DNA from: Muricea muricata
Taxonomy: Eukaryota; Cnidaria; Anthozoa; Malacalcyonacea; Plexauridae
Assembly: GCA_963855995.1 (NCBI GenBank)
Contig: OY979718.1
Coordinates: 40,731,559-40,795,558, forward strand
Direction of reading: 5' to 3'
Length of the DNA: 64,000 nucleotides
Position 1 is the stretch's first letter; every line of letters starts with the position of its first letter. Under the pieces are notes generated by a model. That model had not been told where the DNA came from and ran no database searches. It was given only the letters and a program-made list of their open reading frames with translations. Made by a program: the position numbers and the translations under genes. This document shows positions 1 through 64,000 of the stretch, one piece after another.

Positions 1-353
1 AACAGAGCTTTCCTCCTTTAAGATGAACTACTTGAAGTCAAAATACATAGCATATTATCTTTACTTCATTGCAAATTGGAACTTTTTTGAAATTGAGATG
101 AATTGAAGCAGTTGAACTTTGTAGAAAAAACAAAACAGTTGAAGTGGAGGAAACTTCCTTAACTAACATAACAAGGTGACCACAACTAGACAACTAAATT
201 CTGTAGGCTATGTTTTGCATTGTAGCAAAGAAAAGATGTGAAATTGAATGCTATTACATGGGAGCTCTAACAGTATTTCAACAAATCCAAAATTAACAGC
301 AATTAGTCTGGGAGCATGTGTGGTTCCGTGGAAATTTCGTGCAGAAAGAAAGC

Positions 354-720
354 ATATTAATAAAGGACGTATATGATCCTGCATGGAAACGAGGCTGGAA
401 TATAAAATCCTCTATAACTTTAAGAAACGCGGAGGAAATCGCTTCATATTAGCTTCACTAATATGATGTATTTCTAGGTTGCAGATAGAAATAAGTGCTT
501 TAAAGCTCGATACGGGTGATCACGTGACTAGGCTAGCATGGAAACGAGGCTGAGATATAAAACCTTCATAACTTTATTAAACATAAGGGAAAATTGCTTC
601 AAATTTACTACTTTGTGTTTCTAAGTTGTAGATAGAAAAAAGTGCTATAAGGCTCGATACGGGTGGTCGCGTGACTGGGATAGCATGGAAACGAGGCTGG
701 TATAAATAACGTATAGTATT
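354..720 (+). repeat. Left compound terminal inverted repeat of the XPG transposon
   Basis: Two imperfect tandem subunits (about 380-540 and 540-720) both contain GCATGGAAACGAGGCTG followed by a run ending GCTCGATACGGGTG. The block reappears reverse-complemented at 6450-6809. The subunit structure is shared by both ends, so the tandem duplication predates, or was copied between, the two termini. Confidence 0.75.
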
Positions 721-1139
721 ATTCGTATCACAGTCTACACGCTATTTTATCATGTCAGCAATTTTCTTACAAATGTGCCAAAACTATTTAGTTTGTGATC
801 ATCTCATAAATTGTTGACGGAACTGTCTCAAGGCCATCCAGCCCTGTCTGACGTCAGGTCGTAGCTTCGTTTACTGAAGACGTATCCCTGTCTGATGGGG
901 GAGAGGGGTCATAGGGTGTACTATCACTTGCTCAAGGTGAACACCCAGGCTAGTGGAGGGAAGGATACACCTTACTGCTCCATTCTAGACCGGCTCCAAG
1001 CAAAGGCTAGCCACTGCCCATTCTACAGTAATCTTACAGATGTAAATGATAAACTCCAACTTTTCATAAAATTCTGATAACGTAGTATCGAATATTCAGA
1101 AATATATAATCATCACTATCATCCTCAAACAAAGACAAC

Positions 1140-4100
1140 TTAATGTTCGTTGAATCTGTTTTCACACACATCCTCTCCATCAGCGCAACCACACAGGTCA
1201 GTGCAGCCAAGTCCTGCCTTCTGACACTGGTATCTGCTGGTGGAACAGCGGTCTTTCATGCAGCCACATTTTACAAAGTGGATGATGGCAGGAGGTGCTG
1301 GAAGTAGTGTGGTCGTAACAGGAATCCATTCATCGTTTTCCAATTTCCATCCAAAGTTCTCTGGTGAGGGAAGAAGGTGATTGGTTTCTATATCGTTAAG
1401 CCAGACCATAGCCTGATAATTTGCCCTGTTTATGGTCTCATCAAGTGCTGCTTTGGTTGGTGGTAGTCTTTCCGGCTGGGCTTGCTTTTTTGGGAAGAAC
1501 AACCATCTAAGTTCCTTCACAGAAGATACTACTGGTGTATTTGGAACACAGAGCTGACAGATGAACTTTTCTAAAGCACCAATGTTCTCGCTCGTTCCGA
1601 GATTGGCAAGAGCTGTAATGATCTTCTTGTCTGCCACTTGAAATGCTTTCCACCATGTCGTTTTTCCTTTCCCTGCAAATCTACCTGTAGTATCGCAACC
1701 ACTCATTGCGTGGAGGGCTGAAAGGGAAGCTATCCCAGCTCCGCCAAGCATCCGTACTATGGGCTTCAACTTGATTACACGACGTCTCTGTCCTGTACCA
1801 GTAACAAAATTTGTGTCTTCGCAAAGTTCTAGATACCGCCGCAACGAGAGGATGAATACATCTGTATCTGGAGAATGGATGTTAATTTCTCTTGCTCCAT
1901 GGTTAGCAGAATCAACAGCGTGTACCAGCATCTTTGTATCTGCTTCTTCTTGTTTGCTTCGTAGGTGAAGTACATTCTTGTGTGTGGCTTCACACTGGGA
2001 ACCCCAAGCGATAACAAAGTGCTTTCCACTGGCTTCTGCACGTTCTGTCTTTTTTGCTAGGTACTCAGTAAGCTCCACCTTTATCTTGTTGTGAGACAGA
2101 AGTCGTTTCATCTGTACTTTTCCGATGTGGGTTGAGTCAGTTATTCTATAGGTTACAGGGTCCTGGTCACCTTGTCGTCTTACTCTTGTGGCGGATTTCA
2201 AAGATAGTGGAACATCGTATCTGTCAAAGACCAAATGGATTTCGTCACTTCCGTCATACTTTTGAAATAGTTGATCAGTGAAATGGTCAGCAAGCTGGGA
2301 ACAAGATGTTATCCCCGGTGGTTTCTCTTCAGTGACTGTAACTCGGCCATGCCATCTATAATTCAGACCTTCATTCGAACTGCTGGAGCCTCTCTGTATT
2401 CTGAGTTTGAATCTGTAGCCGGCGTCTGTTTTTCGATTATGTTCATCAGTGCACTTTTCGTTGACACATGGAGCATTGTTCCATCTGCTGCAAAAAGGGA
2501 TCTAGGTACCAGCGAGAATGCGTATACTCCAACTGCTTCCTTAATGTCGATCTCTGGTCGAGATTTACACACCATCATCATTCGAGCGAAAAGGCATCTA
2601 TCTTCTTTAAGCTCGACTACTTTGTCATCGACAGCTACCTTGGTCTTCTTTGCAGTGGTTTTTCACGTCAGTAGTTTCTGTTTCTTCATTCGTGACCACA
2701 CATTTTCTTTGTTTGTCTTGATTCGTTCCGCTTTCGTTCGTTCAGAAACTTTGTCTCCGATAATGCTTTGTTCACAGAGATCGCTCTTGACATTATTACT
2801 GTAGATACCACTTTCTTTGTTCCAAGTTGTATAAATCTTGTCTGCCTTCTTGTGTAAAAGGGTTGGTGTAGCTTCTCATGGTATTTGACAGCTTATCAAT
2901 GCTGTTCTCCTCTCGTGACTTCACAGCAGCTGTCAGCTTATGGTGTTGTTCTTTGGTTTTTGTTGATACCCCTGCCATATTCTTTGTCTGGTCCGCGAGT
3001 CTCGCTAGTTCTGGAGCAATCAGGAAAAACTTCGTTCGGGCAGTTGGGTTTAGTGTGATTCCAATCAAGCCTTTTGTTACTTTCATGGACCGATTGATGT
3101 GCTCTAGGGCGTTGTCAGCTCCAAGCGCGCAGAAAGGTACTTGAGTGTTCTTGTTTACTGCCCAGTTTCCATCCTGGAATTCTGCATAGATGTCTGGCTC
3201 TGTGTCTGGTAATGCCTTCATTTCGGCAAGACAGAGAGGAACCATACGCGCGCAGTTGATTTGGTCATGCGCAAAGAAATACTTCGTAAACATCTCAAAA
3301 GGTTTAAGATGAAGTTCCCAGTCAGCTATACGGACTGCTGTGGTAAATAGAAGCATTTCCATTACCATACGCATGTAGTGTTGAATGACTTTAAAGATCG
3401 GGCTGTCATTGTGGGCGTCATCAAACCTTTCATATTTTCCATGATTTTCATTTCTTCAGTGGCGTTTCCCATTTTCTGGGGAGCATTACGAACTTGCGTT
3501 GGTTCTCCATTTTGACATGCTTCTCCTAACTGCTTTGAAAGATGTTTAAGGCGGCGTTTACATGCATCTGGCTCTTTCTGCAGAAAAGCTTCTTCGTAGA
3601 GGGTAAACAAGGCTTGCAAAGTGATCAAATGAGCAGCTTCTCCTCTTTTAATGTGCTTGCCTTCTAAAATTTGCTTGACAGTAGAAGGACCATATAGCTG
3701 TGATTCCACCCACGCCATCGCAATGCCACTATTCTCTATGAATGCGCCAAGAGTCCACAGCTGGACCATCACAATATGCAACTCTTCTGGGCGAAGTATC
3801 ACATGGTTGAGGTCATTAGGAGCCATTTGGAGCTTTTTCGCAGGCATATAAAGAGCCATGTCGAGTAATATGACGGTCTTCCTATTGGCTCCTACCACTT
3901 TCACGTTGATTGCCTGTGCTTGCATGAGTACTGTTAACCGCGTGGGCCATTCATGTGCATAAGCTGCAATCAGTGGAGGAACACTTACTCTTGTCAAAGG
4001 TAAAGTGTCGCTAATCAGTGACTTGCATCCAGACCACACAGGAATAATACTCTCACCCTCATCTTCTTCACTCTCCAACGTTGCATTATTAATTGGCTCC

Positions 4101-6082
4101 CTCGAGATCTTTGCTCAATATTACAGGTATATTCTCTTCTGAGAACAAGCTAGAAGTAGGATATCGTGGAGCTTGCGGCTGTGAGGGGGTTCAGGACACT
4201 CAAGTGAGACAGGCGATGGAACCTCTTCTAATGATCGAGTCAAATTTGTCTGCTCAAGATCCAACCTATTAAAAACACTTCCATAAGTATTGCAATAACA
4301 TATTGAAGTTTTTATACAGTTCGGTAAAAAAATCATTTATAAGACAGTGTACATGTGTTGTTCTATTGGACATCAAAGCATGTACCAAGACAAATTTAGG
4401 TGAAAATATCGACATTTATTTAATTTAAACATACCTTTGTTCTGGTCGTTCATCATTCTTGTCACACCTCTGGTAGATTGCCATCGTGTTCTTTCCATCA
4501 TAAGTATCTTCTGAAAAGTCAACGTTGTCTATGGCAAAGAAAACATGTCTACCTTGCACTACATCAGGAGGTATATAAAGGTCACCATTCTGCTCCATAC
4601 GATTTATAACAGCTGACTCCTATTATACTCCACAGACATCCAAAACCCATACAGCATATTCACTAACTCTTTACTTCGAAAGCTCTGATGGATGTCAAGA
4701 CCTACTGCTAATTGCTACGGTATTTTGCGGGCTGACCTGGCCACTTGCGACTTCTTGTTCTCTGTTTGACGCTGTGTCAAGCACATAGAAACAGTGCTCT
4801 GAACCAGATTCATAGTACGCTTATGAACTTCAGCACGTTTGACTTCTTCTGAGAGTCTTGTGTTCGGACCACTGATTACCCACCTGAAGAAGCAGCAGTA
4901 ATGCTCTTTCGGAATGGGTAATGCTCTTTCGAAAAACACCCATCTTTTTGACTTGTTAATAGCTTTTCTCAAGATTAAGGCAGCATAGTAAAGGGTAATC
5001 ACTTCATCTCTCAAATCTTTCGCATCTTCTGCTATCTTTGCGGCGGCGTCTCTCGTTTCTTTGATCGTTACTCTTTCGGATTCATTGGCTTTCTTCGGCT
5101 TATGAAACTCGATGCCAGGGATTTCGTTTTGGATCATTTGCGTCAATGTTTTGCGGCTACAAGATTGATCTGCCAAGCCATTGTCCTTTGAAATACAATC
5201 GTATGAAGTGTGTAGCTCTGACATATTAAGAACGTTTCCATTTTTCAGAGAAAACTCGGTTGTGTTTAAAAACTCTATTTTGGCAGCAATATTAGCTGCC
5301 AAATTAGGGACAGATGGTGGTTCTTGCCAACTCTTTCGAAGTACACTAGAAACATTATTTGACCAGCACTTTTTGTGGTACTTGATGTCAGTTGCGTGGG
5401 CATCAGTCACATTAACAGAGGTCGATAGTTTGACCGGGAGCTTGTCATTCCCTGCCAATTAGATGGCAGCATAGAGTGGTTGGCCTGCTGACATGGTGCT
5501 AACAGTATGAAGGGTATCTCGGTAACCTGCCATTCCCTCGCAGAAAAAACACACATCCTTATTGTAAGGTGTTGTCTGTGATCTAGTTAGTTGATTGCTT
5601 GCCTGAGCGTGTTTCTTTTGCGACTTTTGTTTTGGGGCTTTTAGATCAGCCAGCTCTCGATGGTGTCTTTTATATTCCAGGGTGGGTAGCATCTTTGTAG
5701 CATTTTCTGTGCCATGATGATTTTTTAAGCTGAAGCTCTTGCAGTGAATACTGACTCAAAGAAGACCAGATCTCAGGATATATGGAATCTCCATATGAAG
5801 CTCGTTCTCTAATAGTGGAAACTAATTTCTCTTGCGAAGATGGGTTTCCTTTTCTTGTTGGCAAACAATGCAAAGTTTAAGATCTATGTGGTATTTTTCT
5901 TCTTTTTCCATTATAAACTGCACTAACTGGTCTGCCAGTAAAGATGGCTGACTTTCATTTCGATGAAAAAAACTGCTGACCATAAAAACTGCTTTAGATT
6001 CCAAGCTCTTTCTGCCGAATAAAACCACAGGATCTAGATTTTCCATGTTTTTGTTGATATATAACATAATCAGCATTGGCAA
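1140..6082 (-). pseudogene. Broken XPG-type nuclease / CXC-domain transposon protein
   Basis: One gene is read right to left in pieces: 6082-5822, 5873-5670, 5692-5459, 5458-4715, 4336-4121, 4078-3362, 3374-2796 and 2234-1140. The N-terminal part has Cys/His pairs of zinc-finger type (CIVC, then WHRKC; CFFC, then KYHKKCW). The C-terminal 364-residue piece has an XPG-I-like acidic motif (EEADT, residues 96-100, with SPDTD at 121-125), an XPG helix-hairpin-helix-like motif (GCDTTGRFAGKGK, 179-191) and a Cys-rich CXC/tesmin-like tail (321-360). Lesions include an in-frame TAA between the 5692-5459 and 5458-4715 pieces, and frame changes near 5.82-5.87 kb, 3.37 kb and 2.3 kb. Some gaps could be introns. 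The domains suggest a nuclease or transposase of the surrounding element. The Academ-type label is inference. Confidence 0.7.
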
Positions 6083-6137
6083 ACTGACTAAATCAGGTAA
6101 TGATAATAGAAAACAAACTGAGATACGAATTATATTT

Positions 6138-6334
6138 AAGAAATATAAAACATTTTCTGTGTTGATATACAGTTATATCAACACGAGTGGAAATTGGAAA
6201 AACGAGAAATTGTGTGAAAACACGACGCCCGCAGGGCGGAGTGTTTTCACCCAATTTCGAGTTTTTCCAATTTTCACGAGTGTTGATATAACTGTATATC
6301 AATACGGGAAAAATGTTTTATATTTCTTTTATAA
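6138..6334. repeat. Hairpin MITE-like repeat inside the XPG transposon
   Basis: Two arms of nearly 100 bp are reverse complements. They share the TGTTGATATA(C/A)AGTTATATCA core, a TTGGAAAAAC block and a GTGAAAACAC block, around a short GC-rich loop (CGCCCGCAGGGCG). Single arms of the same family occur at about 21,826-21,890 and 47,750-47,822, each in a paired repeat block. It lies upstream of the transposon gene and inside the right terminal repeat. Confidence 0.75.
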
Positions 6335-6449
6335 TATAGCACAAAGAACTTTAACAGAAGAGTGGCGGGAAATTTTCCGTGTTGATATAGAGTTATATCA
6401 ACACGGCTCTTAGCCAATCAGCGTTCAGAATTTACAAATGCTATATTAT

Positions 6450-6809
6450 AATATACACTATTTATACCAGCCTTGTTTCCATGCTAGCCCAGTGACGTGC
6501 CCACCCGTATCGAGCCTTAAAGCACTTTTTTTATCTGCAACTTAGAAACACATCATGGTAGTGAATTTGAAGAAATTTTTCCTTATGTTTAATGAAGTTA
6601 TGAAGGTTTTATATCTCAGCCTCGTTTCCATGCTAGCCTAGTCACGTGATCACCCGTATAGAGCCTTAAAGCACTTATTTCTATCTGCAACCTAGAAATA
6701 CCTCATATTAGTAAATTTGAAGCGATTTGCCCCTGTTTCATAAAGTTATAAAGGATTTTATATTCTAGCTTCGTTTCCGTGCAGGGTCATATACGTCATT
6801 TATTAATAT
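6450..6809 (-). repeat. Right compound terminal inverted repeat of the XPG transposon
   Basis: This is the reverse complement of 354-720, again with two subunits (CCTCGTTTCCATGC and CACCCGTAT(C/A)GAGCC landmarks occur twice). It ends in TCATATACGTCATTTATTAA, which pairs with the start of the left repeat. It lies just outside the 5' end of the minus-strand transposon gene. Confidence 0.75.
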
Positions 6810-6870
6810 CGCCATAAAACCCCTCGGTGCTGTTTTTTTCATGGGATTTTTCATGTTGTCTAGTTGTGGT

Positions 6871-8528
6871 AAATTTTGTGTTTGGCAATTGAAATATTTG
6901 TTTAAAATTTCTATTTCATTTGCTTCAGTTCAAGTTTACTTTTCAAATAGTTCTAATTTTTAACTATAATAATACTATAAGAAAACAGGTTCACATGGCT
7001 TTTTAACACGGTCTTTTCAACGAAGATATGTGAAGATATACTTCAAAGAAATTTGTTTTTAACCTGACAATGTTACCTTTTAAAATTAAGTAAACTCAAT
7101 TTCTTTAAAACGATTCCATCTTCAGTTCTCACTTTTCAATACAGACCAGTCTAAGTTATCTATTTCGACTTTTTATCTTGTTTTCTTTAACATTGAAACT
7201 ACGAGATTATAAAAGGCGATAAAGTTTGAAAGTCAATAATTTGGCACACTTTTCTCTTGATTGCTGATAATTGCTGTGCATTTTGAACTTTGACAAATCC
7301 TTGAAATTTTGTAGCTTGATTCATTTAACATTCCAGTATAACTGGGTTATATTTGTTCATTTGAGTAGTTCAAATAGCAAAGACATTTCAGGATTTAAAA
7401 ATAGTCCATAAGCATTTGAAAAAAGCTTGTCTTTGTATAAAAAAGTATCTCATTGTGTAAAAAGCTAATAAAGATATCACTGTTACATTGACATTTAAAG
7501 ACTTATTCAGTCATAGCTAAAATGTAACGGAAACGACATTTTGGAAGTAAAATGGTTGAGTGGTTTATTTGTAGAGCTTCATTTTTATTGAAAAATAGTG
7601 TTAGAACAAACAAAAATAAGAAATGAAAATTTTCAAACTAAAGTGCTTTTATATCAACTTGATTAAATATATGCTGTTTCAAGTAGACGTAAAACCTGTT
7701 AGATTTAGAAAAACACAAAATAATTAGAACGTTTTCGACTGAAACGTCATCTACATTGCAGTTTCGCTAAATCCAAGTTCGTTTATGTATTTTAAATTTA
7801 ATATTGTCAACAACAACGTCATCTCTATCTAGGTTAAATTGTTGTCAGGTTAAAAACACCATGAGAGAATTATATGGCTTTAGGATTTCATAAAGATTCA
7901 CTTGAAAGACAAACTCTCTTTTTACGTTAGAAACGATTTTTTGAAGTGTTTTGATTGCAAGAAGTTTATAAAATAACGTCAAAATGTCAAGGCTCTTTAA
8001 AGATAAATATTTTAATTTATGTGAAATTTTGCAAAAATTTAATTCGTGGTATTCACTCCAAAAGACAAGTGTTATTCTTTAATAACATAAAGTTTCACAA
8101 TGAATGTTTTATAAAGCATGTTTTGTTTGTCATTTCATCTTAAAGCCATTTATTTTCTCTAATTATGAAACAACTCTGTAATGTCACTTCATCAAAGTTA
8201 GTATAGAGTTGTATCATTTATCTTGAAGTAGAAATGTTATCTTGAAAACTTGAATTAAAACCAAGTTCTTTAGCATTGTGTTTTTATTCACTTGTGTTCA
8301 TTCACTTGTGTTGAGCACAATGTCAATTGTTTTTTTTCTGCCATGTTCTGTTTTCTTCTATTGTTATCTGAATAAGTACACGATTGTTGTAGTTAATCTC
8401 TTTTTATTGTGGTTGAAATTGTAATCTGTACAAATTCTTTTCAATAAACTGTTTACAAAATTTACTTGTGACCCCCTTTTAATTAAAAATTCAATTCCCA
8501 TGGGAATTGAGAAATTGAATAAAAAAAA
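6871..8528. other. AT-rich noncoding stretch, nothing recognised
   Basis: Short open frames only, no splice-consistent coding signal, no tandem array and no inverted repeat that I could see. Poly-A/T-rich intergenic character throughout. Confidence 0.5.
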
Positions 8529-8656
8529 TGCCCCTACCCCGGCCAGCTCTTCAAGTGCTACTTCCACGTAAGTAGAAGTACTTATATATATAGTATAAGT
8601 ACTTGTACTTAATTGCAGTGGAAGTAGCACTCGGAGAGCTGGCCGGAGTAGCCGGC
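8529..8656. repeat. Hairpin repeat, 38-bp arms with nested inner palindrome
   Basis: The left arm contains GGCCAGCTCTTCAAGTGCTA and pairs with a right arm ending GAGCTGGCCGG. The interior has a second palindrome, AGTACTTATATATATAGTA. A smaller stem (8,659-8,711, GAGAAGACCAACCTT with its near complement) follows at once. It looks like a small nonautonomous inverted-repeat element. No target duplication was identified. Confidence 0.6.
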
Positions 8657-8711
8657 AAAGAGAAGACCAACCTTGCAAATGCTAATGCAAATTGCTAAGT
8701 TGATCTTCTCC

Positions 8712-11700
8712 AGAGAGCAGCCGCGCATACCTAACAAATTAAAACAACTAACGTTAGTGCCTTAAGTACTTAGCATGCAAATTTGATTCCCAAAGCCAAA
8801 ATGACAAGTGCCCCCCGCTGATCCTACCAACTGCCTACCTGCCTCAGTTCTAAGCTGTCTTCCTCGGTCCTAAACTCCTGCATTCCATTCGTTACCCTCA
8901 CATTCCTTACCATCGCACAGTCACTCACAGCTGATAAACCCACATGCACCACCACCACCCCGACTGCCACCCAAATACGAAAATTAAAAGAATTAAAATT
9001 TTGGTAAAGTATGCTATGCCTACTGAATTTAATTTATTGGGATATTTTAGGCCAAACAGAAACATCAAAGATCACATATACAAACAGGTAAACTGCCTAC
9101 TTACTTTTGCCTTACTTTGTCAAATATACAAAACTTATCCCGCACTTTGTTACTAATAAACCAGCAGTTATATGTCCCTTACAACATCACTTTTAAAAGA
9201 AAATTCTAGACCAAGCTCGTCTGAAACTTATCTGTTTTGTTGGAAACAATTATTGATTTTGGTTTTTTAACGCACTTCTAAAATTTTAATTCCTTTAATA
9301 AGCCTATAACCCCATGCAACTTACACACGGCGCACACCCTCGCATTCCATACATTTAGCTAATAAATTACGTTATAAACAAAAAAGCAAAATAAAAAATA
9401 ATTTACGTTATCTCTAGCTTATACTTAAACCCACTTAATCTGAGTTTTTGATCGAGTTTCAAGATGAAAAACCTTAGCTGAAAGGGCATGGGCTTTGTGT
9501 TGTGTTAACTGGTCCGAAGTAGATAGAAACCTAATCCGTACCAACGTCTGAGGCTGGGTGAAATAAGCATGAGAATACAAAGAGCATAAATTACTTTGAT
9601 TTAAAGTCTTTAAAAGGTGAAACGCAACTGAAGTTTTTTTTCAGAACTCATCTATAAGAATTTTGGTTCTGAATGCAATTCAAGGACCCGTACATAGGTA
9701 CAGCACAAATTGATCGAAATATGTTAAGACTTTACCGTAATTTTCATACTTATTTAACCGAAACGCCTTCATTTGCATGGTAGGACGCAGCTGCTCTTAA
9801 CCACTTGCGTAATTTGCTCTGGTGCACAAAAACAATGGATTAATTGTTCCATTGTTCCTGCTTGCCAAAACAAACCCGAAAGCGCCAAGATACTTATCAT
9901 ATTTAGGTCAAAGAGGATTCTCATTATAAATTTAAGTCTGCACCATGAATTACCATGAAAATAAAGCAAGCTGTATTCCCATGGGAATTTAAAATGAGCA
10001 AAAAATAATAATAAATACATACTGATTTTCATGCACACATGTATGGTAAATTGAACTAAGAAACAAAGAAATAGTGTATTCGCCTGGGAATTAATCTGAT
10101 AATGCAATAATACTTCTATTCAACGTTAATCCAACCTAATAAGTGACATGCTTTATTCTGTTTTGTTTTCAGAAATAAGGACAATTTGCATGCGTGAACG
10201 TATTGTTTCTTTCAAAAAACACTGTCGTTATTGACCACTATATTTTCACCTGATTTTTTAACTTGAAAATTGAAACCAAACGGTCCAAACCAGTGTCATT
10301 TTTTAAAACTTGGAAACTTTTGAAACATTCCATATCGTTCATTTCTTCACACGCATTAACTCAAGTATCAACCTAGTCACTCAATTTGCTCTTTTTTTCA
10401 ACCAGAAACAATTTTGTCAGTGAGAACAATAAAAAATAACTTAATCCCCTCTTTGATCTCTTAATAATAAGTATCTTGTTCTCTACTAACTTGTAAATTA
10501 CCACTACTTTCTATTCCAATGCCACATCGTCTCATTCTTGAATATTGTTATTGTTTGTGGGTCAATGTCATACAGGATCATTCATTCTGATCTTTTTCTT
10601 TTACGTTTCTTCACATCCCATCACCTTTTGAAAGAAAAGAAACGTTTAAATCACAATACGCTAAATTACAAGCTATGCTATTATAAAAATATATGTACAG
10701 AAGTGGAAAGGTCGTACTCAGGGGGCGCACGCGAGTCATTGTCGCTTAAGGTAATCTTCCACTCAAAATTTGCAATCTTTTCCATTTAGAAAATATATAA
10801 ATCGAGTCATTACACTGTTTTAATAATATCCGCTTAGTTTTAATCAATATCTGTAAATCGGATAAAGATTTTGCCCTGATTTACATAAACTTTAAGTTTA
10901 ATTTTGTAACCAAATATCATTTATATCTTTGAGATTATGAAAGAATACGAACGTTTTCATCCAAACATTTTATAAGTACGATAAAGCATTCGCATCCGAC
11001 CTGTATCGGATCTGCAACCTCTAGCGTTTGTAAATCAGATACAGATCAGCTGCCCATGCTTTATCTGTTATAGAAATGTTGACCAGCATAAATCATGGCT
11101 GTCAAATGTTGGAATCGTAGGTAGCGGCACTACCTGCAAGTGCCTGAAGCTAACTGAGATCCTTGGTTGCAACTAACAAGTGTGGGTTGACTAATTCAAG
11201 TAAAGTAGGCAAGTTTGATCCACACACAGCTAACTGCAATTTTTTTTTGGCTACCTGCAAAAAGTCCAAGTATACAGGCATGGCATAGATAATTAGTTTT
11301 AGCATAATTTCGTTAGTAAATAATGGTTTTCGAGCATTTTGATTGGTTGCCTGAAAGTGGTTGTGACGTTTTATACTTTTGCCAAAATTAACAAAAGCAG
11401 AGCGCTACAACGTTCAAGGCTGGGGTGATATTTTCTGATATGTGGGGGGGGGGGCAAAAAACTAAACTGCCCAGTATTTTTATCTAATACCCGATTTTAG
11501 TTTGCTGATTTTATCAGGAAATTACTGGTTACGACCAGCCACTTCAGCCTTCTTATTGGCCAGAAAATGCAATGCCTAACTGAGATAATGGTAATGACAT
11601 GTGACATGCGTGGATACAAAAAATTCAATTGAGTGATCCTACTGTTCACCCCCTATGCTTTGATTTGGTCGGTCGAAAAGAATCGCTAGTCGATAAAAGT

Positions 11701-11980
11701 CTCGTTCGTCCGGCTCAAATCGCGTAAATGGTCAAATGATCTTCTCTATCAACTTACATTGAGAAACCTTGTATGTACTGTAGCCCTGGACTGGTCATTT
11801 AATGTTGCATTCTCTAGTTGGAAACCAAAACACAAAATTCGAACTGGAACTGAGAAGGAAACGGAGACCGACAGAAGCGTACGCGGTAAAGTGAGTACAA
11901 AATCTAATTATAATTGCATTAATCCGAACTAAGTTTCAAAGGTGAATCCGGTACGACGTAATAGTTTAGAGCAAGTCAAA
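8712..11980. other. Intergenic, nothing recognised
   Basis: Only short, composition-driven open frames. A poly-G run lies at about 11,443-11,454. No domain, RNA gene or repeat array could be supported. Confidence 0.45.
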
Positions 11981-12151
11981 CGTCGCTTTTTTCATGCGCC
12001 AAAAGTAATGCATAAATTGCCCTAGTTTCTTTTTTCCCCGATCATTCTAAATACTTCACGTTAAACTGTTGTATGCATTTAGATCGACATATTAAGTTCG
12101 CTCGATTGTCGAACTCAATTGTATTAGGTTCGGCGCATGAAAAAAGCGACG
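11981..12151. repeat. Perfect 20-bp inverted repeat with 131-bp loop
   Basis: CGTCGCTTTTTTCATGCGCC at 11,981-12,000 is exactly complementary to 12,132-12,151. Outside these 20 bases the arms do not extend well in either direction. That differs from the other inverted repeats here, whose arms fade gradually. Confidence 0.7.
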
Positions 12152-13149
12152 CTCGATTAGTCTTATCAATAAACCTACATTCACTCTATCTTTCGGTTGT
12201 CGTACTCGTGGCTTCTATTTGGCTGAAGCATTGCCATGCTGTCCATGGTTTTACCAGGTTGGCACTTTCTCTGTCTTTTAATATATCGAACATCACGTCG
12301 GTCCATTAGGTAACAAGCTCACTCATATCCAGTCGACCATCATAAAATAAAAAGAAAATTCTTACTGTTACAAAACACTAATTCAGAATACGTATACTGG
12401 AAACTAAAATTTCGTTTCCAGTATTTCAGAATACGGTTCCTAAACAGATATTTGATTGTGAATGACTTTGACAAACCGTACATTGCGTCATTGCGATAGA
12501 ATTTGCATCTTGACATTTTGTGATGGACACGATTAGTAATTCACTTCTTTCCCATCTTGGTCTCTCCTTGCTTCATGCACTGAATATTTTTCACTTGGAA
12601 TCCTTTTAAAAGATAAATAATTATAGCATTTTACATAAGTATTACAGAAGACTAAGTAATTATTATAGGCGTGGAATATCATGGGATTATCAAAGGATAA
12701 AACTCCGAGAGGACGAAAATTCACAGAAAAACTATATTGGACCAACTACGTATCAGTGAACTGTATAACATAGGAAACCAAGTAAAAATGACTCCCAAAA
12801 ATGTCCTCGATTTCCAAAATTTGGGTTACTCTGTCTCATTACGTGGCGACAAATGGTAATGAAATAGCATATGGTGTTCTGTTCACGATAAGGTCATTCA
12901 TGCATGCGAGATATGCTGCAGTACTGATTTTAGGTTATTTGCTGGATAGCGTGATCCATGTATGCGGAATGTTGCGAGACAAGGGTCAAGGAAAGGCGAA
13001 GTGTCTTTGTATGTTTTCATTAAAGTCGAGCAACATCCCAGATACATGGATGGCGCTATCCTGCTAAGAAAATTATTTAGTAATTGATTTATACAACAAC
13101 AATGTCAATGAAACACAAGTCAACGCTAGGGAATTTAAATTTCTCATGT
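12152..13149. other. Intergenic, nothing recognised
   Basis: Short open frames without recognisable domains on either strand. A short local inverted repeat (TACTGGAAAC / GTTTCCAGTA) lies near 12,395-12,423. Confidence 0.4.
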
Positions 13150-13400
13150 AGGATTGTGTGATCTTGCACACTAATGTGGCGCAATCTTCAGAGCAAGCGC
13201 CTGTCACCTCTGAGGTCGTGGGTTCAATCCCCACTTCAGGTGAGGATTTTGAGGACATTCACGTGAGGAGTTAATCAACGCTCTGCCGACAGTCGTTGCT
13301 CCGGGTACTCCGTTTTCGAAATGTTGAAACGGTGGTTGGAATTGTAAAATCAGGTAAAATATCAGCAACTTATTAGTGCTGCTAGGGCTAGGTAACAACG
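13150..13400 (+). mobile_element. tRNA-derived SINE fragment
   Basis: The segment at about 13,173-13,247 resembles a tRNA gene in RNA polymerase III promoter logic: an A-box-like GTGGCGCAATCTTCAGAGC followed by a B box, GGTTCAATCCC. It lacks a credible full cloverleaf and runs on into unrelated sequence, as a SINE would. The minus strand gives the peptide EVGIEPTTSEV, a familiar by-product of translating tRNA-derived SINEs. Ends are not sharply defined. Confidence 0.6.
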
Positions 13401-13587
13401 AGGCGGAATTAAGATGAGTCGTGTTTCACTTTAGTTATATAAATGTAATTGTCAAACTGAATGAATAATTCTCCTGTAGCTACGAGAAATGAACAACTTA
13501 CAAGTATTGGATGGATAGTGGGAGAAAGAAGGGCGCAAGCAGGGTAAAGATTGAATTTGGGTGACGAAAGGGGATGCTACTCTAGGA

Positions 13588-13790
13588 CAGTGGCGGATCT
13601 AGCGTAAGTCAAAATAAATTACCACAGCTCATTCTAGGATATATTTACATTTCAAAATATCTTCAAAGCAACTTCATTGGTTAGATTTTATGCTTTTGAA
13701 ATTCATAACCTATGACATTGTAATAAAGTTATTTTGAATTTAAAATTGAGCTGCTGTAATTTATTTTGACTTACTTTGGATCCGCCACTG
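13588..13790. mobile_element. hAT-type MITE, 203 bp, 8-bp target duplication
   Basis: Terminal inverted repeats begin CAGTGGCGGATC and continue with GTAAGTCAAAATAAATTA on both ends. The element is flanked by an exact 8-bp duplication, CTCTAGGA, at 13,580-13,587 and 13,791-13,798. An 8-bp duplication with CAGTGGCGG-type ends is what hAT elements leave. It has no coding capacity, so it is a nonautonomous element. Confidence 0.9.
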
Positions 13791-13798
13791 CTCTAGGA

Positions 13799-15301
13799 GG
13801 GGTAATTTGAGTAAGAAGTCTGTGAAAAGATAAAAATTGAAATGAAATCAGGAGGTATTACCCTGGGAGGGCTAGTGAGAGATATAAAGGGGTAAACAGA
13901 AGATTGAATTAGAGAAAAGGAAGGGGGATTTAATGTCGAAATTAAACGAGGGCCTGAAGAGCAAGGATCAAGAAATTCAGATTTGCATGTAGTTCAAATG
14001 AAACGCAGTACAAAAGTCATGCGATGTCAGTTGTTAACATGGGTCTAACATAATGAATTCTAATTTGACCCTAGCTAAGAATTTCTATTAAATTTGGACT
14101 AGAAATCTGAAATTCCCATTTCTCGTATGGAGTGCAGTGTATCAGTGGACACAAAAAGTTTTAAAGAAAAAGTAACAGCAGAAAGAATGAAAGTAAGTTA
14201 TAATAAATTCCCATAAAAAGAAATTACTTTAGAGACATGTTTTTCACGTTGATTGAAAAGTTACGTCACTGACAGAAGATTTTGTTTGGGGGAGGGGGTG
14301 GGGGGGGGGGGGGGTGGAGAATACAGATAATAAAATATTTAGTAATATTTGGTTTTCTTACCATCTCGAATGCTTTTAAATCTTCTTTTTGGACGTGGAT
14401 TCTCGTATCACATTTGTCTCGTGGTTGTCTCCCAGTATCTCTGGATTATGTAAAATGTAGGCAATATTTTAGGTATGAAAAATTAGAAACTTTCAATCAA
14501 CTGAAAATATCTGTCTGACAAAATTAATGCTAAATCGTTAGTCCGAACTAATTGTATAGGTAAAAGACGCAGACTTGAGATACAAATTATCTTACCTCGA
14601 ATTTAAAAGTTCTGTTTAATTAAGTGACCAGTTTCCGTTTCGAACGGTTATCTTACGCCCAGCTAGAGAAAGCAAGAGAAATCGAAACTGAGTTCTATTA
14701 TTACATTAAAGTGATTTTTATTTGATTACAGAAAATTGAGATTGCGACTTGGTATGCAGGCCGGATTTTTATCAAAAAGGTAACATTTAATAACTGAAAT
14801 ATTAACCATTTAAATACGCAGAATAATTCAAGAATACTAGAATACCAATACTGTTGATGCCCAACTTCACTAGAACGATTTTAGTTGCATTGACTTTAGG
14901 AGAAGAAGACGACGCCATCTTGATTTTAAATTCGTCGGACAACACGTTGTTTTTCTTCTCAATTTTTGCCCCAATTCTTCGTCATTTTGGTTCGATTTTC
15001 ATCCACATAGATTCTGTGAGGCTTTTTTGTTATTTATGCGTAGTAAATTCGTATTTGTTCTCCTTGAGTAAGGTGTTTTCAAGACCCGTTTCTTGGACAT
15101 TCCTCATCGTGGCAGACATATTTTCTCGAAGCTTCTTCTTGGACGACCAGCAGCAAATGACGTCAGATAACCATTGTCCGCCAGCAAATACCCGTATGTA
15201 TAATCTTTGATGTTCTTTGTACGAAGCTCAAAGTAAGATTTTATTGTGGGAATGAAGTGTTTTTGCCGTTATTTTTTACTCAGATGATTCTCCAATTTCC
15301 T
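13799..15301. other. Intergenic with a long poly-G tract
   Basis: A G-rich run (GGGGGAGGGGGTGGGG followed by more G) lies at about 14,288-14,318. The 118-codon open frame at 14,854-15,210 has no recognisable domain and was not called. Nothing else could be supported. Confidence 0.45.
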
Positions 15302-16370
15302 TACTTCTAGTTTACTTACTTATTTCGCAAAAGAAACGCCGGTAAGGGGCGTTTTTGTATTTTTTTTTATTTGCATGCTGATGAACAAGGAAAGACCCGT
15401 TTAAGTTTTTGTTTGCCAACATCTTTCCTTCCGTGGCCGAGAGGTAAAGGTAACTGTCTTCCTGATGGTCGACATCGTTTGACTTTGATTTTGGGTGGTT
15501 CGTCGACAGGCCAAGTCCAACTTAAAATTCTTCACTCTTTCAGTTGGACAGACCGGTCGACGATCCACCCAAAACTGAAGTCAAAGCTGGGCGTGGAGTA
15601 CAGGAAAACACTAGGCAGTACCGCAAGGTCAAGGAGGCAAACGTTATTTGCCTAGTGTTTTTAACTAATATTTAAGTAAATTTCATTAACTTGACTGTTG
15701 GGGACAGACCTGCAGGGTTGGTGCTTTGAAGACTTCTCGTGGTTATTTCCCTTCGTTTAAGAAGACAAGTTGTCTTCGTTGAGAAATAACGACGAGAAGA
15801 CTTCAAGGCACCACTAAACCACTACGCTGTAAAACTACAGTGTAGTGGTTGACTAAACCACTACACTGTGCCAAATACATATGACAGACTTCTTCCTAAA
15901 GCTTACGGTACAGAAGTATGGATGCGCAAAGATGCGCAAACACTTTACAGCCTTTAAAACAAGTGTTTTCTTTCAGTGAAGTGTTTAAGACGACAACGCT
16001 TACCAGATCAAAGCCGTGTAATCATGTTTTAAGTTGCTACACTATGTTTTATAGCAAAGTCTTTGCAAGAAGCGAATCCGAAGTTTGCTTTAACTTTCCG
16101 TGGGCCTTTCTTCTTTCTTGATCGCGCTTTATGTGCCGTTGTGTTCAGTGTCCTTGATATAGGAGTCATTTATTAATGGCCTTGGGTTTAATTCCCAAAC
16201 ACTGAATGGCTGTCTTCAGCTCTTTCAAGTATGAGATAGCATTGCAACAAGATGGCACTACGTTGTCGCACTGTAACCAATTTGTCAACACGTAACTCAC
16301 ACCGCACCAACGACAAGCAAACACATGGTATACTCTTTCAGCCTTAACGCCGAACCTGCGATTCAATTTC
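15302..16370 (+). repeat. Left arm of the 2.65-kb foldback element
   Basis: It pairs with 16,870-17,955. The inner end carries a 66-codon minus-strand frame (16,366-16,166) ending in LKTAIQCLGIKPKAINK. The same C-terminal peptide occurs on the opposite arm. Confidence 0.7.
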
Positions 16371-16869
16371 AGTCATGTGATGGTTGTATACAAGCCGCGA
16401 GCGTCAAGCTTTCTCGTTGATAGGAAACTATTGATCCTAAGAAAGACACATAAAGATACTGAGTCCATTACGAACATGCGGGAAAGTTTGCGACTCACAG
16501 CTTGTACATAACCATGCATTTTATAGATTATCACAAACAAAAGTACAGAATAAACTATAGACATCGTTCTAAAACAAACCTATCACCCTTTGGGAAAACA
16601 GTTTTCTACACTTATCAACGAGAAAGATTGATGCTCACACCTTGTATATGTCCAGGTGTTTTATAGTTTATATTACAAGTACAGGAAAACAGTCCTATCA
16701 ACGAGAAAGCCTGAAGCTCACAGATTGCATATGACCAGGCATTTTTAAAGTTATATGACAAGTAACTGCAGATCAAAGTACATGCATGTCGTCGTTGTCT
16801 TAAAACAAACCTATTTATTACTCTTCAGGAATACAGTTTCCTATCAACCAGAAAGCTTGGCGCTCGCAG

Positions 16870-17955
16870 CTTCGCCTTGTATGTTACCATGCATCGCAGG
16901 TTTGGCGTGAAGACTTCAAGAAGATACCATGTTTTTGTCTGTCGTTCTTTCGATGTGAGTTCCCTGTTGACAAATTGGTTACAGCGTGATTTGGTTGCAT
17001 TGTTATCTTATTACTTGAAAGAGCTGAAGACAGCCATTCAGTGTTTGGGAATTAAACCCAAGGCCATTAATAAATGACTCCTATATCAAGGACACTGAAC
17101 GTAATGGTATGTAAAGCTCGATCAAGAAGAAAGGCCCACGGAAAGTACAAAAAAAGACAAAAGTTGTTAGTTATGCAAACTTCAACTTCCTTTCTTGCAA
17201 AGACCTTGCCATAAAAGATCGTTAAACATAGCTAAACAAGTTAATACATGACTACACGGCTTTGATTTAGTAAGCGTTGTCGTCTTTGACTCCTTCCTAA
17301 AAGAGAACATTTGCTTTAAAGTGTTTGCGCATCATTGCATGATTGTACCGTAAACTTTGGGAACAAGTCAGCCATATGTAATTCGCACAGAGTAGTGGTT
17401 TGGCTACTAAACCACTACACTTTGGTTTTACAATGTAATTGTTTAGTGGTGCCTTGAAGTCTTCTCGTCGCTATTTCTCGAGGAAGACAACTTGTCTTCT
17501 TGAACGAGGAGAAATGATGGCTAGAAGTCTTCAATGCACCAACCCCCAACAGTGAAGTTAAGGAAATTTGCTTAAATATTAGTTAAAAACACTAGGCAAA
17601 TAACGTTTGCCTCTCTGGCCTTGCGGTACTGCCTACTGTTTTCCTGCACTCCACGTCCAGCTTTGACTTGAGTTTTGCCTGGATCGGGAACCGATTTGTC
17701 TAACTGAGCTAGTGAAGAATTAAATTTTCACTAACACCACAGTTGGACTTGACCTGTCCAAAACTGAAGTGAAACAATGTAGGCAAGTCGGAGGATAGTT
17801 ATTTATTCCTTTTGGCCACGAAGGGAAAGATGTTTGCCAATGAAAACTCGAATGAGTCTTTCCTTTCTCATCATCATGCAAATAAAAAAAATTCAAAAAT
17901 GCCCCTAACAGGTGCTTTTTGGTGAATTAACAAGTAAACTAGAAGTAAATAAGTA
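16870..17955 (-). repeat. Right arm of the 2.65-kb foldback element
   Basis: Reverse complement of the left arm with many substitutions and small indels. It carries the mirrored 66-codon frame at 16,877-17,077 (+). Confidence 0.7.
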
Positions 17956-17963
17956 GAAGAAAC

Positions 17964-18365
<402 letters not shown>

Positions 18366-18600
18366 GTCAGATTGAACTCGTTTGAACTCTTTCATGGTGA
18401 TAATGTCTCTCCTTTCTTGTAACATCTGCAAATTATCTCGAGGTATACCAAGAATGTTCATAGATCTGTTTTGGATATTATCGATTTCATCCGCTAGATA
18501 TTGTGGCGCCCGTTTTAGTCTTCTAACGTACGTGGTCAGATACATTTTTTTGAGATTCTTTAAACTGTGCATGTATGTTAGAGACTCAATTCCAACGACA
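18366..18600 (-). pseudogene. LINE reverse-transcriptase C-terminal fragment
   Basis: The minus strand encodes a peptide with PQYLADEIDNIQNRSMNILG and ERRDIITMKEFKRVQSD, typical of the region after the polymerase domain in APE-type LINE proteins. The same segment occurs at 45,085-45,215 (-), where it continues for another 50 residues. Here it stops where (TAA)n begins. Fragment only. Confidence 0.65.
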
Positions 18601-20260
18601 ATTATACCAGAATATGACAGCGATGATGCGGAAATATTGTGGTGCAAATTACGGCTAGAAGACTACCTCGAGGGTTTTCTCACCTCATCGTTGCCACCGT
18701 CTACCATCCCACCACTGCTGACGATGCTCCAATAACTAACCATGTAATTGATATCCTCTCAAAAATTGAAAGCTCGATGCCAAATGCTGCGATTATTATA
18801 GCTAAATTCATTGACGCCGTCGAAAGTTATCAAGTTGCACGTTGATGATACCCCATGGATGTCTCCATACCTACTGAAAGATTTAATCCGTAAGCGCCAA
18901 ACAGCCCTAAAAGAAAACAATACCTTGCTTTTTAAATTTTGTCGTAATAGAGTCAACAGGTAAAAAGCAGCCAGATCAAAATATTATCAAAGCAAGGTCA
19001 ATTTTTCAAAAGACACTGATCCAAAGAAATGGTAGTCGTTCTGCAAAAGGATTTGTGGCATGTCAAAAGCAAACACAAGTATTGCTAATAAACTATACTG
19101 GAAACGGAATCGCCATCTACCAACTCTAAAATGAAATTGGCAAATGATATAAATTCAGCATTCTTTGAACCCTCCGAAATTACCCCAAACTATGTCCAAG
19201 CACCAAAATTGCAGTGACAAATCATCAAGTTCCCCATGTTACCATCAAATCTGTTGAGAGAAAACTAAGAACAATTAAAGAGTTCAAAGCACCTGGACCA
19301 GATGATATCCCAAATTGGTTGCTGAAAAACTTGAGCTATCTTCTTGCTGAACCAATGTGCTACCTATTCAACTCCTCCTTCCAAAAACAATGTTTACCTA
19401 CGATATGGAAAAAGACCAACGTCATTCCCATACCAAAAAACCAACACATTGAAGAATGTAATAAGGAACTTCGGCCGATTTCTCTTACGCCGACTTTGTC
19501 CAAGATCGCTGAAGAATATGTTGTGCAAGAACATGTGAAACCTGCCGTTTTGAAACATATTAGATCCGACCAAATGGCTGTGTTCCCTTTTTATCTACCA
19601 CACATGCCCTAATAGACCCATCATCATTGGCTTGAAGCAACTGATGTTATGGGCTCAGAAGTAAGAGTTATTTTAATAGATTACAAAAAGCGTTCGATTT
19701 AATCGATCATACTATATTAATGAGTAAATTGAAAAACTATAGAATAAACCCTTATATTTTAAATTGGATTTACGACTTTTTGAGCGACCGAAAGCAAAGA
19801 GTAAAACTCGAAAGTGACATAATTTCAACTTGGAATGAAGTTTTGGCGGGTGTTCCTCAAGGTTCGAAACTAGGACCATGGTTATTCTAGTGATGATTAA
19901 CTATTTGGAGATTAAATCATCGAACGGAAATGCAATCTTCGTAGATGATACAACATCCTTTGAAATAGTGAAGAATAATCAGGAAAGCACAGCGCAAGTT
20001 ATTGTTAATGATATATAGAAACTGGGATATATAGAAACAGTGGATTCCTTTTAGGTACTAGGCCTGACGATTCAAAGTAATCTTAAATGGGAGTAACAAG
20101 TGGAAAAAATCTGCAAGAAGGCGTCTAAGCGTCTACATTTCCCATCACAGTAAAAACGAGCTAAAGTTCAGCGTACCGATTTAGTGACATTTTACGTTAC
20201 GTGCATCCGTCCCGTATTGACATATGCTTGTGAAGTTTATAATTTTAATCTACAAGAGAA
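18600..20260 (+). pseudogene. Decayed APE-type LINE (endonuclease and reverse transcriptase)
   Basis: Frames in the order expected of a LINE ORF2: an endonuclease piece (about 18,600-18,845, with LPRGFSHLIVATVYHP), a reverse-transcriptase fingers piece (19,214-19,612, KAPGPDDIPNWLLK, then RPISLTPTLSKIAE), then frame-shifted palm pieces (about 19,660-20,020, with KAFDLIDHT and GVPQGSKLGP), and a C-terminal piece with TYACEVYNF near 20,220. Several stops and frameshifts break it, and the polymerase YxDD-type box reads FVDD. A Jockey/CR1-like affiliation is inference. Confidence 0.7.
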
Positions 20261-20599
20261 ATAAAAATCATCTTTGGAGGCAAAAAGCATAAAGGTTCAA
20301 ATGAAAATATCAACATCAATAGATTTGCCGAATTTAACGATATTTTCGGTATTGAAATATATAATTATTACGGAAAATCAAAACCCATTCCATTTTAAAT
20401 GAAAGTCTTTAATGTACCAATCGTCAGGAAAATATAGAGACAATTAAGAAACCACTATGACACACACACAATGTTGTGGGAGAAGGGTTGATGGGGAGAA
20501 ATGCTCCAATTCTTATATAATTATAAACTGTGGTCAAATTGCCCCCCACAGACTCACAATTATGATTATGCATTATGATTATGATATAGCTGTGTCCTC

Positions 20600-20845
20600 A
20601 GGGGGTAATGGCTCCCCCGTGTTGGACTTTGCCCAAGGGGTAGTAGCTCCCCAAGATGGGCACTCTCAATGTCCAAGGGGTAGTAGATCCCCGTGATGGT
20701 CATCGATAACTTAAATGTCCAAGGGGTAGTAGATCCCCGTGATGGGCATTGTTTACTTTAATGTCCAAGGGGTAGTAGATCCCCGTGATGGGCATTGTTT
20801 ACTTTAAACATGCAGGGGGAAGTGAATCCCCATAATTAATTACAA
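20600..20845 (+). repeat. ~46-bp tandem repeat with GGGGTAGTAGATCCCC core
   Basis: Four close copies plus two diverged edge copies. Each contains GGGGTAGTAGATCCCCGTGA and, in the central units, GGGCATTGTTTACTTTAA. The GGGG...CCCC core can form a small stem in every unit. It lies in the segment present in repeat block A and absent from block B. Confidence 0.85.
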
Positions 20846-20956
20846 TAAAATATATATATTACATTGTTTTATGTGAGTCTATGGGGTTGAGGGTGACCTT
20901 TGGGAGCACTCAGTCCCCATCAACCAAAGACAAATTTTATTTATTTATTATTTTTT

Positions 20957-21062
20957 AATTATTTCCTTTACTAATCTATTAGTATTACAATTAAACATAT
21001 TAACCATAATTATTTCCTTTTACTAATCTATTACTATTACACTTAACCATATTAACTATCCC
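20957..21062 (+). repeat. Two-unit AT-rich tandem repeat
   Basis: AATTATTTCCTTT(T)ACTAATCTATTA with TATTAACCATA-type spacing is repeated twice in a head-to-tail arrangement of roughly 50 bp per unit. Confidence 0.6.
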
Positions 21063-22756
21063 ATAATAATTAATTTTGACCTTACATGAGAAATATTCCA
21101 TGCAAATGACACTGACTGAGTGCGACATAGACTATTTACCTGTTTATATCCAATTCTATTAAACTAATGCTAAAAATGGTGCAAAATCATTGAAGGGTGG
21201 GATGGTGGGAATTTCAAAATATTGTCATGGAGGTCAGACGCTTTTGCTTGCATGTGACAGAATGATACTTTTTGATCCAGGCAGGAAACTATTTAGACGG
21301 CATGGTCAAACCTGATTGGTCCACCTGCCCAGACACATAGGGAGAGATGTAGACAATGGTTTGTTGTTAAAGTTGGCATTGAGCCTAGCACGTGTATGAA
21401 CATGCGTTTCCCAAATCGACCTTTGTACACTGCAAGACTTTGCACAATTTTACTTCTGGCCCAACGCTTGTTTCATTAACTTAAGTTTATAGTGCTGTTA
21501 CACATATAAACTTGCTATTTATTCACGCTATATAGATTTTCAACTTTTCCAGGGGCGTAAGTTACAACTATGCACCAAAGGGGTCAGTTGTAGTTGTACA
21601 AAAGGGGTATACCGCTATCCACCGGATAGCGTCTTTCTTAACTGCTACAGAAAGGCATAAAAAGTAATGGCCATAAAAAGCAAGGATATTGACTTTGCAA
21701 GAGATAAAAAGTGACTTCAACTCGAAAATGTTAATATGGGTTAAAATGTTAATATAAGTTTATATAAAAAGTTGAAAGTTTGAAAGAAGTTTGAGAAAAT
21801 AGCTATCCGATGGCCTAATTTCTCGTTTATCCAATTTCTACTCGTGTTGATATAACTGTATGTCAACATGGAAAATATTTTATGTTTCTTAAATGGAAAT
21901 CACAAATATATAAAAAAACAAAGCACACGCGGTAACATGAAATATTTCTGACGCTTTTATCTGTAATTTATACAGAACAAGCGCCGCTTTGAATTCTGTT
22001 CGTGCGCGTTTTGTATACGCAATTAGGTATGAGGTTTTAACATTTCATACTCTATATCAGTGACTTAAAAGTTGGCTGTTGCCAGATAATTCAACTGGTT
22101 TTATAACTTGTTTTTCTATTTAATATAGAACCATAAATAATCCTTATTTGACTACGAGTTTCAAGTGCAAAATTCCATAATTTGTTCATTTGTAATTTGA
22201 CCATCTCCTGCTCTGGAATTTGAAGTAAATCGACTATCGAAGACATGCACGAGATTTCAAGCTACATTCTGTTTTCCATTTCGCTTTGCTTTCAATAACA
22301 ATGTGGGCAGCATGGTAAGAAAGAGAGAGTGGATATGCTATATTACTACACCATTTACACCAACGTAGCAATCACATTGTTAGCGAGATTAATTGTTTAG
22401 CGAGATTAATAATTTCCATTTAGTCGTGAATATATCAAAGTCACCGATGCGATAGAGTATAGACGTGACTGAGACAATATGTTAACGCTGCAGCGTAGTA
22501 GAATGTTATTTAACTCAATGGACGATCTCTCTGAAGACAGAGTCAATGCCTAGGCTACTTTTCGGTGGCGCCGGCAGGAACTTTTTTTTGGGGGGGGGGG
22601 CACACCCGAGTAACTAATTTCCCTCGCAAGAGAAAAAACCAAGTTGTACATGTTTTCCGTAGCAGGGTACAAAATAGTAAAACCGCACATGATATTTAAT
22701 ATTTATCAAACGATCTTAATACATGTCAGCAGAAATCATTTGCTTGTTTAATTGGT

Positions 22757-23827
22757 GCTGTTCTCGAGTTTTTGAGGACCGATGAGTACAAAATTCGAAA
22801 CATTTTGATAAAAGATATTCAGTTAAGCACGGATTACGCTGGCAGTTTTAACAAAGAAGAAGTTATCCATGACTTGATAACCAATGAAAGAATTTCGTAT
22901 GCAAGGGCATGCGGACAAAGCGGTTTTAGATAATACCGACCAAGTTGGCAACAACTGTCGTACGTACATGGAATCTGTGAATGATCTGAGAATATGTTGT
23001 ACGATTTATAACAAATTTAAAATGGTGCAAGTGCTAGACAGTAAAGACGTTGGTCAGTCATGGAACGACTGGGTATGCCAAAAAGATACGCGTTTAGCAA
23101 AATCTCGTGATTTTTGTAAAGATCGTGCTCTAACCCATGTAAAAGTGTCCCTTTCTTTCGAGGAGGACGTTCCCAGTGACAGCGTCATAGAGGACTGTTT
23201 CAAACGCATAACCCAAACCGTATCGCCTTGTCTTATTCATTCCACACCATTTGCAGTCGTCTGGAGAGCTTACTGTGATGCCTTGTTGCATAGTTTGGTT
23301 GTCATCGATCGAACACGCAAGATTGCCTTGGTCGTCTGTGCGTACAATGAGATCACAAAAAATATGTAAGTGGTCAATTTTTATACGGCTGGTCATGGAA
23401 CGAAATCTACTACCTCTTCAAGGACACTTTTGGCTGTAAACGAAATGTGTGATTGTAGCAAAGCAAGAAGTGGTAAAACCAAAGACACGTTTGTAAACAT
23501 TACGGGAAACGCTATTTTAAACGTGGAATATACGTTGATACAGATTTTCCCACATACTTGATATCCAACGGCTGTTGGTATGAACAAAGCAAAGAAAAGG
23601 AGCATTTACAACATTTAGAGAAAGCAGGATTTGTTCCTCACAAAAACTGCACACCTCGTTTTGCGTACTTGCACGGGCGTGGCGTTAACCGTCAAGGAGA
23701 GATAGAGCTGATTCGAACAGATATCCTGAGCGTCAACGTACCAGGAAGGCAACGTCGCGCCACCCAGAAAGAGCAAAGGAAAATGTCAAGCCCGTGGAGC
23801 ATAAAGGACAAAAGCGTAATCTTGTGA
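22757..23827 (+). pseudogene. Unrecognised multi-frame coding remnant
   Basis: I do not recognise this family. At least four consecutive plus-strand pieces look like one former protein: about 22,757-22,917 (contains NILIKDIQLSTDYAG), 22,884-23,369 (161 codons, contains WNDWVCQKDTRLAKSRDFC and LLHSLVVIDRTRKIALVV), a frame-shifted section at about 23,370-23,560, and 23,558-23,827 (contains HGRGVNRQGEIELIRTDI). Frame changes separate the pieces and no introns are obvious. It sits between repeat block A and the duplicated gene locus, the position that holds a hAT remnant in the other copy. A mobile-element or viral-type origin is possible but unproven. Confidence 0.5.
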
Positions 23828-24014
23828 TTACAAACGATGGAATTTTTTACAAATTCAAGCGCTCCTAATTGGAGAACACTGTAGAGGCTGGAAAATATGT
23901 TTAATTATTCATTTGTGTAGAATTATTAAATTCTTAGGAAATAAACTATTCCAAACGTTAATCTGTGTGTTAAATTCTACAAACTAAGAAACGCTATAAT
24001 ATTTTGTACTAATT

Positions 24015-24967
24015 ACTTCCGATCCAAAACGGACCGGATACACTACTCACGCAACCAAAAAAAATGGTACAGTATGTCACACACGTAACCAAATGTGTTG
24101 TAAAAACAATTTGGTATATCACACACTTAGTCAATTATAATTTTTTTAAATTTCCTCCCTCATATTTGACACGTGCAACCAACTTAAATCATTCGTGCAA
24201 AGAGTATTTTTTGGCATATACCACGTGGTGTTAGCGTTAGCTTACTTGTGGTAAGGTGTAGGTTGTGGTAACTGCAGGATTAGGATTAGCTGAACAAAAG
24301 GTTGTGCTAAGGTCCAGACTTTGGACAATAAAAGAATTTATCATTGTATTGTTCCGATTTTCCTAGACGAAAATAATACCTTAATTTAGCGTAAACATGT
24401 CGTTATATTACATTTCCTTCCCCACAAGAGAATTCTGCATTGGTGCAACCTCACTAAAGAATCTAATAATTTAAAGTTATTAAAATTATTATTATTATAT
24501 AATTAGCTGATACACAAATCTCATTACACACGTACCTTCAATTCAGTGTACAATTACACTATCTAAGAAAAAGGCGAAGTAAAGTTTCATCCCACCACCT
24601 TAAATATTCAGTTTTTATTTTGCCACACAGCCTAGTTAAAAATCCTTAGAAGTGAGGATACTGCTCTGCAACCTCTCCAAGCATCCCTCTCATCAAGTTT
24701 TGTTTATAGCACACAATCACGACAATCTATTAAGCCTATTTTCCATTTAGTCGTAACTGTCGTAAAGTCCTTCTCGACAATGTGATATAGTCTAGATCTA
24801 CCTTTTTTGGTGTGGGCTGTATTCAAATTAGTCATTAGGTGTAGACCAGAGGGTGTAGACCTGCGTACATACTATATCACATATTCAGTAATGCGGCTTG
24901 TTTAGATAAGACATGGCAGTGTCAGTTTGATCTAAAATTGTCTTTTAAGTCAAAACGTTTTGGGATG
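24015..24967. other. 3' flank of the NTase-TPR gene
   Basis: Noncoding sequence shared with 50,411-51,392. Contains a TTTATT (AATAAA on the minus strand) at about 24,614-24,619, a possible polyadenylation signal about 350 bp after the stop codon. No other gene is visible. Confidence 0.4.
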
Positions 24968-27900
24968 TCATACGCGGGAAAATGATTCGATCAATTCCTG
25001 TATGTCCTGATCCGATGGCCAGGAAGAATCAGGATCAGATAAGTCCGTTGCCATCTCGGCAGACGACATATTTCTTATGTTGAACAACAGGTTTATTGCC
25101 TCCCAATCCATACCAGCAACTTTTTCAATATATCTTGCTTCATCTGAATGCTTTAACGCTTCATCTTCCTGTCCAAGGCCTTTACAAGCCGCACTTAAAC
25201 GATTGAGAAGAGCAACAGAATTTCTAAATGTATTTCCGTTTGGAGGAATTCTTCTTTCCGTGTTAATAGCCTTGGTATAATATTTTTTAGCCTCACCGAA
25301 GTTCTCCATCAGCTCTGCAGTATAGGCCAAATTGAAGCAGTTCGCCACCACGGTATCACTGTTGTCATTTTCTCCTAAAATTGCCGATTTCATGTCCAGA
25401 GCGTTCTTCAAGCACTGGAAAGCTTCAGCCAAATCTTCAAGCTCGACATAAACTGTCCCCATGTTATGAAGTATATCAGAAGTTCGAAGATGTATGTGAC
25501 CTGGTCCTAGCATCTCGTCCATCGCCTTTTTTGCTTCCAACAAATATGGCAGTGAATCCTTCCACTTTTCAGCATCTCTCAAAACCGCTCCCAGGGTATT
25601 CAACACCTCAGCGAGTTCGATAGTAGACTTTCCATCGCAGATACTTCTCGCCTGCTTCACAGCGCTTTCTAAGACTTCCTTAGCTTCATTTAATCGATTC
25701 CTTTTGGCGAGAGACGAACCCAAATTCTTGAGTACATCTGTTTTATCTGCAAGTAAGACATCGAGAGAAGTAGCTCACTAGCGTTTTCTGAAATTCATAA
25801 AAAAGATTGGGCCGACCCGTCTCTAACTATATTGGTGCGAGAAATTTGGGAACAAAATAAAACGTAGAGTTCCCAAATTTACCTCACATTACCATTGTAG
25901 ACGACTTCGGCAGAAGTCTTCTTTTCAACTTTGGAATCGCGAATTATGATAATTTTCCATTTTTTCATAAATGTCATGGAAACGGAACGAGGAAATGAAT
26001 AATGAATTTCTACAGTAACTATATCAGCTGCACATGTATTTGTCATATAGTGACTCAGACAATTGTTTTACTTGAGATTGCGCATTAAAAGGATTACTCT
26101 GGGCCCTTCAAAAGCGAGGAGAGAGTCTGTGAAAAGATTAGAATGCTGTAGCTCCCTAGACTTGGATTAAATCCGAGTGGAAATCCGTTGGAATAATGAA
26201 TGGAGCGAAGCCCTAGGTGCAGGTACATTTTTTGAAGTACATTTTCAAGTTTAAAAACAGGCTACTGGATTAACATTGCTGAAATATGTGAGCTGCTTTG
26301 TCCTCGTCTGACTGAATCGTGACTGAACAATGGAGACTGACTTTGGCAACTGCGATACAGGACAGAAACTTTCATTGATTGAAAAAATTCAATAATTCTT
26401 TTTAATGTCTAATCTGGTTTTTCAGATAAACTCCCAAGCTGTGTATCATTGTGCTGCATTTGAGCGAAATGTGGAAAACCACAAGCAAAATGCTTGCTAA
26501 AAAACACAATTATAACAATTTCGAGGAATCCCAAAATGCTCGGTAAATTTATTCTGCTGAAGTTGTCACTTGTCTGAAATAAGCGACTCCTTGTTAACAG
26601 ATGAAAGATCAGGCTAAAAATTGATACCTAAATAGAGGAGTAGAAGTTTGTTTTGTCTGAGTTATAAAGCAGCAAAACTGAATAGCGTTTTTTTAATACA
26701 GCCTGTAGAGGATTCGCTTCAGGGACAATTGGTAAGCAGGTAGTTGATATTATGCCACATATCGAGTAAAAACGCCGCAACATTTGAGCTATTTGGATTC
26801 TATAAAACATACCTAATTTTAGTTCTATATACCTCGGTGTGGACTGTCGCCATGCACACTTCGATATGTATCCAAACTTCGCTTGAACATACACTCAGCT
26901 TTTTCACCCAGACTAAGACGATCATAGACAACGCCTGCAGCATTGCAAATCTGAGCCCATCCAATACTGACATTGTGTTCACCAAGCGCCTTTCGACCAT
27001 CTTGTAATGCTAGATCAATATGTTCCAGTGAGTGTTCGACGTCCTCGAGTCTACTGTACAACCAGGCCATGTTAAGATTAAGCTGAATTGCATCACCAAC
27101 AGGAACGTTGGGTAACGCCTTTTGGATTACTTGTACTTCTTTAAATGTCACGAGAGCTACACCTGTATCACCGTGGATATTGTAGACATAGCCAAGATTC
27201 TGCTTTAAAATAACAAGAATAAGTGTGAGGGTTTCTTTGCCGAAAATTTCATGATACTTACTGATCGCTTCTTTCAACATAGTTATGGCAGCTTCGTAGT
27301 TTCCCGCATCAGTTTGTTTATTTGCTAAAGCATTAAGACACTCGACAACGCCCAATTTTGATACATCTCTATCCTGGCCATTGGCATTGCGATTGACTTG
27401 CAACGCGTTTTCATAGCATTCAACGCTCCTCTCAACTTCCCCTAGCTCGCACTGAACAGCGCCTTGACCCACAAGACTTTTAGCGTACTCTGGACTATCT
27501 TCGGGCTCTGACTTAAGCCACTCTAGCGCTTTAGCAAAATTTTGCAGCCGATAATAAAGATACCCGACCGACACGGCATTCGGGAATGTTGCAGACATGT
27601 TTTGAAATACACTCATATCGATTTGGTCTTCTCGAAAGTACTTCACACAAAAATCAAAGCAGCGGTCGCCAATGTAATCACTAGTGCTAAGCAAACGTAT
27701 CACAACATCTTCACCGAAATCACGGAAGGGGTCGACATCAGCATTATTAGAAACAGGAGAGAATAGTTCGTTCTGACCATTATGAGCAAAGTAGGTTTTC
27801 AACCGTATTTCATTCGCAATTGATAAGCACACTTTAAAGCTGGTACTTGCGGCCTCGCTAATAATTCCCACTGTTTGCAGCTCCGATATTACCTGCCAGG

Positions 27901-30900
27901 GGAAGGGGCATCTGATGCCAAATATCTGCCCCAGATTTGAAAGAAGTAGCGAGATAAAACGGTAGAATTGCTTTTTAGCATCTAAAAGGCCACCCAAATT
28001 AAACTGCCCTCCTTGACAGGACGCCCAAGGGTTATACATATGAATGTCGTACAGCATTTGTTCAATTCCTCGCATGAAGCCAACTGTTTGAGTGGACCTT
28101 CCAGGTTTTCTCGTTGATTTTGCATTTAATTTTTCAGCCGTGTGTTCATTGTATTCGTCAAGTAAAGACTCTTCTCCATAAAGTAAAGCGGCTCTTGACA
28201 TGATATCAGGTAAATGGTGACAACAATTAGGATTATTTTTACAAGGGAAATGAAGAAGCCTTTACCTGTATGTGTGATAGAAATTCACATTGATTTAAAC
28301 AAAACTTTTGCCTCGATTTTCTCGGCTTAAACAATATCTATAAATTCAAAATATTTTCGTAAACAAATTGATTTACAAGAAGGGTATAAAATAGGTCGCT
28401 TTTAAAGCATTTAAAATACTCGCAGTTTGTGCGTTATCAGATATAAAGCACTCCTGTTCGTGTTTTAAATATCCCTTAATGAATCTCTGTACGCAAGTTA
28501 CCACAATCTTTTAGAGAACCCAATAGGTGTCGTTAAGTGGCCCAGCAAAAGTAAAGTACTTCTCTTTCATTTCATTTTACAGCAAAACTAAGATCATAGT
28601 TATTACGGCCAACTAAATTGCCTCGCATGCGAAAAGAGCTAAAATTAAAGTTTGATACATTACACTAAAGTATTAATTGAATATTCACAGAGATATCGAA
28701 AGTTTTGAGAACGCTTAAAATTTGCAAAAAAATAACCTCTTGGGATCTCAGTAATCCCCAGATTATTGCGCATTTATTTGATGTAAACAAAAAAATCAAG
28801 AGCAATTTTCATGGAATTCCTGTACGTTGCTGATATTTCTGATAACAAAAATTCTGAACATAAATTATGACAAACAACCAAAAAAGAATGTAATTATCGC
28901 AAAGCTTTTGTTTAAATAGCTGTATGTGTAAGCTTTTCAAAGCTCCGCCCAAGGCAGTAGAAAAATTTTAAATCGGGGGAAAGGGGGGGGGGGAAGTTCC
29001 AAGATATCTCGACCTTTCAAAAACGACCATTTAACATTTTCGACTGTTAATTCTGCCTTATAGCCTAAACAAGGAGCCCCAATTTAGTTATGTATGTAAC
29101 ACCCCTGCCTCACCCCCGTTGAGCGCCTAACCCGAATCAATAGTAATTTCATTGGGCCTATGAATAATATCTTAAGGAACTACCTTAACTCTCCTGCATA
29201 GCGCTACCAGCTGTTTCATAGTGATCACCACAGCTTCGCATTTTTCATGCGTCATTAAAGAAAGCGTTCCATGTTGTCTTACCTAAATGATAACCTTCTT
29301 TAACAGCGACTTCTTCTTCCTGGAATTTGGCCATTTCTTCTGGTGTTCTGATTAATTCTAATGCGGGTTTATTTTTAGTTTTTCTCCTTCCTAACGGGGT
29401 TTTAGACGCCCATGGCATTGCTCCGTCAAACGAAATCCCATGAGGCGTTTCCGAGTCATAGAACCAACTGTTATTGTGCTCAGATTGAAAGTTGTTCAGC
29501 TCTTCAATTCCTAGAGCGGGCAAAATAGTCTCACCAAGATTAAGAACTTTGAAATGTAGAAAGTGAGTCAATTCTCGGAAGTAGCTAATCTTATCTCCAA
29601 CTGTTGGATCCGAATACAGAATGGCAAATTCCAAGTCTGAATAGGGAGTTGCTTCCATTCGCGCCACTGAACCAAGGGCAATAATTGCATAGTCGCACGG
29701 TGCTTTGCCAAGTCTACTCTCGCATTCCGTGGCCAACATTGACACAAGCCTGATGTACATATCTTGAATATCTCGAAAAACTTCACACATCTTTTCAGCA
29801 TGGATCTTAAAAATAGAATTCATATGTTAACAAGCACTACTACCATGATCTTAATTCTTTAATAGCAAGGATTAATTAAAGAGCAGGCATTGCATGGCAT
29901 TTTCTTCAATATGATTTGTAAACCACTGGGAATAGAATATCTATAGCAAAATGTAGAACTCAAGATTACGTGGTTGCTTGACAAAAATTTAGCCTGCCTG
30001 CATTCCTCAAGAAAAGTCGGACATATTTCTGAATTGCCTATATACAAACAAATATAAATTAATTATGGCTACGAATATGTGCAAGCCATGTCCTAATGGC
30101 AGAACGCATTTATTTTAAGCACATAGGGGGAGGACCTTGGAAAATCCAAGGAAGGGGTGGGGGTTAAAGTACAAAAATCCAGGGGTAGGTTATAAAAAAA
30201 CCTTGGTAATCCAAAGGGACGGGGGTGATCCAGGGGAGGATCTATGAAATCATCGAAATTCCTCGAAAATTCTAAGGGGAGGTTTAGTAAATTAGATCAA
30301 TTCCAAAGGATAATTCTAAGAAACAGGTTCTCCCCCCCCCCCCCTCCATGTGTGAAAAAAAATATTCTGACTATGCCAATGTAATAAGGGTGCGTGCAAA
30401 CAGTGTTAACGCCAGCTCGATGGTTCACTCCAGTGAAAACACAGCTCAAGTTTTTGAGAACTGCATCAAGTTATCTTAATTGATCGACTGACCTCAAGAA
30501 TCACAGTACCTCATAATTTCTATATATCAACTTTTTCTTCGGAGTTAACACGAGAATCAATTTCATTCAGGCGCTCTTTAAAGATACCTCTCTCCCGAGC
30601 AAGCCAGTCCTTATGCGAAACAATTTCATTTTGAATTTCGTCGAGACTAAATTCATAGTCGCCTTTATTTCCACGAACTGTTCGTAAATATTCGCGATAA
30701 GTCTCACCTATTTTTTTTTCGTCAATTTCATGCTTCGTATTTGTGGACCTGACAAGAGCCGCGTTATAAAGAGCGCTGGCCTTTGTGAAATCAGCGCCAT
30801 TTGCAGTCGTCTTGGCCTTTTTCAGGTAACATTCCCCTAATTTGAAAAGAGCGGGCATTTGTTTCGCGGAATCTTGCCCAGCCTCTTTCAGTTCCTTCAC

Positions 30901-30930
30901 GGCTAGCGAAACATTGGTTTTTTTGTCCAT
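24968..30930 (-). CDS. Four-exon nucleotidyltransferase-like / TPR-repeat protein (copy I, intact)
   Basis: Predicted exons on the minus strand: about 30,930-30,550, 29,805-29,283, 28,191-26,833 and 25,746-24,968. They total 3,042 bp, a multiple of three (about 1,013 residues). Exon 2 follows TTTTTAAG and ends TTTAG|GTAAGA. Exon 3 ends GAG|GTATAT and exon 4 follows TTGCAG. The first donor (CGT|GTTAAC) and third acceptor are weaker. Residues about 1-127 are TPR-like. Residues 128-300 hold a nucleotidyltransferase-type signature, GSVARMEATPYSDLEF (G172, S173, E178, S183, D184, E186), resembling DUF294/GlnD-type folds. Residues from about 300 carry ten or more TPR-like helical pairs. A nucleotide-transfer or signalling role with TPR-mediated binding is inference; enzymatic activity is unproven. 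It has a pseudogene paralog at 51,393-57,944. Confidence 0.82.
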
Positions 30931-31224
30931 CTTTGTTGTGTTGCACTGTACTTTTATACTTCTTGGAATCTTATTGTAGCGTAATATGAACTATATACTA
31001 TATAGTAACTTACTCCGGCTACCTTTTTATAGCATCCTTTTAGTAAAAATGAAACTGATGAATATTGAATGTAAGCAAGCTTTAGACTTAGTGAGACGAA
31101 AGTAGCAAAGAATATATCGAAACGAAGAACTACAACCGAGTAATATGAATGTAGTGGAACTCACTATTTAAAACGCTAAATGGCTTAACGCTCCAATATC
31201 TTGAAGAAATGTTTTCGTCCAGAA

Positions 31225-31592
31225 TTGAGGGACTCTGAGGGATTCAAATAAGAAGCTGTTCATCTCTAAGCCTAATACTGACTACCTCAAACGCTCATTC
31301 AGTTATAGTGGTGCGTCTCATTGGAACAGCTTGCCTGAACCTCTCAGATTATCACCATCTCTTACGTCTTTTAAGACTAATCTTGAACATTCATATTCAA
31401 ACAGATTTTCTGACTCCCACACGGCAACCAGGTAGAACAATACTTTAATTTGCATTTGCTATTTCTTTTTACCTACTTATTTACTTTACCTTACCTTATC
31501 TAATTATTTTCACTTTTTTCTTTGTTTGTAAATAGTTGATATTTTTATACTGATGGTTCCTTCCGTGTTTAAATAAAGTATGTACGTATGTA
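31225..31592 (+). pseudogene. LINE 3'-end fragment
   Basis: Plus-strand frame with FSYSGASHWNSLPEPLRLSP and a following stop at about 31,434 matches the C-terminus commonly seen in CR1/Jockey-like LINE proteins. Downstream is a short 3' tail ending in a TATGTACGTATGTAT-type repeat. The paralogous fragment in copy II is split by a MITE. Confidence 0.65.
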
Positions 31593-31937
31593 TCTTCGGC
31601 AGGCCTTTCCGTGTGGGCGGCTCGGTGCGGGGGTCGTTCGGTAGATTACAAGCATTGTTCGATATTTGTATGTGTACACAAGTTTCTTTTATTTTCATTT
31701 AATCCTAAATTTTATTTAATACATGTGATCCGAAATGGTTTAAATTTACATGGAAGAAGTCCATTGAACGTCATAAGCAGCCCCAGTCGGTATTGCTGAG
31801 AACGGGACATTATAGATCTTATATATTGCATTTTATCCATCGTTTGGTATTTTTATTTATATTATTATACATTGCAGTTATTCTGCTAGCAGATAACTGA
31901 GTTACCTGCATGTTGAGCCTACGATGCAGATTATTAC

Positions 31938-32769
31938 CATAGAGAGTATAAAAGAATAGAGGCGGCATCAGATGACGAATAGCGGGACAAATTGAACAAA
32001 TCTAATGGGTGCCCCGGAATTTAAGTCCCGGAGGTATACTGAAAACACACAGTTTTTGTCAATTTTTGCTTGTTTTATGACCATGATGCACACAGATATT
32101 GGCTATAATGAGAAATATTTGTTGTAGCTTTCCAGTTTTTGTAATTTTAGGTGCAGACAGCCAGATTTTTGTGTAAATATTGGAGTTTTTCAACCTTAGG
32201 TTCTCCCTAGCAACGCATAGCAACTAGTTTTTGACCGGGTTTTCGCAGCGAGGTTTCGTAAAATATCTGCTAAATTATCCCACGTCTGGACACAAATTGA
32301 ACTTATTTGCCTTCAAACAGTTATCAAAATTGTTTGAGGTGCAACAAGGTGTACAACCACAATACTGCGATGTCTATGATATCTAAACTTGAAGGACTTT
32401 TCTAGTGTGTTCATCTGATTTTTCGAATCCAAAAATTGCATTTTCGCTCACAAATACTCAATATTAAACATACCCAACTTTATCCAGTATTCAAAACACA
32501 AAATTTAAAACGTTCAAGGCAATCCCGCACTAATCTTTAACATCTTCGCCTTTGTTTTTACATAAAAAACTCTAAGTGCGAAAAAATCGGAAAAAAGTTT
32601 TTCTCGAGCTTTCTTGATTCTTGTTGTGAGAAGTCGATAACCAGCCAATAGGCGCACAACCATACATCCGGGTCTTAAATTTGGCCCCCATTAGCAAGCT
32701 TCAATTTGTCCCTTTCGTTTGACTGAATTTATCCTACGATGCCCCCTCTATTCTTTTAAAATCTCTATG
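31938..32769. mobile_element. 832-bp nonautonomous element with ~100-bp inverted ends
   Basis: Starts CATAGAGAGTATAAAAGAAT and ends with a matching inverted sequence (..TCTTTTAAAATCTCTATG). The similarity extends about 100 bp inward (GGGACAAATTGAA and CCCGGA(A/T)..TTAAG landmarks). It is flanked by the exact 9-bp duplication GATTATTAC (31,929-31,937 and 32,770-32,778). Copy II retains one GATTATTAC at 59,280-59,288 with no insertion, so this is a clean empty site. A 9-bp duplication is compatible with Mutator-like elements. The superfamily is not certain. Confidence 0.9.
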
Positions 32770-32900
32770 GATTATTACAGTATGCGGTAATCCCCGAGCC
32801 AACGGCGCGAAGTGCCGTTCCGGGCGTAAGCCCGGGGCGAGGGTTACTAATTTCGTATTAGCGGAGTTCAAAGTCGTTGCTCGTGGTAGTTAGGTAGTAA

Positions 32901-33279
32901 CATAGATATAGTAGACCTAGATTGCTGACGTATACCTAGCGCGCGTGCGTGACCCCCAATAGAAGAATCCAAGATGGCGTCGCAACCGGGCAAAAAAACT
33001 AGGAATAGTGTTACGAAAAACAGGTTTTTGGGCTTTTTTGATCGTTTAACTGCTGCGAATCACGTTCAACTGGACTTTTTTGAAAATAAGTCACTATTGC
33101 GGAGGTTTTGAACCTGAAATGAGACGAGTGGGCTAGATTCTTACAAAATTATCGTTCGCTGAGGATTCCAAGGAGTGGACGTTTTGACGGTTCCGTTAGT
33201 TTGCGTGGATTATCGCACTTTTAACATCTCGAATCACGATCGATCGCGTATATTTAGGAAACGATGTTTATCATCTATG
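32901..33279 (+). repeat. Outer left terminal inverted repeat of the 5.6-kb element
   Basis: Pairs with 38,112-38,486. Substitutions are frequent and small indels few. Holds an ATG frame of 45 codons (starting MASQPGKKTRNSVTKNRF, about 32,973-33,110) that is also open in the right arm. Confidence 0.88.
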
Positions 33280-34236
33280 TTTTAATTGTGAAAAGGAAAG
33301 CGTTTGCCGAATTTTATGAAAAAATATCGTGGGTTAATTTCCTCAGTATCAGCAGCTATACGCCGGCTATGACTGCACATCCACCTCCACCTGGAAGGTA
33401 GAATTTTGTTTGTTTGTTCATTATGGTTTTTATGAGTTTATGGGAAATGATTGTTTGTGTAGAATCTGCTGACAAAGTAGCACAAATGTAAAAACAAATG
33501 ATTTGAATAAGTATGAAAGAAACCCATGTTTCCAATTGGTTTCTATTGATTTATGATTATTGATATCAATACATATAATTTGTGTAAATCTGAGAAGCTA
33601 AGCATAGTTTTAGAGACTCATGATATTATTAAGGTGTACGTGAACATGCATGGGGCTTGATAACATGCATGAATCAAATTAACATTTAATATACTTGAAG
33701 CAAAGATCTGTTAAAATGTTAAATGACCAGGTTTTGTGTCATCAAAACTCAGAAAGTGTCTGGTATTATAAATTATAGATGTACACCTTAATAAAGTTCA
33801 AAATACATATTGCTGGTTGCCAATGTGCTTCTGATTTTGCTCAAAATCAATTACAATATTGAAATCTGCACATGAAAATCTCACCATTTGTCAACAAGCT
33901 GTGCCTGTGACAAATGTGTTGCAAAGATGAAAACAAGTTGTGAAATGCTGTAATTTTTTAAAGCTCCTGTAAGCTTGTTAACAAGACATTTATAAATGCT
34001 TGTAAATGTGTGGGAATGTAAACACACTTTTTGCAAAACAGTTAATTATAAAATCAGATATTCTTTAGGATTGCTACAGAGATAATTAAGCAATATAACT
34101 TGCTACAGAGATAATTGAGTAATATTGACTTCTGCCTATAGGTATCAATTTTCATTTGTAATAAATATGACATCTCTGCAAGCCCAAAGCAGAACTCTGC
34201 ATGTCCATTATTAGCTTATCCCAACTTAAAGTCAAT
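33280..34236. other. Single-copy left shoulder of the 5.6-kb element
   Basis: No equivalent-length partner on the right side. Contains an ATG frame at about 33,264-33,404 that reaches a GGAAG|GTAGAA splice-donor-like site, and a small inverted pair (ATTAAGGTGTAC near 33,629 and GTACACCTTAAT near 33,781). May be a remnant of an autonomous ancestor. No domain recognised. Confidence 0.4.
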
Positions 34237-35127
34237 CATGCTATATGGAAAGCCATAGCTGTCTTAAGTGATAAAACGTCATTTCATTAGGTGCTTTATA
34301 CATTATATACGGTGCTTTAAACATGACATGCGGTGCTTTGAGTATTATATGCGGTGCTTTAAACATTATATGCGGTGCTTTGAGCATTATATGCGGTGCT
34401 TTAAGCATTATATGCGGTGCTTTAATCATTATATGCGGTGCTTTAAACATTATATGCGGTGCTTTAAACATTATATGCGGTGCTTTAAACATTATATGCG
34501 GTGCTTTAAACATTATATGCGGTGCTTCGAGCATTATATGCGGTGCTTTAAACATTATATGCGGTGCTTCGAACATTATATGCGGTGCTTTGAACATTAT
34601 ATGCTGTGCTTTGAGCATTATACGCAGTGCTTTCATCATTATACGCAGGTATTTCATCATTATACGCGGTGCTTTCATCATTATATGCGGTGCTTTCATC
34701 ATTATACGCGGTGATTTCACCTTTGTACGCGGTGCTTTCATCATTATATGCGGTGCTTTCACCTTTATACGCAGTGCTTTGAACATTATACGCGGTGGTT
34801 CCAGCGTCATTATACTCAGTGAGCCAGTACCTTTGGTCAGCGTTGTGGAATGTTACACGATTCTGCTATACGTCATGTCATCAAGAATATCTAAACACTC
34901 ATCGAATATTCATAGGGCGATCACGTGTCATTTCCTGCTTGGAAATTCACAAGTTGAGCGCAGTTATAAAACGGTAAAATATATAAGACTTTTCTGGCGT
35001 TTTAAATCGAAAGTAAACCCAGGGGGTTTGAAATATGGAACAAATACTGCAATCTTTAAATTTGGGGACTTTGCGTGGCCGATTTGAAGCACAGCGAATA
35101 GAACCGCAGGCAGTTTTAAATTTAATG
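34237..35127 (+). repeat. Inner left arm of the nested palindrome
   Basis: Reverse complement of 36,938-37,906 at near identity. Comprises a 60-bp leader (ATGGAAAGCCATAGCTGTCT), a 21-bp minisatellite and a unique 330-bp section. The 60-codon frames in the unique section (34,795-34,977 and 37,269-37,087) differ by only one residue. Confidence 0.95.
34300..34800 (+). repeat. 21-bp minisatellite, left array
   Basis: Consensus TGCGGTGCTTTAAACATTAT plus A, about two dozen units, with variants (GAGC or TCATC replacing AAAC) clustered toward the inner end. Because 21 is a multiple of three, every frame on both strands stays open and produces spurious proteins. Confidence 0.95.
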
Positions 35128-35166
35128 GGAAAAAAATTGAAAAAAAATTTGGGAAAAAAAATTTGA
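35035..35166 (+). CDS. Short SAM-like protein start in the left inner arm (truncated)
   Basis: A 43-codon ATG frame begins MEQILQSLNLGTLRGRFEAQ and continues RIEPQAVLNLM before running into the A-rich centre and a stop. The pattern (short amphipathic helix, xLxLxxLxxxF, xIxPxxVLxLM) resembles the first half of a SAM domain. TATAAAA and ATATATAAG lie about 50-70 bp upstream and could serve as a promoter. The identical start occurs on the opposite arm. It is probably the 5' end of an ancestral transposon gene captured in the palindrome. Function is unproven, and truncation makes a working protein unlikely. Confidence 0.4.
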   Translation: MEQILQSLNLGTLRGRFEAQRIEPQAVLNLMGKKLKKNLGKKI

Positions 35167-36937
35167 AAAAAATTCGGGAAAAAATTTTGAAAAAAAATTT
35201 GGGAAAAAATTTTGAAAAAAGTTAGGGAAAAAAGTTTGAAAAAAAATTCTGGAAAAAATTTTGACAAAAAACTTTGACAAAAAATTCTGAAAAAAAAATT
35301 TGGGAAAAAATCTTGCAAAAAAATTCTGGAAAAAATTTTGAAAAAAAATTGGGAAATCATGAATAATTCATGAATATTTCATGAATAATTCATGAATTTT
35401 TCAGGAAAAAATCTTGAAAAAAATTCCGGAAAGAATTTTGAAAAAGAAATTGGGAAAAAATTTTTTTGTCAAAACTTTTTCCTAATTTTTTTTCAAATTT
35501 TTTTCCCAAATTTTTTTTCAGAATTTTTTCCCAAATTTTTTTTTCAAATTTTTTTCCCAAACTTTTTTTCAAAATTTTTTCCCAAATTTTTTTAGAATTC
35601 TTTTTCCAAATTTTTTTTTCAGAATTTTTTTCCAAATTTTTTTTCGAAATTTTTTCCCAAAATTTTTTCCCAAATTTTTTTGGAAAATTTTAAAAAAAAT
35701 TTGGGAAAAAAATTTTGAAAAAAAAATTTGGGAAAAAATTCTGAAAAAAATTTGGGAAATCATGAATAATTCATGAATATCATGAATAATTCATGAAATT
35801 CATGAATAATTCATGATGATTCATGAATAATTCATGAATTTTCCAGGAAAAAATCTTGAAAAAAAATTCAGGAAAAAATTTTGAAAAAGAAATTGGGAAA
35901 AAAAATTTTGTCAAAATTAAACTTTTTCCTAATTTTTTTCAAAATTTTTTCCTGAAAAATTCATGAATTATTCATGATCATGAATTATTCATGATTTCAT
36001 GAATTATTCATGATTATTCATGAATTATTCATGAATTTCCCAAAATTTTTTTCAAAATTCTTTCCAGAATTTTTTTTCAAGATTTTTTCCCAAATTTTTT
36101 TCAGAATTTTTTGTCAAAGTTTTTTGTCAAAATTTTTTCCCGAATTTTTTTCAAATTTTTTTCCCAAACTTTTTTCAAAATTTTTTCCCAAATTTTTTAT
36201 TCAAAATTTTCCCCAATATTTTTCATGAATTATCATGAATTATTCATGAAATATTCATGAATTATTCATGAATTTCCCAAATTTTTTTTCAAAATTTTTT
36301 CCAGAATTTTTTTTCAAGATTTTTTCCAAAATTTTTTTCCCAAATTTTTTTCAAAATTTTTTCCCAAATTTTTTATTCAAAATTTTCCCCAATATTTTTC
36401 ATGAATTATCATGAATTATTCATGAAATATTCATGAATTTCCCAAATTTTTTTTCAAAATTTTTCCAGAATTTTTTTTCAAGATTTTTTCCCAAATTTTT
36501 TTCAGAATTTTTTGTCAAAATTTTTTCCCGAATTTTTTTTCAAATTTTTTTCCCAAACTTTTTTCAAAATTTTTTCCCAAATTTGTTGTTCAAAATTTTC
36601 CCCAATATTTTTGTCAATTTTTTTTCAGAATTTTTTCCCAATTTTTTTTTTTAGAATTTTTTCCCACATTTTTTTTTCAAAATTTTTTCCCAAATTTTTT
36701 TGTTCAAAATTTTCCCCAATATTTTTCATAAATTATCATGAATTATTCATGAATATTCATGAATTATTCATGAGTTTCCCAAATTTTTTTTCAAAATTTT
36801 TTCCAGAATTTTTTTTCAAGATTTTTTCCCAAATTTTTTTCAGAATTTTTTGCCAAAATTTTTTCCCGAATTTTTTTTCAAATTTTTTTCCCAAATTTTT
36901 TTTCAAAATTTTTTCCCAAAATTTTTCAAAATTTCGC
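35128..36937. repeat. Low-complexity quasi-palindromic centre
   Basis: Left part is built from GGGAAAAAATTTTGAAAAAA-type units, right part from their complements (TTTTTTCAAAATTTTTTCCC), separated and punctuated by ATGAATAATTCATGAA repeats, themselves palindromic. Changes of strand sense occur several times (about 35,465, 35,690 and 35,940). All long open frames here are Lys/Asn- or Phe-rich artefacts. Confidence 0.9.
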
Positions 36938-37029
36938 ATTAAATTTAAAACTGCCTGCGGTTCTATTCGCTGTGCTTCAAATCGGCCACGCAAAGTCCCC
37001 AAATTTAAAGATTGCAGTATTTGTTCCAT
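36757..37029 (-). CDS. Mirror copy of the SAM-like protein start (right inner arm)
   Basis: The minus-strand frame starts MEQILQSLNLGTLRGRFEAQ at 37,029, identical to the left arm, and continues 90 codons because the A-rich centre happens to stay open (Lys-rich tail, LGKKFEKK-type repeats). Only the first 31 residues are plausibly meaningful. The rest is low-complexity translation. A TATA-like sequence sits upstream, as on the left arm. Confidence 0.35.
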   Translation of the reverse strand: MEQILQSLNLGTLRGRFEAQRIEPQAVLNLMRNFEKFWEKILKKNLGKKFEKKFGKKFWQKILKKIWEKILKKNSGKNFEKKFGKLMNNS

Positions 37030-37906
37030 ATTTCAAACCCCCTGGGTTTACTTTCGATTTAAAACGCCAGAAAAGTCTTATATATTTTACCGTTTTATAA
37101 CTGCGCTCAACTTGTAAATTTCCAAGCAGGAAATGACACGTGATCGCCCTATGAATATTCGATGAGTGTTTAGATATTCTTGATGACATGACGTATAGCA
37201 GAATCGTGTAACATTCCACAACGCTGACCAAAGGTACTGGCTCACTGAGTATAATGACGCTGGAACCACCGCGTATAATGTTCAAAGCACTGCGTATAAA
37301 GGTGAAAGCACCGCATATAATGATGAAAGCACCGCGTACAAAGGTGAAATCACCGCGTATAATGATGAAAGCACCGCATATAATGATGAAAGCGCCGCGT
37401 ATAATGATGAAATAACTGCGTATAATGATGAAAGCACTGCGTATAATGCTCAAAGCACAGCATATAATGTTCAAAGCACCGCATATAATGTTCGAAGCAC
37501 CGCATATAATGTTCGAAGCACCGCATATAATGCTCGAAGCACCGCATATAATGTTTAAAGCACCGCATATAATACTCAAAGCACCGCATATAATGTTTAA
37601 AGCACCGCATATAATGCTCGAAGCACCGCATATAATGTTTAAAGCACCGCATATAATGTTTAAAGCACCGCATATAATGTTTAAAGCACCGCATATAATG
37701 TTTAAAGCACCGCATATAATGTTTAAAGCACCGCATATAATGCTTAAAGCACCGCATATAATGCTCAAAGCACCGCATATAATGTTTAAAGCACCGCATA
37801 TAATACTCAAAGCACCGCATGTCATGTTTAAAGCACCGTATATAATGTATAAAGCACCTAATGAAATGACGTTTTATCACTTAAGACAGCTATGGCTTTC
37901 CATAAT
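36938..37906 (-). repeat. Inner right arm of the nested palindrome
   Basis: Near-identical reverse complement of 34,237-35,127 but longer, because its minisatellite has extra units. The frame starting MIKRHFIRCF is 148 codons on the left and 176 on the right. The 28-codon gap equals exactly four 21-bp units. Confidence 0.95.
37268..37868 (-). repeat. 21-bp minisatellite, right array
   Basis: Reverse-complement consensus GCACCGCATATAATGTTTAA plus A, about 28 units. The added units relative to the left array are of the GTTCGAAGCACC and GTTTAAAGCACC types in the middle of the array. Confidence 0.95.
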
Positions 37907-38111
37907 GCTGCCTCCTGCAAACTTGTAGTGTACCAATACTGAAGGACTTTACGCAGATGTTCAATTTCACATTTAATACTAAGCAAAAATCAAAATAACA
38001 CTCAAAATCAAAATCACTAGAAGTAGTAATTTGCAAAAAAGTTAAATTCACTACAAGAACATACTAAACAACCAGTTGTCTACTCCAGAAGTCTTTAACG
38101 AACGATATTTG

Positions 38112-38486
38112 ATATATGATAAACATCGTTTTCTAAATATATGCGATCGGTCGTGATTCGAAGTGTTAAAAGTTCAATAATCCACGCAAACTAACGAAAC
38201 CGGTCAAAACGTCCACTCCTTGAAATCTTTATCGAACGATAATTTTGTAAGAATCTAGCCCAATCTTCTCATTTTGCGCTCAAAACCTCCGCAATAGTGA
38301 TCTATTTTCAAAAAAGTCCAGTTGAAGGTGATTCGCAGCAGTTAAACCATCAAAAAAGCTCAAAAACCTGTTTTTTGTAATACAATTCCTAATGTTTTTG
38401 CCCGGTTGCGACGCCATCTTGGATTCTTCTATTGGGGGTCACGCGCGCTAGGTATACGTCAGCAATCTAGGTCTACTATATCTATG
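38112..38486 (-). repeat. Outer right terminal inverted repeat of the 5.6-kb element
   Basis: Reverse complement of 32,901-33,279 with roughly one difference per 8-10 bases in the stretches compared by eye. Ends TCTACTATATCTATG, followed immediately by the target duplication. Confidence 0.88.
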
Positions 38487-39065
38487 GGTAGTAAAAATAA
38501 TATGTCATGACGTCATCCTCACTGATCTCAACAATATGGCGGACTATCATGAATGGCTAACACTGATTGGCCAGATTTAAAATTTATTGTTGATTGATTA
38601 ATCACGAATTCAAGTTATTCAACTGTCAGCAAATATTTAACCCTTTACTTCATGACATTTTACTTTCATCGCAAAAAAATAATTTTCTTAGGTTTTATAA
38701 CAAGCATCCAGAGAGAAATCAGACCAGAATATGAAAAACCAAGAAAAAATTAATTCTCTAGGAATTTTAGGATGTTGTCACACGACAACATTATGATGTA
38801 AAGGTGCACAAAATTCCTGAATTTGAAAATAGAACTAATGTAAAGTAACCTTAAATAAATTGACAAACAACTTCTTTTTGGCATTCCATAACTTTTAAAA
38901 CTTATAAAATAACAATATTTTACTACATTATTAGCTAAAAGAACCATGTATGCAGTATGTTTAACTTACAAAACTGTTAAAAATATGAATCTAGATTAAT
39001 GTCAATACAATGTGTTCATTGATCTCAAAAATCGAATCAAATTGCACATGCACAGTAGTTTGGTT

Positions 39066-40970
39066 TTAAGCTCCCTGATGAAAATTGTGGAAGCAGTTGC
39101 GATCTTTTACTAAGCACAAGTGAACATGACATTTGCTGCATTCTACTCTGGAATAGCCTTTCTTGCAAAGTCTGCAACGTTGCTGTTTATCAGCAAATAG
39201 GGGGAAATGTCCTACTTGGTCGAACCTTATGTCATTCTGTGGAATTGCAACAGATGATCTTTGGCGCTTTGATGTACCATCGGTATCTGGCACTGGGGAA
39301 AGTGAGGGACGGCCCCGCTTACCTTGTGGTGTCTGTTTTCCTACCTTGCCAGCTTGTAGAAGTGAATTGGCTATTTGAATTTGGAATTTCAGAAGAGGTA
39401 GAACATTCTTCTTAGCAATTTTCTTTTGTTCACAATGTCGTCGATAAATCAGCCATGCATTCACGATAGATACTCCAATGCAATAATAAACAATATGCAT
39501 ATACCATTTTCGGGTACCTAGCTTTATACGGTATAAAGCTAATAGCATGTCGCAAAGATCTACTCCACCCATATGCTTGTTGTACTCGTGCACAATTTCA
39601 GGACATGGAACGTCGATCTTCCCCTTGTCTTTTCCACTCCACCGTTTAACTGGATCTCCACTACCAATTCCGACAAATGATGAGACAAGTTGAACCACTC
39701 CATTGTCCAACCATCGAACAAGAACTACATTAGACTTTTTATCAACACGATAATCAATTGAGCCTCGGCCTTCAGCAACTAGCACTTTCTTGCTTTTCAA
39801 CAGCTTATCTGCTCCAAGCAAGCGATTAGAACGTATTGTACCTAGTGCCCATATTCCATCAGCTTTCAAGTACTTAATCACATTAATGCTGGTAAAAAGA
39901 TTATCAAAATAGACTTTGTGACCAAGATTCTTTGGCAAGTGCTCAACTAGTCGTTTAACTACAGCACCAACTTTACCAAATTCTTTATCTTCTTTTTGCT
40001 TCCCAGTGTACACTTCAAAATCGTACAAAATTCCACTATTTCCACATCTTGCCCATACTTTGATCCCCCATTTGTGGGGTTTCTTTGGTAAATATTGACG
40101 AAGGGAGCTCCTGCACTTGGTTGGAATCATTTGTTCATCAATAGAGTGATATTCTTCACAGGGAACAGCTCTACACTTGGAAACTAATGATTGTAACATT
40201 GGTCTCACTTTGTACAACTTGTCATAATTTGCTTCTCCCTGCTTTGGCATTTTACTGTTGTCCGCTATATGAAAATATCGCTTCAAATTTTCAAAACGAT
40301 TTATGCTCATAACATCTGCAATTGACGGAATTCTTGTTTCTGGAGACCAATACATCCTGTAGGTGGGGTATTTTATGATTCCCATTAGGACCATTATACC
40401 AAGAAATTGTTCCATTTCTTGAATATTGGTTTGTATACTCTTTCCAGAAATTTGCACTGAATACAAGTTCGTCTGTTCGCTAATTGTTTCAATAAGTTCA
40501 TTGTTAAAAAACATGTCGAAATATTTCTTGGGATCAAGATCATTTTCTGGGGGATCTGGGAATGAAGGGCCATTAAATTGGGCATTTACCTCTTCAGGGT
40601 TACATTTTTTCCATTTTACCTCATTCTTGTTTTTTTTATTCTTATTTCCAGATTGAGTTTTCCTCTCTACAGGAACATCACCTGATTCATCATAATCAGT
40701 GCTGTCATCTTCCTCATGATATGAACTTTCAGAAGTGTCTGAATCACTGGTCTCACCCTCAATCTCATCAACAACATCTTCAAACATTTCATCAATCAAA
40801 TTTTTTTCTTGATCAAATAAAGCAAGTTCATCTTCCTCTGGTACATTTGCCTCATCTGTTTCACTCAAATTATTATCTGGTACAAAACTAGCTTCTCGCA
40901 CAGCTTGCCTTCTAAATCCAGTGGCTGACACACAAGTTGTCTTGTAGAACTTGCTCACTTCAATTGGCAT
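39066..40970 (-). CDS. piggyBac-family transposase, intact (634 aa)
   Basis: A single uninterrupted frame in a piggyBac element with TTAA ends. The family excises and inserts DNA by an RNase H-like DDD mechanism. Acidic N-terminus (residues about 37-98), catalytic-core landmarks YHSIDEQMIPTK (D278), HKVYFDNLFTS (D356) and MGGVDLCDM (D471 and D474), the usual positions of the three catalytic aspartates, and a basic stretch near 550-572. The C-terminus has a Cys-rich zinc-binding domain (C599, C602, C611, C614, C619, C626, H628, H631). Length is normal for the family. No stop or frameshift was seen, so it could be active or recently active. Start chosen at the first ATG, 63 residues before the long acidic tract ends. 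Confidence 0.95.
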   Translation of the reverse strand: MPIEVSKFYKTTCVSATGFRRQAVREASFVPDNNLSETDEANVPEEDELALFDQEKNLIDEMFEDVVDEIEGETSDSDTSESSYHEEDDSTDYDESGDVPVERKTQSGNKNKKNKNEVKWKKCNPEEVNAQFNGPSFPDPPENDLDPKKYFDMFFNNELIETISEQTNLYSVQISGKSIQTNIQEMEQFLGIMVLMGIIKYPTYRMYWSPETRIPSIADVMSINRFENLKRYFHIADNSKMPKQGEANYDKLYKVRPMLQSLVSKCRAVPCEEYHSIDEQMIPTKCRSSLRQYLPKKPHKWGIKVWARCGNSGILYDFEVYTGKQKEDKEFGKVGAVVKRLVEHLPKNLGHKVYFDNLFTSINVIKYLKADGIWALGTIRSNRLLGADKLLKSKKVLVAEGRGSIDYRVDKKSNVVLVRWLDNGVVQLVSSFVGIGSGDPVKRWSGKDKGKIDVPCPEIVHEYNKHMGGVDLCDMLLALYRIKLGTRKWYMHIVYYCIGVSIVNAWLIYRRHCEQKKIAKKNVLPLLKFQIQIANSLLQAGKVGKQTPQGKRGRPSLSPVPDTDGTSKRQRSSVAIPQNDIRFDQVGHFPLFADKQQRCRLCKKGYSRVECSKCHVHLCLVKDRNCFHNFHQGA

Positions 40971-41550
40971 TTTTGGTCTTCATTTTGTTGCAATTACTTT
41001 TGAGAGAAAGTACCAATCATGAAGCATTCGAGTTGATATTGGAGTTAAATCCTAAGAATAGTAGAATACGAATTTACACATTAGAAGTAACTAATAATAC
41101 TCCTCCAAATCATTAAAAAGCTTAACTTACCAAAATATGTCAAGAAGTTAAAAGAAAACGTATTTAAATTATGTATTTATTGATAAATCTATTTGAAAAT
41201 TCAGATCTATTTTATGACCATATCTTCATAACGTTGTTGCTCAACAACAAATCTATATCAACGTTTTCCGCTTACTTGTGCATTGTTATTTGGTATATTA
41301 CATTAACACCAGATAAATGAAGCTTTAAAATGTTTAGCGAAATTTTTTTTATGTTCTTTACGCTCCTTACCTTCGAAAAAATATAATTCAAAATCGGTGT
41401 CATCATACTTCGGTGATCCGCCATATTGAATTGCCCAATGTGCAGTAACAGGAAGTCGATGATAAACGGAAATGATTTTGTATCCATGGTTACAATCTTG
41501 AATAATTATCCCGCGGTTTTCTGGCCCAGACCCTCATTAATTGCGTCAAT

Positions 41551-41966
41551 TGGACAATTTGCATAATAGACTAACTTTCGATCTTGGCAAAAAGAACAAA
41601 ATCTTTTACTACAGCTAGAAAGAGCATCCTAAGATTAGTACAACTGCAGAATTTGGTGGAGAAATGTTGTAAAATACGGAAAATATAGCCCCGCGAAGTT
41701 TGAAAATTTTGTATATATTTGTATTACGCGCGGGAAAAGTTACCATTTTCGCGCCAATTTTAGCTCAAAAATGGTAACTTTTTCCGCGCGTAATACAAAT
41801 ATATACAAAATTTGCAAACTTCGCAGGGCTATATTTTCCGTATTTTACAACATTTCGCCACCAAACTTTTCAACTCTACTGATTTTAAGGTGCTCTTTTT
41901 AACTGTGGTAAAATATTTCGTTCGTCTTGTCTAGTTCGACCTTTAGTCTATTATGCAAATTGTCCA
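41551..41966. repeat. ~416-bp hairpin MITE inside the piggyBac right end
   Basis: Outer ends GGACAATTTGCATAATAGAC and its complement GTCTATTATGCAAATTGTCC. Inner arms form a long stem (GTTGTAAAATACGGAAAATA with its complement, plus GTATTACGCGCG near the loop). It lies between the transposase 5' end and the right TTAA end. No clear target duplication. Confidence 0.85.
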
Positions 41967-42136
41967 TTATGCAAAGAATTCTTTGTTGCTGTACAACAAC
42001 ATTATGAAGTAAAGGGTTAACTTTACTTAGCTTTTTGCACTATAATATTTTGTATTTTTGCAAAAAGTTTTGGGAACTTTAACAACAATTTATTGTTGCA
42101 AAAATTAAATAAAAAACATTTATCAGGTCAACAAAT

Positions 42137-42244
42137 ATGAAGTCACGCAAGCAGCGAAAGGAAAACGAGGAAGCACAACGTTTAGCAAGGCGAAACGAGC
42201 GTAGACGACGACAAAGGCTCGAGGAGACTGCCGAAGAAGATTGA
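42137..42244 (+). CDS. Short Arg/Glu-rich open frame (35 aa)
   Basis: ATG frame MKSRKQRKENEEAQRLARRN continues with RRRRQRLEETAEED and a stop. The charged heptad-like pattern resembles N-terminal leaders of some mobile-element proteins, but no domain is present. It is probably a fragment. Function unknown. Confidence 0.25.
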   Translation: MKSRKQRKENEEAQRLARRNERRRRQRLEETAEED

Positions 42245-42694
42245 AGAGAGATTAATTCGGGGAAAATACAGAGAAGCGCCAACAATTGACTATGGCGTGA
42301 AACACAAGGCAAGTTTGTTGATAATGCGTATTCATCATACTTGTGTTTTAATGCTTTATAAAGGCCGGCGTAGCCGTACTCATCCAGTCTATTCACTGTT
42401 TAAATTCCAGAGTAAGTTTATGTTTTGTAAATGCAAGACTGTCTTCTTATTATTAATGTAGTTAATAGGTCGTATTTTATACCAAATTTAAGCTTACATT
42501 AGGCGTAATAACATACCGATGACAAATGTTGTACCATTTAAAAAAATTGTCAATAAAACAAGGATTAAAAACTCAATATTTTGTCATTTTGAAAAAACAT
42601 ACAGAAAGAATAACAATTGCCGTGTTGCTATGACAACAACCTACACGAATACTTCATGTAATTCCGAAAATTTAGTTGTATTCTCTTAGTTAGT

Positions 42695-42965
42695 GGCGAA
42701 GGGTTGCTGCATGCATGTATTTCTAGTCATTAGCATCAATGGTTGGCATGGCAATAACATTTTTTCTCTCGATATTTTCTGTTTCATGTTATGGCATCTC
42801 GCCGAAGACGAAATTCGTCAATCGCTTGAGGAAAAAGACTCCAAAAACACATGGAAAAAGAACATACAAAGTCGCTCAACAAGTGTTTCATGAATATTGT
42901 TGGAAAAGGCGATTGCAGAACCAACAGAGAAAAGCGAAATTGCTCGAGTTTTAAAAAGGTTTTAG
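42695..42965 (+). pseudogene. Fragment of Crypton-like recombinase N-terminal domain (first repeat)
   Basis: Frame-shifted pieces read AEDEIRQSLEEKDSKNT, then KVAQQVFHEYCW, then a region equivalent to EPTEKSEIARVLKRF in the 59.4-kb copy. The same domain recurs immediately downstream at 43,085-43,260, so the N-terminal module is present twice. The nearly identical sequence at 59,291-59,560 preserves the second half in one frame. Confidence 0.5.
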
Positions 42966-43009
42966 AAAGAGAAATCTATTCTTTCGTTACCATGTTTATT
43001 TTCTCCACT

Positions 43010-43080
43010 TACAATGTATAATCAAACAATTATCAGATTTGGTTTTTGTGTTATGCGGAATTATCAATGTCGAGGTAAGA
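43010..43080 (+). repeat. Inverted repeat, left arm flanking the recombinase
   Basis: Contains TTTTTGTGTTATGCGGAATT and TCAATGTCGAGGTAAG. The partner (reverse complement) is at about 44,515-44,595. In the 59.6-kb copy the two arms lie next to each other as a hairpin. Confidence 0.7.
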
Positions 43081-43084
43081 GTTA

Positions 43085-44132
43085 TTGAAAACTTTTCAGA
43101 AGACGAAACACAAAAATTACTCGAAAACAAAAACGCAGATAACATGAAAAGAACGCATAAAGTTGCTAAGGGAGTATTTTATGAATATCTAAATTAAAAA
43201 GGAATACCAGAACCGACCAAAAAAAGCGAACTTGCTCAAGTGCTTAAGAAATTTTATGTCGAAGCGCGAAAAAAAGATGGTTCGTCTTACAGTATGGGAA
43301 GCCTTAGAACAATCCGATTTGGTTTGAAAAGATATTTAAAGATCGTGACAGGCTTTGATATTGCTAATGATGAAGGATTCAACGAAGCGAATGAAGTTTT
43401 CTCAGCCAAATGTGCTCAACTGAAGAAAGAAGGACTTGTCTAGCAAAAGTGCAACACAAGCCTCCAATAGCCAATGCAGACTTGACAAAACTTTACGAAA
43501 GTGCTGTGTTCAACACCGATAATCCGAAAACCCTTTTGAACAAAGTGTTTTTCGAAATCATGCTGTGCTTTTGCCGTCGTGGACGTCAAAACCTACGCGA
43601 GTTAAAGAAGTCGCACTTTGCTGTTGTGGTCGATGCATCGGGGAAAAAGTTTGTGACGAAAGTTGTTGACGAGCTAACCAAAAACCACAGAGAAAACGAC
43701 GAAGCCGAACAAGGAGGGATGATGTATGCAACCAAAGGCCCATTCTGTCCTTTTGCATCTTTTGAGAAATACCTAAAGCATTTAAACCCACAGAATGGAT
43801 TCTTGTTTCTATGTCCAAAGAAGAATACAACGGCAGATTCTGATGTTTGGTATGACAACATGGTCGTCGGCAAAAGATACCTAGGCGACATGATGAAAAA
43901 CATATCCAAACAGGTAGGTTAATCACAGCAGTACACAAACCATTCAATACGAGCGACAGCGGTCACAATCTTAGATAAATCAGGTTTTGAGGCTCGCCAC
44001 ATCACGTCTGTTAGTGGCCATCGTTCCGAGAGTTCCATCCGAAGTTATATCAAGACGGACGAAGCTACAAAGAAGCGAATCTCAGAAACCTTGCAACTAC
44101 AGGTACCAGCGGCAGCGACTTTCCAGCTATGA
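43085..44132 (+). pseudogene. Crypton-like tyrosine recombinase (DUF3504-type), broken
   Basis: N-terminal module with FSEDETQKLLENKNADN and a stop after VFYEYLN, a middle section (43,240-43,443, GSLRTIRFGLKRYLKI), a frame change near 43,440, then a catalytic section (43,410-43,922) with FCRRGRQNLRELKK (Arg box) and KGPFCPFASFEKYLK. After an in-frame TAA (43,920-43,922) the same frame continues with YTNHSIRAT (HxxR), VSGHRSESS and IRSY (Tyr nucleophile candidate), ending at about 44,132. This is the order of a DUF3504/Crypton tyrosine recombinase, which performs DNA strand exchange. Three or more lesions make it a pseudogene. Confidence 0.75.
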
Positions 44133-44514
44133 TATATATGACCCGCAACAGATAACGGAACCAGCATTAGGAGCAACAAGTTTATCTCCCCTATTGACCC
44201 TTTCACAAGAACAGCATATTTTGACAGAACAGACCTGAACTTGACTACCAACACACGGGTTTCCAAACAGTATATACGTTTAATAATTGTAATGTATACT
44301 TTAACAATTAAATACGTTAACGATAACATGTTTCTTTTACACTTGCAATTAATTTAACTGTTGGACTTGTTTGTCTTGTTTAACTGTTGGACTTGTTTAT
44401 GTCTTATCAATTAATTGACGTATTATTTGGTGTGCCTATGTTTTCATAAATAAAGTTTTTCAAGCGTTAATACTATGTTTATTATTCTTCAAATGTATAA
44501 TAAAACAATTATTG

Positions 44515-44595
44515 AATTCGTTCGGCGAGGCTGATAACGCTTACCGAGACCTTGATAATTCTGCATATCACAAAAATCCAATAATTGTTAATAGT
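44515..44595 (-). repeat. Inverted repeat, right arm flanking the recombinase
   Basis: Reverse complement of 43,010-43,080 with a few changes (ATAACGCTTACCGAGACC, ATTCTGCATATCACAAAAAT). Confidence 0.7.
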
Positions 44596-44703
44596 CTTTA
44601 TTATCGATCTTCACTCAAGAAAATTCTATGGATTTACAATGATGAGTAACTATTATACAATATATCTATACCTATAAAATATGCATATTGAAGATCTATC
44701 AAT

Positions 44704-44738
44704 GTATATATAATATATATATATATATATATCATATA

Positions 44739-44830
<92 letters not shown>

Positions 44831-44843
44831 GTATATATATATC
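44704..44843. repeat. (TA)n microsatellite
   Basis: About 140 bp of TA repeats with a few imperfections (TAATAT, CATATA, TATGTA) at the edges. Confidence 0.95.
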
Positions 44844-44919
44844 AATGTAATATACTTAAAAAATAGCATAGTGGAGGGGAAACAGTGTTAAATAGTGTTA
44901 ATAGAGTTTAGAAATGGTT

Positions 44920-46880
44920 CTAGGCAGTATTGTGGTTCTTCAGAATAGAAATTGCTCTGGGGATGAAGGATGATTGATGTCTATTTGTGCGGGAAATTGG
45001 CTGTGGTAAAACAGAATCTTTCCTCATATCATATGTGTGAGATATGGGTGAAAGAATAAATTTGTTGCATGGATGAGTCGTGTCAGATTGAATTCGTTTG
45101 AACTCTTTCATGGTGATAATGTCTCTCCTTTCTTGTAACATTTGCAAATTATCTCGAGGTATACCAAGAATGTTCATAGATCTGTTTTGGATATTATCGA
45201 TTTCATCCACTTTCAAATTGGTGCTGCATATTCTAGTACGGATTTTTTTTTTGGTGGCACGTAAGGCCAACCTCTTGTGGTAAATTGGCTCTGCGGCATT
45301 CTCTCAAACAAAACAGACGTTTATTGGCTTTCTTTACCATCTCTTCTGCATGTCGATTCCATTTAAGGTTGTCCTGATGCCATACTCCAAGTAGCTTGTT
45401 ACTCTTTCTATTATTTCGTATTCCATAGCAAGCGGAGCTGGTTCTGGGATCGCACTGCTTAAGCATGCAGATCCACATAACTTTTGTTTTTTTGGACTTA
45501 TCTTCATCATGTTCTCAGTAGCCCAAAATTGCATAGCATCGAGGACTTCTTGCATATGGCTAGTTGTCCCCTGCGCAACCACTTCGTCCTGTGTACAATC
45601 GTCCGCGTATTTACAAGTGTTGATGGAAAGGTGATCTGGGACGGAATTTTCAAGGTCGTTCACGTGCACATTAAGGAGCGTAGGAGATATGAAAGAGCCT
45701 TGGGCAACTCCAGCGGGACACGATTTTATTGATGATGATACTCCTCCAAGGTTAACCTGTTGACTTCTGCCATCCACAAAACTGCGCGTCCAGAGCTAGA
45801 AACCTTTGATCACATTCATTTCCGCCAGCTTCCTTAATAAAATCTCGTAATGATCTACAAGATCAAAAGCCTTACGAAAGTCTATGAACAAAGCATGCAC
45901 TCCGTTCTTATCATGTGAGTTGTCGGTGGCATTAAACCAGTTCTGTGAAATGCAGGTTAAAGCGGGTACCGTTGATCGTTCAGTGGTGAATGCGTGCTGA
46001 CTATCGTTGATCTGCAGGTCAGAGTTGTTTAATATAAGCTGTAACTTTTCGAGGACCTTAGCCAATTGAAGGAGTATAGAGATTTGACGGAAGTCATTTT
46101 CGGTGTCGGTCGGAGGACATACTTTTGGAATTTGAGTGACCAAGGCGTGCTTGTATAGAGTTGGATATTTGCATTGAGTTATGCTGCTGCAGATGATATC
46201 ATGGACCACCGTGACAAGGTCTTCACAAAAACGTTTTAGTAACCGCGCAGGACTCTTATCTGAGCCTTATCTTTCCTAGGATTTAGCTGCCTCAATACAG
46301 CCTTAACTTGACCAATAGATGGAACGGGAGAGGGGGGGGTCCTCTCACAGCGATGCTACATCTGCGAGACTCGGAACAGTAGTCATGTGAAGATCTTTCC
46401 ACGGCCTTGTGAAAATATCCTGCAATAGTTCCACAGTGTTGGTTGCTTGTTCTGAGGTGCAGTTTACCATATTACTATCTGTTACAAAGCCAGCAAGCTG
46501 AAATATATCTTTATACCATCTTGATGGATTGTGATTCCGTCAGCCTTCAGCCTTTGAGCGACAGTATTCCTTTTTCGCCTTTTCAATGAGCATAGATACT
46601 TTGTGACATAGCTTTCTGTGTTCCGTTGCATTTCCGCTTGTAAAGGCTCTCTGTCTCGCTTTAATCTCCTTTTTAATGTGAGCTAGGTGTCTTCCAGGGC
46701 TTGTCCGAAGTATGTACTCGTATTGTGGTTTTGGGTAACGTCTCGTTCAGAAGTTGGACTGTAATCAATGTAAATTTCTCAACTTTGTCATCAATATCTT
46801 GTACATTGAAAACCGGACTCCATTCCGCTTGGTCGAACTTACATCCTAGTACCTTTAATTTATTTGGCTTCAACATGGCC
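44920..46880 (-). pseudogene. Minus-strand APE-type LINE, reverse transcriptase region
   Basis: Read right to left: 46,876-46,673 and frame-broken continuation, 46,209-45,796 (RT fingers with FIDFRKAFDLVDH), 45,777-45,334 (GVAQGSFISPTLLNV, then the polymerase box KYADD), 45,478-45,233 (WNRHAEEMVKKANKRLFCLR) and 45,270-44,920 (RNRSMNILG-like section ending IPRAISILKNHNT). This is the normal order of a LINE ORF2 from fingers to C-terminus. Frames change several times, so it is inactive. The endonuclease part is missing or unreadable. A CR1/Jockey-like clade is inference. Confidence 0.75.
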
Positions 46881-47116
46881 GCCGTGTTGAGGAAGGAGCG
46901 AAAGGATATTTGGCTTTTATGTCTAAAAGAAGAAGAGTTTCCTCACAAAAAACATGAAACAGAAAGAAGAGCAGCTTTGACTCACCATTTAGGCCAAATA
47001 ACGGAGAAACAAATGGTATGATTCTGTTTTGAGAGTTCAATATTTTGTTTCGACATTGTTCGCCTTTGACAGGTTTCCAGTTTTAAAATTATCGCTATAT
47101 GTTTGGCATAAACAAA

Positions 47117-47207
47117 TTACTGCATGGTTGGCTCGTTTGTACGATTTTTATTATGCACTTGTTGTGAAAGATTGCTATCGTACGCACTCGCCAACCATGC
47201 AGTAATC
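47117..47207. repeat. 91-bp hairpin at the start of repeat block B
   Basis: TTACTGCATGGTTGGC at 47,117-47,132 pairs with GCCAACCATGCAGTAA at 47,192-47,207, and the pairing continues inward with GTACGAT/ATCGTAC. It ends exactly where similarity to repeat block A begins. Confidence 0.8.
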
Positions 47208-48690
47208 TCTATATGCTTGTGAAGTTTATAATTTCAATCTACAGGAGAAACAGAAATCATCCTTGGAGGCAAAAAGCATAAAGATTCAAATAAAAATATC
47301 AACATCAATAGATTTGCTGAATTGACGATATTTTTTATGGTGTTGAAATATAAAATTATTAATTACGGAAAATCAAAATCCATTCTATATTAAATGAAAT
47401 TCTCTTTATTCATGCTATACAGATTTTCAAGTTTTTCAGGGGCATAAGTTACAACTATGCACTACAGGGGTCGGTTGTAGTTGCATAGCGCTATCCACCG
47501 GACAGCGATTTTATTAAATGCCACAGAAAGGCATAAAAAGCAATAGCCATAGAAAGCAAGGATCAATATTGACCTTGCAAGAGATAAAAAGTGACTTTAA
47601 CTCGAAAATGCCAAAGTTTGATATGGGTTTTACTAGTTATGGAAAAAGTTTAAAAAGTTAAAAGTTTGAAAGAAGTTTGATAAAATACTTATCCGATGGA
47701 CAGTCTTATTCACCTTTCGTACAAAATTTACGAAAACACTCCGCCCCAATTTCTCGTCTATCCAATTTCCACTGGTGTTGATATAACTGTATGTCAACAT
47801 CGAAAATGTTTTATATTTCTTAAATGGAAATCGCAAGTACATAAAAAAACAAAGCACACGCAGTATCATGAAATATTTCTGACGCTTTTATCTGTATTAT
47901 ATACAGAACAAGCGCCGCTTTGAATTCTGGTCGTGCGCGTTTTGTATGCGCAATTAGGTGTGAGGTTTTAACATTTCATACTCTATATCAGTGACTTAAA
48001 AGTTGGCTGTTGCTAGATATTTTAACTGATTTTATAACTTGTTTTTCTATTTAAAAAAGAACCATAAATAAGCCTTATTTGACTACGAGTTTCAAGTGCA
48101 AAATTCTATAATTTGTGCATTTGTCATTTGACCATCTCCGGCTCTGGAATTTGAAGTAAATCGATTATCAAAGACATGCACGAGATTTCAAGCTACATTC
48201 TGTTTTCCATTTCGCTTTGCTTTCAATAACAATGTGGGCTGCATGGTAAGAAAGAGAGAGTGGATATGCTATATTACTACACCATTTTTGGTAACGTAGC
48301 AAACACACTGTTAGCGAGATTAATTGTTAGCGAGATTAATAATTTTCATTTAGTCGTGAATATATCAAAGTGACCGATGCGATAGAGTACGGACGTGACT
48401 GAGACAATATGTCAACGCTACAGCGTAGTAGAATGTTATTTAACTCAATGGGCGATCTCTCTGAAGACAGTATCAATGCCTCGGCTACTTTTCAGTGGCG
48501 CCGGCAGGAACTTTTTTTTTGGGGGGGGCACACCCGAGTAACTAATTTCCCTCGCAAGAGAAAGAAGCAAGTTGTGCATGTTTTCCGTAGCTGGGTACAA
48601 AATAGTAAAACCACACATGATATTTGATATTTATTAAACGGTCTTAATACATGTCAGCAGAAATCGTTTGCTTGTTTAATTTACAAATAG
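47208..48690 (+). repeat. Repeat block B (paralogous to block A, 20,215-22,750)
   Basis: Starts with the same LINE 3' end (ATATGCTTGTGAAGTTTATA) and ends GCTTGTTTAATTTAC. It carries the same internal landmarks as block A but not the 1.1-kb minisatellite-bearing segment. Ends with GGCGCCGGCAGGAACTTTTT, a poly-G run and CACACCCGAGTAAC. Confidence 0.85.
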
Positions 48691-48896
48691 TTGTTTAATA
48701 TGAACTTTCAATGAACAAGTGAAGAAAGGGAACTTCCGTTAGTCTCAAAATGACTGAACTTTTTTTGTGCTTTGCTGGTTAATTTCTAATTAGTACAAGT
48801 TCCATCTCCGTGGTGATGAATCATAAAAATGTTAAACTAACCTATCAACATCAAGGTTTTGGCAGATATCCGACTCAATTGACATATAAGCATGAG

Positions 48897-50410
48897 TTAT
48901 TGCAGCCGATCTTGTCCTATGGTTGTCCTGAGGCGATTCTTTATGATCTTGAGCTTCCAGAAAGATCTCTCTGCAGACACAGAAGTCAAAGGAACTGTTA
49001 GTGCAATCTTAACCAGTTTAGACAAATTCAGAAAGCATTCACACTCTTTGAGTAACGCACGGTATAGATGCAACAACGATGGTTTTCGCTCTTCCTGCAC
49101 AGCTTTTTCGATGATTTCTTTAATAAGATTTGAGGAACGGATAAATTGCAATTCGAGTGTAAGTGCGTCAGAGTCGACATCCTGGGCAAACCAATCAGCA
49201 GCATGTTTTACGAGCGTAAAGGAATCAGGCGATGTAATGCGACTGGGTTGAAGGTAACCAAACCCATGCACACAAAATCAATCGATTCTCGTCCTTGTAG
49301 CTTGACTCAATTCATGCTATCATGAGATCAAGGATTTGCAAAAAAGAATGAGGCTGACATGTAAATATTTAGCTTTCACTGAAGTTCATGCAGCCGTTAT
49401 ATAAACTAATTATTCTGTACATACTGAAAAATAGAAAGAAACCCCTTTAATTGTCTTTTTGATTGAGCCTAACCGCAGTTTCTGGATGATCGTCTAGCCG
49501 ACTTGGAATCTTTCTTTGTCGTTTTTCAACAAGGGGTTGGATATCAAGATCTTCACATTTTCCCACAGTTGCATTCCAAAACTCTTTTTCACAACGAAGC
49601 AGCCGAATAGCAGTCAGAAAATCATCAACTCGATCGTAACCAGAAACCATGCACATTAAGATCGGCTGACTGGAGTTTGTTTGACACACCTTTACTGAGA
49701 TTCAGAACTTTGCCGAGAACCTAGTAAATAGCAATGTGTATGGTCATGTCATAGAACACTTTAAGTACACAAATCACAACATATAAATCGAAATATTTTG
49801 GCCTACACTTTATGAAAACCTGGTAAATGCTTGCACATTAACGCAGACACAATTCTGCTCTACTGTAATCAGTGTAATGTATGCAAGCATTGAAACCTAA
49901 GAGCAACTAATCTCTCTTCGATGTCTGCTTGATACACATGGCGAACAGTAACGGAGAGTTTCTCTTTGTGGCTGGCATCTGGAGTTTCGTCGGCCATTAC
50001 AGAAAATATATCGGCATCTTTGAGACGTCGTACTATTTCGTCGGTAATAGCTGAGCCTATGACATCAATCATTTCATTTTAGACTTGTCGACTAAGATAC
50101 GATGAATTGTCTTTAATGAAAAATGTTCAAATTTTTGTGAAGATTACATATTTTACTCAAGAGTTAGTCGTTTTTAAATTTCAAAAATGTGCAAATGATT
50201 TTCTACACGTTTCCTTCAAGATAAAAATCTGGAAAAAGAAAAAAAAGTGCGTTATGTATGAATAATATAGATTTAGTGCTTACTTTTCGCATTCTTAAGG
50301 TGAAAATCCATGACACTGAGATCGTTTTGCGCAAAGAACTTAATAATCTCCATGAAAACCCCTTGGTTTTGGCTCACTGTGACCTCTGAACGGAAAATTA
50401 AGAGGGCGTC
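48897..50410 (-). pseudogene. hAT-family transposase remnant (DUF4371-type)
   Basis: Minus-strand pieces in order: about 50,410-50,273 (FRSEVTVSQNQGVFMEIIKF), 50,072-49,869 (FSVMADETPDASHKEKLS, a catalytic-region landmark of DUF4371-type hAT proteins), 49,689-49,447 and 49,271-48,897 with the hAT dimerisation block (VSAERSFWKLKIIKNRLRTT). hAT transposases cut and paste DNA using an RNase H-like core. Gaps and frame changes show decay, although some gaps could be introns. It abuts the left edge of duplication copy II. Confidence 0.75.
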
Positions 50411-51392
50411 ATTACTTTCGGTCCCAAACGGACCGGATACACTACTCACGTAATTTGGTATGTCACACACCTGGTCAATTGTAATTCCCCCCCCCCATAT
50501 TTGACACGTGCAACCAAATTAATTAAATCATTCGTGCAGGATATTTTTTGGCATATATCACGTAGTCTTAGAGTTAGCTTACCTTAGGTATGGGTTGTGG
50601 CAATTGCGGGATTAGAGTTAGCTAAACAAAAGGTTGTGCTAAGGTTAGCGTTAGCTAACCCCAACCTCGAACCCAATTACTTTTAGGAAAGTACCCTGGT
50701 GGATCGTCGTAACGTGGAATCGCTTTATTGCCCAGATTTTGGACAATAAAAGAATTTATCATTGTATTGTTCCGATTTTCCTGGACGAAAATAATACCTT
50801 AATTACAGTGTAAACATGTCGGCATATTATATTTCCTTCCCCACAAGAGAATTTGAGACTACATTGGTGAACCTCACTAAAGAATCTATTTAAAGTTATT
50901 CAAATTATTATTATTATACATATAATTAGCTGATACACAAATACAATGTCACTATACACACGCCCCAAAGTAAAAGCTGCATTTTTGTTATAATACAAAT
51001 ATTTCGTACTCTGTTTAACGTAATTTCCGCTAAAGGATTCAAGTAGCTTCAATTCAGTCTACAATTACACCATCTAAGAGCGTATTAAAATTAACTATAG
51101 TTATCATTTTTGAAAGAGCAAAGCAACATAATACTTCAACTGTCGTAGCAAAGTCCTTCTCGACAATGTGATATAGTCTAGATCTACCTTTTTGGTGTAG
51201 GCTGTATTCAAATTAGTCATTAGGAGTAGACCAGCGTACATACTAGATCACATATTCAGTAATATCGCAACATAAAGTCAACATTCACGACCAAATGGAA
51301 ACTAGGCTTGACGGCTTGTTTAGATAATTTATGACATGGGAGTGTCAGTTTGATCCATAAAATTGTATTTTAAGGTAAAAACTTTTGGGATG
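50411..51392. other. 3' flank of the NTase-TPR pseudogene
   Basis: Shared with 24,015-24,967. Contains a poly-C run near 50,487 and a short GTTAGCGTTAGCTAAC-type repeat near 50,645 that copy I lacks. No gene. Confidence 0.4.
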
Positions 51393-54300
51393 TCATACGT
51401 GGAAGAATGATTCGATCAATTCCTGTATGTCCTGATCCGATGGCCAGGAAGAATCAGAATCAGATAAGGCCATTGCCATCTCGGCCTCCCAATCCATACC
51501 AGCAACTTTTTCAATATCTCTAGCTTCATCTAAATGCTGTAACGCTTCATCGTCCTGTCCAAGGGCTTTACAAGCCGCACTTAAGCTATAGAGAATAGCA
51601 ACAGATTTTCCAAATGTATTTCCATAGAGAGGAATTCTTCTTTCCGTGTTAATAGCCTTGGTATAATATTTTTTAGCCTCACCGAAGTTCTCCATCAGCT
51701 CTGCAGTATAGGCTAAATTGACGCAGTTCGCCACCACGGTATCACTGTTGTCACTTTCTCCTAAAATTGCCGATTTCATGTCCAGAGCGTTCTTCAAGCA
51801 CTGAAAAGCTTCCGCCAAATCTTCAAGCTCGACATAAACTGTCCCCATGTTATGAAGTATATCGGAAGTTCGAAGATGGATGTGACCTGGTCCTAGCATC
51901 TTGTCCATCACTTGTTTTGCCTCCAGTAAATATGGCAGTGAATCCTTCCACTCTTCAGCATCTCTCAAAACCGCTCCCAGGGTATTCAACACCTCAGCGA
52001 GTTCGATGGTAGGCTTTCCATCGCAGATACTCCTCGCCTGCTTCACAGCGCTTTCTAAGACTTCCTTAGCTTCATTTAATCGATTCCTTTTGACGAGAGA
52101 CGAACCGAAATTCTTGAGTACATCTATTTTATCTGCAAGTAAGAAATCTAGAGAAGTAGCTCACTAGCGTTTTCTGAAATTCAAAAAAGACTGGGCCAAG
52201 CCCATCTCTAACTATATTGGTGCGCGAAATTTGGGAACAAAATAAAACGTAGTGTTCCCAAATTCACCTCACATTACCATTGTAGACGACTTCGGCAGAA
52301 GTCTTCGTTTGAACTTTGGAATCGCGAATTATGATAATTTTCCATTCTTTCAAAAATGTCATGAACATGTCATGTTTATTTTAAAAAGAAAAGGAAACGA
52401 GGAAATGTAAATTTCTACGGTAACTATATCAGCTGTACATGTATTTGTCAGATAGTAAGTCAGACAATTGTTTTACTTGAGATTGCGCATTAAAAGGCTT
52501 AGTCTGGGCCCTTCAAAAGCGGGGAGAGGGTTTGTGAAAGATTAGAATGCTGTAGCTCCCTAGACTTGTATTACGTCCGTAGACAGACTCATCCAGGTGT
52601 GCAGCTCCTCATAACAAGTTTCACACCTGAGTGCACTTTTATTCTTGGTCAGTTAAAACTTCAGGAACTGTAACAACCATTGAATTAACCAAGATTTTTG
52701 AAGTACATTTTAAAGTTTAAAAACAAGCTACTGGATTAACATTTCACTTTAACCCTGAAATATTTGAGCTGCTTTGTCTTCGTCTCACTGGTGACTGAAC
52801 AATGAAGACTGACTTTGGCAACTGCATTACAGGACAGAAACTTTCATTGATTTAAAAAATTCAACACTGCTTTTAAATTTCCAATCTGGTTTTCCAAATA
52901 AACTCCTGGCTGTGTTTCATTGTGCTCCATTTGAGCGAAATGTGGAAAACCACAAGCAAAATGCCTGCTAATTAACACAATTATAACAATTTCGAGGAAT
53001 CTCAAAATGACCGGTAAATTCTCGGTAAATACCTTCTGCTGAAGTTGTTACTTGTCTGAAATAAACAAGTGACCCCTCGTTAAACAGACGAAAGATCAGG
53101 CTAACTAAGATCAGGAAAACTGAATTGCGTCTTTTTGACACAGCCTCTAGCGGATTCGCTTCAGGGACATTTAGTAAGCAGGATAGTTGATATTATGACC
53201 ACGTATCGAGTAAAAACGCCGCAACATTTGAGCTGTTTGGATTCTATAAAACAAACCTAATTCTAGTTCTATATTATCATACCTCGGTGTGGACTGTCAC
53301 CATGCACACTTCGATATGTATCAAAACTTCGCTTGAACATACACTCAGCTTTTTCACCCAGACTAAGACGATCATAGACAACGCCTGCAGCATTGCAAAT
53401 CTGAGCCCATCCAATACTGAGATTGTGTTCACCAAACGCCTTTCGACCATCTTGTAATGCTAGATCAATATGTTCCAGTGAGTGTTCGACGTCCTCGAGT
53501 TTACTGTACAACCAGGCCATATTAAGATTAAGATGAATTGCGTCACCAATAGGAACGTTGGGTAACGCCTTTTGGATTACTTGTACTTCTTTAAATGTCA
53601 CGAGAGCTACACCTATATCACCGTGGTTATTGTAGACATAGCCAAGATTCTGCTTTAAATTAACAAGAATAAGTGTGAGGGTTTCTTTGCCGAAAATTTC
53701 ATGATACTTACTGATCGCTTCTTTCAACATAGTTATGGCAGCTTCGTAGTTTCCCGCGTCAGTTTGTTTATTTGCTAAAGCATTAAGACACTCGACAACG
53801 CCCAATTTTGATACATCTCTATCCTGGCCATTGGCATTGCGATTGACTTGCAACGCCTTTTCATAGCATTCAACGCTCCTCTCAACTTCCCCTAGCTCGC
53901 ACTGAACAGCGCCTTGACCCAGAAGACTTTTAGCGTACTCTGGACTATCTTCGGGCTCTGACTTAAACCACTCCAGCGTTTTAGCAAAATTTTGCAGTCG
54001 ATAATAAAGATACCTGATGCAAACGTATCACAACATCTTCACCAAAATCACGGAAGGGGTCGACATCAGCATCGTTAGAAACAGGAGAGAATAGTTCGTT
54101 CTGACCATTATGAGCAAAGTAGGTTTTCAACCGTATTTCGTTCGCAATTGATAAGCACACTTTAAAGCTGGTACTTGCGGCCTCGTTAATAATTCCTGCT
54201 GTTTGCAGCTCCGATATTACCTGCCAGGGGGAGGGGCATCTGATGCCAAATATCTGCCCCAGATTTAAAAGAAGTAGCGAGATGAAACGGTAGAATTGCT

Positions 54301-57300
54301 TTTTAGCATCTAAAAGGCCACCCAAATTAAACTGCCCTCCTCCCAGACAGGACGCCCAAGGGTTATACATAGGAATGTCGTACAGCATTTGTTCAATTCC
54401 TCGCATGAAGCCAACTGTTTGAATAGACTTTCCAGGTTTTCCCGTTGATTTTGCATTTAATTTTTCAGCCACACGTTCATTGTATTCGTCAAGTAAAGAC
54501 TCTTCTCCATAATGTAAAGCGGCTCTTGACATGACATCAGCTAAATGGTGACAACAATTAGGATTATTTTTACAAGCGAAATGAAGAAGCCTTTACCTGT
54601 ATGTGTGATAGAAATTCACGTTGATTCAAACAAAACCTTTGCCTCGATTTTCTCGGCATAAACAATATCTATAAATTCAAAATATTTTCGTAAACAAATT
54701 GATTCACAAGAAGGGTATCAAATAGGTCGCTTTTAAAGCATTTAAAATACTAGCCATTCGTGCGTTATCAGATATAAAGCACTCCTGTTTGTGTTTTAAA
54801 TATCCCTTAATGAATCTCTGTACGCAAGTTACCACTATCTTTTAGAGAACTCAATAGGTTTCGTTAAGTGGTCCAGCAAAAGTACTTCTCTTTCATTTCA
54901 TTTTACAGCTAAAAACTAAGATTATTACGGCCAACTAAATTGCCTCGTGTGCGAGAAGAGCTAACATTAAAGTTTGATACATTACACTAAAGTATTAATT
55001 GAATATTCACAGAGATATCGAAAGTTTTGAGAACGCTTAAAATTTGCAATTATTGCGCATTTATTTGATGTAAACAAAAAAATCAAGAGCAATTTTCATG
55101 GAATTCCTGCATGTTGCTGATATTTCTGATAACAAAAATTCTGAACATAAATTATGACAAACAACCAAAAAAGGATGTAAACATCGCAAAGCTTTTGTTT
55201 AAGCACGTTGCAAACTAGCCAAACAAGCCTTTCACGTTAACTGAAATAGCTTAGTCGGGGAGGCAGAGGTACAAAAATATATGTTTACTTAACATACCGA
55301 GGGAAATTTCATTTTATGTTTACATTGTACCTTTAGGTCTGATAAATATATTTCTGCATGTTGAACGCGATAAAATTTCTTGTGGGTTCCAGCCTACACG
55401 TTTTCCCGAAATTTTCTATAAAACTATATTATTGTCAAGAAAGGCGAAATTTCAGATTTATTTCTAGGAAAAACCACTTACGTTATCAAAAAGGTAATAA
55501 AAAATTACATATAACACATTATTATGGTTACTTTTATTTTTCACATTTTTGTTGAGTTATGAGCGTTTGAAAACTTATTTTCCGACTAGTAACCAGGAAA
55601 TTAGCGCCATTTTACGACACTTTCCCATTTTGAAGCAACAATAACTCAAAAACGGCTTGAAAAACAAGGGTGCCCGTAATGATGTCTTATATGTTGTTTT
55701 TTATAAGCTTTCTTATGATACAAGTTATTTTTCAAATGAACGAATTTGAAAGTTTACTATTTTTGACCACATAATAGTTTTATAATAAAACTGAAGAAAA
55801 ACGTGTTGACCGAAGCCCACAAGATAAATCGGGCCAAACAACATTCAGAATTGTGATATTAGGCATCCAACGGACAATTTAAGAGCAAAATTGGTTTGTC
55901 GCTCGAGAAGGTAGGTAAAATTACCTCTGCCTCACTGACTAGCTGTATGTGTAAGCTTTTCAAAGCTCTGCTCCAGGCAGTGGAAAAAAATTGCAACCGG
56001 GGGGGGGGGTGCCAAGGTATCCCGACCTTACAAAACGACCATTTAACATTTCCGACTGTTAATTCTGCCTTATAGCCTAAACAAGGAGCCCCAATTTAGT
56101 TATGTATGTAACACCCCCTCCCCCCGGTGAGCGCCTAACCCGAATCAATAGTAATTTCATCGGGCCTATGAATAAGATCTTAAGAAACTACCTTAACTCT
56201 GTTGCATAGCGCTACCAGCTGTTTCATAGTGATCACCACAGCTTCACATTTTTTATGCGTCATTAAAGAAAGCGTTCCATGTTGTCTTACCTAAATGATA
56301 ACCTTCTTTAACAGCGACTTCTTCTTCCTGGAATTTGGCCATTTCTTCTGGTGTTCTGATTAATTCTAATGCGGGTTTATTTTTAGTTTTTCCCCTTCCT
56401 AACGGGGTTTTAGACGCCCATGGCATTGCTCCGTCAAACGAAATCCCATGAGGCGTTTCCGAGTCATAGAACCAACTGTTATTGTGCTCAGATTGAAAGT
56501 TGTTCAGCTCTTCAATTCCTAGAGCGGGCAAAATAGTCTCACCAAGATTAATAACTTTCAAATGAAGAGAGTGAGTCAATTCCCGGAAGTACCTAATCTT
56601 ATCTTCAACTGTTGGATCCGAGTACAGAATGGCAAATTCCAAGTCTGAATAGGGAGTTGCTTCCATTCGCGCCACTGAACCAAGGGCAATAATTGCATAG
56701 TCGCACGGTGCTTAGCCAAGTCTACTCTCGCATTCCGTGGCCAACATTGACACAAGCCTGATGTACATATCTTGAATATCTCCAAAAACTTCACACATCT
56801 TTTCAGCACGGATCTTAAAAATAGAATTCATATGTTAACAAGCATTACTACCATAATCTTAATTCTTTATAGCAAGGAGTAATTAGAGAGCAGGCATTGC
56901 ATGGCATTTTCTTTAATATGATTCGTAAACCACTGGGAATAGAATATCTATAGCAAAATGTAGAACTCAAGATTACGTGGTTGCTTGACATAAATTTAGC
57001 CTGCCTGCATTCCTCAAGAAAAGTCGGACATATTTCTGAATTGCCTATATACAAACAAATATAAATTAATTATGGCTACGAATATGTGCAAGCCGTGTCC
57101 CAATAGCAGAGCGCATTTATTTTAAGCACATTGGGGGAGGACCTTGGAAAATCCAAGGAAGGGGTGGGGGTTAAAATACAAAAATCCAGGGGTAGGTTAT
57201 AAAAACACCTTGGTAATCCAAGGGGACGGGGGTGATTGACGAAAAAATCCAGGGGATGATCTATGAAATCATCGAAATTCCTCGAAAATTCTAAGGGGAG

Positions 57301-57944
57301 GTTTAGTAAATTAGATCAATTCCAAAGGATAATGCTAAGAAACAGGTTCTCCCCCCCCCCCCCCCAAATGTGTGAAAAAATATTCTGACTATGCCAATGT
57401 AATAAGGGTGGGAGCAAACAGTGTAAACGCCAGCTCGATGATTCACTCCAGTGAAAACACAGCCCCTGCATCGAGTTATCTTAATTGATCGACTGACCTC
57501 AAGAATCACAGTACCTCATAATTTTTATCGACTTCTTCTTCTTTAGTTAACACTAGAATCAATTTCATTCAGGCGCTCTTTAAAGATACTTCTCTCCCGA
57601 GCAAGCCAGTCCTTATGCGAAACAATTTCACTTTGAATTTCGTCAAGACTAAATTCATAGTCGCCATCATTTCCACGAACTGTGCGTAAATATTCGCGAT
57701 AAGTCTCACCGATTCTTCGGACTATTTTCTTTTCGTCAATTTCATGCTTCGTATTTGTGGACCTGACAAGAGCCGCGTTATAAAGAGCGCTGGCCTTTGT
57801 GAAATCAGCGCCATTTGCAGTCGTCTTGGCCTTTTTCAGGTAACATTCCCCTAATTTGAAAAGAGCGGGCATTTGTTTCGCGGAATCTTGCCCAGCCTCT
57901 TTCAGTTCCTTCACGGCTAGCGAAACATTGGTTTTTTTGTCCAT
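51393..57944 (-). pseudogene. Nucleotidyltransferase-like / TPR-repeat pseudogene (copy II)
   Basis: Exons correspond to copy I: 57,944-about 57,550, 56,813-56,291, 54,522-53,283 and 52,132-51,393, with the same splice sites kept (GTAAGA donor and TTGCAG acceptor). Three lesions stand out. A TAA replaces a Lys codon in exon 2 (56,712-56,714), just before the nucleotidyltransferase motif. In exon 3, 126 bp of copy I are replaced by 4 bp near 54,015, shifting the frame. Exon 4 has an in-frame 39-bp loss (13 residues). The GSMARMEATPYSDLEF-like signature survives downstream of the stop. Exon 1 keeps three residues (VRR) that copy I lacks. No full-length product is possible without readthrough or an alternative start. 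Confidence 0.85.
55252..55941. mobile_element. 690-bp nonautonomous element with empty site in copy I
   Basis: Ends TAGTCGGGGAGGCAGAGGTA and, inverted, TACCTCTGCCTCACTGACTA. Absent from copy I, where the site reads AAATAGCTGTATG (about 28,916-28,928). Read this way the target duplication is 3 bp (GCT, 55,249-55,251 and 55,942-55,944). Alternatively the ends are two bases shorter on one side with a 5-bp TAGCT duplication. It has no coding capacity beyond a 65-codon frame without domains. Superfamily unknown. Confidence 0.75.
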
Positions 57945-58289
57945 CTTTGTTGTGTTGCACTGTACTTTTATACTTCTTTGAATCTTATTGTAGCGTAATA
58001 TGAATTATATACTATATAGTAACTTACGCCGGCTACCTTTTTATAGGATCCTTTTAGTAAAAATGAAACTGATGAATATTGAATGTAAGCAAGCTTTAGG
58101 TTTAGTGAGACGAAAGTAGAAAAGAATATATCGAAACGAAGAACTACAACCGAGTAACATGAATGCAGTGGAACTCACTGTCAATAAACCGTGATAAGCA
58201 AAAAGCGATTTTCATGTTTAAACGCTAAATGGCTTAACGCCCCAATATCTTGAAGAAATGTTTTTGTCCAGAATTGGCCATTATACTTT

Positions 58290-58870
58290 AAGGATTCAAA
58301 TAAGAAGCTGTTCATCCCTAAGCCTAAGGGCCTGTTCAAACGGATGCAACATTGTTGGACCAACAACACGCAACAATGTTGAAGCACGTTAATAAAGCGC
58401 TTCCTAAGCGTATTGCTTGACATTCCAAGGCAATCTATTGTTGTTGAGAACTTTTACCTTAAAATAGCTGAGATTGATATAGCACAAAACACTATTTGAA
58501 AAGTGTTGGATGATGTTGGTCCAACAATGTTGCATCCGTTTGAACAGGCCATTATACTGACTACCTTAAACGCTCATTCAGTTATAGCGGTGCGTCTCTT
58601 TGGAACAGCTTTCCTGAACCTCTCAGATTATCACCATCTCTTACGTCTTTTAAGACTAATCTTGAACATTTATATTCAAATAGACTTTCTGACTCGCACA
58701 CGGCAACCAGGTAGAACAGTACTTTAATTTGCATTTGCTATTTCTTTTTACCTACTTATTTACCTTACCTTTACCTTATCTAATTATTTTCACTTTTTTC
58801 TTCGTTTGTAAATAGTTAATATTTTTATACTGATGGTTCCTTCCGTGTTTAAATAAAGTATGTCTGCATG
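58290..58870 (+). pseudogene. LINE 3'-end fragment, split by a MITE
   Basis: Same fragment as 31,225-31,592 (peptide around FSYSGASLWNSFPEPLRLSP on the paralog), interrupted after CCTAA by the element at 58,328-58,551. Ends with the same 3' tail (TAAATAAAGTATGT). Confidence 0.65.
58328..58551. mobile_element. 224-bp Harbinger-type MITE
   Basis: Ends GGGCCTGTTCAAACGGATGC and, inverted, GCATCCGTTTGAACAGGCCA, with an inner match (ACATTGTTGG(A)CCAACA). Flanked by a TWA target duplication (TAA at 58,325-58,327 and TTA at 58,552-58,554). Copy I keeps the uninterrupted site CCTAATACTGAC. GGGCCTGTT ends and a 3-bp TWA duplication are typical of PIF/Harbinger elements. Confidence 0.88.
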
Positions 58871-59290
58871 TATCCTCGGCAAGCCTTTATGTGTGGGCGG
58901 CTCGGTGCGGGGGTCGTTCGGTAGATTACAAGCATTGTTCGATATTTGTATGTGTACACAAGTTTCTTTTATTTTCATTTAATCCTAAATTTTATTTAAT
59001 ACATGTGATCTGAAATGGTTTAGATTTACATGGAAGAAGTCCATTAAACGTCATAAGCAGCCCCAGTCGGTATTGCTGAGAACGGGACATTATGGATCTT
59101 ATATAGTGCATTTTATCCATCGTTTAGTATTTTGTTTATATTATTATACATTGCAGTTGCTTTATGCGCTGTGATTGGTCAACTGCATGCAGATAAATGC
59201 GACTATCACGCAATCTGCAGATGACTCAGTTATCTGCCAGCAGATAAATGAGTTATCTGCATGTCGAGCCTACGGTGCAGATTATTACAG

Positions 59291-60087
59291 TATGCGGTAA
59301 TCATTGGCATCAATGGTTGGCACGGCAGCAACATTTTTTTCTCAATATTTTCTATTTCATGTTATGGCATCTCGCCGAAGACGATCAATCGTCAATCGCT
59401 TCGTCAATCGCTTCAGGAAAAAGACTCCAAAAACACATGCAAAAAGAACATACAAAGTCGCTCAACCGAAGTGTTTCATGAATATTTGTTGGAAAAGGGG
59501 ATTGCAGAACCAACAGAGAAAAGCGAAATTGCTAGAGTTTTAAAAAGGTTTTAGAAAGAGAAATCTATTCTTTCGTTACCATGTTTATTTTCTCCGCTTA
59601 CAATGCATAATAAAACAGTTACCGGATTTGGTTTTTGTGATATGCGGAATTATCAATGTCTCGGTAAGAGTTATCTGCCTCGCCTTCGGCTCGGCTGATA
59701 ACTCTTACCTCGACATTGATAATTCCGCATATCACAAAAACCTCATCCAATAATTGTTTAAAACTGAGTTATCGGCAAATGAGCCTGCGATGATTAGCAA
59801 GCGGTATCTATTTAACACAAACAAAGGGAAAGTAAGAGAAACTAGCCAAGCAAAATTTTGAACAATGTGAATATGGATAGGTTTGCAAACTTTTCAGAAG
59901 ACGAAATACAAAAATTACTCGAAAACAAAGACGCAGATAACACGAAAAGAACGTATAAAGTTGCTAAAAAAGTAATTTACGAATATCTAAATTAAAAAGG
60001 AATACCAGAACGGACCCAAAAAAAGCGAACTTGCTCAAGTTCTTAAAAAATTTTATGTCAAAGCGCGAAAAAAAGATGGTTCGTCTT
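59291..60087 (+). pseudogene. Crypton-like N-terminal fragment interrupted by the BEL element
   Basis: Nearly the same sequence as 42,700-43,280. Contains the first N-terminal module (59,334-59,555, with EVFHEYLLEKGIAEPTEKSE in one frame), then a hairpin, then a second module (about 59,880-60,087, FSEDEIQKLLENKDADNTKR) that stops at GGTTCGTCTT where the BEL LTR begins. The catalytic half is missing from the window on this side. Confidence 0.6.
59613..59760. repeat. Hairpin between the two recombinase N-terminal modules
   Basis: TTTTTGTGATATGCGGAATT and its continuation pair with the complement ending near 59,745, around a GCCTCGCCTTCGGCTCGGC loop. The left arm alone occurs at 43,010-43,080. 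The right arm alone, diverged, occurs at 44,515-44,595. Confidence 0.85.
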
Positions 60088-60465
60088 TGTCGAGAATTGA
60101 CATTAACTTTATAATAACTTAGTAGGGTTTAGCACAGCACCATAGGAACTAAAGATGATTAGCACATTGCACTTGATTGGACATCATATTAACAGATCAT
60201 TTGACAATTGACAACTGCATGCTGTATATGTAATTTAACACTAATAATTCTCTCTCTATCTGTCTTACAAGACATTTACTCTGTCTCAGACATATTTGTT
60301 TTATGATTATATTAATCAGAATGTTATAAACTTATGTGTTGGTGTAAATCATTCATGGCGAACCTACGCTAAAGTTCTCTGCTATCGTCGTAGTATTCAT
60401 TATTACACAACGCAATCATTCAAACGAAACCCGCAATTTTATCAGTTAACGAGACGATCGAGACA
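60088..60465 (+). mobile_element. 5' LTR of a BEL/Pao retrotransposon
   Basis: 378 bp, starts TGTCGAGAATTGACATTAAC and ends GACGATCGAGACA, giving the TG...CA boundaries expected of an LTR. It is inserted after GTCTT (60,083-60,087) in a sequence that in its relative at about 43,281-43,294 continues ..GTCTTACAG. The 3' LTR is beyond the window. Confidence 0.85.
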
Positions 60466-60466
60466 T

Positions 60467-60484
60467 TGGTGCCGTGACCTGGAT
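60467..60484 (+). promoter_or_regulatory. Primer-binding site of the BEL/Pao element
   Basis: TGGTGCCGTGACCTGGAT lies one base after the LTR and begins with TGG, complementary to a tRNA 3' CCA end. This is where minus-strand DNA synthesis would start. Confidence 0.7.
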
Positions 60485-60495
60485 ATTCTACAATT

Positions 60496-61968
60496 ATGCC
60501 TATGGATGATTTACAACGAGCCAAAGTAACGAGAAGAACGCAACGCGCGCAAGCTACTAAAATATGGAACAAGGCTGAACCGCTATTGGAGGGTGATTTA
60601 GACGAAGTTAAAATTCAACACTTACAAGTTATATTGGAAACGTACGACGCGAAAATCGAACAGTTACGAAAAATTGATGAAACAATATCAAACCAGATCG
60701 CAGACGAAGAAACGCTTGCAGCCGAAATCGCCGACGCTGATGATTATCTGATGGAACTTACAGAAAAAAGGTACCGCATACAATTTCGCATTAAATCTAG
60801 TCAAAACGCAGTTCATAGTGATGCGTCTACTAGCTCCTCGTCGAGCCAAGAGCATAATAATTCCTTTAATACAGTAAACAGTTCACATTCAAGTAACCAT
60901 AGGCTGCCAAAATTGACGCTACCGACATTTATGGGAAACCCGCTAAAATGGCAAACGTTTTGGGACACGTATAAAACCGCTATACATGACAATGTTAGTT
61001 TAAGTGATGTTCAAAAGTTTACGTATCTTAAAGCCCAATTGTCTGGCGAAGCCGCTAATTCTATCGAAGGACTTCCTCTAACCGAGTCGAATTACGAACA
61101 ATCAATTAAGATTTTAGAAGACCGATTTGGCCAACCGCACAAAATAATCAACGCACATATGCAAGCCCTGTTAGATCTTTCCAGCCCTACAGATTCCGTC
61201 ACAAATTTACGTAGATTTTACGACAGCATGGAAAACCATATTCGTGGCCTTGAAGCATTAGGCAAAAAACAGGACACCTACGGTGACCTCCTAATCCCGA
61301 TTGTTTTGGCTAAAATTCCTACATCTATCAAACATAACATAATTCGAGAAAACGGGACGAATAATTGGACTGTCGAACAATTACGCAAAGCAATTTTAAA
61401 GGAAATTCAAATACTAGAGGCAGGGGAAGAAACAGACGTTTTCAACCAAGTTAAAAAACCTTTCAACACCTTTCCGTCTACAGCATCGTTGTTAACAAAC
61501 GCGTCTCAAATTAAAAGCCGCAATTTTCCCAATACCAACACCGGAAATCCTGCAAAACCAAGATTGTGCGTGTTTTGTTCTGGTCATCATCGCGCTCACG
61601 AATGCACAGTAGTTCGAGATCCTGACGCACGAAAGAAAATCGTATTTCAATCAAATTTGTGCTTCAATTGTTTAAACAACCACCGTGTTTCGCAATGCAA
61701 TTCGAAAATCGCTGTCGAAAGTGTCACAAAAAACATCACACAAGTCTTTGCAATGAAAAGGACAATGAACAAACAAAACGCCCCGAACAAAAAGGAAATT
61801 CAGAAAAAACCCCAGAAGAAAAACATGCGCAATTTAACATTTCAAAGCAAAACCAACCGGAAGGTCAATCCGGTACTAAAATCGATCCCTCCAGCCAGAC
61901 AAAGCCAGCAAATACTCTTTGTACCACTTTGTCTGATCACTACTACCCCGGAAAACAAACCATTCTAA
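60496..61968 (+). CDS. gag: BEL/Pao gag polyprotein region (490 aa to stop)
   Basis: Starts 11 bases after the primer-binding site at ATG (MPMDDLQRAK). A coiled-coil-like N-terminus (to about residue 95), a Ser-rich spacer, then a DUF1759-type capsid region (PTFMGNPLKWQTFWDTYKTA onward, about 145-310). Two zinc knuckles of the CX2CX3HX4C type: CVFCSGHHRAHEC (358-370) and CFNCLNNHRVSQC (389-401). After about residue 403 the coding signal, including a third Cys/His knuckle, moves to the -1 frame, while this frame continues with Lys/Asn-rich sequence to a stop. This suggests a one-base loss in an A run near 61,705 that separates gag from pol. Confidence 0.85.
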   Translation: MPMDDLQRAKVTRRTQRAQATKIWNKAEPLLEGDLDEVKIQHLQVILETYDAKIEQLRKIDETISNQIADEETLAAEIADADDYLMELTEKRYRIQFRIKSSQNAVHSDASTSSSSSQEHNNSFNTVNSSHSSNHRLPKLTLPTFMGNPLKWQTFWDTYKTAIHDNVSLSDVQKFTYLKAQLSGEAANSIEGLPLTESNYEQSIKILEDRFGQPHKIINAHMQALLDLSSPTDSVTNLRRFYDSMENHIRGLEALGKKQDTYGDLLIPIVLAKIPTSIKHNIIRENGTNNWTVEQLRKAILKEIQILEAGEETDVFNQVKKPFNTFPSTASLLTNASQIKSRNFPNTNTGNPAKPRLCVFCSGHHRAHECTVVRDPDARKKIVFQSNLCFNCLNNHRVSQCNSKIAVESVTKNITQVFAMKRTMNKQNAPNKKEIQKKPQKKNMRNLTFQSKTNRKVNPVLKSIPPARQSQQILFVPLCLITTTPENKPF

Positions 61969-64000
61969 AAACTGCTATCAACTCTTTGGAATCGCGCTCA
62001 GCATCAGCAACCGCTCACATTCTATTTGATGAAGGCGCTCAACGCTCATTTATTACTCGAGAATTAGCCAACAAGCTTGATCTCTCACCTGAACGCAGTG
62101 AAACGCTAAACCTCTCAGTCTTTGGGGGGTCCACCACCACCGTCAAGCAGGTTGATATTGCCACTGTATATATTCGCTCGGACAGTAACGAAAGAATACC
62201 AATTCAAGTGGTGATAATCCCAACAATTGCCGCACCACAAAATAGTTTTCTTACTGCAGATATACGTAACCTACCCCATCTACGTGATTTAAAGCTCGCG
62301 CACCCTGTAACATTAGACGACCAATTTCAAATTTCCATCCTGATCGGCGCAGATCATTACTGGGACATTGTAGAAAACGACATAATCAGGGGACCGGGTC
62401 CCACCGCAGCCAAATCTAAGATAGGCTATCTACTTTCTGGTCCGATTACTACCCCGCCCTCCACCTCGTCAAGCATCAACGCAAGTATCTTAAAAGTAAT
62501 TGTTTCAACTGAACCAGAGAACAAAGCACTGGAAAGATTTTGGAACCTCGAGTCAATCGGCATTCTCCCGAACGAAACTGAAGCCAACAAAACTCAGACA
62601 GTCTCCGAGTATCAAAATTCCTCCATACGTCTCGAGAACGATCAATATTGTGCCAAATTGCCATGGAAGGATAACCACCCGCCTCTTCCTACTAATCAAT
62701 CAGTAGCGCGAGGACGAACACGCTCCACCGTACGAAGGTTATCCAAAGAACCCCCTATGTTAGCTGCCTACGACAAAATAATTCAAGAACAGTTACAACG
62801 TGGTTTTATTGAAAAGGTTGCAGACCCACAATCCACCACAGGCCGTGTTCACTACATTCCCCACCACGCCGTGCTGAAGGATTCCTCAACAACACCACTT
62901 CGTATTGTGTACGATTGCAGCTGTAGTTCAAATGCTACCCAACCGAGCCTGAATTCCTGTCTCTCCACTGGCCCAGATATCCTCAATGATATGACCGCTA
63001 TCCTCGTTCGCTTCCGCTGTTATCAGTACGGTATCACTGCAGACATAGAGAAAGCATTCTTAAGTATTTCGTTGGACGAGCAAGATAGAGATTCAACACG
63101 ATTCTTCTGGATCTCCGACCCAACAGACCCAGAAAGTCAGTTTGAAGTCTACCGTTTCAAATCCATCCTGTTTGGCGCGACCTGTTCTCCATTTATTCTG
63201 AACGCCACTATTCAGAAACATCTTGACCAATTCAATGACCCAGTTACGCAGCGCATAAAGTCAGACCTTTATGTAGACAACTTGGCCTCTGGAACTGACA
63301 ACGAAGATGAAGCAACGATCTTTCTCAACCAAGCTAGAACCACCATGACCCCAGTCCAGTTCAATTTACGTTCATGGAACTCGAACAGTTCTAAAGTAAA
63401 AGCGGTAGCCACAGAAAGAAACATCCAAGACACAGACACAGAAACCAAGGTTTTTGGTTTACGTTGGAACGCGAGAGATGACGTGCTTAAACTGCAACCA
63501 CAAGAAAAAACCAATGACAACAAAAACTTAAGCAAAACAACAAAGAGAGACGTGTTACGAGAATCCGCAAAAGTTTACGATCCACTTGGTCTTCTTTCAC
63601 CGATAACAATCCGCACCAAGATCTTTATTCAGCAGCTTTGGGAACGAGGTTTCAAATGGGACGAGCCGCTTCCGGATGACATACAAAAGCAGTGGCTTGA
63701 CATTTCTCAAGATCTTGCAGATTCCACACACATTCAAGTTCAACGCAGATACTTTCCTCTTCTACCTACTTGGCCATCCAACGCCGTATTACACATATTT
63801 GTTGATGCTAGCATAAAGGTGTATGGTACAGTTGCATATCTCACCTCTGGTCCTCACACTACTATGGTCATGTCCAAATCACGTGTCGCTCCCTTGAAAA
63901 AGTTAACCTTACCACAACTCGAACTAATGGCAGCTGTCGTCGGAGCAAGACTAGCATCCTACCTACGAAACCAGCTGAAGATTGCACACACCGTTTATTG
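61713..64000 (+). CDS. pol: BEL/Pao pol: protease, reverse transcriptase, RNase H (runs off window)
   Basis: Open from about 61,713 to the window edge, with no stop seen. Order: a Cys/His knuckle, a DUF1758-type aspartic protease (FDEGAQRSFI, candidate Asp at 62,028-62,030), a linker, a reverse transcriptase (IVYDCSCSSNA, ADIEKAFLSISL, and the polymerase box YVDN at 63,270-63,281), then an RNase H/DUF-type region (FVDASIKVYG, then LPQLELMAAVVGARL). BEL elements usually encode these as one polyprotein with an integrase downstream, which would lie beyond the window. The frame sits at -1 relative to gag. The protease motif reads DEG rather than DSG/DTG. The LTR and frame state suggest a fairly young copy. 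Confidence 0.88.

Follow-up and report, generated by a model that had tools for sequence, protein, structure and literature searches.

A foldback transposon nested within a second, probably P-type, DNA transposon in Muricea muricata

The window is the whole 64,000-nucleotide stretch of Muricea muricata DNA that was analysed (assembly GCA_963855995.1, contig OY979718.1, positions 40,731,559 to 40,795,558). It harbors a transposable element spanning 32901-38486, inner insert included, and flanked on both sides by the 8-bp target duplication GGTAGTAA (32893-32900 and 38487-38494). An earlier note, made from the sequence alone, had described this duplication as exact and the outer ends as inverted, and we found both: the terminal sequence CATAGATATAGTAGACC is exact at 32901 (+) and 38486 (-). 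Allowing up to three mismatches, the chance expectation for this end motif is 0.05, and two matches occurred in 0 of 100 shuffles. The left terminal inverted repeat (32901-33278, + strand) and the right (38112-38486, - strand) have CA..TG termini and pair at 91% identity over 379 columns, and the left repeat matches at 96-100% in 40 scored genome places. Beyond it, the interior at 33279-34243 (+) is collinear with a 1.95-kb copy, L024. The note had also held the element capable of folding back on itself over almost its entire length; this is not so, since about 33279-34243 is outer-element interior for which we found no partner among the inverted pairs.

Next to this stretch lies a 3661-bp foldback element (34244-37904) with ends TATGG..CCATA. 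It lies between ATGCTA (34238-34243) and ATGCTG (37905-37910), a target duplication agreeing at 5 of 6 bases, and the empty site reads ATGCTG. The second inverted pair that the note put at about 0.9 kb per arm corresponds to 853 nt paired at 96%, and the minisatellite reported in each arm is a 21-bp tandem array (34290-34797, +, and 37267-37858, -). The unique part of the left arm (34798-35126, +) carries a truncated copy of a SAM-domain gene with its start codon at 35035, and that of the right arm (36938-37266, -) a second start of the SAM gene, with its ATG at 37029 on the - strand. Between them lies a core of 80% A+T (35127-36937) containing TTCATGAA motifs, in which A-rich and T-rich blocks alternate, matching the strand-switching centre noticed earlier. 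Long, internally repetitive inverted arms place the inner element in the foldback structural class; the window copy is without a transposase.

Many other copies of both elements occur in the genome, and together with the ends and duplications they bear out the transposable nature of the locus. A genome search for further copies with the same outer ends, proposed in the earlier note, returned 265 forward and 272 reverse matches with at most one mismatch. We estimate that the outer family comprises roughly 265 copies, non-autonomous and about 1.95-2.0 kb long; fourteen copies measured 1.94-1.95 kb. The 8-bp duplication was exact in 19 of 22 outer elements and in 0 of 462 mispaired controls, with L016 agreeing at 7 of 8 bases and L011 and L025 having none. 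One outer copy, L015, holds a TTAA-flanked insert with a frame matching the Pfam Mutator family PF20700. For the inner element, a 20-base end sequence gave 136 forward and 130 reverse matches, compared to none for a reversed-pattern control. Its 6-bp duplication was exact at 15 of 17 loci, with distinct flanks, and absent in exact form from the other two (mispaired control, 0 of 272); it was exact at L028, L032 and L033 too, was not seen at L029, and was not found at the expected place in L030 and L031, which have common flanks. Foldback arms occur 184 times exactly and 207 times with at most two mismatches.

The inner part is a separate transposon inserted into an outer element of about 1.95 kb: it has its own ends and 6-bp duplication, and both long relatives and numerous further copies of it exist elsewhere. 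The earlier note had instead proposed one element of a new architecture, in which two nested palindromes form a single foldback family that arrives as a unit. The window duplications are in keeping with that idea, the outer being exact at 8 of 8 bases and the inner at 5 of 6, as is the placement of exact-tip foldback loci: 2 of 4 on contigs C1-C3 lie inside outer elements, against none of the 13 tested on C4-C7 (p 0.044 by Fisher's test, for a contrast picked after the data were seen). However, the insert is missing from 12 of 12 other outer copies displayed, where the empty site is identical in ten and differs by one substitution in L010 and two in L025b. The genome contains the left inner/outer junction a single time, and L028 holds the same inner element in a different outer copy at a different insertion point. 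The empty site, the many copies in which outer and inner elements occur apart, and the unique junction rule out a single two-palindrome element, and we regard a composite family moving as one unit as very improbable; this one composite may have arrived as a P-borne unit, although no sibling junction was found in the genome. Nesting itself is ordinary. Even less credence is due to the idea that the palindrome stems from a chimeric read or faulty assembly. Sequences of this kind, with long inverted repeats and an A/T-rich core, do carry a misassembly risk, but the arm-core-arm layout recurs in the genome: the 100 exact arms listed include 40 convergent pairs, and a local artefact is therefore unlikely. 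The inner copies at independent loci, with their distinct flanks and exact 6-bp duplications, also speak against it, as does the A/T block order, which agrees in all three elements profiled (the window copy, L089 and L028, the last reversed).

The outer element probably belongs to the P superfamily, a placement drawn from one incomplete locus, L088. P elements have CA..TG ends and make 8-bp target duplications. At L088, THAP, Tnp_P_element and TNP-like domains share a strand and precede an outer right end that matches the family; the locus is without an outer left end and its P-type gene is divided among several frames. Alternatively, the outer element could come from a different superfamily that makes 8-bp duplications (hAT, Merlin or KDZ), the P transposase at L088 being a coincidental neighbor. 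That this is a single locus, at which the recognised P domains stop about 1 kb short of the outer end and the frame nearest that end, at a distance of 288 bp, matches nothing in Pfam, leaves room for such a coincidence, and P-type matches are numerous in the genome (150 scored of 723 candidates). On the other hand, the number of chance P/outer-end neighbors expected within 3 kb in either orientation on contig C1 is about 0.35, from 91 listed outer ends and, by our count, 79 P matches, the L088 gene is oriented toward the matching end, and the CA..TG termini agree with those of P elements. We consider the alternative unlikely, if still deserving of some weight, and retain the P assignment as the probable one. 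Candidate autonomous outer copies were sought among the long end-to-end intervals L034, L035 and L036 and in the first 3 kb of L087. All were rejected: L036 has about 40 bp at each end in common with the family and no more, L087 has 29 bp and a weak 65-bp stretch, L034 mixes pieces of outer type, and L035 is an outer copy broken 38 bp before its right end, where the interrupting sequence has a ULP1 domain and matches MULE below the Pfam cut-off.

Long relatives with inner-type ends carry two convergent genes, one for an rva_4 integrase-type transposase and one with a SAM domain. L033 has a 457-codon open frame matching rva_4 (PF24764, E 4.7e-79) with the catalytic spacing D210/D267/E302 and no HHCC motif, and L032 matches PF24764 in pieces. 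Both window arms encode MEQILQSLNLGTLRGRF.., for which a 28-residue alignment to the right (SAM) gene of L033 gave 82% identity (E 2e-12), with no significant match to its left gene. Because both arms carry the start of the SAM gene, the palindrome represents one end duplicated in inverted orientation. No Pfam family matched the second gene in its later part, and a HECT-like identity for that part was not adopted (best E 1.3, to AREL1).

These features fit an IS3EU-type assignment for the inner element and its relatives, by likeness to the published description. IS3EU elements have TA..TA ends (TAYGG..CCRTA in fungi), usually 6-bp duplications and a DDE transposase without HHCC, and TET-carrying fungal families have a second gene opposite the transposase (PMC10045372, PMC12730594). 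The inner loci share such ends, including the TA..TA termini in the IS3EU definition, as well as the 6-bp duplications, a DDE without HHCC and an opposed second gene, whereas the window copy lacks a transposase and has repeats within its 0.9-kb arms, and the second gene of the relatives is SAM-type rather than an alpha-kinase gene. In long inverted arms, internal tandem repeats and variable length, the inner element resembles Drosophila FB, Tetris and nematode Tm1. Most foldbacks are apparently Mutator, with exceptions, and Tetris, apparently non-autonomous, makes 8-10-bp duplications (both according to the Tetris paper); those of Tm1 are mostly 9 bp. A Mutator-type assignment, as for Tetris or Tm1, does not fit the inner element here, whose duplication is 6 bp rather than 8-10 and whose relatives carry rva_4. 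Galileo has Foldback-like long, internally repetitive ends yet a P-type transposase; the outer element here is similarly P-like, with ends of about 375 bp, but it is the inner element, unrelated to it, that has the foldback form. A nested Tm1 copy in Meloidogyne likewise has an unrelated second inverted-repeat element inside a foldback-like element, although there the foldback is the outer partner and the superfamilies differ.

Few exact foldback tips (8 of 183, counting exact matches only) fall on the three largest contigs, which make up 57% of the genome, and on C4-C9, 30 of 50 foldback loci lie at most 10% from a contig end. The closest transposase-bearing relatives are on the largest contig. 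An IS3EU foldback with such a contig distribution is a new variant. One doubtful, though conceivable, explanation is that the foldback subfamily targets, or persists only in, the end regions of smaller chromosomes and is carried to large chromosomes by the P-type element, with the window as one case. The differing locations of foldback and transposase-bearing copies offer a good case for separating target choice from survival near chromosome ends.

Together, we favor two nested non-autonomous cut-and-paste DNA transposons, a P-type outer and an IS3EU-type foldback inner element, with a probability of about 0.88; the superfamily names are ones we infer. The outer element of about 1.95 kb would have been mobilised in trans by a THAP/P-type transposase, leaving the 8-bp duplication, and a foldback IS3EU derivative, presumably mobilised by an rva_4 (DDE) transposase acting in trans with a 6-bp duplication, would then have jumped into it. 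The foldback itself may have arisen from a full-length element by inverted copying of its SAM-gene end, perhaps through faulty gap repair, into the place of the transposase end, with an A/T-rich core between, and this form would then have multiplied as a unit. Simple nesting thus replaces the claimed new architecture and exposes a young foldback family with a readable parent transposon. Because that parent is readable and the same parental gene start lies in both arms, the origin of the foldback is testable.

The earlier note read the nested palindrome as one 5.6-kb transposable element with 8-bp duplications and an architecture of no recognised family. Its described components are present: the outer inverted ends of the element at 32901-38486 are exact, with GGTAGTAA flanking both sides, and pair at 91% over 379 columns; the arms of the second inverted pair are each about 0.9 kb long (853 nt at 96%), contain a 21-bp array apiece and enclose an A/T-rich centre. 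The claim that nearly the whole element could fold back on itself does not hold, since roughly 1 kb in the left interior (33279-34243) is without an inverted partner. Nor is this a single two-palindrome architecture, as the inner pair is a separate insert. Aligned to L024, a 1.95-kb copy of the outer element, the window matches at element positions 1-1342 and 4999-5586, and 12/12 other outer copies displayed have no insert at this position. The empty site reads CAATCATGCTGCC in 10 of these 12 copies (L010 is one base off, L025b two) and the window site reads CATGCTA/TATGGAAAGCC...GGCTTTCCATA/ATGCTGCC, slashes marking the junctions; comparing filled and empty sites therefore delimits the inner element to 34244-37904 (3661 bp). 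A 6-bp duplication, ATGCTG, flanks it with a single change in one copy, and a second outer copy, at L028, holds the same inner element at a different position. Nesting itself has precedent, as a nested foldback case is described for Tm1.

Searching the host genome (453 Mb, 74 contigs; window at C3:40731559-40795558) with the outer ends, as the earlier note had proposed, revealed many further copies. The left end matches 42 places, with 96-100% identity at 40 (best 40 scored of 1304 candidates), and the end motif with at most one mismatch occurs 265 times forward and 272 times in reverse, against 0 and 1 for a reversed-pattern control. We fetched 20 outer-end places and read 22 elements, 21 there plus the window, not counting end pieces in L010, L023 and L025 that are short or 83% alike. 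The 8-bp duplications are exact in 19 of the 22, 7/8 in one and absent in two (mispaired control 0/462). Fourteen copies measure 1.94-1.95 kb and are 98-100% identical to their majority sequence; L025b is a fifteenth, at 94%. Among the matches listed, 31 end pairs on C1, one of the three largest contigs, have a median length of 2048 bp.

No open stretch in L024 exceeds 56 codons. Another locus, L088, has a matching outer right end (126 columns, 88%) with THAP, Tnp_P_element and TNP-like domains upstream, on one strand and in several frames. Between the last of these recognised domains and the right end lies about 1 kb; another frame, with no Pfam match, stops 288 bp short of that end, and no outer left end was found at L088. 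The chance expectation of such neighbours within 3 kb on C1 is about 0.35. The 8-bp duplications and the CA..TG ends make the P superfamily the likely home of the outer element, the link to a P transposase coming from this one incomplete locus. P-type transposase domains are very abundant in the genome (150 scored matches of 723 candidates), and long open frames contain many of them.

The inner element belongs to a second family. Its 20-base end, with at most one mismatch, occurs 136 times forward and 130 in reverse (control 0), and the end pairs span 372 bp to 15.8 kb, median 3.9 kb (36 pairs among 100 places listed). Exact 6-bp duplications flank 15/17 further loci sampled for both flanks (mispaired control 0/272) and also L028, L032 and L033; L029 has none, and L030 and L031 have none at the expected place. 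The last two (C1:51.28 Mb and C1:87.73 Mb) are relatives of 1.6-1.7 kb whose identical flanking bases suggest a duplicated host segment. We read two long members, L032 and L033. In L033, a single unbroken frame of 457 codons encodes an rva_4 integrase core (E 4.7e-79) with D210, D267 and E302, and lacks an HHCC motif; L032 has this protein broken across three frames (67% identity over the first 181 residues). In both members a second gene runs convergently and contains a SAM domain, which scores just above Pfam's cut-off in L033 (E 9.3e-05) and below it in L032; the two genes share 71% identity over 272 residues. IS3EU elements are described as having TA..TA ends and duplications of usually 6 bp, and as lacking an HHCC motif (PMC10045372); fungal ones have TAYGG..CCRTA ends, the TET-carrying families having the transposase opposite an alpha-kinase gene (PMC12730594). 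The inner family thus agrees with IS3EU in ends, duplication and transposase and is a putative member. The Tetris paper states that most foldbacks seem to belong to Mutator, with exceptions. No IS3EU foldback turned up in the literature searched, whose coverage excludes Repbase Reports and most subscription journals.

The nested elements sit between the two copies of a tandemly duplicated DUF294/TPR gene region (21814-31783 and 47745-59063; the listed pieces are 93-99% identical, at an offset of 26-27 kb) and adjoin an uninterrupted 634-aa DDE_Tnp_1_7 frame of piggyBac type (39066-40970, - strand). The window also contains an almost perfect (ATA)134 microsatellite (17964-18365). Other outer copies are interrupted too: one (L035 1924-10000 and L086) breaks off 38 bp short of its right end, where the interrupting sequence holds a ULP1 peptidase frame and matches MULE weakly, and another (L015 1381-6290) contains a TTAA-flanked insert, perhaps Kolobok, whose frame matches a PF20700 (Mutator-like) transposase.

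Foldback copies are unevenly distributed. The 35-base foldback tip, with at most one mismatch, occurs 106 times forward and 103 in reverse (95 and 88 exact); positions come from 100 exact matches listed in contig order, complete for C1-C9. C1-C3 make up 57% of the genome and hold 8/183 exact tips (p 9e-53, the ends of one element not being independent) and 6/184 exact arm starts; were all 26 inexact tips there, the share would be 34/209, or 16% (p 2e-33). On C4-C9, the outermost 10% at each contig end accounts for 30/50 foldback loci (expected 10, p 7e-10), and the outermost 20% for 39/50. From C4 to C9 the counts within 10% are 6/9, 6/11, 6/8, 10/13, 0/4 and 2/5, making C8 the exception; there, the nearer end is 2.7-4.7 Mb away from all four exact-tip loci, in contrast to C4 to C7. 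The best 40 arm matches agree, with 16/20 clusters on C7-C16 within 20% of an end. As controls, 0/10 outer-element places on C4-C15 (among 40 scored matches) and 2/27 P-transposase loci on C4-C16 (28 rows, two adjacent counted as one; 150 scored of 723) fall within 10%. The contigs may stand for chromosomes: of ten ends read (C1, C4-C7), one on C6 and one on C1 have TTAGGG arrays, two are N where shown and six show neither. Every transposase row that reaches 60% identity, ten in all, is on C1 (98 rows; best 93 scored of 1200 candidates); six of the ten fall within five intervals bounded by inner ends, and one 53% row adjoins a single inner end. Targeting, survival, local hopping and an assembly or compartment effect are candidate causes of the uneven foldback distribution.

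On C1-C3, 2/4 exact-tip foldback loci (the window and L028) lie inside outer elements, versus 0/13 on C4-C7 tested by 24-30-base flanks (Fisher p 0.044, a comparison chosen after seeing the data). The window's left inner/outer junction occurs once in the genome. Movement of the pair as one unit is conceivable, with the P-type element as a possible carrier. Both parts look young: the window's outer element has 21 substitutions against the majority, 17 common to L009 and 4 private in 1919 bases, and the inner arms have 1 private substitution in 1850 (seven arms compared).

Each of the two arms in the window codes for MEQILQSLNLGTLRGRFEAQRIEPQAVL, reading from an in-frame ATG at 35035 (+) and 37029 (-). 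It resembles the start of the right-hand SAM gene (82% over 28 residues in L033, E 2e-12; 61% in L032) and has no significant match to the transposase gene; both arms therefore derive from the SAM-gene end, the transposase end having been lost. The SAM-gene end would have been copied, perhaps by faulty gap repair after excision. The arm start, with at most two mismatches, occurs 99 times forward and 108 in reverse (90 and 94 exact; control 0), and the 100 exact starts listed give 40 convergent pairs and 20 singles, including two that are same-orientation neighbours. We compared the arrays of the window's inner element, L028, L089 and L090 (in L090, one arm). Between elements, the window's left array matches an L028 arm with 1 gap column and its right array matches the L089 right array with 0, whereas the two arms of one element match worse (84-147 gap columns); the L089 left array has no close match among the arms of these four elements. 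The comparison of four elements favours one or few foldback origins with subsequent multiplication, rather than a duplication arising anew each time.
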